The notes under the pieces: model-generated | Told to the model about the DNA's origin: nothing | What the model saw: only the letters and a program-made list of their open reading frames with translations | Database searches by the model: none | Assembly: GCA_022414725.1 (NCBI GenBank) | Contig: CM039465.1 | Span: 38,712,754-38,776,753, forward strand | DNA length: 64,000 bases | Direction of reading: 5' to 3' | DNA from: Microglena sp. YARC | Taxonomy: Eukaryota > Chlorophyta > Chlorophyceae > Chlamydomonadales > Chlamydomonadaceae | Made by a program: the position numbers and the translations under genes | In this document: one piece after another, positions 1 to 64,000 of the stretch | Numbering within the stretch: the stretch's first letter is position 1 | How the letters are laid out: each line of letters opens with the position of its first letter

Positions 1-130
1 ACAACTAGGGTGCAGGTGGAGCTGGCTGGAAGCTGCCATTCGTAGCCCCCAAAAGATACAATGAATACTGAGAGCCTGGAGTCGTAAAATTGGGTGTCGC
101 AGGAACCTAGCAGGGAAGCATTTCTGTCTG

Positions 131-189
131 TCACACACACTCACACACACCCCCCACACTCCCATACACTCTCACATACCTTTTCTTTT

Positions 190-233
<44 letters not shown>

Positions 234-236
234 TCC
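131..236. repeat. CA and CT microsatellites
   Basis: Runs of CA dinucleotides, then a pure CT run of about 30 bases, then CA again. Simple sequence with no coding content. The bases before and after it (1-130, 237-440) show nothing I recognise except a loose copy of the AGCTTC-type repeat that recurs across the window. Confidence 0.9.
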
Positions 237-443
237 CCCAACACAACCTGACAGTGAGTTCTGAAGGCCTGGAGTGGCAAAAGCGTTTTGGGGATACTCA
301 TGGCAGCTTCCTGCTAGCTCCGTAGGCCAGCCACTGGGGCAAGCCCAAAGCTTTCAGCTGCATTTTAATGCTAGCTTCAGGTTTGGCTCACAGAAAGGGA
401 AAGGGAGCTGCTTAGAGGCTGCTACTTGTAGCTCAGTATGTAT

Positions 444-581
444 GTTACAGTCCAGGGGTAGCCTAATAGGCTTAAGGGACTTGTCCAACCATGACATCAG
501 GAGGGGCTAAAAAGAAAAAACACTGATGAACTGAACCCCAAACAATCGTTTTACCGACGGGGCCACTGAGATCATGCTACA
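444..581 (+). repeat. Dispersed repeat family D1, copy 1
   Basis: A ~135-bp sequence that begins GTTACAGTCCAGGGGTAG and ends near GGGGCC..GAG..CATGCTACA. It recurs at 1657-1791, 15574-15709 (opposite strand) and 50528-50640. Every copy is joined at its start to a short TATG-type run. It may be a SINE, but I could not identify polymerase III boxes with confidence. The following 582-1073 is AT-rich with two loosely similar halves and no recognisable gene. Confidence 0.7.
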
Positions 582-1073
582 CAGGCACTTTGTTTACAGC
601 ATTTAAGCCATTCAGCGGATGATTTGGAATTCGATTTTCCGCGGAGCCCCTCCTTCGTACCTTATACCTCAAATTTGACCTGACGAGAATTCTTAAATTA
701 TGTGTGAGAATTGTTGTAAATTTTGGCTGAAAAAGGAGGTACCTGGTACAACCTACAAGTCGGTTCACCGCGTTGTCCGCCGGTCCACCAGAAACATGTA
801 ACCCTGGTCCTAACAGTCTCGTAAACCCTGGCTTTGGTCCGCTGCACTCGATTCCTTCCCCACCTGTGGCTCTGATAGCCAAAAATCTCTGCCAATTTTA
901 CGCATCGCTTGCGACACCTAGGACTTGCTCAAAACAGGTTGTATGTCATTCATTATACCTCAAATTGACCTGGAATCCCGATAATTCTGAAAATTCTTTG
1001 TGATAACTGTCGTAAATTTGGGCTCAATAAGTCGAGGTACCAATTAGGACCTACGAGTGCGCTGTTTACAAGC

Positions 1074-1408
1074 GCATATCAATTGCACATCTCAATTAGA
1101 ATATCAACTACAATCAATGAAAATAATCAATTAGCATATCATTTAGTATCAACTAGCACATCTCAATTAGCATATATCAACTACAATCAATGAAAAAAAT
1201 CAATTAGCATATCATTTAGTATCAACTAGCACATCTCAATTAGCATATATCAACTACAATCAATGAAAATAATCAATTAGCATATCATTTAGTATCAACT
1301 AGCACATCTCAATTAGCATATATCAACTACAATCAATGAAAATAATCAATTAGCATATCATTTAGTATCAACTAGCACATCTCAATTAGCATATATCAAC
1401 TAACATAC
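1074..1408. repeat. 73-bp AT-rich tandem repeat abutting a splice donor
   Basis: About 4.5 units with a period of 71-73 bp (landmark CACATCTCAATTAG at 1086, 1157, 1230, 1303, 1376). The last unit runs directly into the splice donor of dioxygenase exon 3 (minus strand), so the donor-proximal intron sequence is what has been multiplied. Confidence 0.85.
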
Positions 1409-1477
1409 CTCTCTCGCGAAGTAGAAGCCTTCTTTTGTATCTCCAATGCTCTGGTTGGCTGGATCCAATATTTCTTC
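1409..1477 (-). CDS. Dioxygenase exon 3
   Basis: Acceptor TATTACAG before 1477, donor GTATGT after 1409. It is 23 codons in phase 0: EEILDPANQ, then GDTKEGFYFARE, the hallmark (L)DP..Q..GD.KEG(F/Y)Y segment. No further exon was found in 1-1408. Confidence 0.88.
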
Positions 1478-1564
1478 CTGTAATAGTGAAAAACACAACA
1501 TGGACCAAATACAGCTCTTGAAAGCAGGAATGTGTGTTAGCATGTAACCATGCTCTTGAATGGA

Positions 1565-1611
<47 letters not shown>

Positions 1612-3739
1612 TATGTATGTAACCATGCTATTGAATGCAGGAGTGTGCGTATGTATGTTACAGTCCAGGGGTAGGCCAAAGAGGCTAAAGGGACTTGCCC
1701 AACCGTGACAAGAAGGGCTACAAAGAAAAACGTTGATGAACTGAACCCCAAACAATCGTTTTACTCACGGGGGCCCTGAGTTCGAGCTGCAGTGATAACT
1801 TGGTTTATAATTCAGGAGTGTGCAGGATGAGAAAAAGATGAGTGTGCAGGATGAGGAAATGAGAACACGAGTGTGCAGGATGAGGAAATGAGAACATGCA
1901 ACACATGTAATTTTATTTTCATACTTTGTATAAATTAACAGCAAATGCACGTATATCTGTAATACATGTTCATGTACAGCAAACAAACTTATATTCGTAA
2001 TACATATTAATATACAGCATATGCACTTATATTAATACTATGTATTCATGTACATCATATGCACCTATATTAATACTATGTTTTCATGTACAGCATATGC
2101 ACTTATATTAATACTATGTATTCATGTACAGCATATGCACTTATATTAATACTATGTTTTCATGTACAGCATATGCACCTATATTAATACTATGTTTTCA
2201 TTTACAGCATATGCACTTATATTAATACTATGTTTTCATGTACAGCATATGCACTTTTATTAATACTATGTATTCATGTACAGCATATGCACTTATATTA
2301 ATACTATGTTTTCATGCACAGCATATTCACTTATATTAATACTACGTATGCATGCGCTATTTGTGATGTTATGGAGGCTGACATGCTCACCAGTCTATTC
2401 ATGGCTGAAAAAGGGGCCCTGAATTCGTGCTACAGAGAAAAACCCTTATTTTAAATGGATTCAATTTTTTGCTGTTTTTCTTTTCGGCTTTGAGCAGCAT
2501 CTTCTAGGTGCACTAGCTTCCCCCAACCAGCCAGTGGGCTACACCCAATGATTTCAGCAGTACTAGTAAACTGAGAATGGCAGCTTCAAGGTGCGCTAGG
2601 TTGTGTTCAGTTTGGCTGGGTAGCCAGGAAGGGGTGTTGGCTAGAAGCTGATGCTTGTAGCTGAAAAGAAAAACAATGCCTTACATTGAATGCAGTCCAC
2701 CCTCGACTGTTTATGGAATCGATCATGGACTTCTTCACGTCAAGTGGAAGCTTGAAGGCCTCCTGCTGCTGCTGAAACATGTTGTCCACAAGCTCTTGGG
2801 GAACGCCATGTCCAGTGACTGCAAGTAACACATCATGTTCTTGTTCAACTCGTCATAAGTCATATTGCCATATATATAACTACATATACAAATAAACATG
2901 CATACATACTGTATGCGCAACATGTAATGGCAAGAATAAACATTGGCAAATGTGGTTTTAAACCTTATTTCATGTATCACAAATGTGTGGCAAAACTAAT
3001 TTGGCAAAGGGTTTGGGTCTGAGACTTGCTCAAGATTTGACTTGGAAACATTTGGCAAAGCTCCAATTTGCTTGTTACTTTTCCTTCTTCCATGTTTAAA
3101 AGTAGGTTGCTTGGGAAAGCTTTAAAAACAGTTCCTCTTGGTCATAGTCTGGAAAAGAAATGATCCAAATCAGGGCTCTGCCTGGCTAACGACTGAGGAA
3201 ATCTGATAACCTCGTTAGTAATGTTGGTGGTGTTTTTTGGGGGGGGGGAGGGGGGAATGGTCGGTGCATCAAATCTTCTTTGTGAGATACGTATGGGTGG
3301 CCAAAGTCCTCCAAATGTAGTAGTCCAGACTCGGGGCAGATCCTTGCAACGGAACGGTGATGGGCGAATCACCCTTCGGGTCTGGGACAGAAAGTGGCAT
3401 CCGGCCAGCGTTCAAACCGCTGGCGGTCAAACCAGTCAGTGCGATAGGCACGAGCAGCTTCGACAGGCGCAACCAGCTTCAATAGGCGCGACCAGCTCAT
3501 TGTATCTCGAGATCAGTGCATGCAAGGAACGATCAAGGCGATCCGGACCAGTCGAACTGAGTTTGTTTGAATCGACGGTGTTGGACAAACTTGGCAAACG
3601 CCTGTGACCCGGGACCGGCTCACTTATGTGCTGAAACGACGTTTGCAAATGGTCGTTTGCCAAATCATTTGCCATTACATGTTGCGCATACGGTACACAC
3701 ATAGTCGTGCATATGTATATATACATCTATTTATATATA

Positions 3740-3798
<59 letters not shown>

Positions 3799-4912
3799 CA
3801 TATGCTACATTTTGCATGCATTGTACTACTACATTTTGTATGCATCGTACTGCTACACTTTGTATGCATCGTACTGCTTCATTTTGCATGCATTGTACAC
3901 CTACACTTTGCATGCATCGTACTGCTACATTTTGCATGCATCGTACTGCTACACTTTGCATGCATCGTACTGCTACATTTTGCATGCATTGTACTGCTAC
4001 ACTTTGCATGCATCGTATTGCTACATTTTGCATGCATAGTACTGCTACACTTTGCATGCATCGTACTGCTACATTTTGCATGCATTGTACTGCTACACTT
4101 TGCATGCATCGTACTGCTACATTTTGCATGCATCGTATTGCTCCACTTTGCATGCATTGTACTGCTGCACTTTGCATCTACCGTGCTTTGGTAGGTGCAC
4201 ATTGTATTTGCCTTGCCTTACCTGCAATCTGCTTATTCCTAGGGAACGGCAAGATGATATCATATGATATCATGTCATCATATGATATCATATGATGCCG
4301 GCAGTCTGACTAGGCCAAAGTTACCATTTATATACAATAGCATATGATGCAATTTGTATGCTATCATATGATATCATAATCGCCCTTGGCCAACATCATT
4401 TGATAAGCCGGTCCCTACTTATACCGATGCATCTACATGCTAGGGTTTGATAGGCCTGAGAGCTGGCCTGTAGTGTAGAGCTTTGGGTGGCAGGTTTTTC
4501 TGTTAGGTGCTATAGACGGGACGAATCCTAACTTATGTAACTTGGTGTTCTGGGGGTGCTACGTTGAGTCTCTCCAGGTTGCCCACAGAGCCAAAAAAGC
4601 TGCAAGTAGCTCCCCAAAACCTACAAGGAGCACCATGTTGGAACTTCAGACACTGGTTCCTTACAAAAATCCTTATAGGTGTTGTGACACTAGTACACTA
4701 GTACAATGGTACACTGGCTTACAAAAACCCTAATGGGTGCTATTGCACTGGTACGATAGTTCACTCGCTTCTTAAAAACAAAACTAGTGGGTGTTGTTAC
4801 ACGAACCGTAGAAGAAGCCCGAGCCGATGCATGCGCTCCGAACATTCGCAGCGGCCTCAGATTCTGGAAGCGAGAGATCGATGATGGGGACGCTGTCCAA
4901 CGGAGAAGCCAT
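1409..4912 (-). CDS. 2-oxoglutarate/Fe(II)-dependent dioxygenase, 5' part of a spliced gene
   Basis: This is a host gene on the minus strand, recognised from three exons whose phases agree: 4912-4807, 2818-2685 and 1477-1409. Together they encode about 103 residues of the N-terminal DIOX_N region of isopenicillin-N-synthase-like oxygenases. Visible landmarks are VPIIDLS near residue 8, the GFFY..TGHGVP turn across the first intron, ALPL-type helix residues (KLPLDVK), RGW, then LDPANQ and GDTKEGFYFARE. Enzymes of this family use 2-oxoglutarate, O2 and Fe(II) to hydroxylate or desaturate small molecules; the substrate cannot be inferred. The catalytic HxD..H double-stranded beta-helix core should follow and is not in the window. 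Introns are about 2.0 and 1.2 kb and repeat-filled. The start codon lies 292 bp from the proposed start of the divergent serine acetyltransferase gene. Confidence 0.85.
1657..1791 (+). repeat. Dispersed repeat family D1, copy 2
   Basis: Same ~135-bp family as 444-581, here preceded by a GT microsatellite (about 1568-1604) and TATG repeats. It lies in the second dioxygenase intron. Confidence 0.7.
1994..2345. repeat. ~44-bp AT-rich tandem repeat
   Basis: About eight units built on CAGCATATGCACTTATATTA, varying slightly in length. It lies inside intron 2 of the dioxygenase gene. Segment 2346-2684 holds partial copies of dispersed repeats and no exon that I can see. Confidence 0.85.
2685..2818 (-). 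CDS. Dioxygenase exon 2
   Basis: Acceptor TTACTTGCAG immediately before 2818, donor GTAAGG after 2685. It is 134 bp (2 bases plus 44 codons). It encodes TGHGVPQELVDNMFQ, a four-Gln run, KLPLDVK and NSRGWTAF, the canonical helix and RGY/W turn of the family. Confidence 0.88.
3720..4195. repeat. (TA)n followed by a 24-bp TGCATGCA minisatellite
   Basis: An ~80-bp TA run is followed by about 16 units of a 24-bp repeat built on TTTGCATGCATCGTACTGCT. Almost all six frames stay open through it, because the period is a multiple of three and lacks stops; I therefore do not call a protein. From 4240 to 4385 there is a cluster of palindromic CATATGATATCATATG sequence. Segment 2830-3719 shows no gene. 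Confidence 0.9.
4807..4912 (-). CDS. Dioxygenase exon 1 (start codon)
   Basis: ATG at 4912-4910, then 35 codons plus one base. It encodes VPIIDLS and ends in GFFY, the conserved N-terminal landmark. The donor is GTTCGT at 4806, a weak but GT-type site. Phase 1 matches exon 2, giving GFFY-V-TGHGVP across the junction. Confidence 0.82.
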
Positions 4913-5204
4913 CGATGCAAGGTTAGGTCTAGAGAATGCGTGCGATATTAGGGGGGATGGCAAATGGTTTAGCTTTCCTAATTGCAGCGCTCGAGCAAAG
5001 TAAATTTGTGACGCAGACGAAGCGACCAGAAACCTCGACCCGAAACCCGGTTTAGGCTGACGTGCGCGTTCGCGTGCGGGACGCGGAACAATGTGAAGAG
5101 TGTAAAGGCTCGGACCTTAACCCTCCGAGGCAGAAAAGAAAAGACAGAATAAAAGTTAATCTCCATGTTTTATCTGTTTTTGTTTTAACAGCTCATTGTT
5201 CAGA
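4913..5204. promoter_or_regulatory. Putative shared upstream region of divergent genes
   Basis: These 292 bp separate the start codons of the minus-strand dioxygenase and the proposed plus-strand serine acetyltransferase. No unambiguous TATA box or CpG-type element stands out. A possible acceptor (TTTTAACAG ending at 5191) just before the second ATG leaves room for a 5' UTR intron. The assignment rests on gene geometry only. Confidence 0.35.
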
Positions 5205-5316
5205 ATGGGCCGAGTGATGTGTGTGACGGGGGTTAAGGAGATGACAGTGGCAACATCTGAAACCAAGAGACAGGAGAGAATGTATGAAATCCCAGCTTCC
5301 GAATGGCGCATGCTAG
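5205..5316 (+). CDS. Serine acetyltransferase candidate exon 1
   Basis: ATG at 5205, 37 codons plus one base, donor GTACGT at 5317. The phase fits exon 2 (Gly codon split 1+2), and joining the two gives an open frame. The N-terminus shows no clear plastid transit signature. Chosen on phase, position and the divergent neighbour, not on homology. An upstream AACAG at 5191 could make this an internal exon instead. Confidence 0.42.
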
Positions 5317-8300
5317 GTACGTCCATCTTGCGTCTGCTCTGAGCGCGGTATTTGCGCTCCGCGATTTGATGATGTCTTGGCCCGCGACATAATATAAGTG
5401 AATCTCCATGTTTTGTCTGGGTTTTTTAAATTAAAATGGACGGTTCTGTACTTCACAAACTTGCACAAAAATCTATAGTGGTCTGGGCACTTACAGCAAC
5501 TTACACAAAAATCTATAGTGGTCTGGGTGACCTCACATTGACCCATATACATGGCTCCAATACAGCCAAATTGCTGGCTGGAGCCATGTACCCAAGGTCA
5601 AGTAGAATCGAAATTGAATTGGGTATCAGATTCACATCAGAGTGGTATAAATTAACACTAGCATCTGAGCCCGTCGTCCCGACGGGAGGACCACCCCCGT
5701 GGCCACGTCAGCGACAGGTGTCGGAAAATCGAGATCCGAGACGGGTTACTCCGTAACGGGTTGTCCTGAAACCACTGCCCCTGGCCACTTCAGCGAATGG
5801 CAGTCAGTGAGCGGGCAAGAGTGCGTGAGAGCGCAGGAGAAGGCCAAGGGAATGCTGCGACGGGGGGAATTGCATGCGAAGTTATTGACAGGGGCAGCGA
5901 AATTTGTGGGAAAGAGTTTGGGCAGATGAACAAAGGGAGGCTACACCGTTGAATATCGGGCGGCTCAGGCAGCGAGCACCGAAAATAGCAGAAGTGCGAA
6001 GGAAAATTCGGATATCAGAACGGCTGGGCCTGGAAGAGCAGCGAGAAGGAGTTGAAAACGACACCGGCTTCATTAGAGCAGCGCAAAGCAGTGCACGGGG
6101 TGAACAGGTCGCAGGAAAATTTGGGCACCAAGCCGGCTAACCTTGGACGGGTGGGTGGATGGGTGGACGGCAGACAGGCAGTCGTTCCTGTGGCTGCGAC
6201 GAAAAATCGAGATCCCAGACTGGCTGCCACCTGGGCGACAGGTCGGCAAGGTCGCTCCCAAGCGCAGGCAGCAGGGAGACCCAGAGACTGGCTGCCACCT
6301 GGGCGACAGGTCGGCAAGATATGGAACCAAAACCCCAAGCTGCCATGCCAAAAGGGGGCGACCACGCGCCGCGCACGCGCTAAACCGCCGACATGCTACT
6401 TTAAATAATAAGAAGATACGCTGCGTCACTGTAGTTGCCGTGCTGGGGGTACCTACCCGTACCTACCCGTACCCCCCCGTTCTGCAGGGGGGGTACCTAC
6501 TCGTACTAGGGTTGTACGTGCCAGCCAGGGTTGTTTATGGGTGCTTCGAAATCAACGATTGAAACGAAACTGTCACGTTGCTTTCTAATTTCGTATTCGC
6601 ATTGGACTGCTGGTCCACCAGATGACTGTATGATTGATACGCATCCCCCAGCCTTAGCTTGTACATAGCATCCGCAACCGGGCCTTCTTGCGTTTTCTTC
6701 TTGCACTACTCATGATGCGAATTTCGAACATTTCTCACGGCGGTAGTTTTAGCAGCAATCCGTCAACTTCCTACGGATCAAAAACGAAGCGAAGGCCCGC
6801 GGTCTATTCCTTTCCGAGTAAGCGTTGAACCTTGGACATAGGTTAACCTCAAACCGTGGACCGTAGCCAAGTTCCCTTCTCACCTGCATGGTCTAGCTCT
6901 CAGAGCCCGAGCCCCCTCCCAATTCAGTATGCAACTCCTTGTCCACAATCAGCCATCGTCTTCTAACCCAAGCAGTAATCCCCATATTCAAACTCAACAA
7001 TACCTCGCGCTTTGGCGTTGAAAGCTATTTGCAGTAGTGTGTGTGTGTGGTGGTGGTGGGGGGGAGGGGAGGTAGGGGGATGGGTGGGTGGGGCATATGT
7101 GCATGTGGTGTGTACTGTATTGTATGTGCACTGTTCAGGTGGAGGTGCTGAAGGCTTGTCACCCGTCCATATCTCCTTGCGCACAGCCCTCATGCCTCTT
7201 CCTTTGACATAAGGCACAACTGTGTATAAAGAGCATTGATTACCAAGTTATGTCCCTACAACATAAACACTGCTGCAGGGCTGCCAGGTGCATCAGGCCA
7301 TCCTACCCCCCCCACCCCCCCACCCTAGTCCGCCCACACCACCTCCATTCACCCCCGCCAACATCCAAACAAACAAGTAGACACGCACCGCATAAGTGAA
7401 CACTGTTGCAGGGCTGTCAGGTGTGTCAGGCCATCCTACCCCCACACACACCCACCCACACCGCCCACACCGCCCCCATTCACCCCCGCCCACATCCAAA
7501 CAAACAAGCAGACACGCACCGCATGCGTGAACACTGTTGCAGGGCAGTCAGGTGTGTCAGGCCATCCTACCCCCACCCACCCCCACCACCCCCACCACCA
7601 CCACCACACACACAAACCTTACGCGCCCACACCGCCCCCATTCACCCCCGACAACATCCAAACAAACAAGCAGACACACACCGCATACGTGAACACTGTT
7701 GCAGGGCTGTCAGGTGTGTCAGGCCATCCTACCCCACCCACCCACCCACCCTCCATCCTACCACCCACCCACCGACACCCGCCTCCACCGCCCCCATCCA
7801 CCCCCACCACCATCCAAACAAACAGACATGCACCGCATACGTAAACGCTGCTGCAGGGCTGTCAGGTGTGCTAGGCCATCCTGCCAGGATTCCTGCTTAT
7901 GATAAAGCTCTTAGGAGGGCAACTCGGTGCAGGGGGTACATGCCTCCAGGACAACCCTTTGGCGAGACTAGCCCTGTCGAGGTGCATGATGAGGGGTGCC
8001 CCTCGGATGGATGGAGGTGGAGACCTCATCACTTGAGTAAGCACCAGTTGTGGCAGCGATGCAGGGGGGAAGCAACCGAGGATGCGGTGCGTGTCTGTTT
8101 GTTTGGACGTTGGTGAGGGTGGATGGGGGCAGCGATGCAGGGGGGAAGCAACCGAGAATGAGGTGCATGTCTGTATGTTTGGACATTGGTGGGCGTGGAT
8201 GGGGGCGGTGTAGGTAGGGGGGAAGCAACCGAGGATGTGGTGCGTGTCTGTTTGTTTGGGCGTTGGTGGGGGTGGATGGGGGCAGCGATGTAGGGGAGAA

Positions 8301-9463
8301 GCAACCGAGGATGAGGTGCATGTCTGTTTGATTGGACGTTGGTGGGCGTGGATGAGGGCGGTGTAGGTGGGGTGGAAGCAACTGAGGATGCGGTGCGTGT
8401 CTGTTTGTTTGGACTTTGGTGGGCGTGGATGGGGGTAGCGATGCAAGGGGGAACACCCACACACCCATCCATTCACCCATCTATCCATCCATCCATCTAT
8501 CCATCCACCCACCCACCCACCCACCCACCCATCCATTCACCCATCTATCCATCCATCCATCTATCATCCACCCACCCACCCACCCACCCACCCATCCATT
8601 CACCCATTCATCCATCCATCCATATATCCATCCATCCATCCATCCATCCATCCATCCATCCATCCATCCATCCATCCATCCATCCATTCATCCATCCACC
8701 CATCCACCCACCCATCCACCCACCCACTCACCCATCCATCCATCCATCCATCCATATATCCATCCATATATCCATCCATATACCCATCCATATATCCATC
8801 CATCCACCCATGCACCCATCCACCCACCCTCACAATCATTGTGTGACGTTAATTAGCATGATCGCCTATAAGCCTAAACCCTAAAACTTAAACACTAAAC
8901 TCTCACAGCCATTGTCTGACGTTAATAAGCATGATCGCCTACAAGCCCAAAGCCTAAACCCTAAACCCTTAACCCTAAACCCTAAACCCTCACAATTAGT
9001 GTGTGACGTTATTAGCAGGGTAATTCAAAGCGCGCGCTTTTGCGCTTTTGAGCGCTGACTTTTTGACCCCCTCAGCGCTTTAAGCGCAGTTTTTTGCAAC
9101 TCCCTGTGGGCGCAGCAAGCAATTTTTGCGCTTTTTGCACTACAAAGCGCAGTTTTTTGTTTTCAATTGCGCTAAAGCGCTGGCCAATTTGCCAATTTGA
9201 AGAATTCTGGTTATTAGGCATGATTGCAAGCTGTTTGTAGTGAGCAAATACCACAAGAACCAGTCTCCACCCTACCTTACATCATGTTTTCCACCCAGAC
9301 GGTATTGGTTATCCCTTGCAAGTTGCATAGCAATAGAACGTGAATATGCCTGGTTGTAACCTGTTCTCTGGTTATTGGTGGTTGGCCCCAGTGGAAGCGA
9401 AGGGGCTGCCCCCCTCAACCTTAGCATCGTAATAAGATGCTATATATGTATTCATTTATTTGT

Positions 9464-9502
<39 letters not shown>

Positions 9503-12500
9503 CTTACTTACTTACTGTTCTCCCCGCAGGTTGCAGATCAACGGCTGGCCTCAGATTTATACAGCACTGTGCTTTCACATCCCAATTTATTTATTTACTG
9601 CTCTCCCCGCAGGTTGCAGAGCAACGGCTGGCCTCAGATTTATACAGCACAGTGCTTTCACACCCCAATTTTTTTTTTTTTTTTTTTTATTTATTTATTT
9701 ATTTATTTATTTACTGTTCTCCCCCGCAGGTTGCAGAGCAACGGCTGGCCTCAGATTTATACAGCACTGTGCTTTCACACCCCAATTTATTTATTTATTT
9801 ATTTATTTACTGTTCTCCCCCGCAGGTTGCAGAGCAACGGCTGGCCTCAAATTTATACAGCACTGTGCTTTCACATCCCAGCTTAGAGAAATGTCTCGCC
9901 TTCATCTTGTCAAAAGCCATTGGGGATCCCAACATGGTCGGAACGCTTCAACTCATGATTCTATTCCAGGTATGAGTAGCACTTTTTAATGAAAACATAT
10001 TTTTTATTAAAAGTTTTTTTATGAAAAAGAATTTCACTCCAGGAGATGAATTTCCTGACAGAAACCGGAACTCTTCAACTCATGGACGTATTCCAGGTAT
10101 GAGTATAAGTTTTTTTTTATGAAAATAATTTCACTCCAGGAGGTGGGTCTCCTGACACAAATTGGAACTCTTCAACTCATGAACGTATTCCAGGTATGAG
10201 TTGCCCTTTTGTTGTGAAAATAATTTCACCTCAGGAGGTGGGTCTGACACCAAACGGAACTCCTCTACACATGATTATATTACATATTCCAGGTTTCAGT
10301 AGTAGTTTTTTTTAAGAAAAGAATTTCACCCCAGAAGGTGGGTCTCCTGACACAAACCGGAACTCTTCGACTCATGATTATATTCCATATTCCAGGTATG
10401 AGTAGTAGCTTCCTTTTTGTTATCAAAGGAATTTCACCACAGGAGGTGTGTCTCCCGACACAAACCAGCGGCACCGAGGATTCAGTTCAAATGGTGTGGC
10501 CACTGCCACAAAAGAGTAGGCTCCCTTAGGGTCGGGTTGCCGAAGAGCTTATTTTTGGCGGAGCCCCCTCTTCAAGGACGCAGGAGCCCCCATGTTTGCC
10601 CATTTGTCCGTCTGTCCGACCGAAAAACTTGAAGCCCGACACGTCAGCCAACGGTCGCGTAACTAACTCGCTTCGGTCAGCTCCATCGTTGCCACCTTCT
10701 GTTCCGGTGCCAACACACGCCGCCAATTTCCCGCGTCGCTTGGGACACTGCATATGACTTGTTCACTAAATCAAGGGTGGGAAAGGAACAAAGCTAAAAG
10801 AAGTTTCTATAACCTGTATTTCCTATAAAAACCTTATGGATTCTACCATCCATATAGGGGCCGAAATATAACAAAAAAGTGCGATATTGTATGCATGTAT
10901 GGTCGGGACTCTTCAGCTGATGATTATTTTCCAGGTTATGAGTGATAGGGGGAAGTTAGCCCCCACTTCAATTGGCCCCCATTCCCTAAACCCTAAACCC
11001 ACCTTAACCCTAAACCTTTGAATCTAAACTAAACCACTAAACCCTAACCCCCCTGAATTAAAACGGGGGCTAAATTCCCCCCACCGGTATGAGTAGCAGT
11101 GATTTGTTTTTCAAATCTGAAAGTGGGTTTCTTCTAGCTGTCTGGTTTCAGTGCTCCTCCAGGGACAGCGTTTTGGTGCTTTCTGTAGCTTTTTGTAGCT
11201 TTTTAGGACCATTTGTGGCACTGTAGGGCAAAAAAACTTTTTTTGTTTTTCTTCTTTTTTTATTGCGATAATTTCGCTGAAACGGGGTCGAAAGTAGCGA
11301 TCGCTACAAATAGCGGGAAAACAATCCCTGATGAGTAGGCTTGCCAAGTACAGATGTATCATGTGATATATCAACGATATCATATGATATCCGTACGATG
11401 TTGTACAATATATCAACCCTCTAGGAAGTTGCTCTTATACCACGTCCCCAATTAGGGACCTAGAGGGGCCCCTTTACCACTGAGATAAGTAGAAATCGAC
11501 TTTCTGAGGGGGTAGATCTTGATCCTTCCAAAGGGGTGTGTGTGGGGGGGGGGGAGGGGGTCGAGCCAGTTTCAGAAAATCTTTGAACTTCCTCACCAGG
11601 CGGAATCTGACGAATATAATATAACCACCTAAAGTGGCTTAAGCAGAGCTATCCGAAGCCGTGTTTATTTCTGACATCAAGTTAATGTGAGGTAGAGCTC
11701 GAGAAGTGACCTCCACAGGTTCCAGGGTTCTAATTGTGAAAGTTGGGCCAAACCAGAAATTGTATTTTTCCACCCCGAACTTCTTGGGTGTATAGAGGGT
11801 ACTTAGACATGCAACAGAGCATTAAAAACATCTTCAAATTCTCAAACACCAAAAACTTGCTAGGTCAGCTCAGATTCAGGGCTAGGAAAGGGGGATAGCA
11901 GGACAACTTTGTCAAACTTCGTCTACAAACACATGTAAGACCACAAATGGATAGCGCTCCTTGAGAGGATCACTAAACACCCTACTTTGACCCCCTAATT
12001 ATTTATTACGTGTTCATTACGACCAGGATTGTTTTGAAGGTGCTAAATACCGTTTTGCAAGAGTGCTAAATTATGTACCATAGTCTTCTGGGGGTGCTAC
12101 GTCACAGTTTTCTGTGTGGGTGGGTGGGTGGGGTGGGGGGGGGAGGGGGTACCTCCAGGGCTTATCTTCTCAGCGTTTTTCATCAGCTTCTAGGCAGCTC
12201 CCCAAGCCAGCCACTGTGCTACACCCAAGTGTTTCAGCAGCTTCTAGGCAGCTCCCCAAGCCAGCCACTGTGCTACACCCAAGTTTCCAGCAGCTTCTAG
12301 GCAGTTCCCCAAGCCAGCCACTGTGCTACACCCAAGTGTTTCGGCAGCTTCTAGGCAGCTCCCCAAGCCAGCCACTGTGCTACACCCAAGTTTTCCAGCA
12401 GCTTCTAAGCAGCTCCCCAAGCCAGCCACTGTGCTACTCCCAAGTTTGTCAGCAGCTTCTAGGCAGCTCTCCAAGCCAGCCACTGTGCTACACCCAAGTG

Positions 12501-15500
12501 TTTCAGCAGCTTCTATGCAGCTCTCCAAGCCAGCCACTGTGCTACACCCAAGTATTTCAGCAGCTTCTAGGCAGTTCCCGAAGCCAGCCACTGTGCTACA
12601 CCCAAGTTTTCCAGCAGCTTCTAAGCAGCTCCCCAAGCCAGCCACTGTGCTACTCCCAAGTTTGTCAGCAGCTTCTAGGCAGCTCTCCAAGCCAGCCACT
12701 GTGCTACACCCAAGTGTTTCAGCAGCTTCTAGGCAGCTCCCTACGCCAGCCACTGTGCTACACCCAAGTTTTCCAGCAGCTTCTAAGCAGCTCCCCAAGC
12801 CAGCCACTGTGCTACTCCCAAGTTTGTCAGCAGCTTCTAGGCAGCTCTCCAAGCCAGCCACTGTGCTACACCCAAGTGTTTCGGCACCTCTGGACAGCTG
12901 ATTGTTTCAGCTCCAAGGTGCACTATTTTATGCGGGCTGCAGCTGTTGTGAAGCATATTTTTCAGCTGTTGTGAAGCATATTTTCAGCTCCAAGGTGCAC
13001 TATTTTATGCGGGCTGCAGCTGTTGTGAAGCATGTTTTTCAAAGCCCCCCGAGCCGGCCAACAACAGATGTCGGTTGGAGTTAGCTTGACACAAGGTGTT
13101 AGTTAGTTCCAAGTAGGTTGCGTTAGGTTTAGCTGGATAGCAAGTCCGGGGAGCTGCCTAGAAGCTGCTTGTCGTAGCGGACAATAAAAGCCATGGTACC
13201 TTCAGCCTTCAGATCCAACAACACTGCTAGTAGCCCCTCAAAACCTACTAGGAGCACCAGGGAGCACCAGGGAGCACTACTTAACACACACTGGTTCCTT
13301 ATCTTACACAACAAAACTGATTATGACCGTGCTTCTTTTATAGGCTCCCCAAGCCAGCAATCTGTTTTTGCAAGCATAGTTTCATTGCATCGTACTCGTT
13401 ACCTGTGAAGGCCAAGGCCACAGGCTTCTGCGCATTGATCTCTGATGCCATTGCAGAGGGGTCAGTGACGGATAGGGGGAAGCTAGTCTGGGGGTAGCCA
13501 GTCCGGGGGTGACTGGTTAACCCTAACCCCCTAAACCATAACCCCTAACCCCCTAACCGATCACCCCTGGACTTGGTACCCCTGGACTAGCTTCCCCCTA
13601 CCTCAGCGACGAGTTTTTGCATGAACTTCGATATCATGACATCCCTATGGATTAGCGTGGGCGAAGCTGACAGGGCTCCTGCCCCCGATGATGTCCTTGC
13701 AGTCGTCGAATCTGTTTTTTCAAAAGGCAGCTTCATTACATCGTAGCGAATAAATAAAATGAATAAATAGTGCGCCTTATTATGACATTTATGAGGTTTG
13801 AGCCTTTGAGGTTGAGGGGGGCAGCCCGTTTGCTTGCACTGGCGCCAACCACCAAAAGCATTGCATTGTGCAGTCTATTGAAATATTTCCTATTCATTCT
13901 GGTACTCGTACCCTCGCCCTCTGTTTCTGCCGCATTTCGTTTCCAGGCACAACAGTGTGCCACGTCGACGTGCTATTTCTTTTCTCTTCACCCCTAACTA
14001 GCGCTATAATTACGGGGTTTATTTTAGCGCTAGCAAGCTCTAGTAGCTCTAGTAGCGCTAAACTCCTCCCCCCCCCTCCTAACCCTATTGTACCGTATAT
14101 TGAAATATTTCTTATCCTAAACCCTAACCCTATTCATCCCCCCAAATGGCCATTCAGGAGACCTACGCAGCCGCCCCCGATTTAGTGGAATGTGCAGTGT
14201 GCGACATTATGGCGGTCAAGGATCGTGACCCTGCTTTTGACCAGTACATGTAAGCTTTGGTCGCCCCAGTGCAAGCACCCCCTCACCCCCCACCCCCGCC
14301 CTGACCCCCCACCCCTCTTAACCCTATCCATCCCCCAAATGGCTGTTCAGGAGACCTACGCTGCTGCCCCCGATTTAGTGGAGTGTGCAGTGTGCGACAT
14401 TATGGTGGTCAAGGATCGTGAACCTGCTTGCGACAAATATGTGCGAGCCTTGTTCTTCAAGGGATTCCAGGCTGTCCAATGCCAGAGGGTGGCAAACTTT
14501 CTGTGGAACAATGGACGAAAGGTGGGTGGGGTGGGGGGGGTAGGTAGGTGGGGAAATTAGCATTTATCCCGATAGCAATGCCAGAGGGTGGCAAACTTTC
14601 TGTAGAACAATGGACGAAAGGTGGGTGGGGTGAGGGGGTAGGTAGGTGGGGGAATTAGCATTAATCCCGATAGCATTGCCAGAGGGTGGCAAACTTTCTG
14701 TGGAACAATGGACGAAAGGTGTGATAAGTATTTCTTAGACAAGAAAACAAATCATTAAAATTATAACAATATATATACACAACAAAATGCAAAATAACGG
14801 GTTGGATCAATGCTTGTTCAACTTCTTTATTGGAATAATGATAGATTTTATAAAAATACAGAATGGCTTTATCTACAACTAAATATGATATGATGAAATG
14901 ATTTGTACTATTTTATTTTATGATGGAGACATGGATGGGCTTTTATTTCTCATATTGGTACTTGTTTTCTAGTTGTGTCACTTGCACACTTTCTGTGGAA
15001 CAATGGACGAAAGGTGTGTCATCAAGGTTTTTATTTTCGGCTATTCTTAGAAGCTTCTAGGCAGCTCCCTGAGCTAGCCACTGGGATAGACCCACAAATT
15101 CCAGCAGTGTTAGAAAGCTGATTACGCCAGCTTCCAGGTGCACTAGGTTGCCTGTTATTTGGCTGAATAGCCAGCCAGAGGAGCTACCTAGAAGCTGTCG
15201 CTTGTACTACAAATACCAGACTTTCCCCTGCATTCGGTGGTTGGCCCCAGTGCACGTAAACGGGCTGGCACCCTCAACCTCACGCCTCTTAATAAGTACG
15301 GAACGGCAACTAATATTAGTGTTTGAAAAACTAATATTAACTAATATTATTATAGTGTCACAATAATATTAGTTTTCCGGGTTTTTCAAATAAATTTGAA
15401 ATTCTGGTGAGACGGCTCATCCGACTAATATTATATAATATTATATAATATTATCTATTCACTAATATTATATAACATAGCCGACCCCTATTAATAAGGT

Positions 15501-17829
15501 GTATTATTTATCTGTTTTATGTTCAGGTACTGGCACTGGCGATCCAAAGCCGCAGGTCTTGTTAAATTATCATTGTAGCACGAACTCAGGGCCCCCGTCG
15601 GTGAAATGATTATTTGGGGCTCTGTTCATTAATGCTTTTTCTTTTTAGCCCTTCCTGTCACGGTTGGGCAAATCTCTTAGGCCTATTTGGCCTACCCCTG
15701 GTCTGTAACATACATACAAAAATATGTACATGCAGGTCCTGGCGCTAGCGATCCGAAGCCGCGCGTCACAGATCCCCTCAACCTCACGCCTCTAAATAAG
15801 GCGTACCAAGTATTTGTTTTATTTACAGGTACTGACACTAGCCATCCAAACCTGCATGTCCCAGGTCGCCCTCGGCCTTACCCCTCTTAATAAGGCTTAC
15901 TGTTTATTTGTTCTTTTTTCAGGTACTGGCGCTAGCAATCCAAATCCGCATGTCCAAGGCCCCCCTTAACCTCACGCCTATTAGTAAGGCGAACTATGTA
16001 TTTGTTTTATTTACAGGTCCTGGCGCTTGCGATCCAAAGCCGCATGTCACAGGTCTACCACTGTTGCATCCATCCTGCCGCTACCTTGGGTCGGGGCATA
16101 CTGCTTGACCACGCCACAGGTGTGTTTAAGATTTCCAATATCTCTTGCCTATTTCCGGTTTCTGGTGGTCCAGACCACGCCTCAGGTGTGGATACGATGT
16201 TCAATATCTTATGCCTTTGTCGGCTTTCTGATGGCTCAGACCACGCCACAGGTGTGTATACGGTTTTCAATATCTCATGCCTATGCAACCAAGGACTCCG
16301 CCTAAAAATTGATACCGTTATTCGTTGGATTTTTTAATGTTCTCACTTATTGAACCTTCTGTTTTAGCCAACTTGCAGCTTACATTTATTATTTGATAAC
16401 CGTTTTTTAGTTCAAGAGATCACTTTTGAACCAAGCCTCCAAATAGCAAGGGAATGGTAACTAATATTAGTGTTTGAAAAACTAATATTAGCTAATATTA
16501 TTATAGTGCCACACTTATATTAGTTTTTCGAATAAATTCGAAATTCTGGTGAGATGGCTCGTCCGACTAATATAATATAATATTATTTATTCACTAATAT
16601 GATAACATAGCCGACCCCTACAAATAGCTGTGCCATCAGCATGCCCCCTTCTCCAGCTTTTTTTCAAATCTGAAAGCGGGTTTTTCAATGGTTTTAGGCC
16701 TCCTCCAGGGACAGCTGTTTTTAGCATTTTAGGGCCATTTAGGCTACATACACAAAATTGAAGCGGTCAGTTGGGCCAAATCGGGGTCAAAAGTAGCGAT
16801 CGCTATATATAGCGAGGAAAAACTCCCTGCCCTGCTCCAACCTATAGTCCCATTCATTGTGGTGTCTCTCTTTTCGGCCACGCATGCAGCTTCCAGTCAG
16901 CTCCACCAGCCAGCCACCTGGCCATCCCCACAATTTTCAGCTGAATTCGACTGCCCTTTATGTCACATTTCAGGCACAGTTTTAGTTTCAGCTCTAGGTT
17001 TGGCCAAAGTTTTTGGCGCTACTGGTGGCAGGATCAAGCCAGCTCCATAGGGCAGCCACAGTGTCTATCCCATACCTTTCAGCTGCATTAGAATGCATGC
17101 CATCTCACCTTTCAGGCACACTAGCTAGCTTCAGGTTTGACTCAAGGACAGGGAAAGAGAGCTGTGTGGCAGTTTTTTAATATGAAAGTGGTTTTTTTCA
17201 GCTTTATGGTTTTAGGCCTCCTCCAGGGACAGCGTTTTAGTGCTTTTTATAGCTTTTTGTAGCTTTTGGGGGCCATTTGGGGCACACAAAAAAAATGTTT
17301 GTTTACTTTTTTATAGCGATAATTTCTCTAAAACGGGGACAAAACTAGCGTTTGCTATGTACAGCGGGAAAAGAATCCCTGCTGTGTAGAAGCTACTACG
17401 CATAGCTCAAAAAAGAAACAGTGCCCTAATGCATGTGGCCATCTGTCCATTGGTGTCTGGAGTCCTAACCCCTCTCTCTACGTGTCTGTTGGTGTTCATG
17501 CAGGTATCGTTATTGGAGAGACAGCAATCGTAGGTGATAATGTGTCCATGCTACACAGGGTATCGCTCGGAGGTAGCGGTATGAGCCACATGAGGCGACA
17601 CCCAATGATTTGCCACGGGGTGCTGCTGGGTGCAGGCGTCAGTGTGTTGGGGCCTGTCGTCATTGGCCGGGGCTCCAAAATAGGAGCTGGCTCGGTTGTA
17701 GTGACCAGCGTGCCCGAGCACTGTGTGGCTGTCGGCATTCCAGCGAAAGTGGTGAAGCGGGATTTGAAGAAGGAGCCAGTCCAAGAAATGGACCAAATCA
17801 GCGGCTTTATATTGGACTACGTGATTTGA
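5205..17829 (+). CDS. SAT: Serine O-acetyltransferase, six-exon gene
   Basis: It transfers acetyl from acetyl-CoA to L-serine, giving O-acetylserine for cysteine synthesis. Proposed exons 5205-5316, 7857-8086, 9826-9969, 14351-14521, 16017-16119 and 17504-17829 total 1,086 nt, with every junction phase matching: 361 residues, normal for plant-type enzymes. In order one sees [11 protein letters not shown] and [16 protein letters not shown] (N-terminal helical domain), [23 protein letters not shown], then left-handed beta-helix hexapeptide repeats with [44 protein letters not shown], and the C-terminal DYVI tail that binds O-acetylserine (thiol) lyase. By alignment from memory to E. coli CysE, His158, Arg192 and His193 are kept, but the Asp92 position is Glu and the Asp143 position is Cys. 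Exons 3-6 are secure, exon 2 is likely, exon 1 is a proposal. Confidence 0.88.
5440..6400. repeat. Intron 1 direct repeats
   Basis: A 35-bp direct repeat built on ACAAAAATCTATAGTGGTC (about 5465 and 5504), and a repeated block with ATCGAGATCC and CTGCCACCTGGGCGACAGGT at about 5715, 6205 and 6290. Several frames are open here because the sequence is GC-rich, but none resembles a protein I know. At 6450-6520 there is an imperfect palindrome with GGGGGTACCTAC. Segment 6520-7270 shows nothing else recognisable. Confidence 0.5.
7279..7856 (+). repeat. Tandem echoes of the exon 2 splice acceptor (array A)
   Basis: Four units of 130-160 bp upstream of real exon 2. Each carries a TGCAG acceptor and the first ~28 bases of the exon (copies start at 7279, 7412, 7543, 7705; the real exon at 7857). 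The rest of each unit is C-rich and contains CCAAACAAACAAGCAGACAC. That motif is the reverse complement of the sequence just inside the donor of exon 2. Confidence 0.88.
7857..8086 (+). CDS. Serine acetyltransferase exon 2
   Basis: Acceptor CTGCTGCAG, 2 bases plus 76 codons, donor GTGCGT. The 3' end encodes [15 protein letters not shown], which continues into exon 3 as [12 protein letters not shown]. This is the W..(I)R.EA..DA..E..L.S.LY block shared by serine acetyltransferases. The upstream part ([13 protein letters not shown] and onward) is N-terminal extension without a recognised motif. Confidence 0.72.
8087..8455 (+). repeat. Tandem echoes of the exon 2 splice donor (array B)
   Basis: Five further units, period about 77 bp, each repeating the last ~30 bases of exon 2 (GGGGAAGCAACCGAGGATG) plus the donor GTGCGTGTCTG and intron sequence. 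Copies end near 8161, 8238, 8315 and 8391; the last, at 8434-8453, is cut by the CCAT microsatellite. Confidence 0.88.
8456..8832. repeat. (CCAT/CCAC)n microsatellite
   Basis: Nearly 380 bp of CCAT and CCAC tetramers. Long open frames on both strands are a by-product of this composition. Confidence 0.95.
8833..9005. repeat. Telomere-like CCCTAAA tracts in a ~65-bp repeat
   Basis: Three degenerate units combine TGTGTGACGTTAATTAGCAT with short CCCTAAACCCTAAA stretches. It is interstitial: unique gene sequence lies on both sides, so this is not a chromosome end. Confidence 0.85.
9020..9190. repeat. GCGCTTTT/AAAGCGC cluster
   Basis: Repeated GCGC motifs (TTTTGCGCTTTT, AAAGCGCAG, TAAAGCGC) on both strands within 170 bp. 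No coding signal; the function is unknown. Confidence 0.6.
9381..9472 (+). mobile_element. Short hairpin element (family H), intron 2 copy
   Basis: Contains GTTGGCCCCAGTGGAAG, CCCCTCAACCTT, a perfect hairpin AGCATC..GATGCT and ATTCATTTATTTG. It belongs to the family defined at 28347-28413 and lies just upstream of the acceptors of the exon 3 copies. Confidence 0.65.
9530..9785 (+). repeat. Echoes of the exon 3 splice acceptor and 5' end
   Basis: Three copies (starting 9530, 9613, 9730) of the CCCCGCAG acceptor plus the first ~55 bases of exon 3. They encode the same (V)A(D/E)[16 protein letters not shown] before dissolving into TTTA repeats. Each is a truncated duplicate with no donor. Confidence 0.92.
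9826..9969 (+). CDS. Serine acetyltransferase exon 3
   Basis: 48 codons, phase 0 at both ends, acceptor CCCCCGCAG and donor GTATGAG. It encodes [18 protein letters not shown], then [12 protein letters not shown] and the LQLM..(F) helix. This is the N-terminal trimer-interface domain of the enzyme. Confidence 0.92.
9990..10936 (+). repeat. Echoes of the exon 3 splice donor
   Basis: Copies of GGAACTCTTCAACTCATG..TATTCCAG|GTATGAG end at about 10095, 10193, 10291 and 10395. A truncated copy lies at 10430-10475 and a distant one at 10903-10936. The period is roughly 100 bp, and the TTTCACTCCAGGAGGTG intron segment is repeated with them. Segment 10476-10900 is a dispersed repeat loosely like 590-930, with no gene. 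Confidence 0.92.
10946..11083. mobile_element. Small TIR element filled with CCCTAAA tracts, copy 1
   Basis: Begins TAGGGGGAAGTTAGCCCCC and ends with the near reverse complement (GGGGGCTAAATTCCCCCC). The centre is CCCTAAACCCTAAACCC-type repeats. Flanks read TATGAGTGA and TATGAGTAG, a possible 9-bp duplication within an exon 3 donor echo. Confidence 0.6.
11097..11330 (+). mobile_element. hAT-like MITE family A, copy 1
   Basis: Terminal inverted repeats CAGTGATTTGTTTTTC and, reverse-complemented, CAGGGATTGTTTTCCC. A perfect 8-bp target duplication ATGAGTAG lies at 11089-11096 and 11331-11338. No coding capacity. Related copies are at 16654 and 17170. Confidence 0.85.
11340..12175. other. Intron 3 sequence without recognised genes
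   Basis: Mixed unique-looking sequence with a GGGG-rich tract near 11540 and loose similarity to the STCTGGGGGTGCTACGT repeat seen at 4547. No exon, RNA gene or element could be supported. Confidence 0.5.
12180..12895. repeat. ~54-bp minisatellite with higher-order structure
   Basis: About 13 units built on CAGCTTCTAGGCAGCTCCCC and CCAGCCACTGTGCTACACCC. Variants repeat in a three-unit order (AAGCAG, then CTACTCCCAAGTTTGTC, then TATTT/TGTTT types). The frame is open on both strands, giving 286- and 205-codon ORFs that I regard as non-genic. A degenerate unit recurs at 15050. Confidence 0.9.
13477..13602. mobile_element. Small TIR element filled with CCCTAAC-type tracts, copy 2
   Basis: Starts TAGGGGGAAGCTAGTC and ends GACTAGCTTCCCCCTA, a perfect 16-bp inverted repeat. 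The centre is CCCTAACCCCCTAAACC. Same type as 10946-11083. Confidence 0.75.
13745..13853 (-). mobile_element. Hairpin element family H, intron 3 copy (reverse)
   Basis: On the minus strand it reads GGTTGGCGCCAGTGCAAG, CGGGCTGCCCCCCTCAACCTC and AATAAGGCGCACTATTTATTC, matching family H, although the hairpin stem is partly lost. Confidence 0.6.
14158..14249 (+). repeat. Echo of exon 4 5' half
   Basis: Acceptor GGCCATTCAG and the first ~90 bases of exon 4, then GTAAGC, a good-looking donor. It encodes the same [18 protein letters not shown] but reads [10 protein letters not shown] where the full exon reads [10 protein letters not shown], so the duplicate keeps the ancestral Asp. Confidence 0.9.
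14351..14521 (+). CDS. Serine acetyltransferase exon 4
   Basis: 57 codons, phase 0 at both ends, acceptor GGCTGTTCAG, donor GTGGGT. It encodes [34 protein letters not shown] and NNGRK, the DI.AV..RDPA..KY..LL.(F)KGF.A.Q..R..H.LW..GR block of the family. The usual RDP is REP here. Confidence 0.93.
14578..15013 (+). repeat. Echoes of the exon 4 splice donor
   Basis: Three copies of the exon 4 3' end (GCAAACTTTCTGTGGAACAA then TGGACGAAAG|GTG) at 14578-14620, 14677-14718 and 14989-15013. One carries a G-to-A change that turns the Trp codon into TAG. Between the last two is AT-rich sequence. Confidence 0.92.
15238..15513 (+). mobile_element. Hairpin element H interrupted by MITE B
   Basis: 15238-15296 matches family H up to CTTAATAAG. 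Family B MITE then interrupts it, and H resumes at 15491 with TTAATAAGGTGTATTATTTATC. The nest shows that H is older than B. Confidence 0.75.
15297..15490 (+). mobile_element. hAT-like MITE family B, copy 1
   Basis: 194 bp, AT-rich centre with ACTAATATTA motifs. Imperfect terminal inverted repeats TACGGAACGGC and TAGGGGTCGGC; perfect 8-bp target duplication TTAATAAG (15289-15296 and 15491-15498). Related to 16448-16620. Confidence 0.85.
15527..15957 (+). repeat. Echoes of the exon 5 splice acceptor and 5' end
   Basis: Four copies (starting 15527, 15736, 15829, 15923) of CAG|GT(A/C)CTGGC plus ~35 bases of exon 5 (GCGATCCAAAGCCGCATGTC). The last three and the real exon are spaced 93-94 bp apart. 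Between copies the intron is the family H element (CCTCAACCTCACGCCTCTTA). Confidence 0.92.
15574..15709 (-). repeat. Dispersed repeat family D1, copy 3
   Basis: Reverse-oriented copy of the 135-bp family, inserted between the first and second exon 5 echoes. Confidence 0.7.
16017..16119 (+). CDS. Serine acetyltransferase exon 5
   Basis: 34 codons plus one base. Acceptor TATTTACAG, donor GTGTGT. It encodes [22 protein letters not shown] and LLDHAT(G). The acidic residue normally preceding IHPAA is Cys here. DHATG carries the catalytic His. Confidence 0.94.
16171..16256 (+). repeat. Echoes of the exon 5 splice donor
   Basis: Two copies of CAGACCACGCC(A/T)CAG|GTGTG at 16171-16185 and 16237-16251, period 66 bp, with the flanking TTCAATATCT..TGCC intron segment. 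Confidence 0.88.
16448..16620 (+). mobile_element. hAT-like MITE family B, copy 2
   Basis: 173 bp, perfect 8-bp target duplication CAAATAGC at 16440-16447 and 16621-16628. Same ends and AT-rich centre as 15297-15490. Confidence 0.85.
16654..16829 (+). mobile_element. hAT-like MITE family A, copy 2
   Basis: Ends CAGCTTTTTTTC and, reverse-complemented, CAGGGAGTTTTTCC. Flanks CCCTTCTC and CCCTGCTC match at 7 of 8 positions. Confidence 0.75.
17170..17381 (+). mobile_element. hAT-like MITE family A, copy 3
   Basis: Ends CAGTTTTTTAA and CAGGGATTCTTTTCCC. Flanks CTGTGTGG and CTGTGTAG match at 7 of 8 positions. Confidence 0.8.
17504..17829 (+). CDS. Serine acetyltransferase exon 6 (C-terminus)
   Basis: Acceptor GTTCATGCAG. 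It encodes the beta-helix core [55 protein letters not shown], and ends [11 protein letters not shown] then TGA. The terminal Ile tail is what plugs the active site of O-acetylserine (thiol) lyase in the cysteine synthase complex. Confidence 0.96.
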
Positions 17830-17852
17830 AATTTGAAGATTTGGAATCTGAA

Positions 17853-18073
17853 GTTTGAAGGAGGAGCCAGGCCAAGAAATGGACCAAATCAGCGGCTTTA
17901 TGCTTGACTACTTGATTTGAGCCAAACAGGAACTGAGCCATGTTGGTAGCGATGGGCTGAGGCTGTAAGGGGAATAGCTCTGAGGCAGAAAGGGAATAAG
18001 GTGGAGGACGGATTTGATCTTGACTGGTCGAGGTTGGGCAATCAGTGGCTTTATATTGGACTACGTGATTTGA
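17853..18073 (+). repeat. Two echoes of the serine acetyltransferase C-terminal tail
   Basis: 17853-17920 repeats the last ~68 bases including the stop (reading MDQISGF then DYLI). 18040-18073 repeats the last ~34 bases (TTTATATTGGACTACGTGAT). Both lie downstream of the stop codon. Confidence 0.9.
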
Positions 18074-18304
18074 AAGCCCTGTAGGTATCAATTGTTTTCA
18101 TGTGACGCGTCGCAAGTTGAGCGACTCTGTGCGACCCTAGTGAGCGATTGCGCGATGCGCAGTAACCCGAACGCCTCAAAGCGCGGATCCCGGGGAGTTG
18201 GCGGGAGTATTTCTGACGCGTTTTGCCGGACCCATGCGTCGCCATGCAGTAACGGAATGGCGACGTGTCGCACAAAACAAAAAGTACTTGGTATGACCTC
18301 CCCT

Positions 18305-18460
18305 CACAAGCCAGTGGGGATCGTTTTTGCTCTTTCAAGGCTGTGTGCTGTTGTTGGGATAGTTTTGAATTCGAATTGTTACATGGTGTACATTGTTTCA
18401 AGGCTGTTTGCAGTTGTTGGGATAGTTTTGAATTTGAATCGTTACATGGTTCTTCAGCCA
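18305..18460. repeat. ~76-bp direct repeat
   Basis: TTTCAAGGCTGT(G/T)TGC then TTGTTGGGATAGTTTTGAAT occurs twice. A shorter TGTTGGGATAG copy is near 18574. No gene recognised in 18074-18650. Confidence 0.7.
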
Positions 18461-18650
18461 ACTCTAGGCTGCTCACTGTCTGCCAATTCGAGGTCCCCCC
18501 GTGCGATACCCACGGCAACCAGGGAGCACGCTAAGCGGATTATACAGTTTAGACTTGTCCAGGTCACAGGTGTGTGCTCTTGTTGGGATAGCCTGGTGGA
18601 CTACAAGAGACTGACCCATCTCATAGGATCAATCAATAAAAAGTAATGAG

Positions 18651-18760
18651 AACGCCTGGTGGGGTGGGGTATTAAGGGAGCCTGTCATATGGCGGTAAAG
18701 AATGGGCTGCTACTTTACCTGGACAAAGATACCATGGCGGTTGGCAGCGCAGAGATGTGC
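18651..18760 (-). mobile_element. LINE 3'-end fragment
   Basis: Shares with 43592-43665 and 63870-63952 the conserved terminal segment GAACGCCTGGTGGGG(T/C), TATTAAGGGAGCC and ATGGCGGT. Only the 3' terminus is present, on the minus strand. Confidence 0.6.
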
Positions 18761-18942
18761 AGATTGGCCCATGTAGAGATGTCTCATCAGTGTTTTTTCG
18801 AGAGGGCTTCGGCATGTCTTGAACTTGAACTTAGCTACGTAGTTTCAGCCAAACACAGCTCGCAACTTGGTCCGTTCACTTTAAATGTTTTCAAGTTGTA
18901 GCCGAGTAGTGTGTTTGGAAGGTTAATATCCTGTCTACATCC

Positions 18943-20686
18943 AATTACATTACATTACATGTTAAAGTCTACTTGACACCGCGAGGGTGTAAGAGACTCT
19001 GTGCTTTAAACAAAAAGAAAAAGCACCCACAAAGCAAAAAAAAAAATTACATCAGGGGTGTGTCGAGGACAAACAAACCAAACTCCTAGCCACCGTTTTG
19101 GTGGCGTAGGTATTAACCCCCCAGATTAGAGCAGGACCCAGATCTCAACCACTTACAGTGGCGGAGGTAAGAAGCTAACAGATGAGAAGTCACAAGAAAT
19201 AAAAAAAGGGATAATAAATTACGGTGCCACTAAGCAGTCTAGGGCTTCCTGTCTTGCTCTTCTACAAGTAGAAAGATAGTCGGCTAGGTTGCTCCAAAAA
19301 GGCTTGGTGCCATTTCCATTCATGAAGGTTCTGAATGCGGAATCGCTGAGTTCCACATTCCATACGGTTAAGTCGGTATCCTCATGGACATGCATATAAA
19401 TATATGTAAACAGCTTCTGGTAGCGGAGGCCAATATCATTATAAAAAGGGCACTCAAACATGTGCATTTCATCCTAAGTTTTTTGGAACCCACACAGTTG
19501 ACAGTGTCTCATTGAACGAGGGATGTGTGCTCTATCCACCACCCTCATTCTTTCTGTGTTCAGCCAATGGGAACCTATTCTAAACTGTGCTATAGAACGA
19601 ATCTGATCCTGCTTATGTAAGGCGGATGTAAAGGGAATCAAGCCATTCTCATCATTACTGTTGGCTGCGAACCATTTCTGGTATCGGATGCGTTTAAAGC
19701 CAACCCTTCTCTCATCAGGGATGTCTCTGACTGCATTGGTGTCACCTGGGTACTTAAACCTCCATGACTCAAAAACTTCAGATATAATACCTGCGACATC
19801 GACAGCCTCCAAAATGTTGAGGTTTTTACTGGATCCTAGCTTGTGGAGAGCACAACGTAAGTCATGAACCCAGCCAGTGTTGGAATCAAAAGATTCCTCA
19901 AGAGCATTTCTAGTGAGATCCTCAGGTTCTTTATCTATGGTCTTGTTCCAGAAGCGCGAAGCTTGTTTAAGCCAAGCAAAACACAACGGGGTTCTACCCA
20001 GCTCTTCCATGATAATATAAGATGTAGTAGATTGGCAAACGCCCAACATGTGTTTAAGTATACCTCTATGCCATTTCTCACAAGCATGGTCATTTGAGAT
20101 AAGTGTGTTGTTCAAAATAGAAGGAGCCCACACCTCACAACCAACATTCAGGATAGGTTGTACAAGAGAATCAAACAGGTGGGTGAGAATATCAATATTG
20201 TATATCTCCATGGTATGGCATCGCCTACGGAGCATGTGGTGGGCTTCAGTGAGCATCCTAGAAAAAACAGCTTTTGCACGACTGCTTGAGTCACCATCCA
20301 CAAAGAGGGATCCCAGGTAGATAAAATATAACTTCATAGAAAGTTGTGCTCCATCATAGACAAATTTGTAATCAGGATCCATGCGGGCCTCATCACAGAA
20401 TTGCTTGTTGAAAACGACAATCCCAGTTTTCTTTTTTACTCACAGCCATCTTAGTAGCCTCGCAGAAATCTCTCAGGCAGTCAAGCATCGCATGCATATC
20501 TGCCGGGGATTCTGCCATTATAGCTAAGTCATCAGCATAAAGTAACAGTTGCAGAATCTTTCCCCTAAGCTCAGCCCCTACATTTGGGAGCTTGGATTGG
20601 AGGAACGATTCAATTCTATCAATGAACAGACCGAATAGGATTGGGGATAGGGGGTCTCCTTGTTTAAGTGTTTAACTCCTACAAGG
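18943..20686 (-). pseudogene. LINE-C reverse transcriptase, 3' portion
   Basis: The minus-strand frame runs from QGDPLSPILFG-type sequence near 20660, through LLYADDLAIMAES (catalytic YADD near 20535), YLGSLF, the thumb, and the C-terminal knuckle CQLCG..H..EC to about 19219. The frame shifts once near 20420 in an A/T run and has an in-frame TAG at 19474-19476 inside the knuckle. The 3' tail is a short ATGTA repeat (18943-18961). The rest of the domain resumes at 28095 after the inserted elements. Confidence 0.8.
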
Positions 20687-20716
20687 TATCAGCAGTCATT
20701 CTCTTCCAGATGACCT
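20687..20716. mobile_element. Fragment of inverted-repeat element arm
   Basis: TATCAGCAG..CCAGATGACCT continues after the copia insertion at 27757 as CAGTTGACACCTGATATCAG. Together they match the right arm of the element at 27772-28094. Confidence 0.6.
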
Positions 20717-21099
20717 TATCAGCTAGAAAGCACTTCGAAGAGTGGAGAGAGATGTATGCAGCGGAGACAGACGCGCCAATCTATACACGGAGACAAGAAT
20801 AGCGTTACAAGGACAGGCGGACGCCAAAGAACACCAGCGGTGGGAGAGGCGGATGCCTGTAACCTGACTAGACCCTAAGTCAGGAAACTTAAGCCAGGCA
20901 CCGGCTATACAGAGTGTGTCAGTGAGAGACCGATGACGCAGTCAACAGGAAGCTGTCACCGTGTCATGAAGGATGACACAGTCTACGGGAAGCTGACACA
21001 GTACAGACAGAAACACTGTCTGGGCCGATAGTTCTAAGGAAGTATATAAGTAGTCACCAAGTCATAAAACGCGTGAGAGCACCGCAATTCATGCTGACA
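20717..21099 (-). repeat. copia-1 3' LTR
   Basis: 383 bp, TGTCAGC..GCTGATA in element orientation. Confidence 0.95.
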
Positions 21100-21422
21100 C
21101 TCCACCTATGACACAGGTGACATACAATACTACCTCTCCACCTATGGCACTGGGGACATAGAACTATATGTAACATATATAAAAAAAAAAAAATCAAAGA
21201 ACTCCGAAAAAATCGAGAGAACTTCAAATGGAACCCAAAGGGTTATAGGAAGGAATGAAACAAGGCAAAAAATTCTAAAACAATTTGCCAAGCTAGAAAG
21301 AGAGGAAAAACTAATATCAAAAATGTGTAACAACGGTATAGAAAACCCGATCCGGGAATAGGAACCTAATGCCAAACTTTGATAACGAAAAGAAACTAAT
21401 ATGACCAAATGCAAGGATGACC

Positions 21423-23034
21423 CTAAGAAGAAGCGGTCATACCTAACATGCGGACAAACCTCCAGAGCACAGCAGGATCAAGGGGCTTGGTGAAGGGGTC
21501 AGCACAGTTATCCACGGTGTTAACATAGGCAACATCCAGTGAACCATCCTCCACCAGCTCCTTGATGTAGTGATGAATAACATCAATGTGCTTGCTGCGA
21601 GGCAGGAGCTGCCAGTCTTTGGCCCAACTTAGAGACCCTAAGTTGTCACCCTGAATGGTAACCAAAGCACAAGGCAGACCCAGATCCACCCTCAATTTCT
21701 TCAACCATTGTACCTCCCTGGCAGCCTGGGACAGGGCCTGATACTCAGCCTCACTAGAGCTAATGGCAACAGTAGGCTGCCTCTTGCTCATCCAGTTCAC
21801 TATGCACCCCCCAGCTAGCACAGCAAAGCCAGTCTGAGACCGCCTGTCAGACCCATCATCAGCAAAGGATGAGTCACTAAAGACAGTAAAAGAGAACTCA
21901 GGGTTGTGGGTGTAAGTGAGACCCAGGTGGGAATGTGTTCTCAAATACAAGAGCAACCGCTTGGCAGCCCCCCAGAGAGGGACGGTAGGGTGAGCAGAAA
22001 ACCTGGACAGGTAGCTCACAGCAAAAGAAAATATCAGGCCTGGTGCAAGTAGCCAGGTATAGCAAAGCACCCACAAGAGAGAGGTACTGGCTATTAGACG
22101 GCAGGGGTTCTCCAGGGGCGTCAGAAACGGTGGACTTGGCCATGGGGGCAGCAAACCTGGGTGGGGCAGCATCAGTAAGACCAAACTGCTCCACCAGATC
22201 AACAATGTAGGTGTGCTCAGAGATGTTGATCTGAACACACCTGCCTTCAGAATCAAGTGTAACATGCATGTCCAAAGAGAGGAACTGAACCGGAACACCC
22301 ATCTCTTTGACCTCCCAGCCAGCCTTTTCCATAGCCTGGATAAGCAACACATACCTATCCAGCTCACTAAAAGCACAGATAAAATCATCAACATAGGTCA
22401 GAACATAGCTCCACCCACCATCAGAATCCTTCCTAAAATACAGAGCAGGTTCAGCCTTGCACATAGTGAAGCCGTGTGCAACCAGAACCCGCTTGACATC
22501 CCTACCCCAAGCCCTGGGTGCCTGCTTCAATCCATAAAGAGACTTGAGCAGCTTGCACACAAGGGGACCACCGTTGGGACCAAGATGCTGAAAGCCCTCA
22601 GGCTGGCGGCAGTACAGGTCCAGACCAGGTTCCAGCTTAGCGTTCAGAAATGCAGTTTTGATGTCCAGCTGCCGAACAAACATCTTTATATGAGTGATGG
22701 CAGCCAGGAGCACCCGAAGACCTGCTTTAGAGGAGACAGGGGCATATACGTCATGAAAATCCAGCCCAGGACGTTGCAGAAAGCCACGTACCACAAAACG
22801 TGCCTTGAAGCGTATAGAACCATCAACCCCAATCTTCTTCACAAATAACCACCTGCCTGACAGGATCTTTTGCTTACGAGGCTGTGGAGTGAGTACCCAA
22901 GTACCATGGGCATGTAGGGAAGCCATCTCATCCTTCATAGCAAGAAGCCATTGATCCCTGTCAGGGTTGGTAGGGAGCATGGCAGCTTTATAGGTTAGTT
23001 CAGTGGAGGGGGCAACAGATGCTCCCACGTACAA
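21423..23034 (-). CDS. pol: copia-1 reverse transcriptase and RNase H, one frameshift
   Basis: 23034-21898 encodes the reverse transcriptase (DQWLLAMKDEMASL, FKARFVVRGF, QLDIKTAFLNA, LYGLKQAPRAW, catalytic YVDDF near residue 213). At about 22040 one extra T in a T run shifts the frame inside the RPDI..AVSYLSRF motif. RNase H then runs to 21423 (SDSSFADD, ISSSEAEYQAL, SKHIDVIHHYIKE). RNase H at the end of pol is the normal copia arrangement. Confidence 0.92.
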
Positions 23035-23146
23035 GCAGTTTACTTGTACATGAGCAGCGGGGATATCAGCAGTATCAGCAGTAACCGGTAGTAGAGCCCC
23101 AGTGCAGAACTACTGCCTGGTTGAACAGGGCCGGCCTTATTTGCCT

Positions 23147-23917
23147 CTAATTCAACGAAGCCTGGGTCGACCGGAACACCCAGCCATACGCAGTATCGGA
23201 GCCTGACCAATGATCAAGATCATCACTTGCACTATCTGCAAAGGCTACATCATCACCCGGGCTCCCGATTAATCTATCAGGAACGGCAGGAGGCGAAGCG
23301 CTCACCAACCCCTTCGAGCCATCCAAGATGATTGGAGCAGGGTGACTATTAGACAATGGACCTATAAGAGGCTCCACTATGATCTGAGATTGTCGTAATC
23401 CTAGAGCTTCACCGACGGAATTTGACGCAGAGGAGGGCCTGGCGACCCCCTGAGATTCGGCTAAGATTTTATCCGTAGGAACTGCAGAACCTCGCCCGCC
23501 CAATGCATTCTCACGCAATACAGTACCAGCAGCCCCTGACCTGGGACGCAGAATCATCCTATGGCCAGGACAGTGGTCAACAATTGGGGAAAGCAAAGGA
23601 TCTAAGGAATGGCCCGCAGCCTCAGGCATGTGTCCGTTGATAGCGGCAGGGATGCTAGAAACATACGGCGACCCGTCATAGGGAGGAAGCCCAGGAATAC
23701 AGTTATAGCTAAACTGTTCATAGAAGAGTACATCACGACTCTCTACTACCTGGCGCAACTTAGGAACCCAAATAAAATAACCCTTACTCACCAGAGAATA
23801 CCCAACCAGTCTACCAGATAACGCCCTTTCGTCCAGCTTGTTACGTTTCTTCCCATTGACTAACGTGACACAGCAGGGGCATCCAAACACACGTAACAAC
23901 GACACATCAGGCATCAC
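23147..23917 (-). CDS. copia-1 integrase C-terminus and linker
   Basis: Continues with VFGCPCCVTL, GRLVGYS..KGYFIW and VESRDVLFYE, the copia integrase C-terminal signature. A long hydrophilic linker follows. Near 23170 and 23098 the frame slips at G runs that are one base longer in the copia-2 copy. Confidence 0.85.
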   Translation of the reverse strand: MMPDVSLLRVFGCPCCVTLVNGKKRNKLDERALSGRLVGYSLVSKGYFIWVPKLRQVVESRDVLFYEQFSYNCIPGLPPYDGSPYVSSIPAAINGHMPEAAGHSLDPLLSPIVDHCPGHRMILRPRSGAAGTVLRENALGGRGSAVPTDKILAESQGVARPSSASNSVGEALGLRQSQIIVEPLIGPLSNSHPAPIILDGSKGLVSASPPAVPDRLIGSPGDDVAFADSASDDLDHWSGSDTAYGWVFRSTQASLN

Positions 23918-25080
23918 CCATAAAACAACTCATAAGGTGTCTTGCGTCCCTGATTGGGCAGTCGGTTACGAAGGTAACAAGCAGCTAGGAAGGCATAAGG
24001 CCAGAAAGACTTAGCTAGCTTTGATTCCAGGTGGATACTCCTAGCTATAGACTGCAAGACCCCATTATACCTTTCCACAGTTGCGTTCTGCTGGGCAGTG
24101 TACACCAACGATAACTCATGTACTGCCCCAACCGATATCAGCCAATCCTCGAACCATTTAACTATAAACTCCTTGGCCCTGTCAGATATCAGACACTTAA
24201 AGGCAAACCCCTGCAGCTGATTTGACCATCTGAGGATGATAGTTTGGACTGCTAAGGGAGCTTCATCCCTGGTCCTCAAGCACAATACTTCAGCAAAGCC
24301 AGAGAATTGGTCTATGAGGCACAGGATGTAAAACTCCCCACGCAGACCCCTAATATGAACTGGTCCCATTATATCCAAGTGAAGTCGTTGGAGAGGTGCA
24401 CGGATCTCAGTTTTGCTTTCTTTAGGAAAAGGGAGACGTTTGCCCTTAGCCTTGTGACAAGCATCACATGGGATCTTACCCAACTTTTGCACTTGACCCA
24501 GACTGAGGGGTAAGTTCTTAACCATACCACTCTTGACAAGTTTGTGTAAGGCACTATAGCCGGGATGACCCAACCGCCTATGCCACAACCATGCAGGAGT
24601 GGTAGGGAGAACAACTCCACCGTCCTCATCAACATCAAGTGCAAACGCTGGATAATTGTCAGCAACTCTTAAACAACGACTGGAGGTGTGACAAGGCCTA
24701 CATGCAAACTTGTACACACCATCACTGGAGGCAGGGAAGGACCAGAGAACAGAAGAGACCTGAGTGGCAGTGCAACTAAGACTATCAAAAGAAACCTGGC
24801 AGTGGAGAGAATGAGCCACAGCATTTACTGACAGGAGATTCACCGGACAGTGAGGGATATAAAGAACATTGGTTAGAGTGATTGATGTTGGTAACCAATC
24901 ACTACATAACACAATGGATCCCTTACCCTCTGACCGTTGAATCACCCCGTCACCAAATCGAACCGTAGGCCCAACAGCAGAAGATTCAAACACAGTGAAC
25001 AAAGACTTATCACCCGTGATTGACATTCCAGCTCCAGAGTCCACATGCCAGACACCCTCAGAAAGACTAGGGCTACACAC
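23914..25080 (-). CDS. pol: copia-1 protease and integrase
   Basis: 388 codons in the same frame as gag. Aspartic protease motif HVDSGAG near residue 15, pre-integrase zinc finger H(R)RLGH..H..CDACHKAKG, and integrase catalytic residues in LHLDIMGP, LISDRAKEF and ATVERYNG. Ends at YELFYG where one G appears to be missing; the frame continues at 23917. Confidence 0.92.
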   Translation of the reverse strand: MCSPSLSEGVWHVDSGAGMSITGDKSLFTVFESSAVGPTVRFGDGVIQRSEGKGSIVLCSDWLPTSITLTNVLYIPHCPVNLLSVNAVAHSLHCQVSFDSLSCTATQVSSVLWSFPASSDGVYKFACRPCHTSSRCLRVADNYPAFALDVDEDGGVVLPTTPAWLWHRRLGHPGYSALHKLVKSGMVKNLPLSLGQVQKLGKIPCDACHKAKGKRLPFPKESKTEIRAPLQRLHLDIMGPVHIRGLRGEFYILCLIDQFSGFAEVLCLRTRDEAPLAVQTIILRWSNQLQGFAFKCLISDRAKEFIVKWFEDWLISVGAVHELSLVYTAQQNATVERYNGVLQSIARSIHLESKLAKSFWPYAFLAACYLRNRLPNQGRKTPYELFYG

Positions 25081-25125
25081 GTTAGAGAACTTCGTAGTGC
25101 AAGAGAATAGGACAGAGCGTACCTC

Positions 25126-27045
25126 CTAGTTCTTGGACATGGCGTACCCATCAATCTGAGCCTGCAAGGAGGACAACTGCTTGCGAGTCAGCGAACCTGG
25201 AAGGGCCAAGGCAACGGGCACGGGTTCAATGCCCGGTGCACCAGCCTTGGCCTTTCGCAGGTGCGGATGTTTCGTCCAGCAACGGTCCTCCGAGTGGCTC
25301 GTTTTGGAAAGACAGGGGCCCCAAGTGCAATCCAAGCGCCTCTTGGTAGTCCCGGAACCCTGAGGACCAGGTCCCCTGCCACGCTGAAAAGCAGCATTGG
25401 CAGGGACTTGGGGAGGATCGCGGGACCAACCAGGATGCCTCGGATCAGACTTAGGGAGAGACACGTTCAAGAAATCTAATGATCTATATGCTGCCAGACA
25501 GGTCCAGTAATCAACAGGCTGGTTCTGATGCAGTGCGAGACCAAACTGTAGCCGCAGAGAGTCGAAGCGGGGGTGCATGATGCCATTAATAATAGTATGC
25601 ATGGCATGGCGCTGAGGCTGTGGGTATCCCGCACTGCGGAGGTCAGTGCACAAGCCCCGGACCCTGCGAAAGAACACATCCACAGGTTCAGAGTTGTCCA
25701 TGGTTGCACGCCGAAGCTCAACAAGCATGAGAGGGACACGAGCAGCAAGAGCATCAGAACGCTGTCTTCGGATATGCAAGAAGATATCCCGAGGAGTGGC
25801 AAAATCCTGATACACATTGACCATCGCATCCGTCATGTTCGCAAGCATCATAGTGAGACACATGAACTCCTGACGTTCCAGGGGCAGGGCACTAAAACCC
25901 AACAGTGCAGGATCTACACGAGACTCACCATGAGAGGCCGAGGGTCCAGCAGCAAGAGGATCAGGCACAGGAGCATACGAGGCACGAACCGACATAAAAT
26001 ACTCGGCAGCAATGCCAGCATCATATGCGCGCTGATCATCTAAGTTCCTAATGAGATCTAAGGAACGCGCAACACTCGCAACGAGCTCGAAATCAGGCCT
26101 AACAGGAACAAAACTGAGAGGGACCTTCACATACTGATACCCTCGGAGATCATTGTTCCTACGCCCAATCCCACCAAAGGTAACACCTCCAGGGGAAGGG
26201 TAGTTAATCCCTGCCTTCACAGATCCTAGAAAAGCACGACACTCATGACCCAGCTCAGAGTAAGCCATCACACGCTTAGGGCGACCCTTTCTATCTAGAT
26301 TAGCCCGAGTGGCTGCCTCATCCAGCCTACCGTACAAAGTGCGATCAAGAGAATCTCCAGCATACTGGGCTTGGCGAATAAGCCGGCAGTCCCGCACAGC
26401 CAGCCGCACAGGTGGTGTGCCATCAAGCAGATGTTCCCAGGATATGCCGGACAGCGTAGGATTCATAGACGGCGGAGGGCCAGGCGCAGGTGGCAGATCC
26501 ACCGGTGGAGGTGGAGGGGGCTCCTGCGAGGTGCCAGCAGCAGATCTGTGGACACTCGTGGCAGCAGCCTCGCGAGCCCGAGTATGGTAAGCACCAAGAG
26601 CCCGCTCTGCAGGGTTGCGAGCCTGCTCTGCAAGGTTGAGTAGAGGACCCAAAGGACCAAGAGACGAACTCCGCAGCAAAGACGGCTTGACCACCTCAGG
26701 TAGGTCCGGTGGAAGCGGCGCAAGCAGAGCGGCAGACGGAGGCTTGAAGACCGCAGGAGAAGGTGCCAATTGAGGCTCATACACCGGAGAGACAGTGGAG
26801 GTGTGGAAAACCCTAGTAGCAGAAGAGGGAGTGACTCCACCGAAGTCGCCACTTCTGGCACTCTGTAGATCTTCCATACAATCATTAGAGTAATCTTCCT
26901 CTGAGTCGTCAGACTTGCCGTAAGCATAGCCATCTTCATGGCTATGGAGAGCAAGGTCTACAGTGTCGTAGGTAAAGCGGGCATCAGCGGGTGGAGGCGA
27001 CCTTGCATACTGGATAATCTGTGTGGAAACACAGCATAGGCGCAT
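25126..27045 (-). CDS. gag: copia-1 Gag
   Basis: 639 codons. A long low-complexity, proline-rich N-terminal third, a middle UBN2-like region (FMCLTMMLANMTDAMVN, and LMLVELRRATMDN), and a C-terminal zinc knuckle-like CTWGPC..SHSEDRCW..H. An extra upstream frame (27338-27045) may be the true N-terminus with a frameshift, since the related copia-2 shows the same PSAI(M/V)EATPP segment. The frame ends in a single TAG and pol continues in the same frame. Confidence 0.85.
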   Translation of the reverse strand: MRLCCVSTQIIQYARSPPPADARFTYDTVDLALHSHEDGYAYGKSDDSEEDYSNDCMEDLQSARSGDFGGVTPSSATRVFHTSTVSPVYEPQLAPSPAVFKPPSAALLAPLPPDLPEVVKPSLLRSSSLGPLGPLLNLAEQARNPAERALGAYHTRAREAAATSVHRSAAGTSQEPPPPPPVDLPPAPGPPPSMNPTLSGISWEHLLDGTPPVRLAVRDCRLIRQAQYAGDSLDRTLYGRLDEAATRANLDRKGRPKRVMAYSELGHECRAFLGSVKAGINYPSPGGVTFGGIGRRNNDLRGYQYVKVPLSFVPVRPDFELVASVARSLDLIRNLDDQRAYDAGIAAEYFMSVRASYAPVPDPLAAGPSASHGESRVDPALLGFSALPLERQEFMCLTMMLANMTDAMVNVYQDFATPRDIFLHIRRQRSDALAARVPLMLVELRRATMDNSEPVDVFFRRVRGLCTDLRSAGYPQPQRHAMHTIINGIMHPRFDSLRLQFGLALHQNQPVDYWTCLAAYRSLDFLNVSLPKSDPRHPGWSRDPPQVPANAAFQRGRGPGPQGSGTTKRRLDCTWGPCLSKTSHSEDRCWTKHPHLRKAKAGAPGIEPVPVALALPGSLTRKQLSSLQAQIDGYAMSKN

Positions 27046-27373
27046 CAGAATATCCTCAACCTCAGGTCGGAGACGTTGGACAAAAGGAGAAGGAGACGGA
27101 GAAATGGAGGTATTGGAGGGGGGGTGGCTTCCATGATGGCGGAAGGAGACTTATCTCCGGCAGCAGAGGCCGCTGGCGCGCAATCATCTAGCCAATCAGT
27201 GGGAACACGAATCTTTAGAGGAAGAATTCGGTCGCATCCATTACTGATAATGACGCTCTCCATACCGCGCGACCAGGAAATACCATTCTGTGGGGTAAGT
27301 TTCTCGAAGCCGGCAGGAGGCCCACGCGGAAGTTGCATTGTAAAGCGGTGGTAGAAGTAATAAGCCCGTAACC

Positions 27374-27756
27374 TATCAGCTAGAAAGCACTTCGAAGAGT
27401 GGAGAGAGATGTATGCAGCGGAGACAGACGCGCCAATCTATACACGGAGACAAGAATAGCGTTACAAGGACAGGCGGACGCCAAAGAACACCAGCGGTGG
27501 GAGAGGCGGATGCCTGTAACCTGACTAGACCCTAAGTCAGGAAACTTAAGCCAGGCACCGGCTATACAGAGTGTGTCAGTGAGAGACCGATGACGCAGTC
27601 AACAGGAAGCTGTCACCGTGTCATGAAGGATGACACAGTCTACGGGAAGCTGACACAGTACAGACAGAAACACTGTCTGGGCCGATAGTTCTAAGGAAGT
27701 ACATAAGTAGTCACCAAGTCATAAAACGCGTGAGAGCACCGCAATTCATGCTGACA
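27374..27756 (-). repeat. copia-1 5' LTR
   Basis: 383 bp, same ends as the 3' LTR, one mismatch. Confidence 0.95.
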
Positions 27757-27771
27757 GACCTCAGTTGACAC

Positions 27772-28094
27772 CTGATATCAGATGTCAACTTAGGTCATCT
27801 GGTAGAGCATAACTGCTGATAATAACGTACTTTCCGAGTGGGGTTTAATTATAATCAGCGGAAGTGTGTCTGCCAGTGGTCCTTTACTTGCCTGATACAT
27901 TACGGTAATCAGTACTAAGTTCTCGATTGGCCTCTGAGTAGGCAGACGTTGACCTCTGGGTGACCACCATGTCTCGAACCTAGCCCTGAGTGGCAGGAGT
28001 AAATCGGACCTCTGGGGAAAATCCCCACTCGGAAAGTACGTTATTATCAGCATTTGTGCTCTACCAGATGACCTCAGTTGACATCTGATATCAG
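27772..28094. mobile_element. Inverted-repeat element with ~72-bp arms
   Basis: Arms 27772-27844 and 28023-28094 are near reverse complements (CTGATATCAGATGTCAACT, GGTCATCTGGTAGAGCA, ACGTACTTTCCGAGTGGGG). No ORF inside. It sits within LINE-C, and a further copy of its right arm holds copia-1. Confidence 0.8.
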
Positions 28095-28289
28095 GGATGG
28101 AAAGGAGGATCCAATGCCCCCATGTAGGCGAACTTGGAAAACAACATGATTATACATGGACTTAAGAATACTAAGATAGGGGTCTTTGACTCCTAGCCTT
28201 GCTAAGCAATCCCATAGCAAGTCTCTGTTGACCCAATCATAAGCCTTGTCCTCCAATGTGAGGCATGGGGAGAGGAGGCTCGGCAACAA
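28095..28289 (-). pseudogene. LINE-C reverse transcriptase, upstream portion
   Basis: Encodes KAYDWVNRDLLWDCLARLGV, ILKSMYNHV, VRLHGGIGSSFPS, the palm segment that normally precedes GV.QGDPLSP. That motif is at ~20660 on the other side of the insertions. Truncated upstream. Confidence 0.8.
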
Positions 28290-28346
28290 ATAGGATGGCC
28301 ATCAACCATGCCAATAGGATAATAGATCACTTGTAAAAGGGCCTAA

Positions 28347-28413
28347 TTGGTGATTGGCACACGGGCTGGAACCTCAACCTCTCGCCTCGTAAAAAGGCGT
28401 ACTATTTATTTGA
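28347..28413 (+). mobile_element. Hairpin element family H with 15-bp target duplication
   Basis: 67 bp between perfect copies of TGTAAAAGGGCCTAA (28332-28346 and 28414-28428). Contains GATTGGCACACGGGCTGG, CCTCAACCTC, the hairpin CGCCT..AGGCG and TACTATTTATTTG. It is the only copy outside the host gene and the one that defines the ends. Confidence 0.85.
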
Positions 28414-28428
28414 TGTAAAAGGGCCTAA

Positions 28429-29460
28429 ATGCAACCCATACCCAAGGAGATGGATCCTTCACATGGGATATACAAAATGGAACATACAAAGGGTTTAACC
28501 TGATACACCCTCCTGCTGTAGAAGTGTAGAATGTAGACAGCGTCCAGCCTCGAGGCTGGAGCATTTTCTTTCTTCAATACCGGTAAATGCTATAACTTGA
28601 ACTTGGTTACAGGGCTCCAGCCAGCAATTTGGTGGCTCGCCGTATTTGGGAGTAAAAATCAAAAATGCCAGGGAAATGTAAAAATCGACAAATGTTGTTT
28701 TCTCCTTCTTTTTATATGTTACTCCTTTTTTATGTAACTGGATGTACCCAAGTTCAAGATCTGGAGCAATGCACTGCTGGAGGGTCTACTATGGACTGTG
28801 CAGTCCAACAACCCATAACCTGCGTCCTGCGACGCAACCAAGCCACTGAAGCTGCGTCTGAGACGCAACGGACCCTTCCCAATTGGCGTCTAAGGACGCA
28901 ACGGACCCTTCGACGTTGCGTCTGCGACGCAGGACGTAGCGTCCTGAACAACCCTGGTTCAAATAATCAGATACTTTCTACTCCGACTCGACTAGGCTTC
29001 CGATGTATTGCGTGCGACCGCGAGGGTTCGCGCATGCCATGGGTTCGTGTAGGTTCGTGTGGCTAGGGAGCCGCCTAGTGCGAAGTCCAGGGCTTATATT
29101 CAAATTCAAATTTAGAAAACTCGAGATCCGATTTTTGACTCGGATTTCTCGCCCGCGCCCGCGCCCGGGCGGGCGGGAGTACCCCCCTGTCAAGTTAAAA
29201 GTCTATGAGATTACACTCCATTACACTTAGGGTACTGGCGCCACGCTGTTGCCAGTGAATAAACACGCTGTCGCCTGCGAACGACTAAGCTGGCGCTTGC
29301 GAATCTATCTTCTAATCTGAGTCGCGTACTGCTTTCATCTAATCTTTCCGCTTGGGCATGGTGAGTTGCTCTCGCTTTCCTTTTAGGAGATTTCGCAGCA
29401 ACAGCTCCTCGATTAAATGCGCGATGTCGTGTCCGATTAGCAGTGCATTGCATGGAGTGT
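28429..29460. other. Anonymous region with GCGTC palindromes
   Basis: A few open frames, the longest 133 codons (28665-29066), without recognisable motifs. 28825-28945 repeats CTGCGACGCA / GCGTCTGCGACGC in both orientations. I support no gene here. Confidence 0.4.
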
Positions 29461-29508
29461 TAGCTATTCAATCGGGGCTTCCCAAGAGCGACATGTGAAC
29501 CAAGACAT

Positions 29509-30009
29509 TTGCCCACGCCTTATCTGAAAGTGGAGCTTGGATCCTTTGAGTGCAAGACGCTGGGCGCTGGTCATAAGGCTTCTGTTGACCAAGCATTCTT
29601 GAAGATACGTTTGCTTGATGACAGTGCTGGGCAGTTGCAGTTCAGGACAGGGCTGGAGGTTCGGCTGGCGAAGCACTTCAAAGCCATTCTCGACGCGATG
29701 CCCGGTATGCCCGAGCACTTCATTCCTGCCTTCCCCACCAAAGATACGAAGGCGCATACTACATTTCGTGGGTCAGCGTGGCTTACCATCCCGAGTACGA
29801 AGTGCCTTGTCGCCCGCCCCAGTGAATCGAATGCCTCCTCATTGCAGAAGTGTCCCCAACTTATGTTTTTTTTTACCAAAATGCAGGGCACAGGACATTG
29901 CGAGGAAGATCAAGTCCAAGACACAGTTCTTTCTGTGCGTGTACCACTTTGTCAGGGCATTGCAACGGCTTCCTGTGTACTGTGCAGGGTTTTAAAAACC
30001 CGACTTTAA
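29509..30009 (+). CDS. Possible exon(s) of an unknown protein
   Basis: 166-codon frame whose first ~113 codons look coding (YLKVELGSFECKTLGAGHKA, RLAKHFKAILDAMPGMPEHF), then a likely acceptor and loss of similarity to a coding pattern. I do not recognise the family; a transposon gene is as likely as a host gene. Confidence 0.3.
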   Translation: MPTPYLKVELGSFECKTLGAGHKASVDQAFLKIRLLDDSAGQLQFRTGLEVRLAKHFKAILDAMPGMPEHFIPAFPTKDTKAHTTFRGSAWLTIPSTKCLVARPSESNASSLQKCPQLMFFFTKMQGTGHCEEDQVQDTVLSVRVPLCQGIATASCVLCRVLKTRL

Positions 30010-30148
30010 AAGGTGAGCAAAAAATCTACAAATTATATGTTTCTGTTTCTATCAGGTTTTTTATTGGTTTCGTGTTTTCCGTCGGCGTTGGTGTCGGCGT
30101 GACAAGGATGCAAGATAGGGTAATGTCAGTATACATTTTAATTGTTCT

Positions 30149-30274
30149 TCCAGGAGGTAGCATCCTTCACGAAAAGTTGAGCAAAGTCGATCAATTTATT
30201 CCAAATTTAGGATGTATATGACATAATTATTTGCAATTTACTGAACATGTTTTCAGATTTTTCTGGGCACTTTA

Positions 30275-30333
<59 letters not shown>

Positions 30334-30480
30334 AGCCCTCATACGTTTTTTTGCCAACTTTTTACTCAGACCTCCAAATACAATTATAAGACCACCCATG
30401 AGTAGGCCATGGTAAGGGCAGTCAATTGGAACCACTTTGGACCTCGTGCAATAAGTATATACCCTCTCCACCACCACCAC
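30149..30480 (-). repeat. G-tract repeat, inverted partner of 51029-51315
   Basis: Shares with 51029-51315 (opposite strand) the segments around GGTAGCATCCT, TTTATTTAGGGGG, AGTTGCCAAC/TTTTTACTCAG and CCACCCATGAGTAG. Includes a 54-base pure G run at 30279-30332. Confidence 0.75.
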
Positions 30481-31021
30481 CACCACCACCACCACCACCA
30501 CACACACACACACAAACCGACAGCAACCGAATCAAATCGAAACGCCGCTGTTCTTCTGTTCCTTTCCTTTTCCACGCCTCTTGGCATTCCCTTTCTGTCT
30601 CTCTTTCTCTTTCTTTCTTTCTTCTTTCTCTATGCAAGATGATGCTGATACTCGTCCGTCCAATGTACCAGCCCGCAAACATGGGCGCCCATCGAGTTTA
30701 TGGGGAAGATTGCCAAACAGTTGAAGCCAGGCAGATAAACCTTAATAAGGGGCAGTGACTAGACCAGAATAATGATTACAAAAACAGACCATGTGCACTG
30801 TTTTGTTTTTAATTGCGTTTTAGAGTGCCTGTGCTCGGTCTGATTTTTACATATTTTTCTGGCCGCCTCCAGCGACGGCAAAGGGTGGCTTAAGTACTTG
30901 GACAACCGGGGGTGGGGTGGGGTGGGGTGGGGTGGGGTGGGGGGTGGGGGGGGGGGGGCAGAACTGTTTTTTTCATATCGTGCGATCGCTGCACTACAAA
31001 TCTGATATATATATATATATG

Positions 31022-31080
<59 letters not shown>
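30468..31080. repeat. Simple repeats: CCA, CA, GGGGT, TA
   Basis: (CCA)n and (CA)n at 30468-30516, (GGGGT)n at 30908-30958, (TA)n at 31005-31077. Between them 30520-30900 shows no gene. Confidence 0.9.
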
Positions 31081-31198
31081 GTCCGCTGCAATCGTGTTGG
31101 TATAACCGAAAGGCTTTCCCTTATCAACCCACTTCTTCAGGATCTGCTTCTGGGGGCTGTCCTGTACAATTGTGTTGCCCAAGAACCCCTCCACACAC

Positions 31199-31744
31199 TC
31201 AGACCAACAGCTTTAACACCTTGGCGTAGGTGACTTCGCCAGCATTCACCGCCTGGTGGAATACCAGCAAGAGGACTGCAAGTAGCGACAGCGATGTAGC
31301 GGCTTGAATACCACTCTGCTGAGCGACCTTGGCACAGTTCTTTGCCTGACACATGTGCTTCACTGCATGGGCCAGGTTGTCACTTCCTCTTTCTCTGCAA
31401 TGGAGGCACGAGCTAACCACATTCTGTCCACCCGGTGTGGCTTTCTCCTCCTCCTGCTCCTCCTCTTTGCGGCTGTATCTACTGGCTGGGACTTTTTGCC
31501 AGAAACGAGAAGCATTTTCCCGATAGCCGTCATTCTGGTTAGGTCGCGGTGCACAATGGGAAGGGGGTAAGATACGGGGGGTAGAGCTGTTGAGCGGGCC
31601 ACTCCTTCCGCTGTTGTTGTAATGCTTCGCCTGCCTCACCTTCGCCGTGGGTGGCGTGACGATGGACTTTTCGGATTTGCCGGGACTCCCACCCTCGCCC
31701 TCGTCGGAAACAAGGTCACAGAAATGAAGTGCTCGTTTGGCCAT
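31199..31744 (-). CDS. Possible BED-type zinc finger protein, transposase-like
   Basis: ATG at 31744; about 181 codons. A basic, low-complexity region with an acidic/lysine patch (KEEEQEEEK) is followed by CLHC..AHAVKHMC, which fits a C2HC/C2H2 BED-like finger as found at the N-terminus of hAT transposases. The C-terminus is hydrophobic. No catalytic domain is visible nearby. Confidence 0.35.
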   Translation of the reverse strand: MAKRALHFCDLVSDEGEGGSPGKSEKSIVTPPTAKVRQAKHYNNSGRSGPLNSSTPRILPPSHCAPRPNQNDGYRENASRFWQKVPASRYSRKEEEQEEEKATPGGQNVVSSCLHCRERGSDNLAHAVKHMCQAKNCAKVAQQSGIQAATSLSLLAVLLLVFHQAVNAGEVTYAKVLKLLV

Positions 31745-32041
31745 GCTTAACAAACAATCGCAAGCTGAATTTATTTGCTGTTGGAAACGACATGTCGAAA
31801 AACCACTGCGAACAGAAAGAAGCAGTACTCCAATGTGACTTAACGAAGATAGATTTATGCCCCTGTCGAATCTCGAATCGGGGCGAGTGACTTGTCTACG
31901 ATGCTGTAGAGTGAGCTGTCATTCCTTGTGAACAGGCTGTAAACCCTTCTCATAGACTTCTGCTCATAGACTTTTAACTTAACAGGGGCGTAGCGTCAAG
32001 AAAGTCTGGGCCTATTTCCCTAGTCTGCGCCTATTTGTAAG

Positions 32042-32738
32042 GAAGGGTTCAGACAGGTGGACAAATCGTCAGTGCCATGCTGGTCAGTGACTGACCAGCC
32101 ACTGAGTAGCGATTCACGATTCCAAGCGTGAACCGGTCGACTCTTTACATCGCTTCCTCCAGGTCGCATCATCAATTTTCAACCACCAGCGCAGCAGAAT
32201 TTGCGTATTGCTTTCGTTCTGTCTCTCATCTTGCTTCCCAATCCTTTCTGCGAGAACAGCACTGCCCTAGAAGATAGAGTTTCCACCAAGACGGTGGCGT
32301 TCTATGAGCCACCGTCTTGATGGATGCTGGTCTCGCATGCTGGTCTTGCAACCTTAGCAGAAGTCGCAGCAACCGCAGCAGAAGTCACAGCAACAGCAGC
32401 AGAAGTCACAGCAACAGCAGCAAAAGCAAGTGCAGGAGATTCGTCTGAGCTTGGGCCAGGCAATTTGTTGTAGCCCTTGCTTCAGCTAGAAATGTGAACT
32501 CTGAAATGTGATTACCCAATTTCCCTTTACCCCTCTTGATTGTGTGTAAGCTGGTTCAGACTTCTATTCATGTTTCAGCTGAGTCAACGTGGATAATGGT
32601 AGATGTATTATCATGCGGTTGCGTAGTGACGTGGACACACTCCATGCGAAGTACAAGCATGGCTGCATTCATTTTTCTGGAGGTGTATAGTGTGCACAGC
32701 TGCATCGAGCGGCCAGAGCAGAGGTTGTAGGCGAGGTG
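32042..32738 (+). repeat. ~700-bp repeat X, inverted relative to 51462-52110
   Basis: Reverse complement similarity to 51462-52110 across CCACCGTCTTGATGGATGCT, a CAG-rich tract (32345-32440) and ATGGCTGCATTCATTTTTCT. It contains no convincing ORF. It could be upstream sequence of a transposon gene. Confidence 0.7.
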
Positions 32739-33130
32739 GATGGGCGCTCTGCAGCTAGTAAGCATGGAACAGCAAGTAATGGTCGCACTACAGATGAAAA
32801 ACTGGCACGTGATATCTCTCATTGTGGCACGGGTAGTCAGATACTCCGGCAAGCCAAGTGCACAGTAATTCAGGATGAGGATGCTTATCATGCAGACCAG
32901 GGCATATCAGCTTATCTCCGTAAGGCCGACATGGAGAAGAGAGATCATGAGATCGTCCCCAGTGCACTACATGACACAATATTGATCATTGGTGACACAC
33001 CCGTGCTGTACTTCAATCATGGACTCATGGTCTGCTGATTCTTCGCATGACAAACTTCTCTATCATGAGATGGACTGAACAACGCAAAGCTGGCCATGGC
33101 ATGTGGGTGATGGACACCAAAGGTGGAATG
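32736..33130 (+). CDS. Possible exon(s), unknown function
   Basis: Frame 32736-33038 (100 codons) and an adjacent frame ending GHGMWVMDTKGGM before a GTGAGC donor-like site look weakly coding. No family recognised. Confidence 0.25.
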
Positions 33131-33310
33131 GTGAGCTTATTATTAATTTCCCGTGCCTTTTGTTGTTGTTTTGACTTGCCATACCATGTGCTGTTGTTAT
33201 TCTTGTAATTTATCATCCCTTTTGTTGTTGTTATTACTTACCAACTCTTGTGTTGTTGTTGTTGTTTTAATTTGACAGACATACATTACCTGCATCCAAA
33301 GTTCGGACAT

Positions 33311-33311
<1 letters not shown>

Positions 33312-33355
<44 letters not shown>

Positions 33356-33375
33356 CGATGATGATGATGATGATG
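33312..33375. repeat. (GAT)n microsatellite
   Basis: About 20 GAT triplets with one GAC. Segment 33376-33659 shows nothing recognisable. Confidence 0.9.
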
Positions 33376-33659
33376 CCGATGGCTACATTTTATGTGTGCC
33401 TTATGTTCCTGCTGCTTGATGGTGTCGAGGGGGACTTATAATTGATCCACTTTTAATCACTGGATCACAGCAACAGAGCGTGAGTGATGGGGTGCTCTAG
33501 GTTGGGTGACTATTTCTGTAGGGTAGGATTCGGGTTAGAGGGATGGAGAGAGGAGAGAAATTGTATGGCAATGTAGGTGGGTGGGTTTGAGGTCATGTTG
33601 CGGGAAGAAAGGGCGCTGGTGACCACTACTGTAGGGGGTGCATAGGATAATGCTTTGAC

Positions 33660-34027
33660 TGCCCAAATTACCCATTCCCATATTATTCTGAGTCTTCCAT
33701 GTTTTGACAATATTCGGCTGGCTGGTCTCCGCCCCTAGCTTATTCGCTTAAAGCGCTGGCTTCCTCAAAATGAATAGTGTCAGAATTGGATGGGAGAAGT
33801 TGTCCTGTGTTGCTGAAGTGGAAGGGAACCCAAATTACCCATTCCCATATTATTCTGAGTCTTCCATGTTTTGACAATATTGGGCTGGCTGGTCTCCGCC
33901 CCTAGCTTATGCGCTTAAAGCGCTGGCTTCCTCAAAATAAATAGTGTCAGAATTGGATGGGAGAAGTTGTCCTGTGTTGCTGAAGTGGAAGGGAACCCAA
34001 ATTACCCATTCCCATGTTATTCTGAGT
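33660..34027. repeat. ~168-bp satellite, first block
   Basis: Two-plus units with landmark CCGCCCCTAGCTTAT at about 33732 and 33899, including TTCGCTTAAAGCGCTGGC and GTGTTGCTGAAGTGGAAGGG. Confidence 0.88.
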
Positions 34028-34610
34028 CAGATATTCTATTGCCATTAGAGCTTCTGATCTGTACACCTTCTTCTTGTGGGCCGGAAGGTCCATTTGCAAG
34101 AGTGGTGCTTCAATCAGAATTCCTAGGGCTTCCAGCCTGGTAGTGGGGGTGGTGGCACCTTCAACCTTGGAAGGATTGAACTCTATACCTAGCAAGGCTG
34201 CCTCCAAGTTCATAATCTACAAGGCCTTCTGCATGTCTATGTGGGACTCTGCCCTTATTGGGTAGTCATCCACATAGACATCACAGGAAGCTTTTACTCC
34301 TTCCTCATTAAATCTGTGATTAAAGATCAGCTTAGAGAAGTTGGTCAGTTCACAGAAGAAATGGGGGCTTTGGCCTGTGCCCTGGGGTAGAGCAATCCAT
34401 CTACCTACTTAAATAGTCACGGGATGTCTGAAACCCATGTACCTCATAGCTGAGGGTGCAGGAAGACAGGTAGAACCTATTCGTGAAATCCCTCTTGCCT
34501 AACTGGTGCGTAGAGGTGAGTGATTTCAAGAAGGTTTCAAGGGTGGTGAGAAAGCAGGGCAGTGTGCTCCTGCAGCCATTGACCCCAGAGAAAGAGGGAT
34601 CTACCAAAAA
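33990..34610 (-). pseudogene. DIRS-like reverse transcriptase fragment
   Basis: Minus-strand frame reads RWIALPQGTGQSPHFF, then YVDDYPIRAESHIDMQKAL (catalytic YVDD near 34270), a TAG at 34217-34219, then LGIEFNPSKVEG and LEALGILIE..LPAHK. The KVEGP.T.L.FLGI.IDT...LP..K pattern is typical of DIRS/tyrosine-recombinase retroelement RTs. Stops and its position inside the satellite mark it as dead. No recombinase domain was found in 34611-35496, which is GC-rich and otherwise featureless. Confidence 0.6.
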
Positions 34611-35496
34611 AAATAAAACAAGACACTGTGTGGTTGCAGACCTCCATGGAGGCTGGTGGGGTGGTTCTCCAAACCCAGATTAACAGGTCCTAATGCATTT
34701 AGGGGGCAGGGTACTTAGCTGGGCGGTAGGCGAGGGATTGAGGCCTTCGTCTTGGTGCGTTGTCTCACAAGGAGGGTGAGGAAGGAAGAAAGGGGCGGGA
34801 TTTGTGAGAGGGTATGGTGAGGTGATCTAACTCAACGGGAGCTTCGGTCACCGCCCAGGTGGGCGGGAGCGGAAGCGAGGGCTCAGACAACAGGACGGAG
34901 AAATTCCGTTCAAACACTAGGCCAAGGAGCTGGGGAGGATCCGTGGGGATCTGGGAAGGATCTAGAGAGGATCTAGAGAGGATCTAGAGATAGAACAGTC
35001 CTAACACACTTCGGAAGCGCAAGGGGGGGGGGGGGACGCTCAGAGAAAGTTAAGGCGCAGCTCTGAGGCGTTAAGGCGCGAAAGCAGAAGCGACAAGGCA
35101 GGCGCGAAAAGCTAAAAGGGGTAACTGAGAAGCCAGGGGCAGAGAAACAAACGAGCAAGCAGCAAGGCAGGCGCGATACCTCACCAGCCGGGGACGTGTT
35201 CGTCACATTGGGCGCGGCCTTGGGCGCGGGCTTCTTATTCTGGGGTGGTGACTTCTTGAACTAGAAAAATGACAGGACTGAATTGCTGTGACAGCAATTT
35301 GATCAAAGTAGTATTGGTCTAGTGTTGTGCACAGACTAAATACTCGTGGTGATCTGGCACTGATTTTGAATTAGCGGCACGCGAACGTCCTCGTTTCGCC
35401 TTCCGCAGGATTTAAACTTCGAAATATTAGCGCGAATGTTGGTACCTGGTCCCGCCTTTCCTAATACTCTATTTCTCACACTACGGTGTGGGAAAT

Positions 35497-36892
35497 ACGG
35501 CGTGTCAGAATAGGATGGGAGAAGTTGTCCTGTGTTGCTGAAGTTGAAGGGAACCCAAATTACCCATTCCCATGTTATTCTGAGTCTTCCATGTTTTGAC
35601 AATATAAGGCTGGCTAGTCTCCGCCCCTAGCTTATTCGCTTAAAGCGCTGGCTTCCTCAAAATAAATAGTGTCGGAATAGGATGGGAGAAGCTGTCCTGT
35701 GTTGCTGAAGTGGAAGGGAACCCAAATTACCCATTCCCATGTTATTCTGAGTCTTCCATGTTTTGACAATATTCGGCTGGCTGGTCTCCGCCCCTAGCTT
35801 ATTCGCTTAAAGCGCTAGCTTCCTCAAAATAAATAGTAACAGAATTGGATGGGAGAAGCTGTCCTGTGTTGCTGAAGTGGAAGGGAACCCAAATCGCCCA
35901 TTCCCATGTTATTCTGAGTCTTCCATGTTTTGACAATACTCGGCTGGCTGGTCTCCGCCCCTAGCTTATTCGCTTAAAGCGCTGGCTTCCTCAAAATAAA
36001 TAGTGTCAGAATTGGATGGGAGAAGCTGTCCTGTGTTGCTGAAGTGGAAGGGAACCCAAATCGCCCATTCCCATGTTATTCTGAGTCTTCCATGTTTTGA
36101 CAATATTCGGCTGGCTGGTCTCCGCCCCTAGCTTATTCGCTTAAAGCGCTAGCTTCCTCAAAATAAATAGTGTCAGAATTGGATGGGAGAAGCTGTCCTG
36201 TGTTGCTGAAGTGAAAGGGAACCCAAATCGCCCATTCCCATGTTATTCTGAGTCTTCCATGTTTTGACAAGATTCGGCTGGCTGGTCTCCGCCCCTAGCT
36301 TATTCGCTTTAAGCGCTGGCTTCCTCAAAATAAATAGTGTCAGAATTGGATGGGAGAAGCTGTCCTGTGTTGCTGAAGTGGAAGGGAACCCAAATTACCC
36401 ATTCCCATATTAATTTGAGTCTTCCATGTTTTGACAATATTCTGCTGGCTGGTCTCCGCCCCTAGCTTATTCGCTTAAAGCGCTAGCTTCCTCAAAATGA
36501 ATAGTGTCAGAATTGGATGGGAGAAGCTGTCCTGTGTTGCTGAAGTGGAATGGAACCCAAATTACCCATTCCCATATTATTCTGAGTCTTCCATGTTTTG
36601 ACAATATTCGGCTGGCTTGTCTCCGCCCCTAGCTTATTCGCTTAAAGCGATGGCTTCCTCAAAATAAATAGTTCCTGAATTGGATGGAAGAAGCTGTCCT
36701 GTGTTGCTCAAGTGGAAGGGAACCCAAATCGCCCATTCCTATGTTATTCTGAGTCTTCCATGCTTTTACAATATTAGGCTGGCTGGTCTCCGCCCCTAGC
36801 TTATTCGCTTTAAGCGCTAGCTTCCTCAAAATAAATAGTGTCGGAATAGGATGGGAGAAGTTGTCCTGTGTTGCTGAAGTGGAAGGGAACCC
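35497..36892. repeat. ~168-bp satellite, second block
   Basis: Eight units; the CCGCCCCTAGCTTAT landmark recurs near 35622, 35791, 35956, 36125, 36291, 36459, 36625 and 36793, i.e. every 165-169 bp. Units are more than ~90% alike by eye. Confidence 0.92.
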
Positions 36893-36944
36893 ACACCACA
36901 GCAGATGCTTGGTGCTGAATTCATGCCTGTTGGGAAGAAATGAC

Positions 36945-37420
36945 TTGTTGGCTGCTTCACTGTAGTTAAAGCAACAGATGCAGACCAGGATGTTGGCAAG
37001 GCAGATTCCAAGTATGTGGCCTACTACCACAGCATCAAGAAGATGGATCCAACAGACCCTATGTTGAGCTCAATGTTACGCGATGATTTAGGTTTGTCAT
37101 GCTCTTTTGGTAGCTGAATGTGATGATGGTGCCTAGGTTATTGAAAATCCCTAACTCAAAACGTATGCCTCTTGCAGATGAGGGATAAACAATATGGAAT
37201 TGCTTACTTGTATGCTGATCAAGTTGTTGGTGATTTCCCAGAACATGGTGGCAACGACTTTGAGGAGAGCAAAGAAATGACTTACAAAGACTCTACCGAT
37301 GAAGAATATGAGGATGGCTCTAACCAAGACGTTGATGGCACTAACATTGACGGTGATGACATTTTGTATCGCCAGCAGCAGCAACAACAACAGTCACCAA
37401 AAGACCACCACTATCCTTGA
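36945..37420 (+). CDS. Possible exons of an unknown acidic protein
   Basis: A segment reading DADQDVGKADSKYVAYYHSI (36970-37090) and, after a CTTGCAG acceptor, a frame from 37178 reading KQYGIAYLYADQVVGDFPEH, an acidic stretch and a seven-Gln run ending at 37420. The two frames do not join cleanly. Function unknown. Confidence 0.3.
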
Positions 37421-37499
37421 ATCAATGGAGCATAGCAGCTAAGCAGGAGTATCTTAGAAGCCTAGCTGCCTAGAAACGTGTAGCAGGAGCAGGATATTA

Positions 37500-38417
37500 A
37501 CTATCTTGTCGTAGGCTGGCTGGAAGCTAGATGCTACCCCTCTTTGTTTGACTAGGCCCCTCAGTAGTTTGTGTGGGCGGGAGCTGGCTAGAAGCTGCAT
37601 GCCAACCTTCCTTGTTTGACTGGGCCCCTTAGTAGTTTGTGCGGGCGGGAGCGGGCTAGAAGCTGCATGCTACCCCTCCTTGTTTGACTAGGCCCCTTAC
37701 TAGTTTGTGTGGGCGGGAGCTGGCTGGAAGCTGCATGCTACCCCTCCTTGTTTGACTGGGCCCCTCAGTAGTTTGTGTGGGCGCGAGCTAGCTAGAAGCT
37801 GCATGCTACCCCTCCTTGTTTGACTATGCCCCTCAGCAGTTTGTGTTGGCGGGAGCTGGCTAGAAGCTGCATGCTACCCCTCCTTGTTTGACTGGGCCCA
37901 TCAGCAGTTTGTGTGGGCGGGAGCTGGCTAGAAGATGCATGCTACCCCTCCTTGTTTGACTATGCCCCTCAGTAGTTTGTGTGGGCGGGAGCTGGCTAGA
38001 AGCTGCACGCCAACCTTCCTTGTTTGACTGGGCCCCTTAGTAGTTTGTGCGGGCGGGAGCGGGCTAGAAGCTGCATGCTACCCCTCCTTGTTTGACTAGG
38101 CCCCTTAGTAGTTTGTGTGGGCGGGAGCTGGCTGGAAGCTGCATGCTACCCCTCCTTGTTTGACTAGGCCCCTCAGTAGTTTGTGGGGGCGGGAGCTAGG
38201 TAGAAGCTGCATGCAACCCCTCCTTGTTTGACTAGGCCCCTCAGTAGTTTGTGTGGGCGAGAGCTGGTTAGAAGCTGCATGCTCCCCCCCTCCTTGTTTG
38301 ACTTGGCCCCGAAGTAGTTTGTGGGGGCAGGAGCTAGCTAGAAGCTGCATGCAACCCCTCCTTGTTTGACCAGGCCCCTCAGTAGTTTGTGTGGGCGGGA
38401 GCTGGCTAGAAGCTGTA
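37500..38417. repeat. ~84-bp minisatellite
   Basis: About 11 units of GGGCGGGAGCTGGCTAGAAG, CTGCATGCTACCCCTCCTTG, TTTGACTAGGCCCCTCAGTA. The array is interrupted at 38418 by LINE-A and resumes at 49307. Confidence 0.92.
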
Positions 38418-38595
38418 ATTGAAATTGAAATTGAAATTGTTACATCCGAGTAATGCGCCACTCTCAGGACGTGAAGTTAAGGAAACCACTGCGTAAGCCG
38501 GAGCTAGCAGTAGTCACCATAAAAGAGTCTCCTTGTCAGGGAGTCTGAATAAGCCCCTGGTGGGCAAACTTTAACAAGGAGAACCAGGGAAATTA

Positions 38596-39344
38596 CTAAT
38601 CCCCTGGTATTGAGCCCTGTTGGGTCTCCATAAAGCGTCTGCACTGTAAAATACTTTGAAAGCTAGAAATAGAGTGAGAGTGGACTGTGTCTGCCAGTCG
38701 AAGGGCACACAATCTGTTAAGTCCAAGTGTAGCCATAGAGGTCAAAAAGGAGGTTGGGATAGTACCCGTTGTTCCAATTGTGATAAGTACGTAGTGAACA
38801 AGATATCCAGTCGATTGGAGGCCATCCCCTAGTCTAGCATGCTGGGCATGTTTAGTGATAAACTTGGTAGCATGGTTGGTATCAGAGCAATAGCCAAGCT
38901 CAAGGAGCAAAATTTCTTTATCTCTTAGGACGGTAGGAGAGTCTATGTCAGGTAGGATGGCAAGGTCAGGTCTCATTCTCCTCCAGGCTTCTTCTGTAAT
39001 AGAGGAAGGGCGTAGCCAGTCAGGGAGGCGTTTGCCTAGGACCTCCCTGGGGAGGTCCTCTTCCTTGCCAGCGTCCATAATCATTCTGCGTGAGCCCAGG
39101 TTGCCAGTGCAGATGGCCTTGTGGATGAGTCGCACTGCGGCGTCATGTCTCTTGATGTAGAGCCCCTTGAAAGTCTGGTGTGAGCAGCCCGCCAGAATGT
39201 GGCCCGCTCCGTCCTCACAGATGCGGCATATGGGGCATAGAGGGTTTGTGGGCGGGTGGGTGTTGTTAATATAAGGAAGCTTCCACCGATAGGCAAGTTT
39301 ACGATTCCACAGTCGACCCTAGCGGGCTTTAAGGATGTGGAATT
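38596..39344 (-). pseudogene. LINE-A C-terminal CCHC and restriction-like endonuclease-type domain
   Basis: Reads CPICRICEDGAGHILAGC, YIKRHDAAV, MRPDLAILPD, LLLELGYCSDTN and ITIGTTGTIP. The C-C-H-C, RH(N/D), PD..E order matches restriction-like endonuclease LINEs. A TGG-to-TAG change near 39318 and the copia insertion inactivate it. Confidence 0.75.
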
Positions 39345-39675
39345 TATCAGCATCAATTGCGGTTCACTTGATCGTTTTATGTCTTGGTGACTACTCCTGT
39401 ACTTCCTTAGAACTATAGCTGTAGATAGTAACAGCTTCCTGTAGACTGTGTCATCCTTCATGACACGGTGACAGCTCCTGGTGGGCTGCGTCCCCTGGTC
39501 CCCTGACATGCGCTGTATAGCCTGTACCCTGGTTAAGTTCCAGGTATCCGCCCCTTCCACCGCTGGTGTCTAATGTGTGTCCCCAGTCGCTTTAATCATT
39601 CTCATCATGCGTTAAAAGATTGGCGCGTTTGACCGCTGCGAGTATCTCTCCACTCTTGAAGTGTCTAAGCTGATA
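39345..39675 (+). repeat. copia-2 5' LTR
   Basis: TATCAGCATCAATTGC..GTCTAAGCTGATA, followed by GGTCATTGGGCTCA as possible primer-binding site. Confidence 0.9.
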
Positions 39676-39689
39676 GGTCATTGGGCTCA

Positions 39690-40850
39690 TCATGGTAACC
39701 ACTGCTTAATGCATCTTCTACGTCGTCCTCTCCTTGGCTTCTGGGCTTCATTCTGGAAGTTCCGAAGTCCTGCAATGACGACGAATCGGCTGGTGGATGT
39801 GCGCACCCCTTCGGCCTCTGCTTGCATTGGTGAGAATCCTTCCGCCATCGTGGAAGCCACCCCCCCAGTCATTCCTCCATCTTCTCTTCCTTTTCCTCCC
39901 CTGCCGTCTGTCGCCTCCTCCCGTCTGTCGTAGATGACTGTGACGTGCAGACTCAAGTCGGCGACTAGCCTGGACATCGGTGGAGATACCCTGTCTTCGT
40001 CTGCTCGCGTCCTTGACGTCACTATCATATCTCCGGTGTTTGAGGCTCTGCCTGCATACCGGAGGTTGCCAAGCCGACCAAGCTCCCTGCTGATGTCTAC
40101 GTCGTCTGTGCCCCCCTTTGCTCTGCCCAGCCGACGGTCGGCTACTGGCATGAGCTTGCGCTCTAGTGGCTCTGTGCTACCTTCTGGAGAATTTTTTTGA
40201 TCAAGCTGGCAGACCGCCGGCACTGCCGTAGGGTTCGCCAGAGGAGAACGACCTACGCGTCCGGACCTGGAGATTCTGGAGGTGGTAGGAAGCAGGGGGG
40301 TATGGTCAGCACCACTACGGGTGCTGCTCCCTCTACCCCCCAACCGGGTAAGTCGAGCGATAGAGGGGGGGACTTGGGATTGACTGATCATCGACGGCGG
40401 GATATGAGGACCTTTACATGCCTCGGCTCTGCTCTTCGCATCCTAGCGATAAATTTTCGAATTCTGCCCTTGCGATTTGCGATTTTCAGCCCTTGCGATT
40501 GGCGACTTTCTGCACTTTCATCCTCGTCACCATTTTCCTATACCTCAAATCTCGACTTAACCCTAACGCTTCCCCACCTTCTATGATCCCAGGTTTCGCA
40601 GCGCCGGACATCGCCCATGCTGGGAGCCGAAGTGGAGGCCGTCCTGGCCCTAGTCCAGCGGCCGTGGAGGTTCTTGGTGGATATTTTTCTCTCTTAGGAT
40701 CCTTGGGACCACTGGGTGCGTTCCGTGGTTCGACGGAGGTCGCGTTGTTTGTCTTACCGTGCCCCTGGTCCTTCCCCTGGGTGCCCCCCCCCTTAGGTGT
40801 ATGCCTCAGCTACATGAGTTTGTGTTCAAGTGTTTGAGTTCTGATAGGGC
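39690..40850 (+). pseudogene. copia-2 gag remnant
   Basis: Frames carry GENPSAIVEATPPVIPP and DIGGDTLSSSARVLDVTIIS, matching the copia-1 Gag N-terminus. Multiple frameshifts; the knuckle is absent. Confidence 0.6.
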
Positions 40851-40951
40851 TTAGGAATTTTTATTTAAGTGATATAGAGGCATGGTTGATCTCAATTAGT
40901 TGTGGCAGTGCATGAGTTGTTGATGATGACACTGCTCGGCAGAGTGCTAGT

Positions 40952-41940
40952 GTGTTATCTTCGCTATCGGCTGTACAACTAGGGTGGCATACTCTTTATG
41001 AGATGTTCTACGGTGTGGTTCCTGATGTGTCGTTGTTGCGTGTGTTTGGTTGCCCTTGCTATGTCACCTTAGTAAATGGGAAGAAACGCAACAAGCTTGA
41101 TAAAAGGGCATTATTTGGTAGACTGGTTGGGTATTCCCTGGTGAGTAAGGGTTATTATATTTGGATTCCGATGTTGCGCCAGGTAGTAGAGAGTAGTGAT
41201 GTACTCTCTATCTCCAGTTAGTCTAAACTGTCTTCCTGGGCTCTCCCATTAGTATGGGTCCCCGTGCCCGCTTGCATCCCTCCTGTCATCAAACGGTGAT
41301 ATGTTAGTGTAGCCGGTAATTCCCTACGCCCTTTAGCAACCCCAATTGTTGATGGCTGTCCTGGGTGGGGTGTATCCAGATTGCATCCCAGGTCAGGGAC
41401 TGATCATGCTGTATTGTGTGTGAAGGTTAAGGGCGGGTGGGAGTTGTATATCCGAACAATTATTTACCCGAATCTCAGGGGGTCGCCAGGCCCTCCTCTG
41501 TGCCATGTTTTATCGGTGAAGCTCTAGGATTAAGACAGCCTCAGGTCATAGTGGAGCCTGTCATAGGTCCGCTGTCTAATAGTCGCCAACCCCCGTCCAC
41601 CTGTTCGGATGGCTCGCAGGCGTTGTTGATCCCTTCGCCTCCTGGCGTCCGTGGTGGGTTACACCGGACAAGGCTATGTGATGATGTAGCCGTCACCGAT
41701 AGTGTGAGTGATGACCTTGAACACTGGTCTGGCTCTGATACTGCGTATGGCTGGGGTGTTACAGTCAACCCAGGATTCATTGAATTAGAGGCAAAGAATG
41801 CCGACCCATTTCAACCGGGCAGTAGTGCTGCACCGGGGGCTGTACTACCTCATGGTGCTGATGGTTCTCATACGTAGGTTAACATGGCCCTATGTGTGGG
41901 TGCCCATTCCTCAGCACCTCCTGGACTGTCTTATAGGGTA
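40952..41940 (+). pseudogene. copia-2 integrase C-terminus and linker
   Basis: Reads EMFYGVVPDVSLLRVFGC, GRLVGYSLVSKGYYIW and, further on, GSDTAYGW..NPGFIELEAK, all matching copia-1. It keeps the longer G runs at the places where copia-1 is frameshifted. 41941-43266 is T-rich, has three TTGTCTGCGTCC repeats near 42780-42825, and no reverse transcriptase signal. Confidence 0.8.
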
Positions 41941-43266
41941 GTCTAGATTGGTGGAGCGTAACGACGCTTTGTTTAGGCAGCTTCCTTTCAGCTGTCTTTC
42001 TTGGTTTTGGTGGAAGGTGGTAATTAATTCAGACCACCGTTATAGCGTCTTGATGGTTTCTGACTCTTAGTTCCATAGGCAGATGGTTCCTTCGGTGGAG
42101 CTTATCATAGATTAGCTATTTTATTTTTACTCCACACTGTTTTTAGGTCACCTGCCCCTCAGGTGATTATAATTTTTTGTGGAGTGTAGTAGTTGTTTCC
42201 CTTCGGATTTTACTGTAAATTGGTGGGCTGGGTAATCTTGCAGTTGTACTTGCAGATGCACCGCCGCTCACCTCTTTCTTGTTCTTCCGAGTGTATTTCA
42301 AGCGCCCTTTCAGTCTATCCTTTGCAGTAAATTCTTTTAAGTCCTTTTTTCTGCGTTTACTATTTTTCAAGTGGACAATAGGTTTTCTGTACTGTGTCTG
42401 TACATCTACACTTCTATTGTTCATTGAACTGAGTTTCCTTTGTTGGTCACGAGTTTCTTGAAAATTTTAACTTCGCATCCTTTGGATTTTTTCAGTTGCT
42501 GCAGTTTTGGTTTGCTTGTGGTTAGGCGCTTGGTTTGTCTTGAGTGCACAAGTTCTTTGCGGTGCGATGCCCACCTCCTAGAATATTTTTGGTTAGTGCC
42601 GTAGCTGGGGATTTATGATAATTAACTTTCATAAATCTTCTTACTTCCATCTTTGGGTAAGAAACCAGTTCAACATGGTTTTTTCATCCCAGCCTAGTCA
42701 TGAATTCTATGCTAAGAATAGTTTTTAAGGTAGTGGATTTTTCCATCGACTTTATTTTCAATAGTGGACTTTAGTGTCCTCTTGTCTGCGTCCTTTTGTC
42801 TGCGTCCTCTTGTCTGCGTCCTTTAGGCTTTGATTCTCTCGTGTGCTGCTCTCACACGATATTTCAGTCTTCTCTTTAGGTTAAGTTCTCGGTTCTTTCA
42901 GTCACCGTTGTCCCCCTTCCTTTGGTATAAGGTTTGATTTATGTTTGACCTCCCTGTGCTTTTCTGGTTTGGTGCCTACTATTCTGGATGAATAGTATTT
43001 TTGCGCTTACCATGGATGGTTACATTTCCATTTTGTTTTCAGCTCAGCTCGGTATGACCCAAGTTTTTGCTGCTACATTTTCGGAGTACTACAATGGTTT
43101 TTGGTTCATCCTTTCTCATCCTTTTTTCTCTTAGTCAAGGCTTTCTTCTGGTTTCCTGGTTTTCAGCCGTTCCTTAATTTTTTGTTTGCTACCAGTTTAT
43201 CGTTCTCTGACCCTGGTGTCATAGGTGGAGTAGTAGTATTGTATGTCACCTGCGTCATAGGTGGAG

Positions 43267-43582
43267 TATCAGCATCAATTGCGGTTCACTTGATTGTTTT
43301 ATGTCTTGGTGACTACTCCTGTACTTCCTTAGAACTATAGCTGTAGATAGTAACAGCTTCCTGTAGACTGTGTCATCCTTCATGACACGGTGACATCTCC
43401 TGGTGGGCTGCGTCCCCTGGTCCCCTGACACGCGCTGTATAGCCTGTACCCTGGTTAGGTTCCAGGTATCCGCCCCTTCCACCGCTGGTGTCTAATGTGT
43501 GTCCCCAGTCGCTTTAATCATTCTCATCTTGCGTTAAAAGATTGGCGCGTTTGACCGCTGCGAGTATCTCTCCACTCTTGAA
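43267..43582 (+). repeat. copia-2 3' LTR, first part
   Basis: Breaks at CCACTCTTGAA, the LINE-B target; the last 15 bases of the LTR are at 48252-48266. Confidence 0.92.
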
Positions 43583-43676
43583 AAAAAAAAAGATAACGCC
43601 TGGAGGGGCGTGGTGTTAAGGGGACCCTCCCGTACGCCGCAGCTGGGGAAAGTCACCATGGCAGACATAGTAAGTG

Positions 43677-44348
43677 TCATCCTCCAGGCGGGAGGGACTC
43701 CTTCATGCGACGTGTGGCAAGAATGCTGGTACAGGAGGCGGTAGATTCTCTGTGCAGCTTAGAGATGAGTTTGTCTACATGTTCGCGACTGATCCTTAAG
43801 GTGGAGAGATTTGTAATAGTTGGGATTGGTATGGTACCAGTGGTACCTATGGTGACGACTAGGTAGTGTACAAGGAATCCTTGTTGTTGAAGGATACGTT
43901 GGAGCTCCTTATGCTGAACGCTCTTTTCCTGGAATTTGATTTGGTGGTTAGTGTCTGAGCAGTAGCCCAGTTCAACTAGGTAGGCTTTTCTTGGTTTGGA
44001 TTCGTCGTCAATGAGGAGGAGATCAGGCCTGTATTTATCCCATGTGGCTTGGGGAAGATCAGGGGGTTTGAGGGTGGCTGGGGGTCTTGTGGGAATGTCG
44101 GAGGACGCTTCACAAGTGCCTGCATCCATGTACATGGGGAGAGCCCCCAGAGCTCCTTTGGCTACTGCCTTTTGGATGAGTTGGACCGCCTTATTATGTC
44201 TGTTAATATACATTCCTTTGAAGACAGGGTGGCTGCACCCAGCAAGAATATGGCCAGCTCCGTCCTGTGCTTTGCGACAAAGAGGGCAGTTATCATCAGA
44301 GGGGGGGCTAGTGCTAGTACCATAGGGGCGTTTGTATCTGTACGCCAA
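43677..44348 (-). CDS. LINE-B CCHC knuckle and restriction-like endonuclease-type domain
   Basis: 223 codons: CPLCRKAQDGAGHILAGC, YINRHNKAVQ, YRPDLLLIDDES, AYLVELGYCSDTN and VTIGTTGTIP. This matches the knuckle, RHN, PD and (D/E) landmarks of restriction-like endonucleases of early-branching LINEs. Ends in TGA. Confidence 0.78.
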   Translation of the reverse strand: MAYRYKRPYGTSTSPPSDDNCPLCRKAQDGAGHILAGCSHPVFKGMYINRHNKAVQLIQKAVAKGALGALPMYMDAGTCEASSDIPTRPPATLKPPDLPQATWDKYRPDLLLIDDESKPRKAYLVELGYCSDTNHQIKFQEKSVQHKELQRILQQQGFLVHYLVVTIGTTGTIPIPTITNLSTLRISREHVDKLISKLHRESTASCTSILATRRMKESLPPGG

Positions 44349-44352
44349 TTTC

Positions 44353-45144
44353 CTAGTCCATAAGCGTCCCCACCGAGCCTTGTGGATTTGTATTTTTTTG
44401 CCACCATTTCATGTCGGTGGATTGCCAGAAACGATTACTAGCCTGAGGGAGGAGGAAGGGGGTGGCTTGCTCCCACATGGAGGAGTATATGCCCGTGGTG
44501 TTGGCATGCCCGGTGTGCAGGGGGGTGGGAAGGTTAGCCTTGATACCCTTGGTGAGATTGTTGGCCGGGTGCCGGGGGGGCTGGTCCCCATTAATAGGTT
44601 TGGGGGGCTGGACAGACGGCCAATGCATATTGAGGTGCGCAAGTTCCCCTGTTTTAACTGGCCCAATTACATTGTATCCTGTCGTCGCTTCTTTCGCGAG
44701 CGTGTCTGCCTCGTCATTCCCTTTGATTCCTGAGTGAGATCGGACCTTAAGCAGGCGTGTGGTAGCAGCAGCGTTGTGTCTGTTGATAATGTGGATGGCG
44801 ATGTCTTGCAGGAGGTCGCGGTGTTTGCTTTCCCGGGTCCTGCTGGGATGGTAAATGTGCAGGTTAATAAGCTGCAAGGAACATAAGCTGTCGGAGTAGA
44901 TGGTGAGTTCTTCATCTATTTCGGAGTGTATGAGTGCTTGTTGGATTGCCACGAGTTCGGCGCGATTGATGTCGGCAGTGATGCCCTGTCCGCCAGGGTC
45001 TATGCGGGGGCAACGTGAAGCGGCCCTGGGGGAGTATACGCCTGCCCCTAGGCGTAGGACGCCGTCTTTGTCTATGATGGCACTTCCATCTGTGTATAGA
45101 GCGAGGCCTGGTGCTTGTAGGATAGCATGTGTGCACGGGAGCAC
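44353..45144 (-). CDS. LINE-B RNase H
   Basis: LALYTDGSA, then NRAELVAIQQAL, TIYSDSLCSLQLI and VRSHSGIKGNDEADTLAKEA give the D-E-D-D catalytic pattern of RNase H1-type domains. The frame is lost at an A run near 44400 just before the C-terminal domain. Confidence 0.93.
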   Translation of the reverse strand: MLPCTHAILQAPGLALYTDGSAIIDKDGVLRLGAGVYSPRAASRCPRIDPGGQGITADINRAELVAIQQALIHSEIDEELTIYSDSLCSLQLINLHIYHPSRTRESKHRDLLQDIAIHIINRHNAAATTRLLKVRSHSGIKGNDEADTLAKEATTGYNVIGPVKTGELAHLNMHWPSVQPPKPINGDQPPRHPANNLTKGIKANLPTPLHTGHANTTGIYSSMWEQATPFLLPQASNRFWQSTDMKWWQKNTNPQGSVGTLMD

Positions 45145-45149
45145 GGGGG

Positions 45150-47186
45150 GTGTTATGGGTGTGGGGGTCTATCTGCATGGGGGTGGGTTGTTGTGCCCAG
45201 GTCTTAAGGAGGGAGCTAAGTGCCTTGGGTAGGTGGGTGGTAGGAAGGCCCAGTTGGGAGGGGGGGGACCTGGTCGTGGGATGGAAGTGGCCCCCATGTC
45301 CCTCATGGTTTGGGCCCATGTGGTGGGTGGGTTGTGGAGGTACTTGGCATGGCCAGCTGGGTTTGAGATGGCAATGAGTTTGTAGGTTCCTCTGTGTCTC
45401 TTGGCAGGGTTGAGTTTCCCCCCGTCCAGATTAGGGAGGGGGTGAGGGGTTTGGCCTTGGGAGGCAGAGTGGCTAGTTCCATAGCCCATGGGTGATTTAG
45501 GAGGGCGTTATGGGCATATGTGGGTTTGTGTGGGACCAAGAGAATGGTGCACGCGGGAATATCAAGGGTGTGAGCATGTATGGCACTGCCTAGTGCCCAT
45601 CGAACAGCCTTGTGGGCCTCTTCAGGGTTCTGGCTGGTGAGGTGTGTGTTTCCCCCGTACCAAGGTTGGGTGTAGCAGTGGGGTCCTAAGCCAAACAGTT
45701 GGCCAATGGGGGTGGGGGTGTTGCCCATGGGGAGGTGGGGACTCATTAGGAGAGGTGATGTGTCAAGGTCCGTTGTCATCCCCAGGGTGGACATAGCTTT
45801 GTGTATGGCAGGGGAGACATTGGAGATGGTAGTGTCTTTGTGCTGTGATAGGAGGGTGGCTACGTCTCCAGCGAAGGTTCCTGTGCTGTGGAGGGTCCAG
45901 AGGTGGGGAGAGTGTGCCTTGGTGGTATGGTATCTGTGGTGGAGGAGGTGGAGTTGGGAGAGGGGTATATGACCGACACATTGGCCTGTTGGTGAGTAGA
46001 TGTAGGTGGTGTCTCCGTTGTTGAGTTGGGGAGAGAGGTGGTGGTACCTGTCATTCAGTGTACTAGCCTGTATGTGGTATTTGCCGGGGGGGTGGATATC
46101 CCAGTCTGGGTGGTGGTCTGCCGTGTTAATGATGAGGTTTTGCCTGAGTTCGCTATACCATTTGGCATCAAACTCTCCTCCCTCCGCCCACTGTCCTTAT
46201 TGTTGGAGGTTAGTGAGGTGGAGGTCTTGTCTAGGTGGAATGGAGGGGGAGGGGGCTTTGGGGGTAGTTTCAGTGTTGTAGGCATGGAGGAGTTCCTGAA
46301 ATCTGGTGGGGCCAACCAGCAGGGTGATTTGTTCCTCTGTGAGATGGACGGGGGACCAAGTGACCACAATGGAGGTGGCAGAGGAGTAGGTGTGGGAATG
46401 CACGGGGAGGCCAGCAGATATGTAACAAGGGAGATGGTGGCAGAGAATGGTGTATGGGGCTTTCTGGACCCTCCAATATCTGTGATGAGGGGTTTCTCGA
46501 GGTTCGTTAGCCTTCCTCTTTTGGGCTCTGAAGCCCAGGAGGTGGGTCAGGCTGTGTTGGTTTCCATATAGGAGGTGGAGGAGCTTGGCTGGGGTTGGGG
46601 GAGCAAGAAGGTCTGGGGTAGAGACAGCATGCACCAGGTCGTCGGGGGAGCTGTTCTTACGGGTGGTGTGGTGTTTGTAGTACGAGGCGTCAGTACATTT
46701 GTGGGTGTCATTTCTAATGAATTGCATTCTGGCAGTCCAAGCAATCTTGGGGTCAGTGCTCCAGGCTTGAGCATTCTTGGTGGGGTGAAGATAGGACTCT
46801 CTGGCCCACCACATGTGTGCATTGGAGGCAGGGATCTCCTCCATATTATGCGAGGGGGGCTGTGTTGTGGTTGGGGTAAGGATGCCGGCACTGGGGGTCA
46901 AGGGTCGGGGCAGTATGGGGGCGGTGTCCCAGTTGTTAAGGTGGTGGCTGATAGTATATGTGGAGAACTTGGTAATGTGCCGTTGGGGAATGCGTAGGTG
47001 TATGGGGAGGGTCCTCGATGCCAAGGGCAGGGGGCTGTGGCAGGAGTAGGGTTGAGGTGGGCTTCCAGGTGGGGGTGGAGAGCACAGGTGTAGGTGTGAG
47101 TCTGTTGAGGGCAACTTTATGCCTAGTGGAGACTCTGGTGCCATAGGTGTGCGAGAGGGTATTGGATGGGATGATTGTGGTCCCAT
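45150..47186 (-). pseudogene. LINE-B linker region, frameshifted
   Basis: A proline/threonine-rich stretch carried by several overlapping minus-strand frames (46197-47186 is the longest, 329 codons). Segments such as EAHKAVRWALGSAIHAH look coding. No catalytic domain recognised. Frequent frame switches occur at homopolymers. Confidence 0.55.
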
Positions 47187-47204
47187 CAGGGCTCACAATG
47201 TCAG

Positions 47205-48240
47205 CTAGGGAAGTAATGCCCAAGGGGATGAAGGTTTTGAGAAGGTTGGGGGAATGGTGTGTTGGGGTAAGTCCGGGAGGGAGTCTTGAAGGGGGTTGAG
47301 TAGGGTTTCATCCTCCATATGGATTTGGATGGAGGCTCTTTTGAGGATGTGCATTTGCCTGGCCAAGGTAAAGTATTGAAGTGTGTGGCTGGGCAAGGTA
47401 AGAGGATCCATACCCTGGAGCATAGCAGCTTCTTTGTGGAGGAGGGCTGTAGTGAGCCTGCCTAGTTTCCCCGTGTCGTTGAGGGACCTAGTGAGGTGGG
47501 CTGCTGTAATTTGAGCATAGTCCACCATTAGGGAGGGGATACCCAATCCTGCCTTTCCCAAGGGGAGGCAGACACTAGCAGTTGGGAATGAGGGGTGTAG
47601 GTCACAGCATTTTTTAGCCAGGGTCCATAAGGCCTTGTCTAAGATGCCTATATCCAAGTAGCTGTAGGGTGCTACGGTCATAGGGTAGGTGATGGCAGGC
47701 TTAATACACGTGGTGATGAGTCTGAGACATTGGAGAGGGGTGGCGCCTTTTGGTTTGGCAGTGGTGAGGATTTGGTGTCCTTTACTATGTATGAGGGCCA
47801 AGGCTTGTTTCATGAGGGGTCTCCAGTTTAGGGTGAGGCTAACCGGCACCCCTAGATACTTGTATGGTTCATTTGGCGGAAGGTATGTAGCCCATGTGTC
47901 GTTAATGAGGATGGTGTTGTGGAGAAGTTTGGTTAGGGCCTTGTGGTTGGTGGGATCCTTGGGGTGGGAGCCATGCAATATGCCAGTGATCATGCATTTA
48001 CCCCCGTTAAGAGGAATCCCAGACCAAGTACTGAATTGTTGCACTTTAAGGCATTGTACCTTGAGGTTGTCTGCTGTGTTAGTGACCACACTGGTGTCAT
48101 CAGCATATCCTAGGCTACCTGTTTTATCTTGGTCAGTATTGGATGTTGAGGTTATGCCTTGCTTGTACCCTCTGCCCCCGGCTTGTAGCCATCTGAGGAG
48201 AGGTTCGATGAAGATGATGAAGAGAAGGGGGAAAGTCGAT
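47205..48240 (-). CDS. LINE-B reverse transcriptase (C-terminal half)
   Basis: Opens mid-domain at PLLFIIFIEPLLRWLQ, then LGYADDTSVV (catalytic YADD near 48100), FSTWSGIPLNGGKC, PYKYLGVPVSLTLNW and the thumb. It ends at a frameshift near 47225; the next frame continues with ITSLADIVSPDGT. Confidence 0.9.
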
Positions 48241-48266
48241 CCACTCTTGAAGTGTCTAAGCTGATA
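48241..48266 (+). repeat. Target duplication and last 15 bases of the copia-2 3' LTR
   Basis: CCACTCTTGAA followed by GTGTCTAAGCTGATA, identical to the end of the 5' LTR. Confidence 0.92.
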
Positions 48267-49306
48267 GTTTTATGTTGGATAAGGGTAGAGGACCAAAAAT
48301 TATTACTTGCATGAGGAATTTGGTGAGGAGTGTTATCGGCCCAGGTGGTTGCATAAATCCCTTTAAGCGGGTGTTGGCCAAGGTGGCAGCTAGTGGGTAG
48401 GTTGGAGCTGATGCCTTGTGTGAGGTTAGGTGCTAGAATGCGTGGGGGGATATCTCCCATGGGTGTGCGAGGAGGTTGGACAGTGGGCCAGTAAACATTG
48501 TGTCTGGGGATTCCCCCAGTGTTATCAGTATATCTGCTGGAGGCAGGGTCATCTGCGGCCTTACGCGCTAGGCTGTCAGCCCGGTCATTTCCAAGAATGC
48601 CTGTGTGGGAGCGTACTTTGCAAAGGGTGGTGTGTGAGCCATGTACAATTCGTTGAATAAGGTGAGATTGGATTGAATGTAGCAGCTCAGCATGTAGGGA
48701 GCGTGTGGCTGTGGTGGGATCATGGATCATTTTTTTAATGAGTTGAAGTGAACAGAGACTGTCAGTGTGGAGGGTGAGGTTAGTATCGTATGGAATGTTA
48801 ATAATGGCTTGGTGAATTGCCACTAGTTCTGCTCTGTTGTTAGTCCTGGTGGCCCCCCGCCCACCTGGGTTGATGGTGTAGCTCATCCCTGCAATGGGGA
48901 CATAAACTGCAGCCCCTATTTTACTAGGGGAGGCCGAGTTACCTTTGATCAGGCTGCCATCTGTGTAGACCTGGAGGCCTGCAGAGAGGATAGCTGGGTA
49001 TGTGCATGGATGAGTAGTGGGAGGAGTAAGAGGTTGAGGGTGCTCGCGGTGGGGAGTGTGCCAAGGTTTTGAGGTGAGTGATCTGAGTATTCTAGGGTAA
49101 GTGATCTGAGTGTCAGAGGAGGTGAGGGTGTCAGGTGGGGTAATAGTGGTGGGCTCCCAGTGGGGGGAGAGGCTGTGCATGTGGTCGTGCCAAAGCTGGA
49201 TAAAGGCTTGAAGGTTGGGAAAGTAGGTAAGTTGACTTTGGGGACTGCAGATAAGGATGAGGTGTAACTTTTGGGTTGATGGGAGGGTGTGGAGTTTACT
49301 GCCCAA
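48267..49306 (-). pseudogene. LINE-A RNase H region
   Basis: Reads LQVYTDGSLIKG, NRAELVAIHQAI, LHTDSLCSLQLI and VRSHTGILGNDRADSLARKA. It resumes at 39344 across copia-2. The frame is open through most of the segment. Confidence 0.9.
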
Positions 49307-49429
49307 GCTAGAAGCTGTATATTCCCCCCTCCTTGTTTGACTTGGCCCCGAAGTAGTTTGTGGGAGCAGGAGCTGGCTAGAAGCTGCATGCAACCCCTCC
49401 TTCCGTGTATACATATATATGTACTTTTC

Positions 49430-50400
49430 AGAAGTCTCCAGCGTTGAATACGCTATACAAGATGCCCGTATGAATAAATATGTTTCAGAAGTCTCCAGCA
49501 TTGCTTTGGTTACATTAGTCCCCGTATGAAAAGATATGTGTCAGAGCTAGCTTTATTAGGTCTTTTCTATCGTGTGTCTTGTCCTCTACATCGACACAGT
49601 AAAACAGTTCAATATCTTTTGCATCGTCTTGACACTCTTAGGTGTCAAGAAGGTACCCATGGTTACACGTGCTTGTAGTAAGCCTCGTATATATAGATGG
49701 TTTGCAAGGGTCTTCAGCATTGAATTAGCTTAACAAGTCATCCGTATAAATATATTGTTTACAGTTGTCTGCAGCATTAAATTCGTGACACGAGTCACCC
49801 GTATGAATAAATATGTTTCAGAAGTCTCCAGCGGTGAATTCGTTTAACAAGTCGTCCGTATAAAAATATCATTTACATAATTTACAACATTGAATTCGCT
49901 TCACGACTCATTCGTCTCTATAGGTGGTTTACAGTAGTCGCAAGCATTGAATTCTTTACACGAGTTACCCGTATGAATATAAATGTTTCATATTCTCCAG
50001 AATTGCATTTGTTACACAAGTCATCCGTATAAATATATTGTGTACACACGTCTCTAGCATTGAATTCGTTACACGAGTCACCCGTTTGAATATATTTGTT
50101 TCAGAATCTCCTGCATTGAATTCGTTACACGACTCAGCCTGATATATAGATGGTTTACAGATGCCTCCAACGTTGAATCCGTTAGGCGACTCAGCCGGAA
50201 CTATATATGGTTTCCAGATGTCTCTAGCATTGAGTTTGTTACACGATAACACAAGTCATCCGTATAAATATATTGTTTACATAAGTATCAAGCATTGAAT
50301 TTGGGACACAAACCACCCGTTTGAGTGCATATGTTTAAGAAATATTCAGCATTGAATTCGTTACACGACTCAGCCGCATCTATAGATTGTTTGCAGGAGT
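49430..50400. repeat. Degenerate ~58-bp AT-rich satellite
   Basis: Many decayed units combining AGCATTGAATTCGTTACACG, AGTCATCCGTATAAATAT and TTTCAGAAGTCTCC. One further unit at 51318-51365 lies beyond the homopolymer-rich block, so that block appears inserted. Confidence 0.8.
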
Positions 50401-51200
50401 CCCCCCCCCCCCCCCCCCCCCCCCCTCCCCCCAGGTTGTCCGAGTACCGAGGTCACCTTTTGCCGTCGCTGGAGGCGGCCAGAAAAATATAAAATACATA
50501 TAAAAAACAGGCCCTGTATGTATGCATGTTACAGTCCAGGGGTAGACAAAATAGGCTAAAGGGACTTGCCCAACCGTATAGGAAGGGCTTAAAAAGAAAA
50601 AGCACTGATGAACTGAATGGACCCAGAACAGACACTCCAATACGAAATTAAAAAACAAAACGGTATGGGATCCGCTGCTTGTCGTCTCATGATGTTCAGC
50701 TGGTCAGTCTGGAATTAAAATGTGGGCTGCTGTACTGCTGGGGTGGGGTGGGGTGGGGTGGGGTAGAATTGGGGTGGCCGGGTGGGGGAAAGATACTTCT
50801 TGCATGAGATCCGAAGAGGTGCCAATGGACTGCCCTTGCCAAGGCCTACTCATGGGTGGTCTCATAATTTCAGTGGTGGTGGTGGGCTGGGCTGGGCTGG
50901 GCTGGGCTGGGCTGGGTTTAGGGTGTGGGTGGGGGGCTGTGTGGAGTTAGGGTGTGGGGTTAGGGTGTGGGCTGGGCTGGGGGGCTGGGGGGGGGGGGAG
51001 GGGGGTTCGGGGGGGGGGGGGGGGGGGGTAAAAACTTATTGCATGAGGTCCAAAGTGTTGCCAATAGACTGCACTTACCACTGCCTACTCATGGGTGGTC
51101 TCAGAATTTCATTTGAAGACCTGAGTAAAAAGTTAGCAAACAACAAAATGAGGTCCTCCCCTCCCCCCCCCCCCCCCCCCCTAAATATGATGCTCAGAAA
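50401..51200. repeat. Homopolymer-rich block with D1 copy 4
   Basis: A C run of more than 20 bases at 50401, D1 at 50528-50640, (GGGGT)n at 50742-50763, (GGGCT)n at 50887-50920, a G run near 51010-51030, and a C run at 51160-51180. Two copies of the GCATGAG(A/G)TCC..CTACTCATGGGTGGTCTC repeat are at about 50800 and 51040. Confidence 0.85.
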
Positions 51201-51461
51201 ATCTGAACCAATGCTCAATAAATCGCAAATATTCATGTCATAGACTTCCTAGTTCCTATACTCGGAATAAATCGATCGGCTTATTTCAACCTTTCGCAGA
51301 GGATGCTACCTCCTGTCTTCAACATTGAATTTGTTACCCGAGTCGTCCGTATAAATATATTGTTGTTTTAAGACAGAGTGGGTGATTTGGACGCCCTATG
51401 CATTCCGAATCACTGCGCAGCTTGTCTTATTTAATTCTGAGTTTTTTTATTATGGGGGAAG

Positions 51462-52110
51462 CCCCATCCTCGTCGCCTACCACCTCTGTTCTGGCCACAC
51501 TGTACACCTCAAGAAAAATGAATGCAGCCATGCTTGGACTTCACATGAAGTGTGTCCATGTCACTACGCAACCGCATGATAATACATCTACCAGGGGAGC
51601 TATTATACATGTTGACTGAGATGAAACATGAATTGAACCAGCTTGCACACAATCAAGAGGGGTAAAGGGAAGTTGGGTAATCACTGAGTTCACATTTCTA
51701 GCTGAAGCATGGGGCTACAACAAATTGCCTGGCCCGAGCTCAGACGAATCTCCAGCACTTGCTTTTGCTGATTTTGCTGTGCCTTATGCAGCTGTTGCTG
51801 CAACTTCTGCTGCGGTTGCGAGACCAGCATGCGAGACCAGCATCCATCAAGACGGTGGCACATAGAACGCCACCATCCAGGTGGAAACTCTATCTTCTAG
51901 GGCAGTGCTGGTCTCGCAGAAAGGATTGGAAAGCAAGATGGAAGACAGAACGAAAGCAATACGTAAATTCTGCTGCGCTGGTGGTCGAAAATTGATGATG
52001 CGACCTGGAGGAAGTGATGTAGAGAGTCGACCGGTTCACGCTTGGAATCGTGAATCGCCACTGACCAGCAATGGCACTGACGATTTGTCCACCTGTCTGA
52101 ACCCTTCCTT
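51462..52110 (-). repeat. ~650-bp repeat Y, inverted partner of 32042-32738
   Basis: See 32042-32738. 52111-52592 contains GGTTAA/TTAACC-rich sequence and no gene. Confidence 0.7.
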
Positions 52111-52592
52111 ACAGCTTGTTTCCAACCAGTTGGGGGTCCGGTTAAGGATTGTGTTTCGGAGTGATTCAGACGCTGATTTCAGCGTTTATTCCACTTCTAG
52201 CCGCTTCTGGTTGCCTCAGGAAGATCAGTCGAAAATTGCGTGGCAGGGACGGTGCCCTGCTGCTGCGAATCCATCTTAGAGAAACTGTGCGATCAGTGAT
52301 GAGTGTCCGAGAAAGAAAGAAGGATGCGGGACTCCAAAGCAGCGTGATTTTTAAGAGGCGCGCTCCAACTTCGTGACGTCACCATATCTCATTCATCAAC
52401 CGAACTTAACCGCCCCTTAACTTTCTTTAATGGCGGGGGGGGTGCGCCATTGCACTAACCGGGACGGTTGGTCTTTAACCGGACCTTAACTTTTTGTGTT
52501 TCCGACCAAACACCGGTTAGCGCCGAAAATAACGAATTTAACCGCCGCTTAACCGGACCCTTAATAGTTCCTATAATAGAAACAAGCTGTTA

Positions 52593-53616
52593 GGGTGGAT
52601 TCCCATTGGACTGGATGGGTAAAGTCGGTTGTAGTACTGGATGGGTCGGTATTTGTCGGTTGGGCCCTTTGGATGGGTCGTTGAGCTCTTTGGATGGTTC
52701 GTGCATCCGTACACGGCCACCCATCCAAAACGCACTCCCATTGCAAGCGACTGGATGGGTGCAGCAATACACGCATGTACCACCGGGAACCTTCGCAGGT
52801 ACTTTCAATCAATAGTCGCAAGAAAAGACGGATCGATCGTTGACAGTTCAATTTCTTGCGCTGATCCATCCTAGATCCATTTATTCCTCTTCTCAAGACC
52901 GCACTCCGCGACCTGAAGTCATACCTCGCGGCGTCCATTTCTTTCTTTCAATCTTTCCACGCGATGAGCATGTCAGCCATGGAGCTATTCCGGCTCCTTT
53001 TCTTCATAATTATTCCTGCTGTAAACCGTTCTCGATCGGGCTTAGGTCTAGACCAGACGAGGAAGCGGGAAATTGAGTTTGCGGAACAGTGTCCACAGCT
53101 GCAGTCTTGTATCGGCGTCCAATTCGGCATCGGTGGCATAATCCCACAAGCCTTCCGTCGCCATGTTGCAGAGCGATGAAAGACGAAAAAGAAAAGTAGA
53201 ATGAAGAAGGGGCGTCGAATGGAGAAGAAATTGTTAGAATGTCCCAGATTCCGTCTTGCTCGAAGATGATCTGTGATCCAAAAGTTCGGAAACTCTAATG
53301 GCTAATGAAACTAGCACGTCGGTTGAAGAAAGCAATACGCGTCAGTTGCGCGACCGTCGCCGGATCAATGCCGGACTGTGCCGGAAGGAGCCGGACATTT
53401 TGCGACCCATCCAGAGCCATCCAACCCACACCTCGGTCGAGGGCCTGGATGGATTTTGGCTTTTGGATGGGTCGTCTGGATGGGTATTTCGTCAGTACAT
53501 CCGTACAAATACGAACCATCCAAAACCCCTATGGGAAGGTAAACACTGGATGGGTCGTCGGTTATCCGTACTTAACGACCCATCCAGACCCATCCTGCCC
53601 CAATGGGAATCCACCC
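52593..53616. mobile_element. Harbinger-like TIR element
   Basis: Perfect 17-bp terminal inverted repeats GGGTGGATTCCCATTGG and a TTA target duplication (52590-52592, 53617-53619), as expected for PIF/Harbinger. Subterminal GGATGGGT repeats occur on both strands. At 1,024 bp it lacks a transposase; short frames inside (52964-53179 plus, 53164-53052 minus) may be remnants. Confidence 0.8.
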
Positions 53617-53942
53617 TTACACATACAGCCTGTTTCCAATTGAGGGTTAGACCGGGTTATGGAGCATAACCGTCCTCGGCAATCGGAAACACTCGAAAAC
53701 TTGTACTTCGCTCGACCGACTTGTACACCATTTTCCGGCAAATTTTTATGATGTGCCGGTGCGGATCGGGGTTACCCTGAACCGTCCCCCCCCCCACACG
53801 GTTAAGCGTAACCCCGATCAGCCATGGTTCCACGCTGGCAATTAAACCCGCAGCGGTCACTTGCGGCCATCATGTGGAGTTGAGCGCGAGCGCTGCAATC
53901 TTATAGATCGTGCAGTCCCGCGCGACCCCTTCAATTCCCCAA

Positions 53943-54237
53943 TGTGGTGGATAACGATCCTCCCACTGAGTTGCCACGCGGTGGTGACGACTTTCCGACA
54001 GATGACGAACGACTTATGTAGGCAGTTGAAACCGAGCGAATTGACCCACTGATCAGTGTCTGATCAGCTACTCGGGAATACCTAAAACGAGGGTTCCATT
54101 AGGGTCTAGACGCGCTGGAAGCGGGAAGGGAGTCTTAAGCCGTGCTTCTGACTCTTAGGGCCGTCTAAACTCCTGAGATCATTTCTTAGGCTTCCAGTTA
54201 CAAGACACTCCGTGTTACAAGGTATTCATATACCACA
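53943..54237 (+). repeat. Gypsy 5' LTR
   Basis: 295 bp, TGTGGTGG..TACCACA. Confidence 0.95.
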
Positions 54238-54328
54238 ATTGGTTTCTTGAGCCTGGTCGCGCTTTCAAACCGCGCCACTCGCTTTACTCCCCACCCCCGA
54301 CGTCCCCTCGAGCCCACCATCACCGAGT

Positions 54329-55040
54329 ATGGCCTCTTCTTCAGCCCAAGCTGCTGCGGCTCCACCTTCTGAGGTCCCGGATGTTGACGACATGGACCAC
54401 GAGGAGCTCGTCTAGCAAGTCAAGGCTTGGGAGCTGCACGAGCTCTCCAAGGAGAAAAGAAAAGGCGCTGGAGGGCCGGCACCTTCGCCTCCCGACCTTT
54501 CAGCTGCCGAGAAGGAGCTGAAGGAAGCGCGGATGGCTGTCAAAGTCAATGGCAAGAAGGTCGCCACAAGGCCTGACTCCACGCCGCTTGGCAAGGCTGC
54601 CGCGCACGTTGCCCTCGTGGAGAAGGACAGGGTTATCGCTAGCCTCGAACTTCTTCACCATCACGAGGCCGAGGCCACCGCATCCAAGCACCTTGAGGAG
54701 ATGGCTCGGCTCCAAATGCGAATGAGGGATGCCGAACAGGAGACACTTCGAGTTCCGCTCTCCTGAAGGCCCAGCAAACGCCCCCCGCTGGACCACCTGA
54801 GGGCCCCGCTGCTGGATCGCCTGCAACGCCCCCCGCCCCCGCTGGACCACCTGATGGCCCCGCTGCTGGATCGCCTGCAACGCCCCCGCCCCCGCTGGAC
54901 AACCCGCGGCCCCCACAGCTGGACTGCCTGCGGGCCCCCCTGCTGATGGATCGCCTGCTGCTGGCCAGCCCGCTGCTGAAGCGCCCGCTGCAGGACCGCC
55001 CGCCGTTGGCCCTCCCGCTGGACCTCATTCGGACGCTTTA
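54329..55040 (+). pseudogene. Gypsy Gag N-terminal region, interrupted
   Basis: From ATG 54329 the frame is coherent through an in-frame TAG at 54413-54415 to 54766 (AAEKELKEARMAV, EEMARLQMRMRDAE). A proline-rich CCCC tract follows where the frame wanders before Gag proper at 55041. Confidence 0.6.
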
Positions 55041-56003
55041 ATGGCTCTACGTGACCAGATTGAGCTGCTGGAGGCCAAGGCCAAAGTGGCTGAGCTACAA
55101 GCTGCGGCAGCTAAGGTAGAGTCACATGTTTCGCCCTTGGTCCCGAGGCCCTTAGTTGGCAAGTATGAACGTCCATCCCTTTGGACTGGGGTAGAAGACA
55201 AGAAGCTCCCGAGGGGTAGGATTTGGTGGAAGTTGCTAGAGTCATATTGCACGTTGCACCATATGTTAGTACCATCCAACATACCAAACTTCTTTGGTGG
55301 GGTAGCTGCCGAGTGGCTAGACCACCTCATGACCGCGTCACCGGCCATTACGTGGGCTGAGATAAAAACGCAGTTCCTAAACTTCTATGACCCCTACCAT
55401 GCTGACGACGACATCAATGCACGCCAACGGCTGCATGCCAACTCGATTCGGCAGACCTCGACGGTTAGGCATTACGCTATGACTTTCCAAAACGAAGTGC
55501 GCATTGCCGGGGGTATGCAATTGGATGATCAGCTAGTTCTGTTTCGGTTTGGTCTGATTCCAACCATCGAGGCACGATGCCGCAGACGTACTGCTGCACA
55601 AGGAGGCCGATTTTCCTCTTTAGACGAGCTTGTCGAACATGCTGCTGCCATTGAAACTGAACTTGCTGCCACCAAAACACCAACCCCTACCTCGGCCATG
55701 TACGTTCAGGCAAAAGGCAAACGGCCTGGTGGACCTCACGAGGGGTCCACCCAGCACAAGCACAAGAAGGGCACGGCCCAGACTCCAGCTGCAATGGGCC
55801 CGCCGCCCTTTTCCAGCCCTGCGGGACAGCTACAATTTGCTGAAAAGCATAAGTGGAAGCAGGCTGACGGTCAGCCCTGGACACCGGATGCTATTAAACT
55901 AGCTAAGGAGGGTAACTTATGTTACAAGTGTGGTACGAAGCGCACGGCCGCTACAGCCACTGCCCCCTCCAAGTGCCCTAGCTGCCCTACCGTTAGGAAG
56001 TAG
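55041..56003 (+). CDS. gag: Gypsy Gag
   Basis: 320 codons. A short coiled-coil-like start (DQIELLEAKAKVAELQ), then the retrotransposon gag domain (AAEWLDHLMTASPAITWAEI, FLNFYDPYHADDD), and a four-cysteine knuckle CYKCGTK..KCPSC in place of the usual CCHC. Ends in TAG; the same frame stays coding-like for about 30 codons after it. Confidence 0.9.
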   Translation: MALRDQIELLEAKAKVAELQAAAAKVESHVSPLVPRPLVGKYERPSLWTGVEDKKLPRGRIWWKLLESYCTLHHMLVPSNIPNFFGGVAAEWLDHLMTASPAITWAEIKTQFLNFYDPYHADDDINARQRLHANSIRQTSTVRHYAMTFQNEVRIAGGMQLDDQLVLFRFGLIPTIEARCRRRTAAQGGRFSSLDELVEHAAAIETELAATKTPTPTSAMYVQAKGKRPGGPHEGSTQHKHKKGTAQTPAAMGPPPFSSPAGQLQFAEKHKWKQADGQPWTPDAIKLAKEGNLCYKCGTKRTAATATAPSKCPSCPTVRK

Positions 56004-56104
56004 GATGTAGGTCTGCTTGTAGACATAGATAGGGATGTTCTTTTTCAGTTTCCGTCCCCTACTATCTGTGTAACACCATCTACAGCACAGACCACATCCC
56101 CTCC

Positions 56105-56989
56105 TTGCCTTCCGACCCTGCCCCGCCTCCTGCCATTCCATGCATATCTGCTTGCACAACAGCTTGTGTCCACGCGGACCAAGCTACCGCACACTTTGAG
56201 GCCACCCTATCGGGGGTATCTGGCAAAGTTCTCATTGACAGTGGAGCAGACTCTGTCTTCGTAGACGCAGAATTCTGTGCTAGGGCAGGTTTAGCCACCT
56301 TTACGGGCTCACCAGTCATGGTGCGGGTAGCTGATGGATCCCAAGTCCTCACTACTACGAGAACGAGTTTTGTCCTGAACTTAGGCAAACATAGGTCAGA
56401 AATTAAATCTGCTTATGCCCTCCCTACGCCAGGGCCCGGCACCACCGGACTTCTCGGAAGAAGTTGGATGATGCAGACGGGGTGCTGCATTGGTTTTGAA
56501 GAGACACGTCTAAGAGCCAGTTTCAAAATAGCTAAAAAGCATAAACGTAGAGTAGCAGTCGAACTGTACTCCACCCGACTCGAGTCGGAACCTCTCTCCA
56601 TCAAGGAATTGGTTGCTTATACTTTGGCACGTATCGAATTTTTTGACACAGCACAGCGAAAAACGCCAGGAGTCCTGTCGAACAGAGCACTTAAAAAGTT
56701 GATCCGCAAATCAAAACAAAAACTCAATTGTTTCGAAGTCCTAGTCACATCAGTGGACCAAGACGACAATGCCTTTACAATTCGAGTAACGGCCGCACAA
56801 GCAAACACGGTGCAACAAACGAAACACGAACGGATAATCTCGGGTTGCGAAACGGACTTTAAAAAGGTCTTCGCCCCGGCAGACAAGATTTCTGACCTTA
56901 GGGCTGACACCCCATTCGTATGCCCCCTCACGGAGGCGGCATCCCACAATTCTCTCGAGGACACAGGTTGTCCCCCGCAGAACTGCTAG
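56105..56989 (+). CDS. Gypsy protease
   Basis: 294 codons. Aspartic protease motif VLIDSGADSVFVD, then GLLGRSWM. Its C-terminal part precedes the reverse transcriptase; the frame changes at a C run near 56925, just upstream of LSPAELLEV in the next frame. Confidence 0.9.
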   Translation: MPSDPAPPPAIPCISACTTACVHADQATAHFEATLSGVSGKVLIDSGADSVFVDAEFCARAGLATFTGSPVMVRVADGSQVLTTTRTSFVLNLGKHRSEIKSAYALPTPGPGTTGLLGRSWMMQTGCCIGFEETRLRASFKIAKKHKRRVAVELYSTRLESEPLSIKELVAYTLARIEFFDTAQRKTPGVLSNRALKKLIRKSKQKLNCFEVLVTSVDQDDNAFTIRVTAAQANTVQQTKHERIISGCETDFKKVFAPADKISDLRADTPFVCPLTEAASHNSLEDTGCPPQNC

Positions 56990-59900
56990 AGGTCCAAAAC
57001 CAAGTTAAAGACTTGTTGGCCAAAGGCTACATCAGCCCTAGCTCGAGCCCGTGGGGCGCACCAGTCCTTTTCATCGCCAAACCCGATGGCTCTTGGAGGA
57101 TGGCTATCGACTATCGTAAATTGAACAAGGTCAAAGTACCAAATCTCTATCCCCTCCCACGAATTGACGATCCGTTTGACTCAGTTCGAGGAGCTAGTGT
57201 GTTCTCAAATCTGGATTTACGTAATGCATACCACAACATACGGTTACATGATTCAGACGTCCCGAAAACTGCGTTCATAACCCCGATGGGACTCTATGAA
57301 TTCAAGGTTCTCCCTTTTGGGCTAGCAAATGCACCCTCGGCCTTTACAAAAGTCATGAACACCGTGTTCAGAGATTTAATTGGCAAATTCGTCGTCATTT
57401 ACTTGGATGATATTCTCATCTACAGCAGTAATGATGAAGAACACGAAAAACACATTCGAATTGTGTTACAACGTCTTGAAGATAACCACCTCTTTCTTAA
57501 ACGAGAAAAGTGTTTCTTCTATAGACCGGAAGTCAAATACCTAGGGCATGTGCTCTCCGGTGAAGGCGTCCGAGTCAACGAAACGAAGGTGAAAGCAGTT
57601 GCAGATTGGCCCACACCTACCTCCTCGAAGGAAGTTCAGCAGTTCCTAGGACTCTCTAACTTTTTCAGAAAGTTTATCCAAGGTTACTCGACGCTCGCAG
57701 CCCCACTGATCCAGATTTCGAATCTAACAGACAGGCCAGCACCGATTTCACCGAAATTGAAACCGCCAGGACTGACAAAATCACCGACGGTGACACCAAG
57801 TCCGAAACCACTCGGAAAACGACAGGCAGGGCTCAAGGGACCTGCATTTCAAAATGTTTGGACCCAAGCCTGCCAGGAGGCATTCCTCGGCATCAAAGAA
57901 AGTCTTACGAAGGCTCCTTTGCTTGCACACCCTGACCCAGCGAAGGACTATCGGGCGGTAACCGATGCTTCTGTCGTTGGTACAGGGGGCGTTCTCATGC
58001 AAGATGGGCGACCCATCGCGTACCACTCTCACAAATTCTCAAGCGCTGAACGAAACTACTCCACGGGCGAGCAAGAATTACTCGCAGTGTACTTGGCCTT
58101 GAAAGAATGGCGATGCTACCTCGAAGGTTGCACTGGCAAGTTCGAACTTGACACCGACTACGAACCCCTCGTCTACCTTGCAAATCAGCCCATGCTGAGC
58201 AGAAAGCAGGCACGATATCTTGAGTTTTTCTCGCGCTTCACGAACATGAAGTGGGCTCATATCGCGGGCCGTACTAACGTAGCTGACCCTCTGATTAGGA
58301 ATCCAGCCTTCTCAGAGGCTACGGCTTTGTTCATTCAGAGGCTGTCCGCAAATGACCCACTCCACATGCGCGAAATAGCCCCAGATATTCTGCATGGTTA
58401 CACGGAAGACTTGTGGTTCGATAATCCGCACAATACCAAGTACCTCTCCAAACGGGCAGATGGTTTCTGGGTTGGCACCGGCAAATCCATACGAGCAGCA
58501 TCTGAGTCGCAGATCGTTGTACCAAATGGTAATTCGCTCGAAGCTCGGATTTTGTTTGCTTTCCACGATACCCAACGAAGTGGACATGGAGGCATCGACC
58601 GAACTTTTCGATATGTTGCACGCTACTATTGGTGGCCTGCCATGCGACTCGATGTCGTTGATTACGTACGCCACTGTGATTCTTGCCAACGGGTAAAAAT
58701 TTCACATCAGAACCCGCAGGGTAACCTTCAACCCCTTTCGATTCCGACCGCCCCCTTCGATTCACTGTCCATGGACTTCATCGTTGGGCTACCGAAATCG
58801 AATGGTTTTGATCAGATCTACGTGATCGTTGATCGCCTTACGAAGATGGTCAAACTTATCCCATGCAAAACGACAGACGATGCTGAAAAGATTGCTACCC
58901 TGTTCCACGAGCGCGTGCTCAGCGAACAAGGCCATCCGCTTTCCATCATCTCTGATCGCGATGTTAAGTTCACGAGTAAGTTTTGGCAAACACTATTAAC
59001 TCTGTGCGCTATCCGCCCTGGAATGTCGACTGCATTTCACCCACAAAGAGATGGTCAAACAGAACGTATGAACAGTGTTCTCGAAGACTCTCTTCGCCAT
59101 TTTTCCTCTGCGAATCAGAAAAATTGGGCCAGTCTTTTGCCGAATGCACAATTCGCCATCAACAACTCGTACAACAGAAGCATTCGAGATTTTCCGTTTC
59201 GGTTGCTGTACGGTAGATACCCTCGAGTGGCACTACAACCATCAGATGATGTCATCGCTACGGCACATCAACCAGCCCTGTCCTGGGTCGAGCATATGAA
59301 TAACGCATATGACACGGCCAAGGCAGCGCTTAAATCCGCGAAGGATCGTCAAAAAACGTATGCAGACTTGCACCGTCGACCGGTGAAGTATACTCACGGT
59401 CAGGAAGTTTTGTTGAACTCGAAGAACATCAAATACTGGCCTGGTATGACTCGGAAGCTCATGCCCAGATTCGTTGGTCCCTACGAAATCTCTCACACTA
59501 TCCAAAAGAGGGGGGAGACCATTGCAGCGACTCTATCCCTCCCCGAAGGATGGAAGATTCATCCAACGTTTCACCTATCTCTTGTCAAAGAATACCTATC
59601 CGACGGGACTGGGTTTATTAGACCAAATCCGGAATTGTTACGTACATGCGGTGAACCTATCTACGAGATTAGCAACGTTGTTGATCACAAGATACAGTCT
59701 GGTACGGTGTATTACTATGTACAATGGTTACACTCAGACCATGTTCACTCTTGGGAACTCGAAGAAGAGTTGTTACCTATGTGCTCTGAACAAATCGATT
59801 TGTATTGGAGACAACACCCTTCTCGGGTACGACCCGTGATAGGTGCCAACGACCCGAAACCTAAAACGGTTAAAAAAACTACTCACAGGGATTATGCGAC

Positions 59901-60054
59901 TGTAACCCCTGATGAGTTTCTCATTCGAAAGAGTACTAGACTTCAGGAGAAGGCTAGGGCTAGAGAAGGGGGAATTGTGGTGGATAACGATCCTCCCACT
60001 GAGTTGCCACGCGGTGGTGACGACTTTCCGACAGATGACGAACGACTTATGTAG
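56920..60054 (+). CDS. pol: Gypsy Pol: RT, RNase H, integrase, chromodomain
   Basis: 1,044 codons without interruption. RT from about residue 17 (SSPWGAPVLFIAKPDGSWR, catalytic YLDDILIYSS near 161); a proline/lysine-rich spacer near 270-320; RNase H (TDASVVGTGG near 347); integrase zinc finger (H..H..CDSCQRVK near 549-590) and D-D-E core (MDFIVGLP, ISDRDVKF, QTERMNS near 618, 679, 716). The C-terminal chromodomain-like segment (ISNVVDH..YYYVQWLHSD..WELEEEL, about 915-965) would target insertion to chromatin. The last 26 codons are read from the 3' LTR. Confidence 0.97.
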   Translation: MPPHGGGIPQFSRGHRLSPAELLEVQNQVKDLLAKGYISPSSSPWGAPVLFIAKPDGSWRMAIDYRKLNKVKVPNLYPLPRIDDPFDSVRGASVFSNLDLRNAYHNIRLHDSDVPKTAFITPMGLYEFKVLPFGLANAPSAFTKVMNTVFRDLIGKFVVIYLDDILIYSSNDEEHEKHIRIVLQRLEDNHLFLKREKCFFYRPEVKYLGHVLSGEGVRVNETKVKAVADWPTPTSSKEVQQFLGLSNFFRKFIQGYSTLAAPLIQISNLTDRPAPISPKLKPPGLTKSPTVTPSPKPLGKRQAGLKGPAFQNVWTQACQEAFLGIKESLTKAPLLAHPDPAKDYRAVTDASVVGTGGVLMQDGRPIAYHSHKFSSAERNYSTGEQELLAVYLALKEWRCYLEGCTGKFELDTDYEPLVYLANQPMLSRKQARYLEFFSRFTNMKWAHIAGRTNVADPLIRNPAFSEATALFIQRLSANDPLHMREIAPDILHGYTEDLWFDNPHNTKYLSKRADGFWVGTGKSIRAASESQIVVPNGNSLEARILFAFHDTQRSGHGGIDRTFRYVARYYWWPAMRLDVVDYVRHCDSCQRVKISHQNPQGNLQPLSIPTAPFDSLSMDFIVGLPKSNGFDQIYVIVDRLTKMVKLIPCKTTDDAEKIATLFHERVLSEQGHPLSIISDRDVKFTSKFWQTLLTLCAIRPGMSTAFHPQRDGQTERMNSVLEDSLRHFSSANQKNWASLLPNAQFAINNSYNRSIRDFPFRLLYGRYPRVALQPSDDVIATAHQPALSWVEHMNNAYDTAKAALKSAKDRQKTYADLHRRPVKYTHGQEVLLNSKNIKYWPGMTRKLMPRFVGPYEISHTIQKRGETIAATLSLPEGWKIHPTFHLSLVKEYLSDGTGFIRPNPELLRTCGEPIYEISNVVDHKIQSGTVYYYVQWLHSDHVHSWELEEELLPMCSEQIDLYWRQHPSRVRPVIGANDPKPKTVKKTTHRDYATVTPDEFLIRKSTRLQEKARAREGGIVVDNDPPTELPRGGDDFPTDDERLM

Positions 60055-60270
60055 GCAGTTGAAACCGAGCGAATTGACCCACTGATCAGTGTCTGATCAG
60101 CTACTCGGGAATACCTAAAACGAGGGTTCCATTAGGGTCTAGACGCGCTGGAAGCGGGAAGGGAGTCTTAAGCCGTGCTTCTGACTCATAGGGCCGTCTA
60201 AACTCCTGAGATCATTTCTTAGGCTTCCAGTTACAAGACACTCCGTGTTACAAGGTACTCATATACCACA
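59976..60270 (+). repeat. Gypsy 3' LTR
   Basis: 295 bp; its first 79 bases also encode the end of Pol. Confidence 0.95.
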
Positions 60271-60400
60271 CCCAATCAACTCCATTCCTCCTCGCGTAGC
60301 CCCTTGGGCCCAGAAGCGTCAGAAGGATCTGGAAAGCATGAGATCAGGGGCAAATTCAGATTCGTGCGCAAATGCTATTTATCAGTAACGAGCAACGCAC

Positions 60401-60538
60401 CTGATACAGATCTCGCTGCGTTTCCAGCTCATAATGGCGTCTCTTCCTATTTTCGGAAAGCAGAAGCTCCTGGGATATGGTAACGAAATGGAACAGGACG
60501 GGGCCCACGACTTGGAGCCAGAACATCAACTCGTCCAT
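60401..60538 (-). CDS. Possible first exon of an unknown protein
   Basis: ATG at 60538, 46 codons (MDELMFWLQVVGPVLFHF, SENRKRRHYELETQRDLYQ), then CAG|GTGCGT, a good donor. It resembles the short first exons I associate with Harbinger-type transposons, but no transposase was found. Gypsy lies downstream and may have disrupted it. Confidence 0.35.
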
Positions 60539-61334
60539 TGCGAGACGTTTGAAGACAAGAAAGGCAAGCCGGCGACTAAATAATCCAACGCTTCCACGCT
60601 GTCGAACAATTGATTTAACGATCACATAACCCAGATCTTTCCATAACCCAGATTTCAGAGACAATCGGAAACACTAAATTGTACAGCGGGGTTATGCGAC
60701 AGGAAGCTGGCTAGAACACGGGTTACGAGTACTGCCGCACTACAGTTTGCGGGGTTATCCATAACGCAGTGGCAGTAGAAACAGGCTGATAGGCGGAGAC
60801 TAAACCCTGGAGAATAGGCGCAGACTTTCTTGACGCTACGCGAGCGTACGAGAGTATGGTACTTCAGTTGGTTATGTCAGTTATTATGTACAGTTGGGGA
60901 CGGTGGCGGTAGCAAAGCTTGAGTAAGATTTTGGTGCTCAATCTTCGCTTACTGATCCTCCGACAACGCCGCTGCGCGTTCCAATCGTTTCCTTCCTGTA
61001 GTCGAGGTCCACGAGGCAGAATCGTGCAGCTTGCAGCCAAGCTTCATCTCCCGAACCAGACTAGTCGCCTAATATAACTGCTATTTCCAAGACCTCTTCC
61101 CTGTTTCTACTGCCACCGTCGGTATTTAGTACTTCTTTGAGGGTCGTTTGAAACAAAGAAAATCCTGTTTGAATTGTTCGTTTGATTCATTCTTAGATTC
61201 AATCGGAGATAACCTTGATTCAATCGATCTTTGTTTCCTGTTTGAATCAGTCGGCCATCAAACCTACCGATTGAGATCCGTTTGAAACAAGGTTGGTTGT
61301 TTCAAACATGACTCAAACCATGTTCAAATAGATC

Positions 61335-61425
61335 TTAATCAAGCCGTCATCAACGTGCCCCTTGAAAAAGGTTTGAAACAAGGTTGGTTGTTTCAAACAT
61401 GACTCAAACCATGTTCAAATATATC
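61335..61425. repeat. TTTGAAACAAGG direct repeats
   Basis: GTTTGAAACAAGGTTGGTTG with CAAACATGACTCAAACCATG occurs twice (about 61280 and 61370). Confidence 0.85.
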
Positions 61426-62339
61426 TGTTTTTTCGTAAAGCAATGCAAGCAATGAAGACTGAGGGCGCATATTTGGACAGCAGGACTCTTCGATCTTTGT
61501 TACAGAAATTGAAAGCACCATAATGAATGAATCCTTAGATAGTTAAACATGATAGTAATTAGTGATTGAAGAGCTAGATATATATGCTACTAAGGAAGTG
61601 CAGTTGGCCACGAAGTAGTTCCTCAGGTACGAATTGACGAAACTCCAGCATGCTGTGCTTCTTGTTCATCAACGACATCGTCTTCAGCCTCAAGGTCATA
61701 AGCATCCAGGCGTTCTGACGCGAGACCAGTCGCAAGAGTGAGACCTGCAGACAAATGTTCGTTGGTGAGCGTTAGTTGAGATACATTGGCAGCAATGCGC
61801 ATTCTTCCGACTTTCAAATAGCAGCCATGGTTCAAACCAAATTCGCTATCTGAATGCGCACCTGTTTTGCACCTCGAGCATTGGAACTCTTGCGGCTCCA
61901 TGATGAGCTGGACGATAGGTCGACTTGCTGCAGCTGCCTTAATGCCTGCGGAACAACTCGAAAAAGCGAGTCAGTCAAAGTTGAGACAAATTCTGGTCAA
62001 GTAAGGCACCACTTGACGAGACGCAAAACGCAGTACCTTAACCGCACGCGCGGGGGCGGAGAAGCAGGTCGCTACAGTCTTGGGTTGAAGCACAACAATT
62101 CCCAAAGCAAAGTACCGCTGAAGCAAAGTGCTCGCGCGTGTAGGTATTGACGGATCTCAAAAACCCAAAAATTTAATTTGAAATTTCAAGCACAGCAGTA
62201 GATAGGCCTATTATCCCTTCCACCACCTTGGACAATAGCCGGGCCTGGTAGTTGACAATATACAGCCTTCTTGTGCGATGCCCATGAGAGCACTGTATTG
62301 TATTCATCAATTGTGCGATACCCACAACGATGAATACTT

Positions 62340-62770
62340 TCCCTACAACTGAATTAGACCTAACTTCCAGCCAGCTCCATTAGGTTGTACAGCTTCCAGC
62401 CATGGGTTGTACAGCTTCCAGCTAGCTCCTTAGGTTGTAGAACTTCCAGCCAGCTTCAATAGACTTTCACTTTGTGTGACAGGTTGTACAGCTTCTAGCC
62501 AGATCCATTAGGTTGTACAGCTTCCAGCCAGCTGCATTAGGTTGTACAGCTTCTAGCCAGCTCCATTAGGTTGTAGAGCTTCCAGCCAGCTCCATTAGAC
62601 TTTCACTTGTGTGGCAGGTTGTAAAGCTTCCACCCAGCTCCATTAGGTTGTACAGCTTCCAGCCAGCTCCATAAGACTTTCACTTTGTGTGCCAGGTTGT
62701 ATAGCTTCCAGCCAGCTCCATTAGGCTGTCTCTCTGTATATTAGGTTGTTGTGTAGCTTCGAGCCAGCTA
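62340..62770. repeat. AGCTTCCAGCCAGCTCC minisatellite
   Basis: About ten irregular units of GGTTGTACAGCTTCCAGCCA GCTCCATTAG-type sequence. It shares the AGCTTC core with arrays at 12180 and elsewhere. Confidence 0.85.
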
Positions 62771-62929
62771 AGCCGTCCTCAGCAGGAAAATTAAATATAT
62801 GATACCAATTTGTTTTCTGGCATTATATTTGTTTCCTTTCTTGTAAAAGTTTCTTTCCTACCATTGTCCAAAGTGCGAGTACTTAAACACGCACACACAC
62901 CCTACTTGGGCTGTTTCCAAACTCCTACA

Positions 62930-63053
62930 TTCAACTTCAACTTGGTTACATAGCCAGACTTCAACTTGGTTACATAGCCAGACTTCAACTTGGTTACGTA
63001 GCCAGACTTCAACTTGGTTACATAGCCAGACTTCAACTTGGTTACATAGCCAG
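62930..63053. repeat. 24-bp minisatellite
   Basis: Five units of CTTCAACTTGGTTACATAGC CAGA. The minus-strand frame reads an eight-residue repeat; not a gene. Confidence 0.9.
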
Positions 63054-63869
63054 TTGTGACACTTGAGATTACAGCCATCATCTTGCTAGCACCTACACCC
63101 CACCCTAGATTTTTGTCTAGCCAATGAAAGCACAACTAATGTACTACAAGGTACGGATTTGTGCCGGTTATCGCTAGGCGCTCGCCCGCCTCGGATTCAA
63201 AGCTTCCTACCTCTCGGCAGCCTACATATGGGAGCTTAGCTACATTTCGAAGTGCAATATCTTCGACCACCTTGAATTCCGTTTGATATTGTCTTGATTT
63301 ACTTCCGTCTGATTCAATGAATAAGCTGCTTGAATTGAATCACTGATTCAAACTGTTTTCAAGGTACCCTGATTCAAGGGGAAAACCGCTTGATAGGGGT
63401 TCATTGATTCAAACCAGTTGATTCAAACGATTTCAAAGGTCTGCCTAAATACCGACGACTGCTATCCTTCCAGATACCAGTTAACGAGATCATCGGATTC
63501 TCGGCTAATCTCAACAGGTACGTTGTCATGGTTTCGTTTTAATCTGAGGGAGTCCGAGGAAGGACTGGCGGCCCGGCATACACGGTTGAAAACCCCATGA
63601 CTCAGTGATTAGGACGGGCCATTACCCCTCAAGTGATCGCTGTCACGTGATCAACGTGACTGAAGTTCTTGGAGATTTTAGGAGACTCGTCAAGACGTAA
63701 GTGTGACCCTGTCAGTGATACAACCAAGCAATGGTTTACAATCTGGAACAGAAGACGATTGTATACCATTTCTTGGTTGTGCTAGAAGACAAGAGCACCT
63801 AGTCGTCAGCAATCAGGAGGAATGAGAAGCAAAATTTTCATTTCTAGTTGCTATCAACCGCCATGGTTA

Positions 63870-63952
63870 CACTGTCCAGGTTAAGTAGCAGCCCGTTCTC
63901 TACCGCCGTAAGACAGGGCTCCCTTAATACCGCGCCCCACTAGACGGTATCA
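63870..63952 (+). mobile_element. LINE 3'-end fragment between direct repeats
   Basis: Plus-strand copy of the terminal segment at 43592-43665 and 18651. It lies between ~47-bp direct repeats (63780-63826 and 63953-63999, core GACAAGAGCACCTAGTC), which could be a long target duplication or an older tandem repeat. Confidence 0.55.
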
Positions 63953-64000
63953 TTACTAGAGGACAAGAGCACCTAGTCTTCAGCTCTCAGGAATAATGTG

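What the first reader, a model, noticed from the sequence alone, without database searches (positions are those of the whole stretch)
7279..18073. Splice-junction echoes: almost every exon edge of the serine acetyltransferase gene is tandemly copied into the next intron
For exons 2, 3, 4 and 5 both edges are multiplied: acceptor plus 28-90 exon bases upstream (4, 3, 1 and 4 copies) and exon 3' end plus donor downstream (5, 5, 3 and 2 copies). The exon 6 tail is copied twice after the stop. Periods differ from exon to exon (about 66 to 160 bp), so these are independent events in one gene, not one duplication. Copies stay truncated, decay with distance, and each keeps a plausible splice site. 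This looks like intron growth by repeated local duplication across splice junctions. It relates to the proposal that tandem duplication of AGGT-containing segments creates introns, but here it is gene-wide and ongoing. It could also feed alternative splicing.
Basis: seen in the sequence. Interest (0 to 1): 0.88.

Follow-up and report, generated by a model that had tools for sequence, protein, structure and literature searches.

The report
Exon edges copied into neighbouring introns
In this green alga the ends of exons, together with their splice sites, have been tandemly duplicated again and again into the neighbouring introns of several unrelated genes, and the spare copies then appear to decay as harmless debris, which shows how introns can grow and raises the question of how splicing picks the right site.

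Summary
The window's serine acetyltransferase (SAT) gene, green-algal by homology, has exon-edge copies at 8 of 10 internal junctions and after the stop. It is not peculiar to this gene: among 40 internal exons of kinesin and TCP-1 genes of the same 568-Mb genome, 39 of 80 junctions lie in such local direct repeats, against about 27% of geometry-matched random positions. The edges are what is copied: of 115 exon-to-flank matches in 38 exons, 99 touch the nearer exon edge, none the farther one, 16 are interior.

Divergence patterns fit neutral decay of the copies. A SAT paralogue has its exon breaks near the same positions but its own copies with other breakpoints, so old introns grew independently. 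The AGGT intron-creation model does not fit.

Most of this is one face of a genome-wide habit of local tandem duplication. Junctions are hit about as often as nearby intron, yet about 1.6 times more than a simple neutral simulation gives. I infer that exon definition (innermost splice-site pair wins) makes each event harmless. No RNA or reads were available.

The parts
5217..5316 (+). SAT exon 1, coding part (start codon uncertain), no edge copies
   Evidence: open frame joined; not conserved in homologues; no copies
7857..8086 (+). SAT exon 2
7279..7733 (+). exon 2 acceptor array: exon-derived parts 7279-7307, 7412-7440, 7543-7571, 7705-7733
8128..8453 (+). exon 2 donor array, five copies, about 76-bp period
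9826..9969 (+). SAT exon 3
9530..9784 (+). exon 3 acceptor copies 9530-9584, 9613-9667, 9730-9784, with (TTTA)n between
10066..10934 (+). exon 3 donor copies 10066-10096, 10164-10193, 10255-10284, 10358-10387, 10899-10934
14351..14521 (+). SAT exon 4
14158..14262 (+). exon 4 acceptor copy, 105 bp of exon, 86% identical
   Evidence: also found as a protein match
14576..15013 (+). exon 4 donor copies 14576-14620, 14674-14718, 14984-15013
16017..16119 (+). SAT exon 5
15527..15954 (+). exon 5 acceptor copies 15527-15558, 15736-15774, 15829-15867, 15923-15954
16173..16285 (+). exon 5 donor array, two copies, 66-bp period
17504..17829 (+). SAT exon 6 with stop codon; its acceptor is not copied
17854..18073 (+). 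exon 6 tail copies 17854-17920 and 18040-18073

Best explanation
Local tandem duplication (shifts of 62-421 bp at the sampled junctions) is rife in this genome. When a unit straddles a splice junction, the copy still joined to the rest of the exon stays functional and the other is left in the intron as a spare exon edge with a splice site. Further rounds multiply the spare into an array. The real exon stays constrained; the spares decay as neutral DNA. Duplications inside exon cores or of whole exons are removed, so exons end as unique cores with duplicated edges. Shown by computation: the arrays, their place, their presence in several gene families, independent recurrence in a paralogue, a neutral pattern of decay. 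Inferred: splicing ignores the spares because sites are recognised in pairs across the exon and the innermost acceptor-donor pair wins (exon definition). Inferred more weakly: a modest extra tendency of exon edges to be hit, perhaps linked to the G-rich intron starts and C-rich intron ends.
For: SAT: 8 of 10 internal junctions in local repeats; 27 of 28 exon-derived matches touch an exon edge. Other genes: kinesin 25 of 40 and TCP-1 14 of 40 junctions, random background about 0.27. 99 of 115 exon-to-flank matches touch the near edge, 0 the far edge. For 38 of 39 crossing junctions the nearest copy lies in the adjoining intron. Neutral decay: mismatches to the real exon at codon positions 1, 2, 3 are 8.6, 7.0 and 16.5%, about half at constrained positions, as expected if only the copy changes there; identity is 0.87-0.90 on the exon side against 0.79-0.80 on the intron side beyond -12; 1 of 40 gaps is a multiple of 3; 7 stop codons in 1362 copied codons, about 10 expected at that divergence without constraint. 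Multiplication of spares: the three exon-3 acceptor copies share a G where the real exon and homologues' Asn codon imply A. Independence: the paralogue has other breakpoints at the exon 4 donor, exon 5 acceptor and stop tail. Excess at edges: 39 of 76 observed, about 0.31 expected by simulation, P = 2e-4 (7e-4 at 0.33). An HSP70 exon shows the same acceptor array.
Against: Junctions are hit no more often than intron DNA 50-400 bp away, so a special link to splice junctions rests only on the simulation, whose filter (rejecting interior and whole-exon duplications) is my assumption. In one whole TCP-1 gene 56% of the DNA lay in repeats while the script found 3 of 12 junctions crossed and I read a fourth by eye. 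Exon-side divergence over whole alignments is 0.73 of intron-side (10.9 against 14.9%), not the 0.5 seen near the junction. Gap letters are about five times rarer in exon parts than in intron parts (0.014 against 0.067 per aligned base), more than the factor two that simple neutral decay predicts; simple repeats in introns may explain it, untested. Splice sites were placed by a script, not RNA, and a few are weak. Exon definition is not shown.
Confidence: 0.74

Rival explanations
1. Junctions are not special at all: uniform local tandem duplication plus survivorship. Events inside exons die, events across junctions live, and the edge pattern is what remains.
For: Flat density from -400 bp in the intron through the junction to +40 bp in the exon, falling only deeper; exon parts of nearest copies spread from 9 to 180 bp; about 28% of random positions are in such repeats.
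Against: A simulation of exactly this gives 0.21-0.36 at junctions when near-intron density is 0.38-0.52; observed 0.51 (39 of 76) at density 0.48; a cruder earlier run gave 0.25 at 0.50. In SAT the repeats cluster within 500 bp of exons (71%, 44%, then 20% and less up to 1.25 kb).
Confidence: 0.3
2. The copies are used: alternative or decoy splice sites, or mutually exclusive partial exons, kept by selection.
For: Sites in SAT copies are all intact (11 of 11 AG, 11 of 11 GT) and over all sampled genes 92 of 112; gaps are rare in exon parts.
Against: Splice dinucleotides change at the same rate as neighbouring exon-side bases (identity 0.893 against 0.896); codon-position, gap-length and stop-codon patterns are as for neutral DNA; copies are truncated.
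Confidence: 0.05
3. Intron birth by tandem duplication of AGGT-containing exon segments (Rogers model).
For: Several exon edges here carry AG|GT, and tandem duplication is plainly at work.
Against: That model puts a copy of the downstream exon head at the intron start and of the upstream exon tail at its end; here edge copies lie only beside their own edge (0 of 115 at the far edge). Exon breaks near aa 158, 215 and 249 are shared with a paralogue 76% identical in its last exon.
Confidence: 0.04
4. Assembly or sequencing artefact.
For: No reads were available; tandem arrays are prone to misassembly.
Against: Copies differ from the real edge by 2-27% and by indels, have different periods at each junction, and recur in unrelated genes on several large contigs.
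Confidence: 0.02
5. A dispersed mobile element supplies the acceptors and drives the arrays.
For: The intron half of the exon 5 unit is dispersed: 46 of 49 matches lie outside this gene (capped list); copies of a related short element lie before the exon 3 array and within introns 3 and 4.
Against: In the held sequences the element has 1 hit region among the 20 TCP-1 loci, none among the 20 kinesin loci, and none at the exon 2 and exon 4 arrays.
Confidence: 0.05

Closest known systems
Intron gain by tandem duplication of an intron-exon segment (potato RdRp, PMC4974935; abstract and passages seen)
   Same: A tandem duplication spans an existing intron-exon boundary and carries its splice signals along.
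   Different: There one duplication made one new spliced intron and exon; here many duplications leave decaying copies inside old introns of several genes.
Rogers AGGT tandem-duplication model; Drosophila cases (PMC2891723, abstract and passages seen)
   Same: Tandem duplication next to splice sites changes gene structure.
   Different: Here no new intron position is shown; copies sit beside their own edge and introns only lengthen.
Tandem repeats concentrated near intron-exon junctions in Chlamydomonas reinhardtii and Volvox carteri (PMC3887541, abstract and passages seen)
   Same: Green algae, introns rich in tandem repeats, more of them near junctions.
   Different: The passages I saw count repeats inside introns and do not describe copied exon edges, copied splice sites or their neutral decay.
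Stwintron formation by donor duplication in Lipomyces (PMC7138796, abstract and passages seen)
   Same: A donor site is duplicated beside the original.
   Different: Duplications of 4-7 nt within the donor, giving nested functional introns, against tens to hundreds of bp here.
Minisatellites (general knowledge)
   Same: Head-to-tail units of tens of bp that grow and decay.
   Different: Here the unit is anchored on a coding exon edge.

Membership tests
Minisatellite-type tandem arrays | head-to-tail units of tens to hundreds of bp, several copies | tested here: met
   (some junctions have only one spare copy)
Minisatellite-type tandem arrays | units evolve without coding constraint | tested here: met
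   codon positions, gap lengths, stops; gap density in exon parts lower than simple expectation
AGGT tandem-duplication intron gain (Rogers) | intron start copies the downstream exon head and intron end copies the upstream exon tail | tested here: not met
   the 28 SAT matches lie beside their own exon edge; 0 of 115 far-edge matches in 38 other exons
AGGT tandem-duplication intron gain (Rogers) | intron position new, absent from relatives | tested here: not met
   the SAT paralogue's exon matches break near the same positions, aa 158, 215 and 249; no other species could be tested
Tandem whole-exon duplication or mutually exclusive exons | copies span the whole exon with frame kept | tested here: not met
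   SAT copies truncated; 1 of 40 gaps a multiple of 3; one near-whole kinesin exon pair was seen in the table and not followed
Introner elements | introns made of one dispersed family with its own splice sites | tested here: inconclusive
   exon 5 unit's intron half is dispersed; no intron shown to be one element
Functional alternative splice sites | used in mature RNA | not testable with these tools
   no RNA data held

The most novel reading that the evidence does not exclude
Exon edges are a preferred target of tandem duplication in this genome (for example through R-loops on the strand-skewed intron ends), and duplication outward from exon edges is a main engine of its intron growth, made nearly neutral by exon definition. 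Each exon would then sit inside the debris of its own edges, a natural laboratory in which thousands of graded-age decoy splice sites record how splicing tells real from spare.
Probability: 0.35. Interest if true: 0.82.

Novelty: new variant of a known kind. Interest (0 to 1): 0.66.

Why it matters
How introns lengthen without harm, and how the spliceosome ignores near-copies of its sites, are open questions. Here junction after junction carries decoys of known parentage and graded age, some 97-98% identical to the real edge, so the rules of site choice and the cost of a decoy can be read from evolution and tested by RNA sequencing. It also warns that gene finders may go wrong in such genomes: a database protein (P0055) that by eye matches the SAT paralogue's last exon letter for letter lacks about 20 residues that exon 3 encodes here, and its start aligns poorly.

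Tried and rejected
Inverted repeat around exon 2 (7790-7838 against 8082-8130, 92%): looked like a structural device, but over 42 exons own-flank inverted matches score little better than flanks of different exons (24.6 against 23.4; mean rank 0.45), so it is put down to C-rich intron ends and G-rich intron starts.

A minimum exon length in copies: the flat profile to +40 bp suggested one, but per-copy extents run from 9 to 180 bp, so it was dropped.

Equal periods (93 and 94 bp) of the exon 5 acceptor arrays in the two SAT paralogues looked like shared descent; the sequences show different intron halves and exon breakpoints (about 46 bp into the exon against 32-39), so independent events are likelier.

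Other host genes in the window as controls: 10 ORFs gave no family above its cut-off; of 10 further ORFs four gave retroelement-type domains (one of them below its cut-off) and six gave none. So the test had to go to other places of the genome. Rfam and tRNA scans of the window were empty.

Species: not established. SAT homologues are green-algal; the best named ones are Tetrabaena, Gonium, Edaphochlamys, Volvox and Chlamydomonas. One recalled candidate, Chlamydomonas sp. ICE-L, was looked up but nothing tied it to this assembly.

Literature: eight answered searches listed no paper that I recognised as describing exon-edge copies in introns; subscription papers are not held. Passages of two further papers (PMC5966456; PMC8226300) added nothing on this point.

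Rows dropped and choices: two TCP-1 exons on contig C2301 (no repeats, poor splice sites) are counted in 39 of 80 and left out of 39 of 76 and of the 38-exon counts. Kinesin exons were 20 of 128 hits and TCP-1 exons 20 of 64, chosen by E-value, absence of stops, position inside the profile and not sharing a frame with (or abutting) a neighbour. Four of the 20 kinesin exons already showed overlapping echo hits in the table; without them kinesin stands at 18 of 32 and all (C2301 also left out) at 32 of 68. One kinesin exon that met the rule was overlooked; fetched afterwards, its start is in a repeat and its end is not; it is in none of the counts.
Full report
WHAT IS THERE. The window lies at C4:38,712,754-38,776,753 of an unnamed 568-Mb, 2390-contig genome. 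The gene at 5.2-17.8 kb encodes a serine acetyltransferase: six exons with GT-AG introns join into a 357-aa frame with SATase_N and Hexapep domains, matching solved serine acetyltransferases over residues 88-348 and green-algal ones at about 60% identity. Exon 1 and the start codon are not supported by homology.

THE OBSERVATION. Self-comparison of the gene shows direct repeats across the acceptor and donor of exons 2, 3, 4 and 5, and copies of the exon 6 tail after the stop. Of 28 matches between an exon and non-coding DNA of the gene, 27 reach within 8 bp of an exon edge; exon-derived sequence makes up 949 of 11,539 intron bases. Eight of ten internal junctions lie inside such repeats; the exon 1 donor and exon 6 acceptor do not. 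The repeats crowd near exons in this gene: 71% of intron positions within 250 bp of an exon, 44% at 250-500, 20% at 500-750, 8% or less at 750-1250, then 34-50% deeper, where a 54-bp satellite lies.

HOW FAR IT IS SPECIAL. The whole genome is full of local direct repeats. In 20 evenly spaced 10-kb stretches, 28% of positions (mean; median 31%, range 0-67%) lie inside one with a partner within 1.5 kb. I therefore took 20 internal kinesin exons and 20 internal TCP-1 exons with 500 or 800 bp of flank. Junctions in repeats: kinesin 12 of 20 acceptors and 13 of 20 donors, TCP-1 7 of 20 and 7 of 20. Geometry-matched random positions gave 0.272 and 0.276 (250 draws each). The density is flat from 400 bp inside the intron, through the junction, to about 40 bp inside the exon, then falls; exon centres are hit in 4 of 40. 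So a junction is as likely to be duplicated as the intron next to it, while the exon core is not. Four of the kinesin exons showed echoes already in the hit table; without them and without contig C2301 the count is 32 of 68.

EDGES, NOT INTERIORS. Matching each of 38 exons to its own flanks gives 115 matches: 99 touch the edge that faces that flank, none touches the far edge, 16 are interior only. For 38 of 39 crossing junctions the nearest copy lies in the adjoining intron; its exon part is 9-180 bp (median 72) and the shift 62-421 bp. Hit tables show the same at protein level, for example a kinesin exon (profile 191-296) followed by 251-296 and 243-296, and an HSP70 exon starting at profile position 466 with two truncated copies upstream, which in DNA proves to be an array of acceptor plus exon head. 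These examples were read from the tables and are not a systematic count; the tables also hold ambiguous overlaps and one pair that looks like a nearly whole exon.

IS THERE AN EDGE BIAS? I simulated tandem duplication with the genome's period spectrum (periods up to 500 bp), uniform placement, and rejection of events inside an exon or over a whole exon, run until near-intron density matched 0.38 or 0.52, with and without array growth (60 runs of six exons each). Junctions then reach only 0.21-0.23 or 0.31-0.36. Observed: 39 of 76 (0.51) at a near-intron density of 0.48. Against about 0.31 the binomial P is 2e-4, against 0.33 it is 7e-4. This favours some excess at edges, about 1.6-fold, but depends on my filter. 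Intron starts are G-rich and intron ends C-rich (mean GC skew +0.30 and -0.38; right sign in 32 and 34 of 42 exons), and repeats go with strand skew in random DNA (rho 0.34) and weakly at junctions (P 0.04), which suggests R-loop or G-tract instability but does not show it.

THE COPIES LOOK DEAD. If a copy decays freely while the real exon is held, constrained positions should differ half as much as free ones. Mismatches at codon positions 1, 2, 3 are 196/2292, 159/2286 and 379/2303, that is 8.6, 7.0 and 16.5%. Identity near the junction is 0.87-0.90 on the exon side and 0.79-0.80 on the intron side beyond -12; over whole alignments exon-side divergence is lower in 22 of 27 exons (10.9 against 14.9%, P 1.3e-4), a weaker contrast than the simple half. 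One of 40 gaps in exon parts is a multiple of 3, though gaps there are about five times rarer than in intron parts, more than expected. Ungapped copies hold 7 stops in 1362 codons, about 10 expected without constraint. The AG or GT of copies is intact in 92 of 112, and these bases match at 0.893 against 0.896 for the next exon bases: neither kept nor purged. Some copies are 97-98% identical to the real edge (L064; 97% in the SAT paralogue), so site strength alone can hardly tell them apart; something positional must choose. Pairing across the exon, with the innermost pair winning, does this without further assumptions. That step is inference.

INDEPENDENT AND REPEATED. A SAT paralogue on C2 has exon matches that break near the same positions (aa 158, 215, 249) and its own copies: exon 4 donor copies begin near aa 167-173 (near aa 200-205 in the window gene), exon 5 acceptor copies reach about 46 bp into the exon (32-39 here) with an unrelated intron half, and the stop tail has its own two copies. 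So old introns were lengthened separately in each gene. Within the window gene, a base shared by the three exon 3 acceptor copies but not by the real exon, which keeps the Asn codon seen in homologues, shows that a spare, once made, was itself multiplied.

AGAINST WHAT IS KNOWN. A 2013 survey reported dense tandem repeats near intron-exon junctions in Chlamydomonas and Volvox (PMC3887541, abstract and passages). The potato RdRp case shows a tandem duplication across an intron-exon boundary making one new intron (PMC4974935, abstract and passages). In what I saw of them neither describes exon-edge arrays in several genes. The AGGT model fails here on where the copies lie. I rate the finding a new variant of a known kind: tandem-repeat growth of introns, with coding exon edges as the source.

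LIMITS. No RNA, no reads, no second species; splice sites placed by a scoring script (one donor, L036, is poor and a few acceptors are weak); two gene families and SAT with its paralogue in depth, HSP70 by one locus.

Noticed in passing
window 9375-9436, 13739-13868 (-), 15229-15282, and the intron half of the exon 5 units (15774-15825, 15868-15919, 15959-16013): A short dispersed repeat of about 100 bp (starts TTGGTGGTTGG, ends in a T-rich tail) with hits in 6 of the 20 random 10-kb stretches; its tail sits just before the exon 3 and exon 5 acceptors and may have supplied their pyrimidine tracts.
   Followed up: partly
38 sampled kinesin and TCP-1 exons and SAT exons 2-5: Strong strand asymmetry of introns: G-rich after donors, C-rich 21-150 bp before acceptors, beyond an ordinary pyrimidine tract.
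   Followed up: partly
L002 (C2:30587029-30590130) and P0055: A database protein (P0055, EukProt) matches by eye the last exon of this genome's SAT paralogue letter for letter but lacks about 20 residues encoded here by exon 3 and carries an internal near-repeat, perhaps a gene-prediction error caused by edge copies.
   Followed up: partly
window 19477-27150 (-), 38599-49540 (-), 54855-60051 (+): Retroelement-like stretches: Pfam finds a retroviral-type SH3 domain (23150-23929), a sub-threshold reverse transcriptase (47208-48269), a gag (54855-56000) and one 1048-aa open frame with reverse transcriptase, RNase H and integrase and a sub-threshold chromodomain match (56908-60051); six other long ORFs gave no domain.
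   Followed up: no
window 8949-8990, 10985-11060, 13520-13568: Plant-type telomere-like (CCCTAAA)n or CCCTAA-rich stretches inside introns; the motif also occurs in 6 of the 20 random stretches.
   Followed up: no
window 35502-36893 and 12175-12886: Other clean tandem arrays not tied to SAT exon edges (167-bp and 54-bp units).
   Followed up: no
contig C2301 (L052, L066): Two TCP-1 matches without any local repeats and with poor splice sites, possibly foreign DNA.
   Followed up: no
G000 C1:30457694-30458053 (-): Two adjacent kinesin matches covering nearly the same profile range (244-293 and 249-289), perhaps a nearly whole exon duplicated.
   Followed up: no
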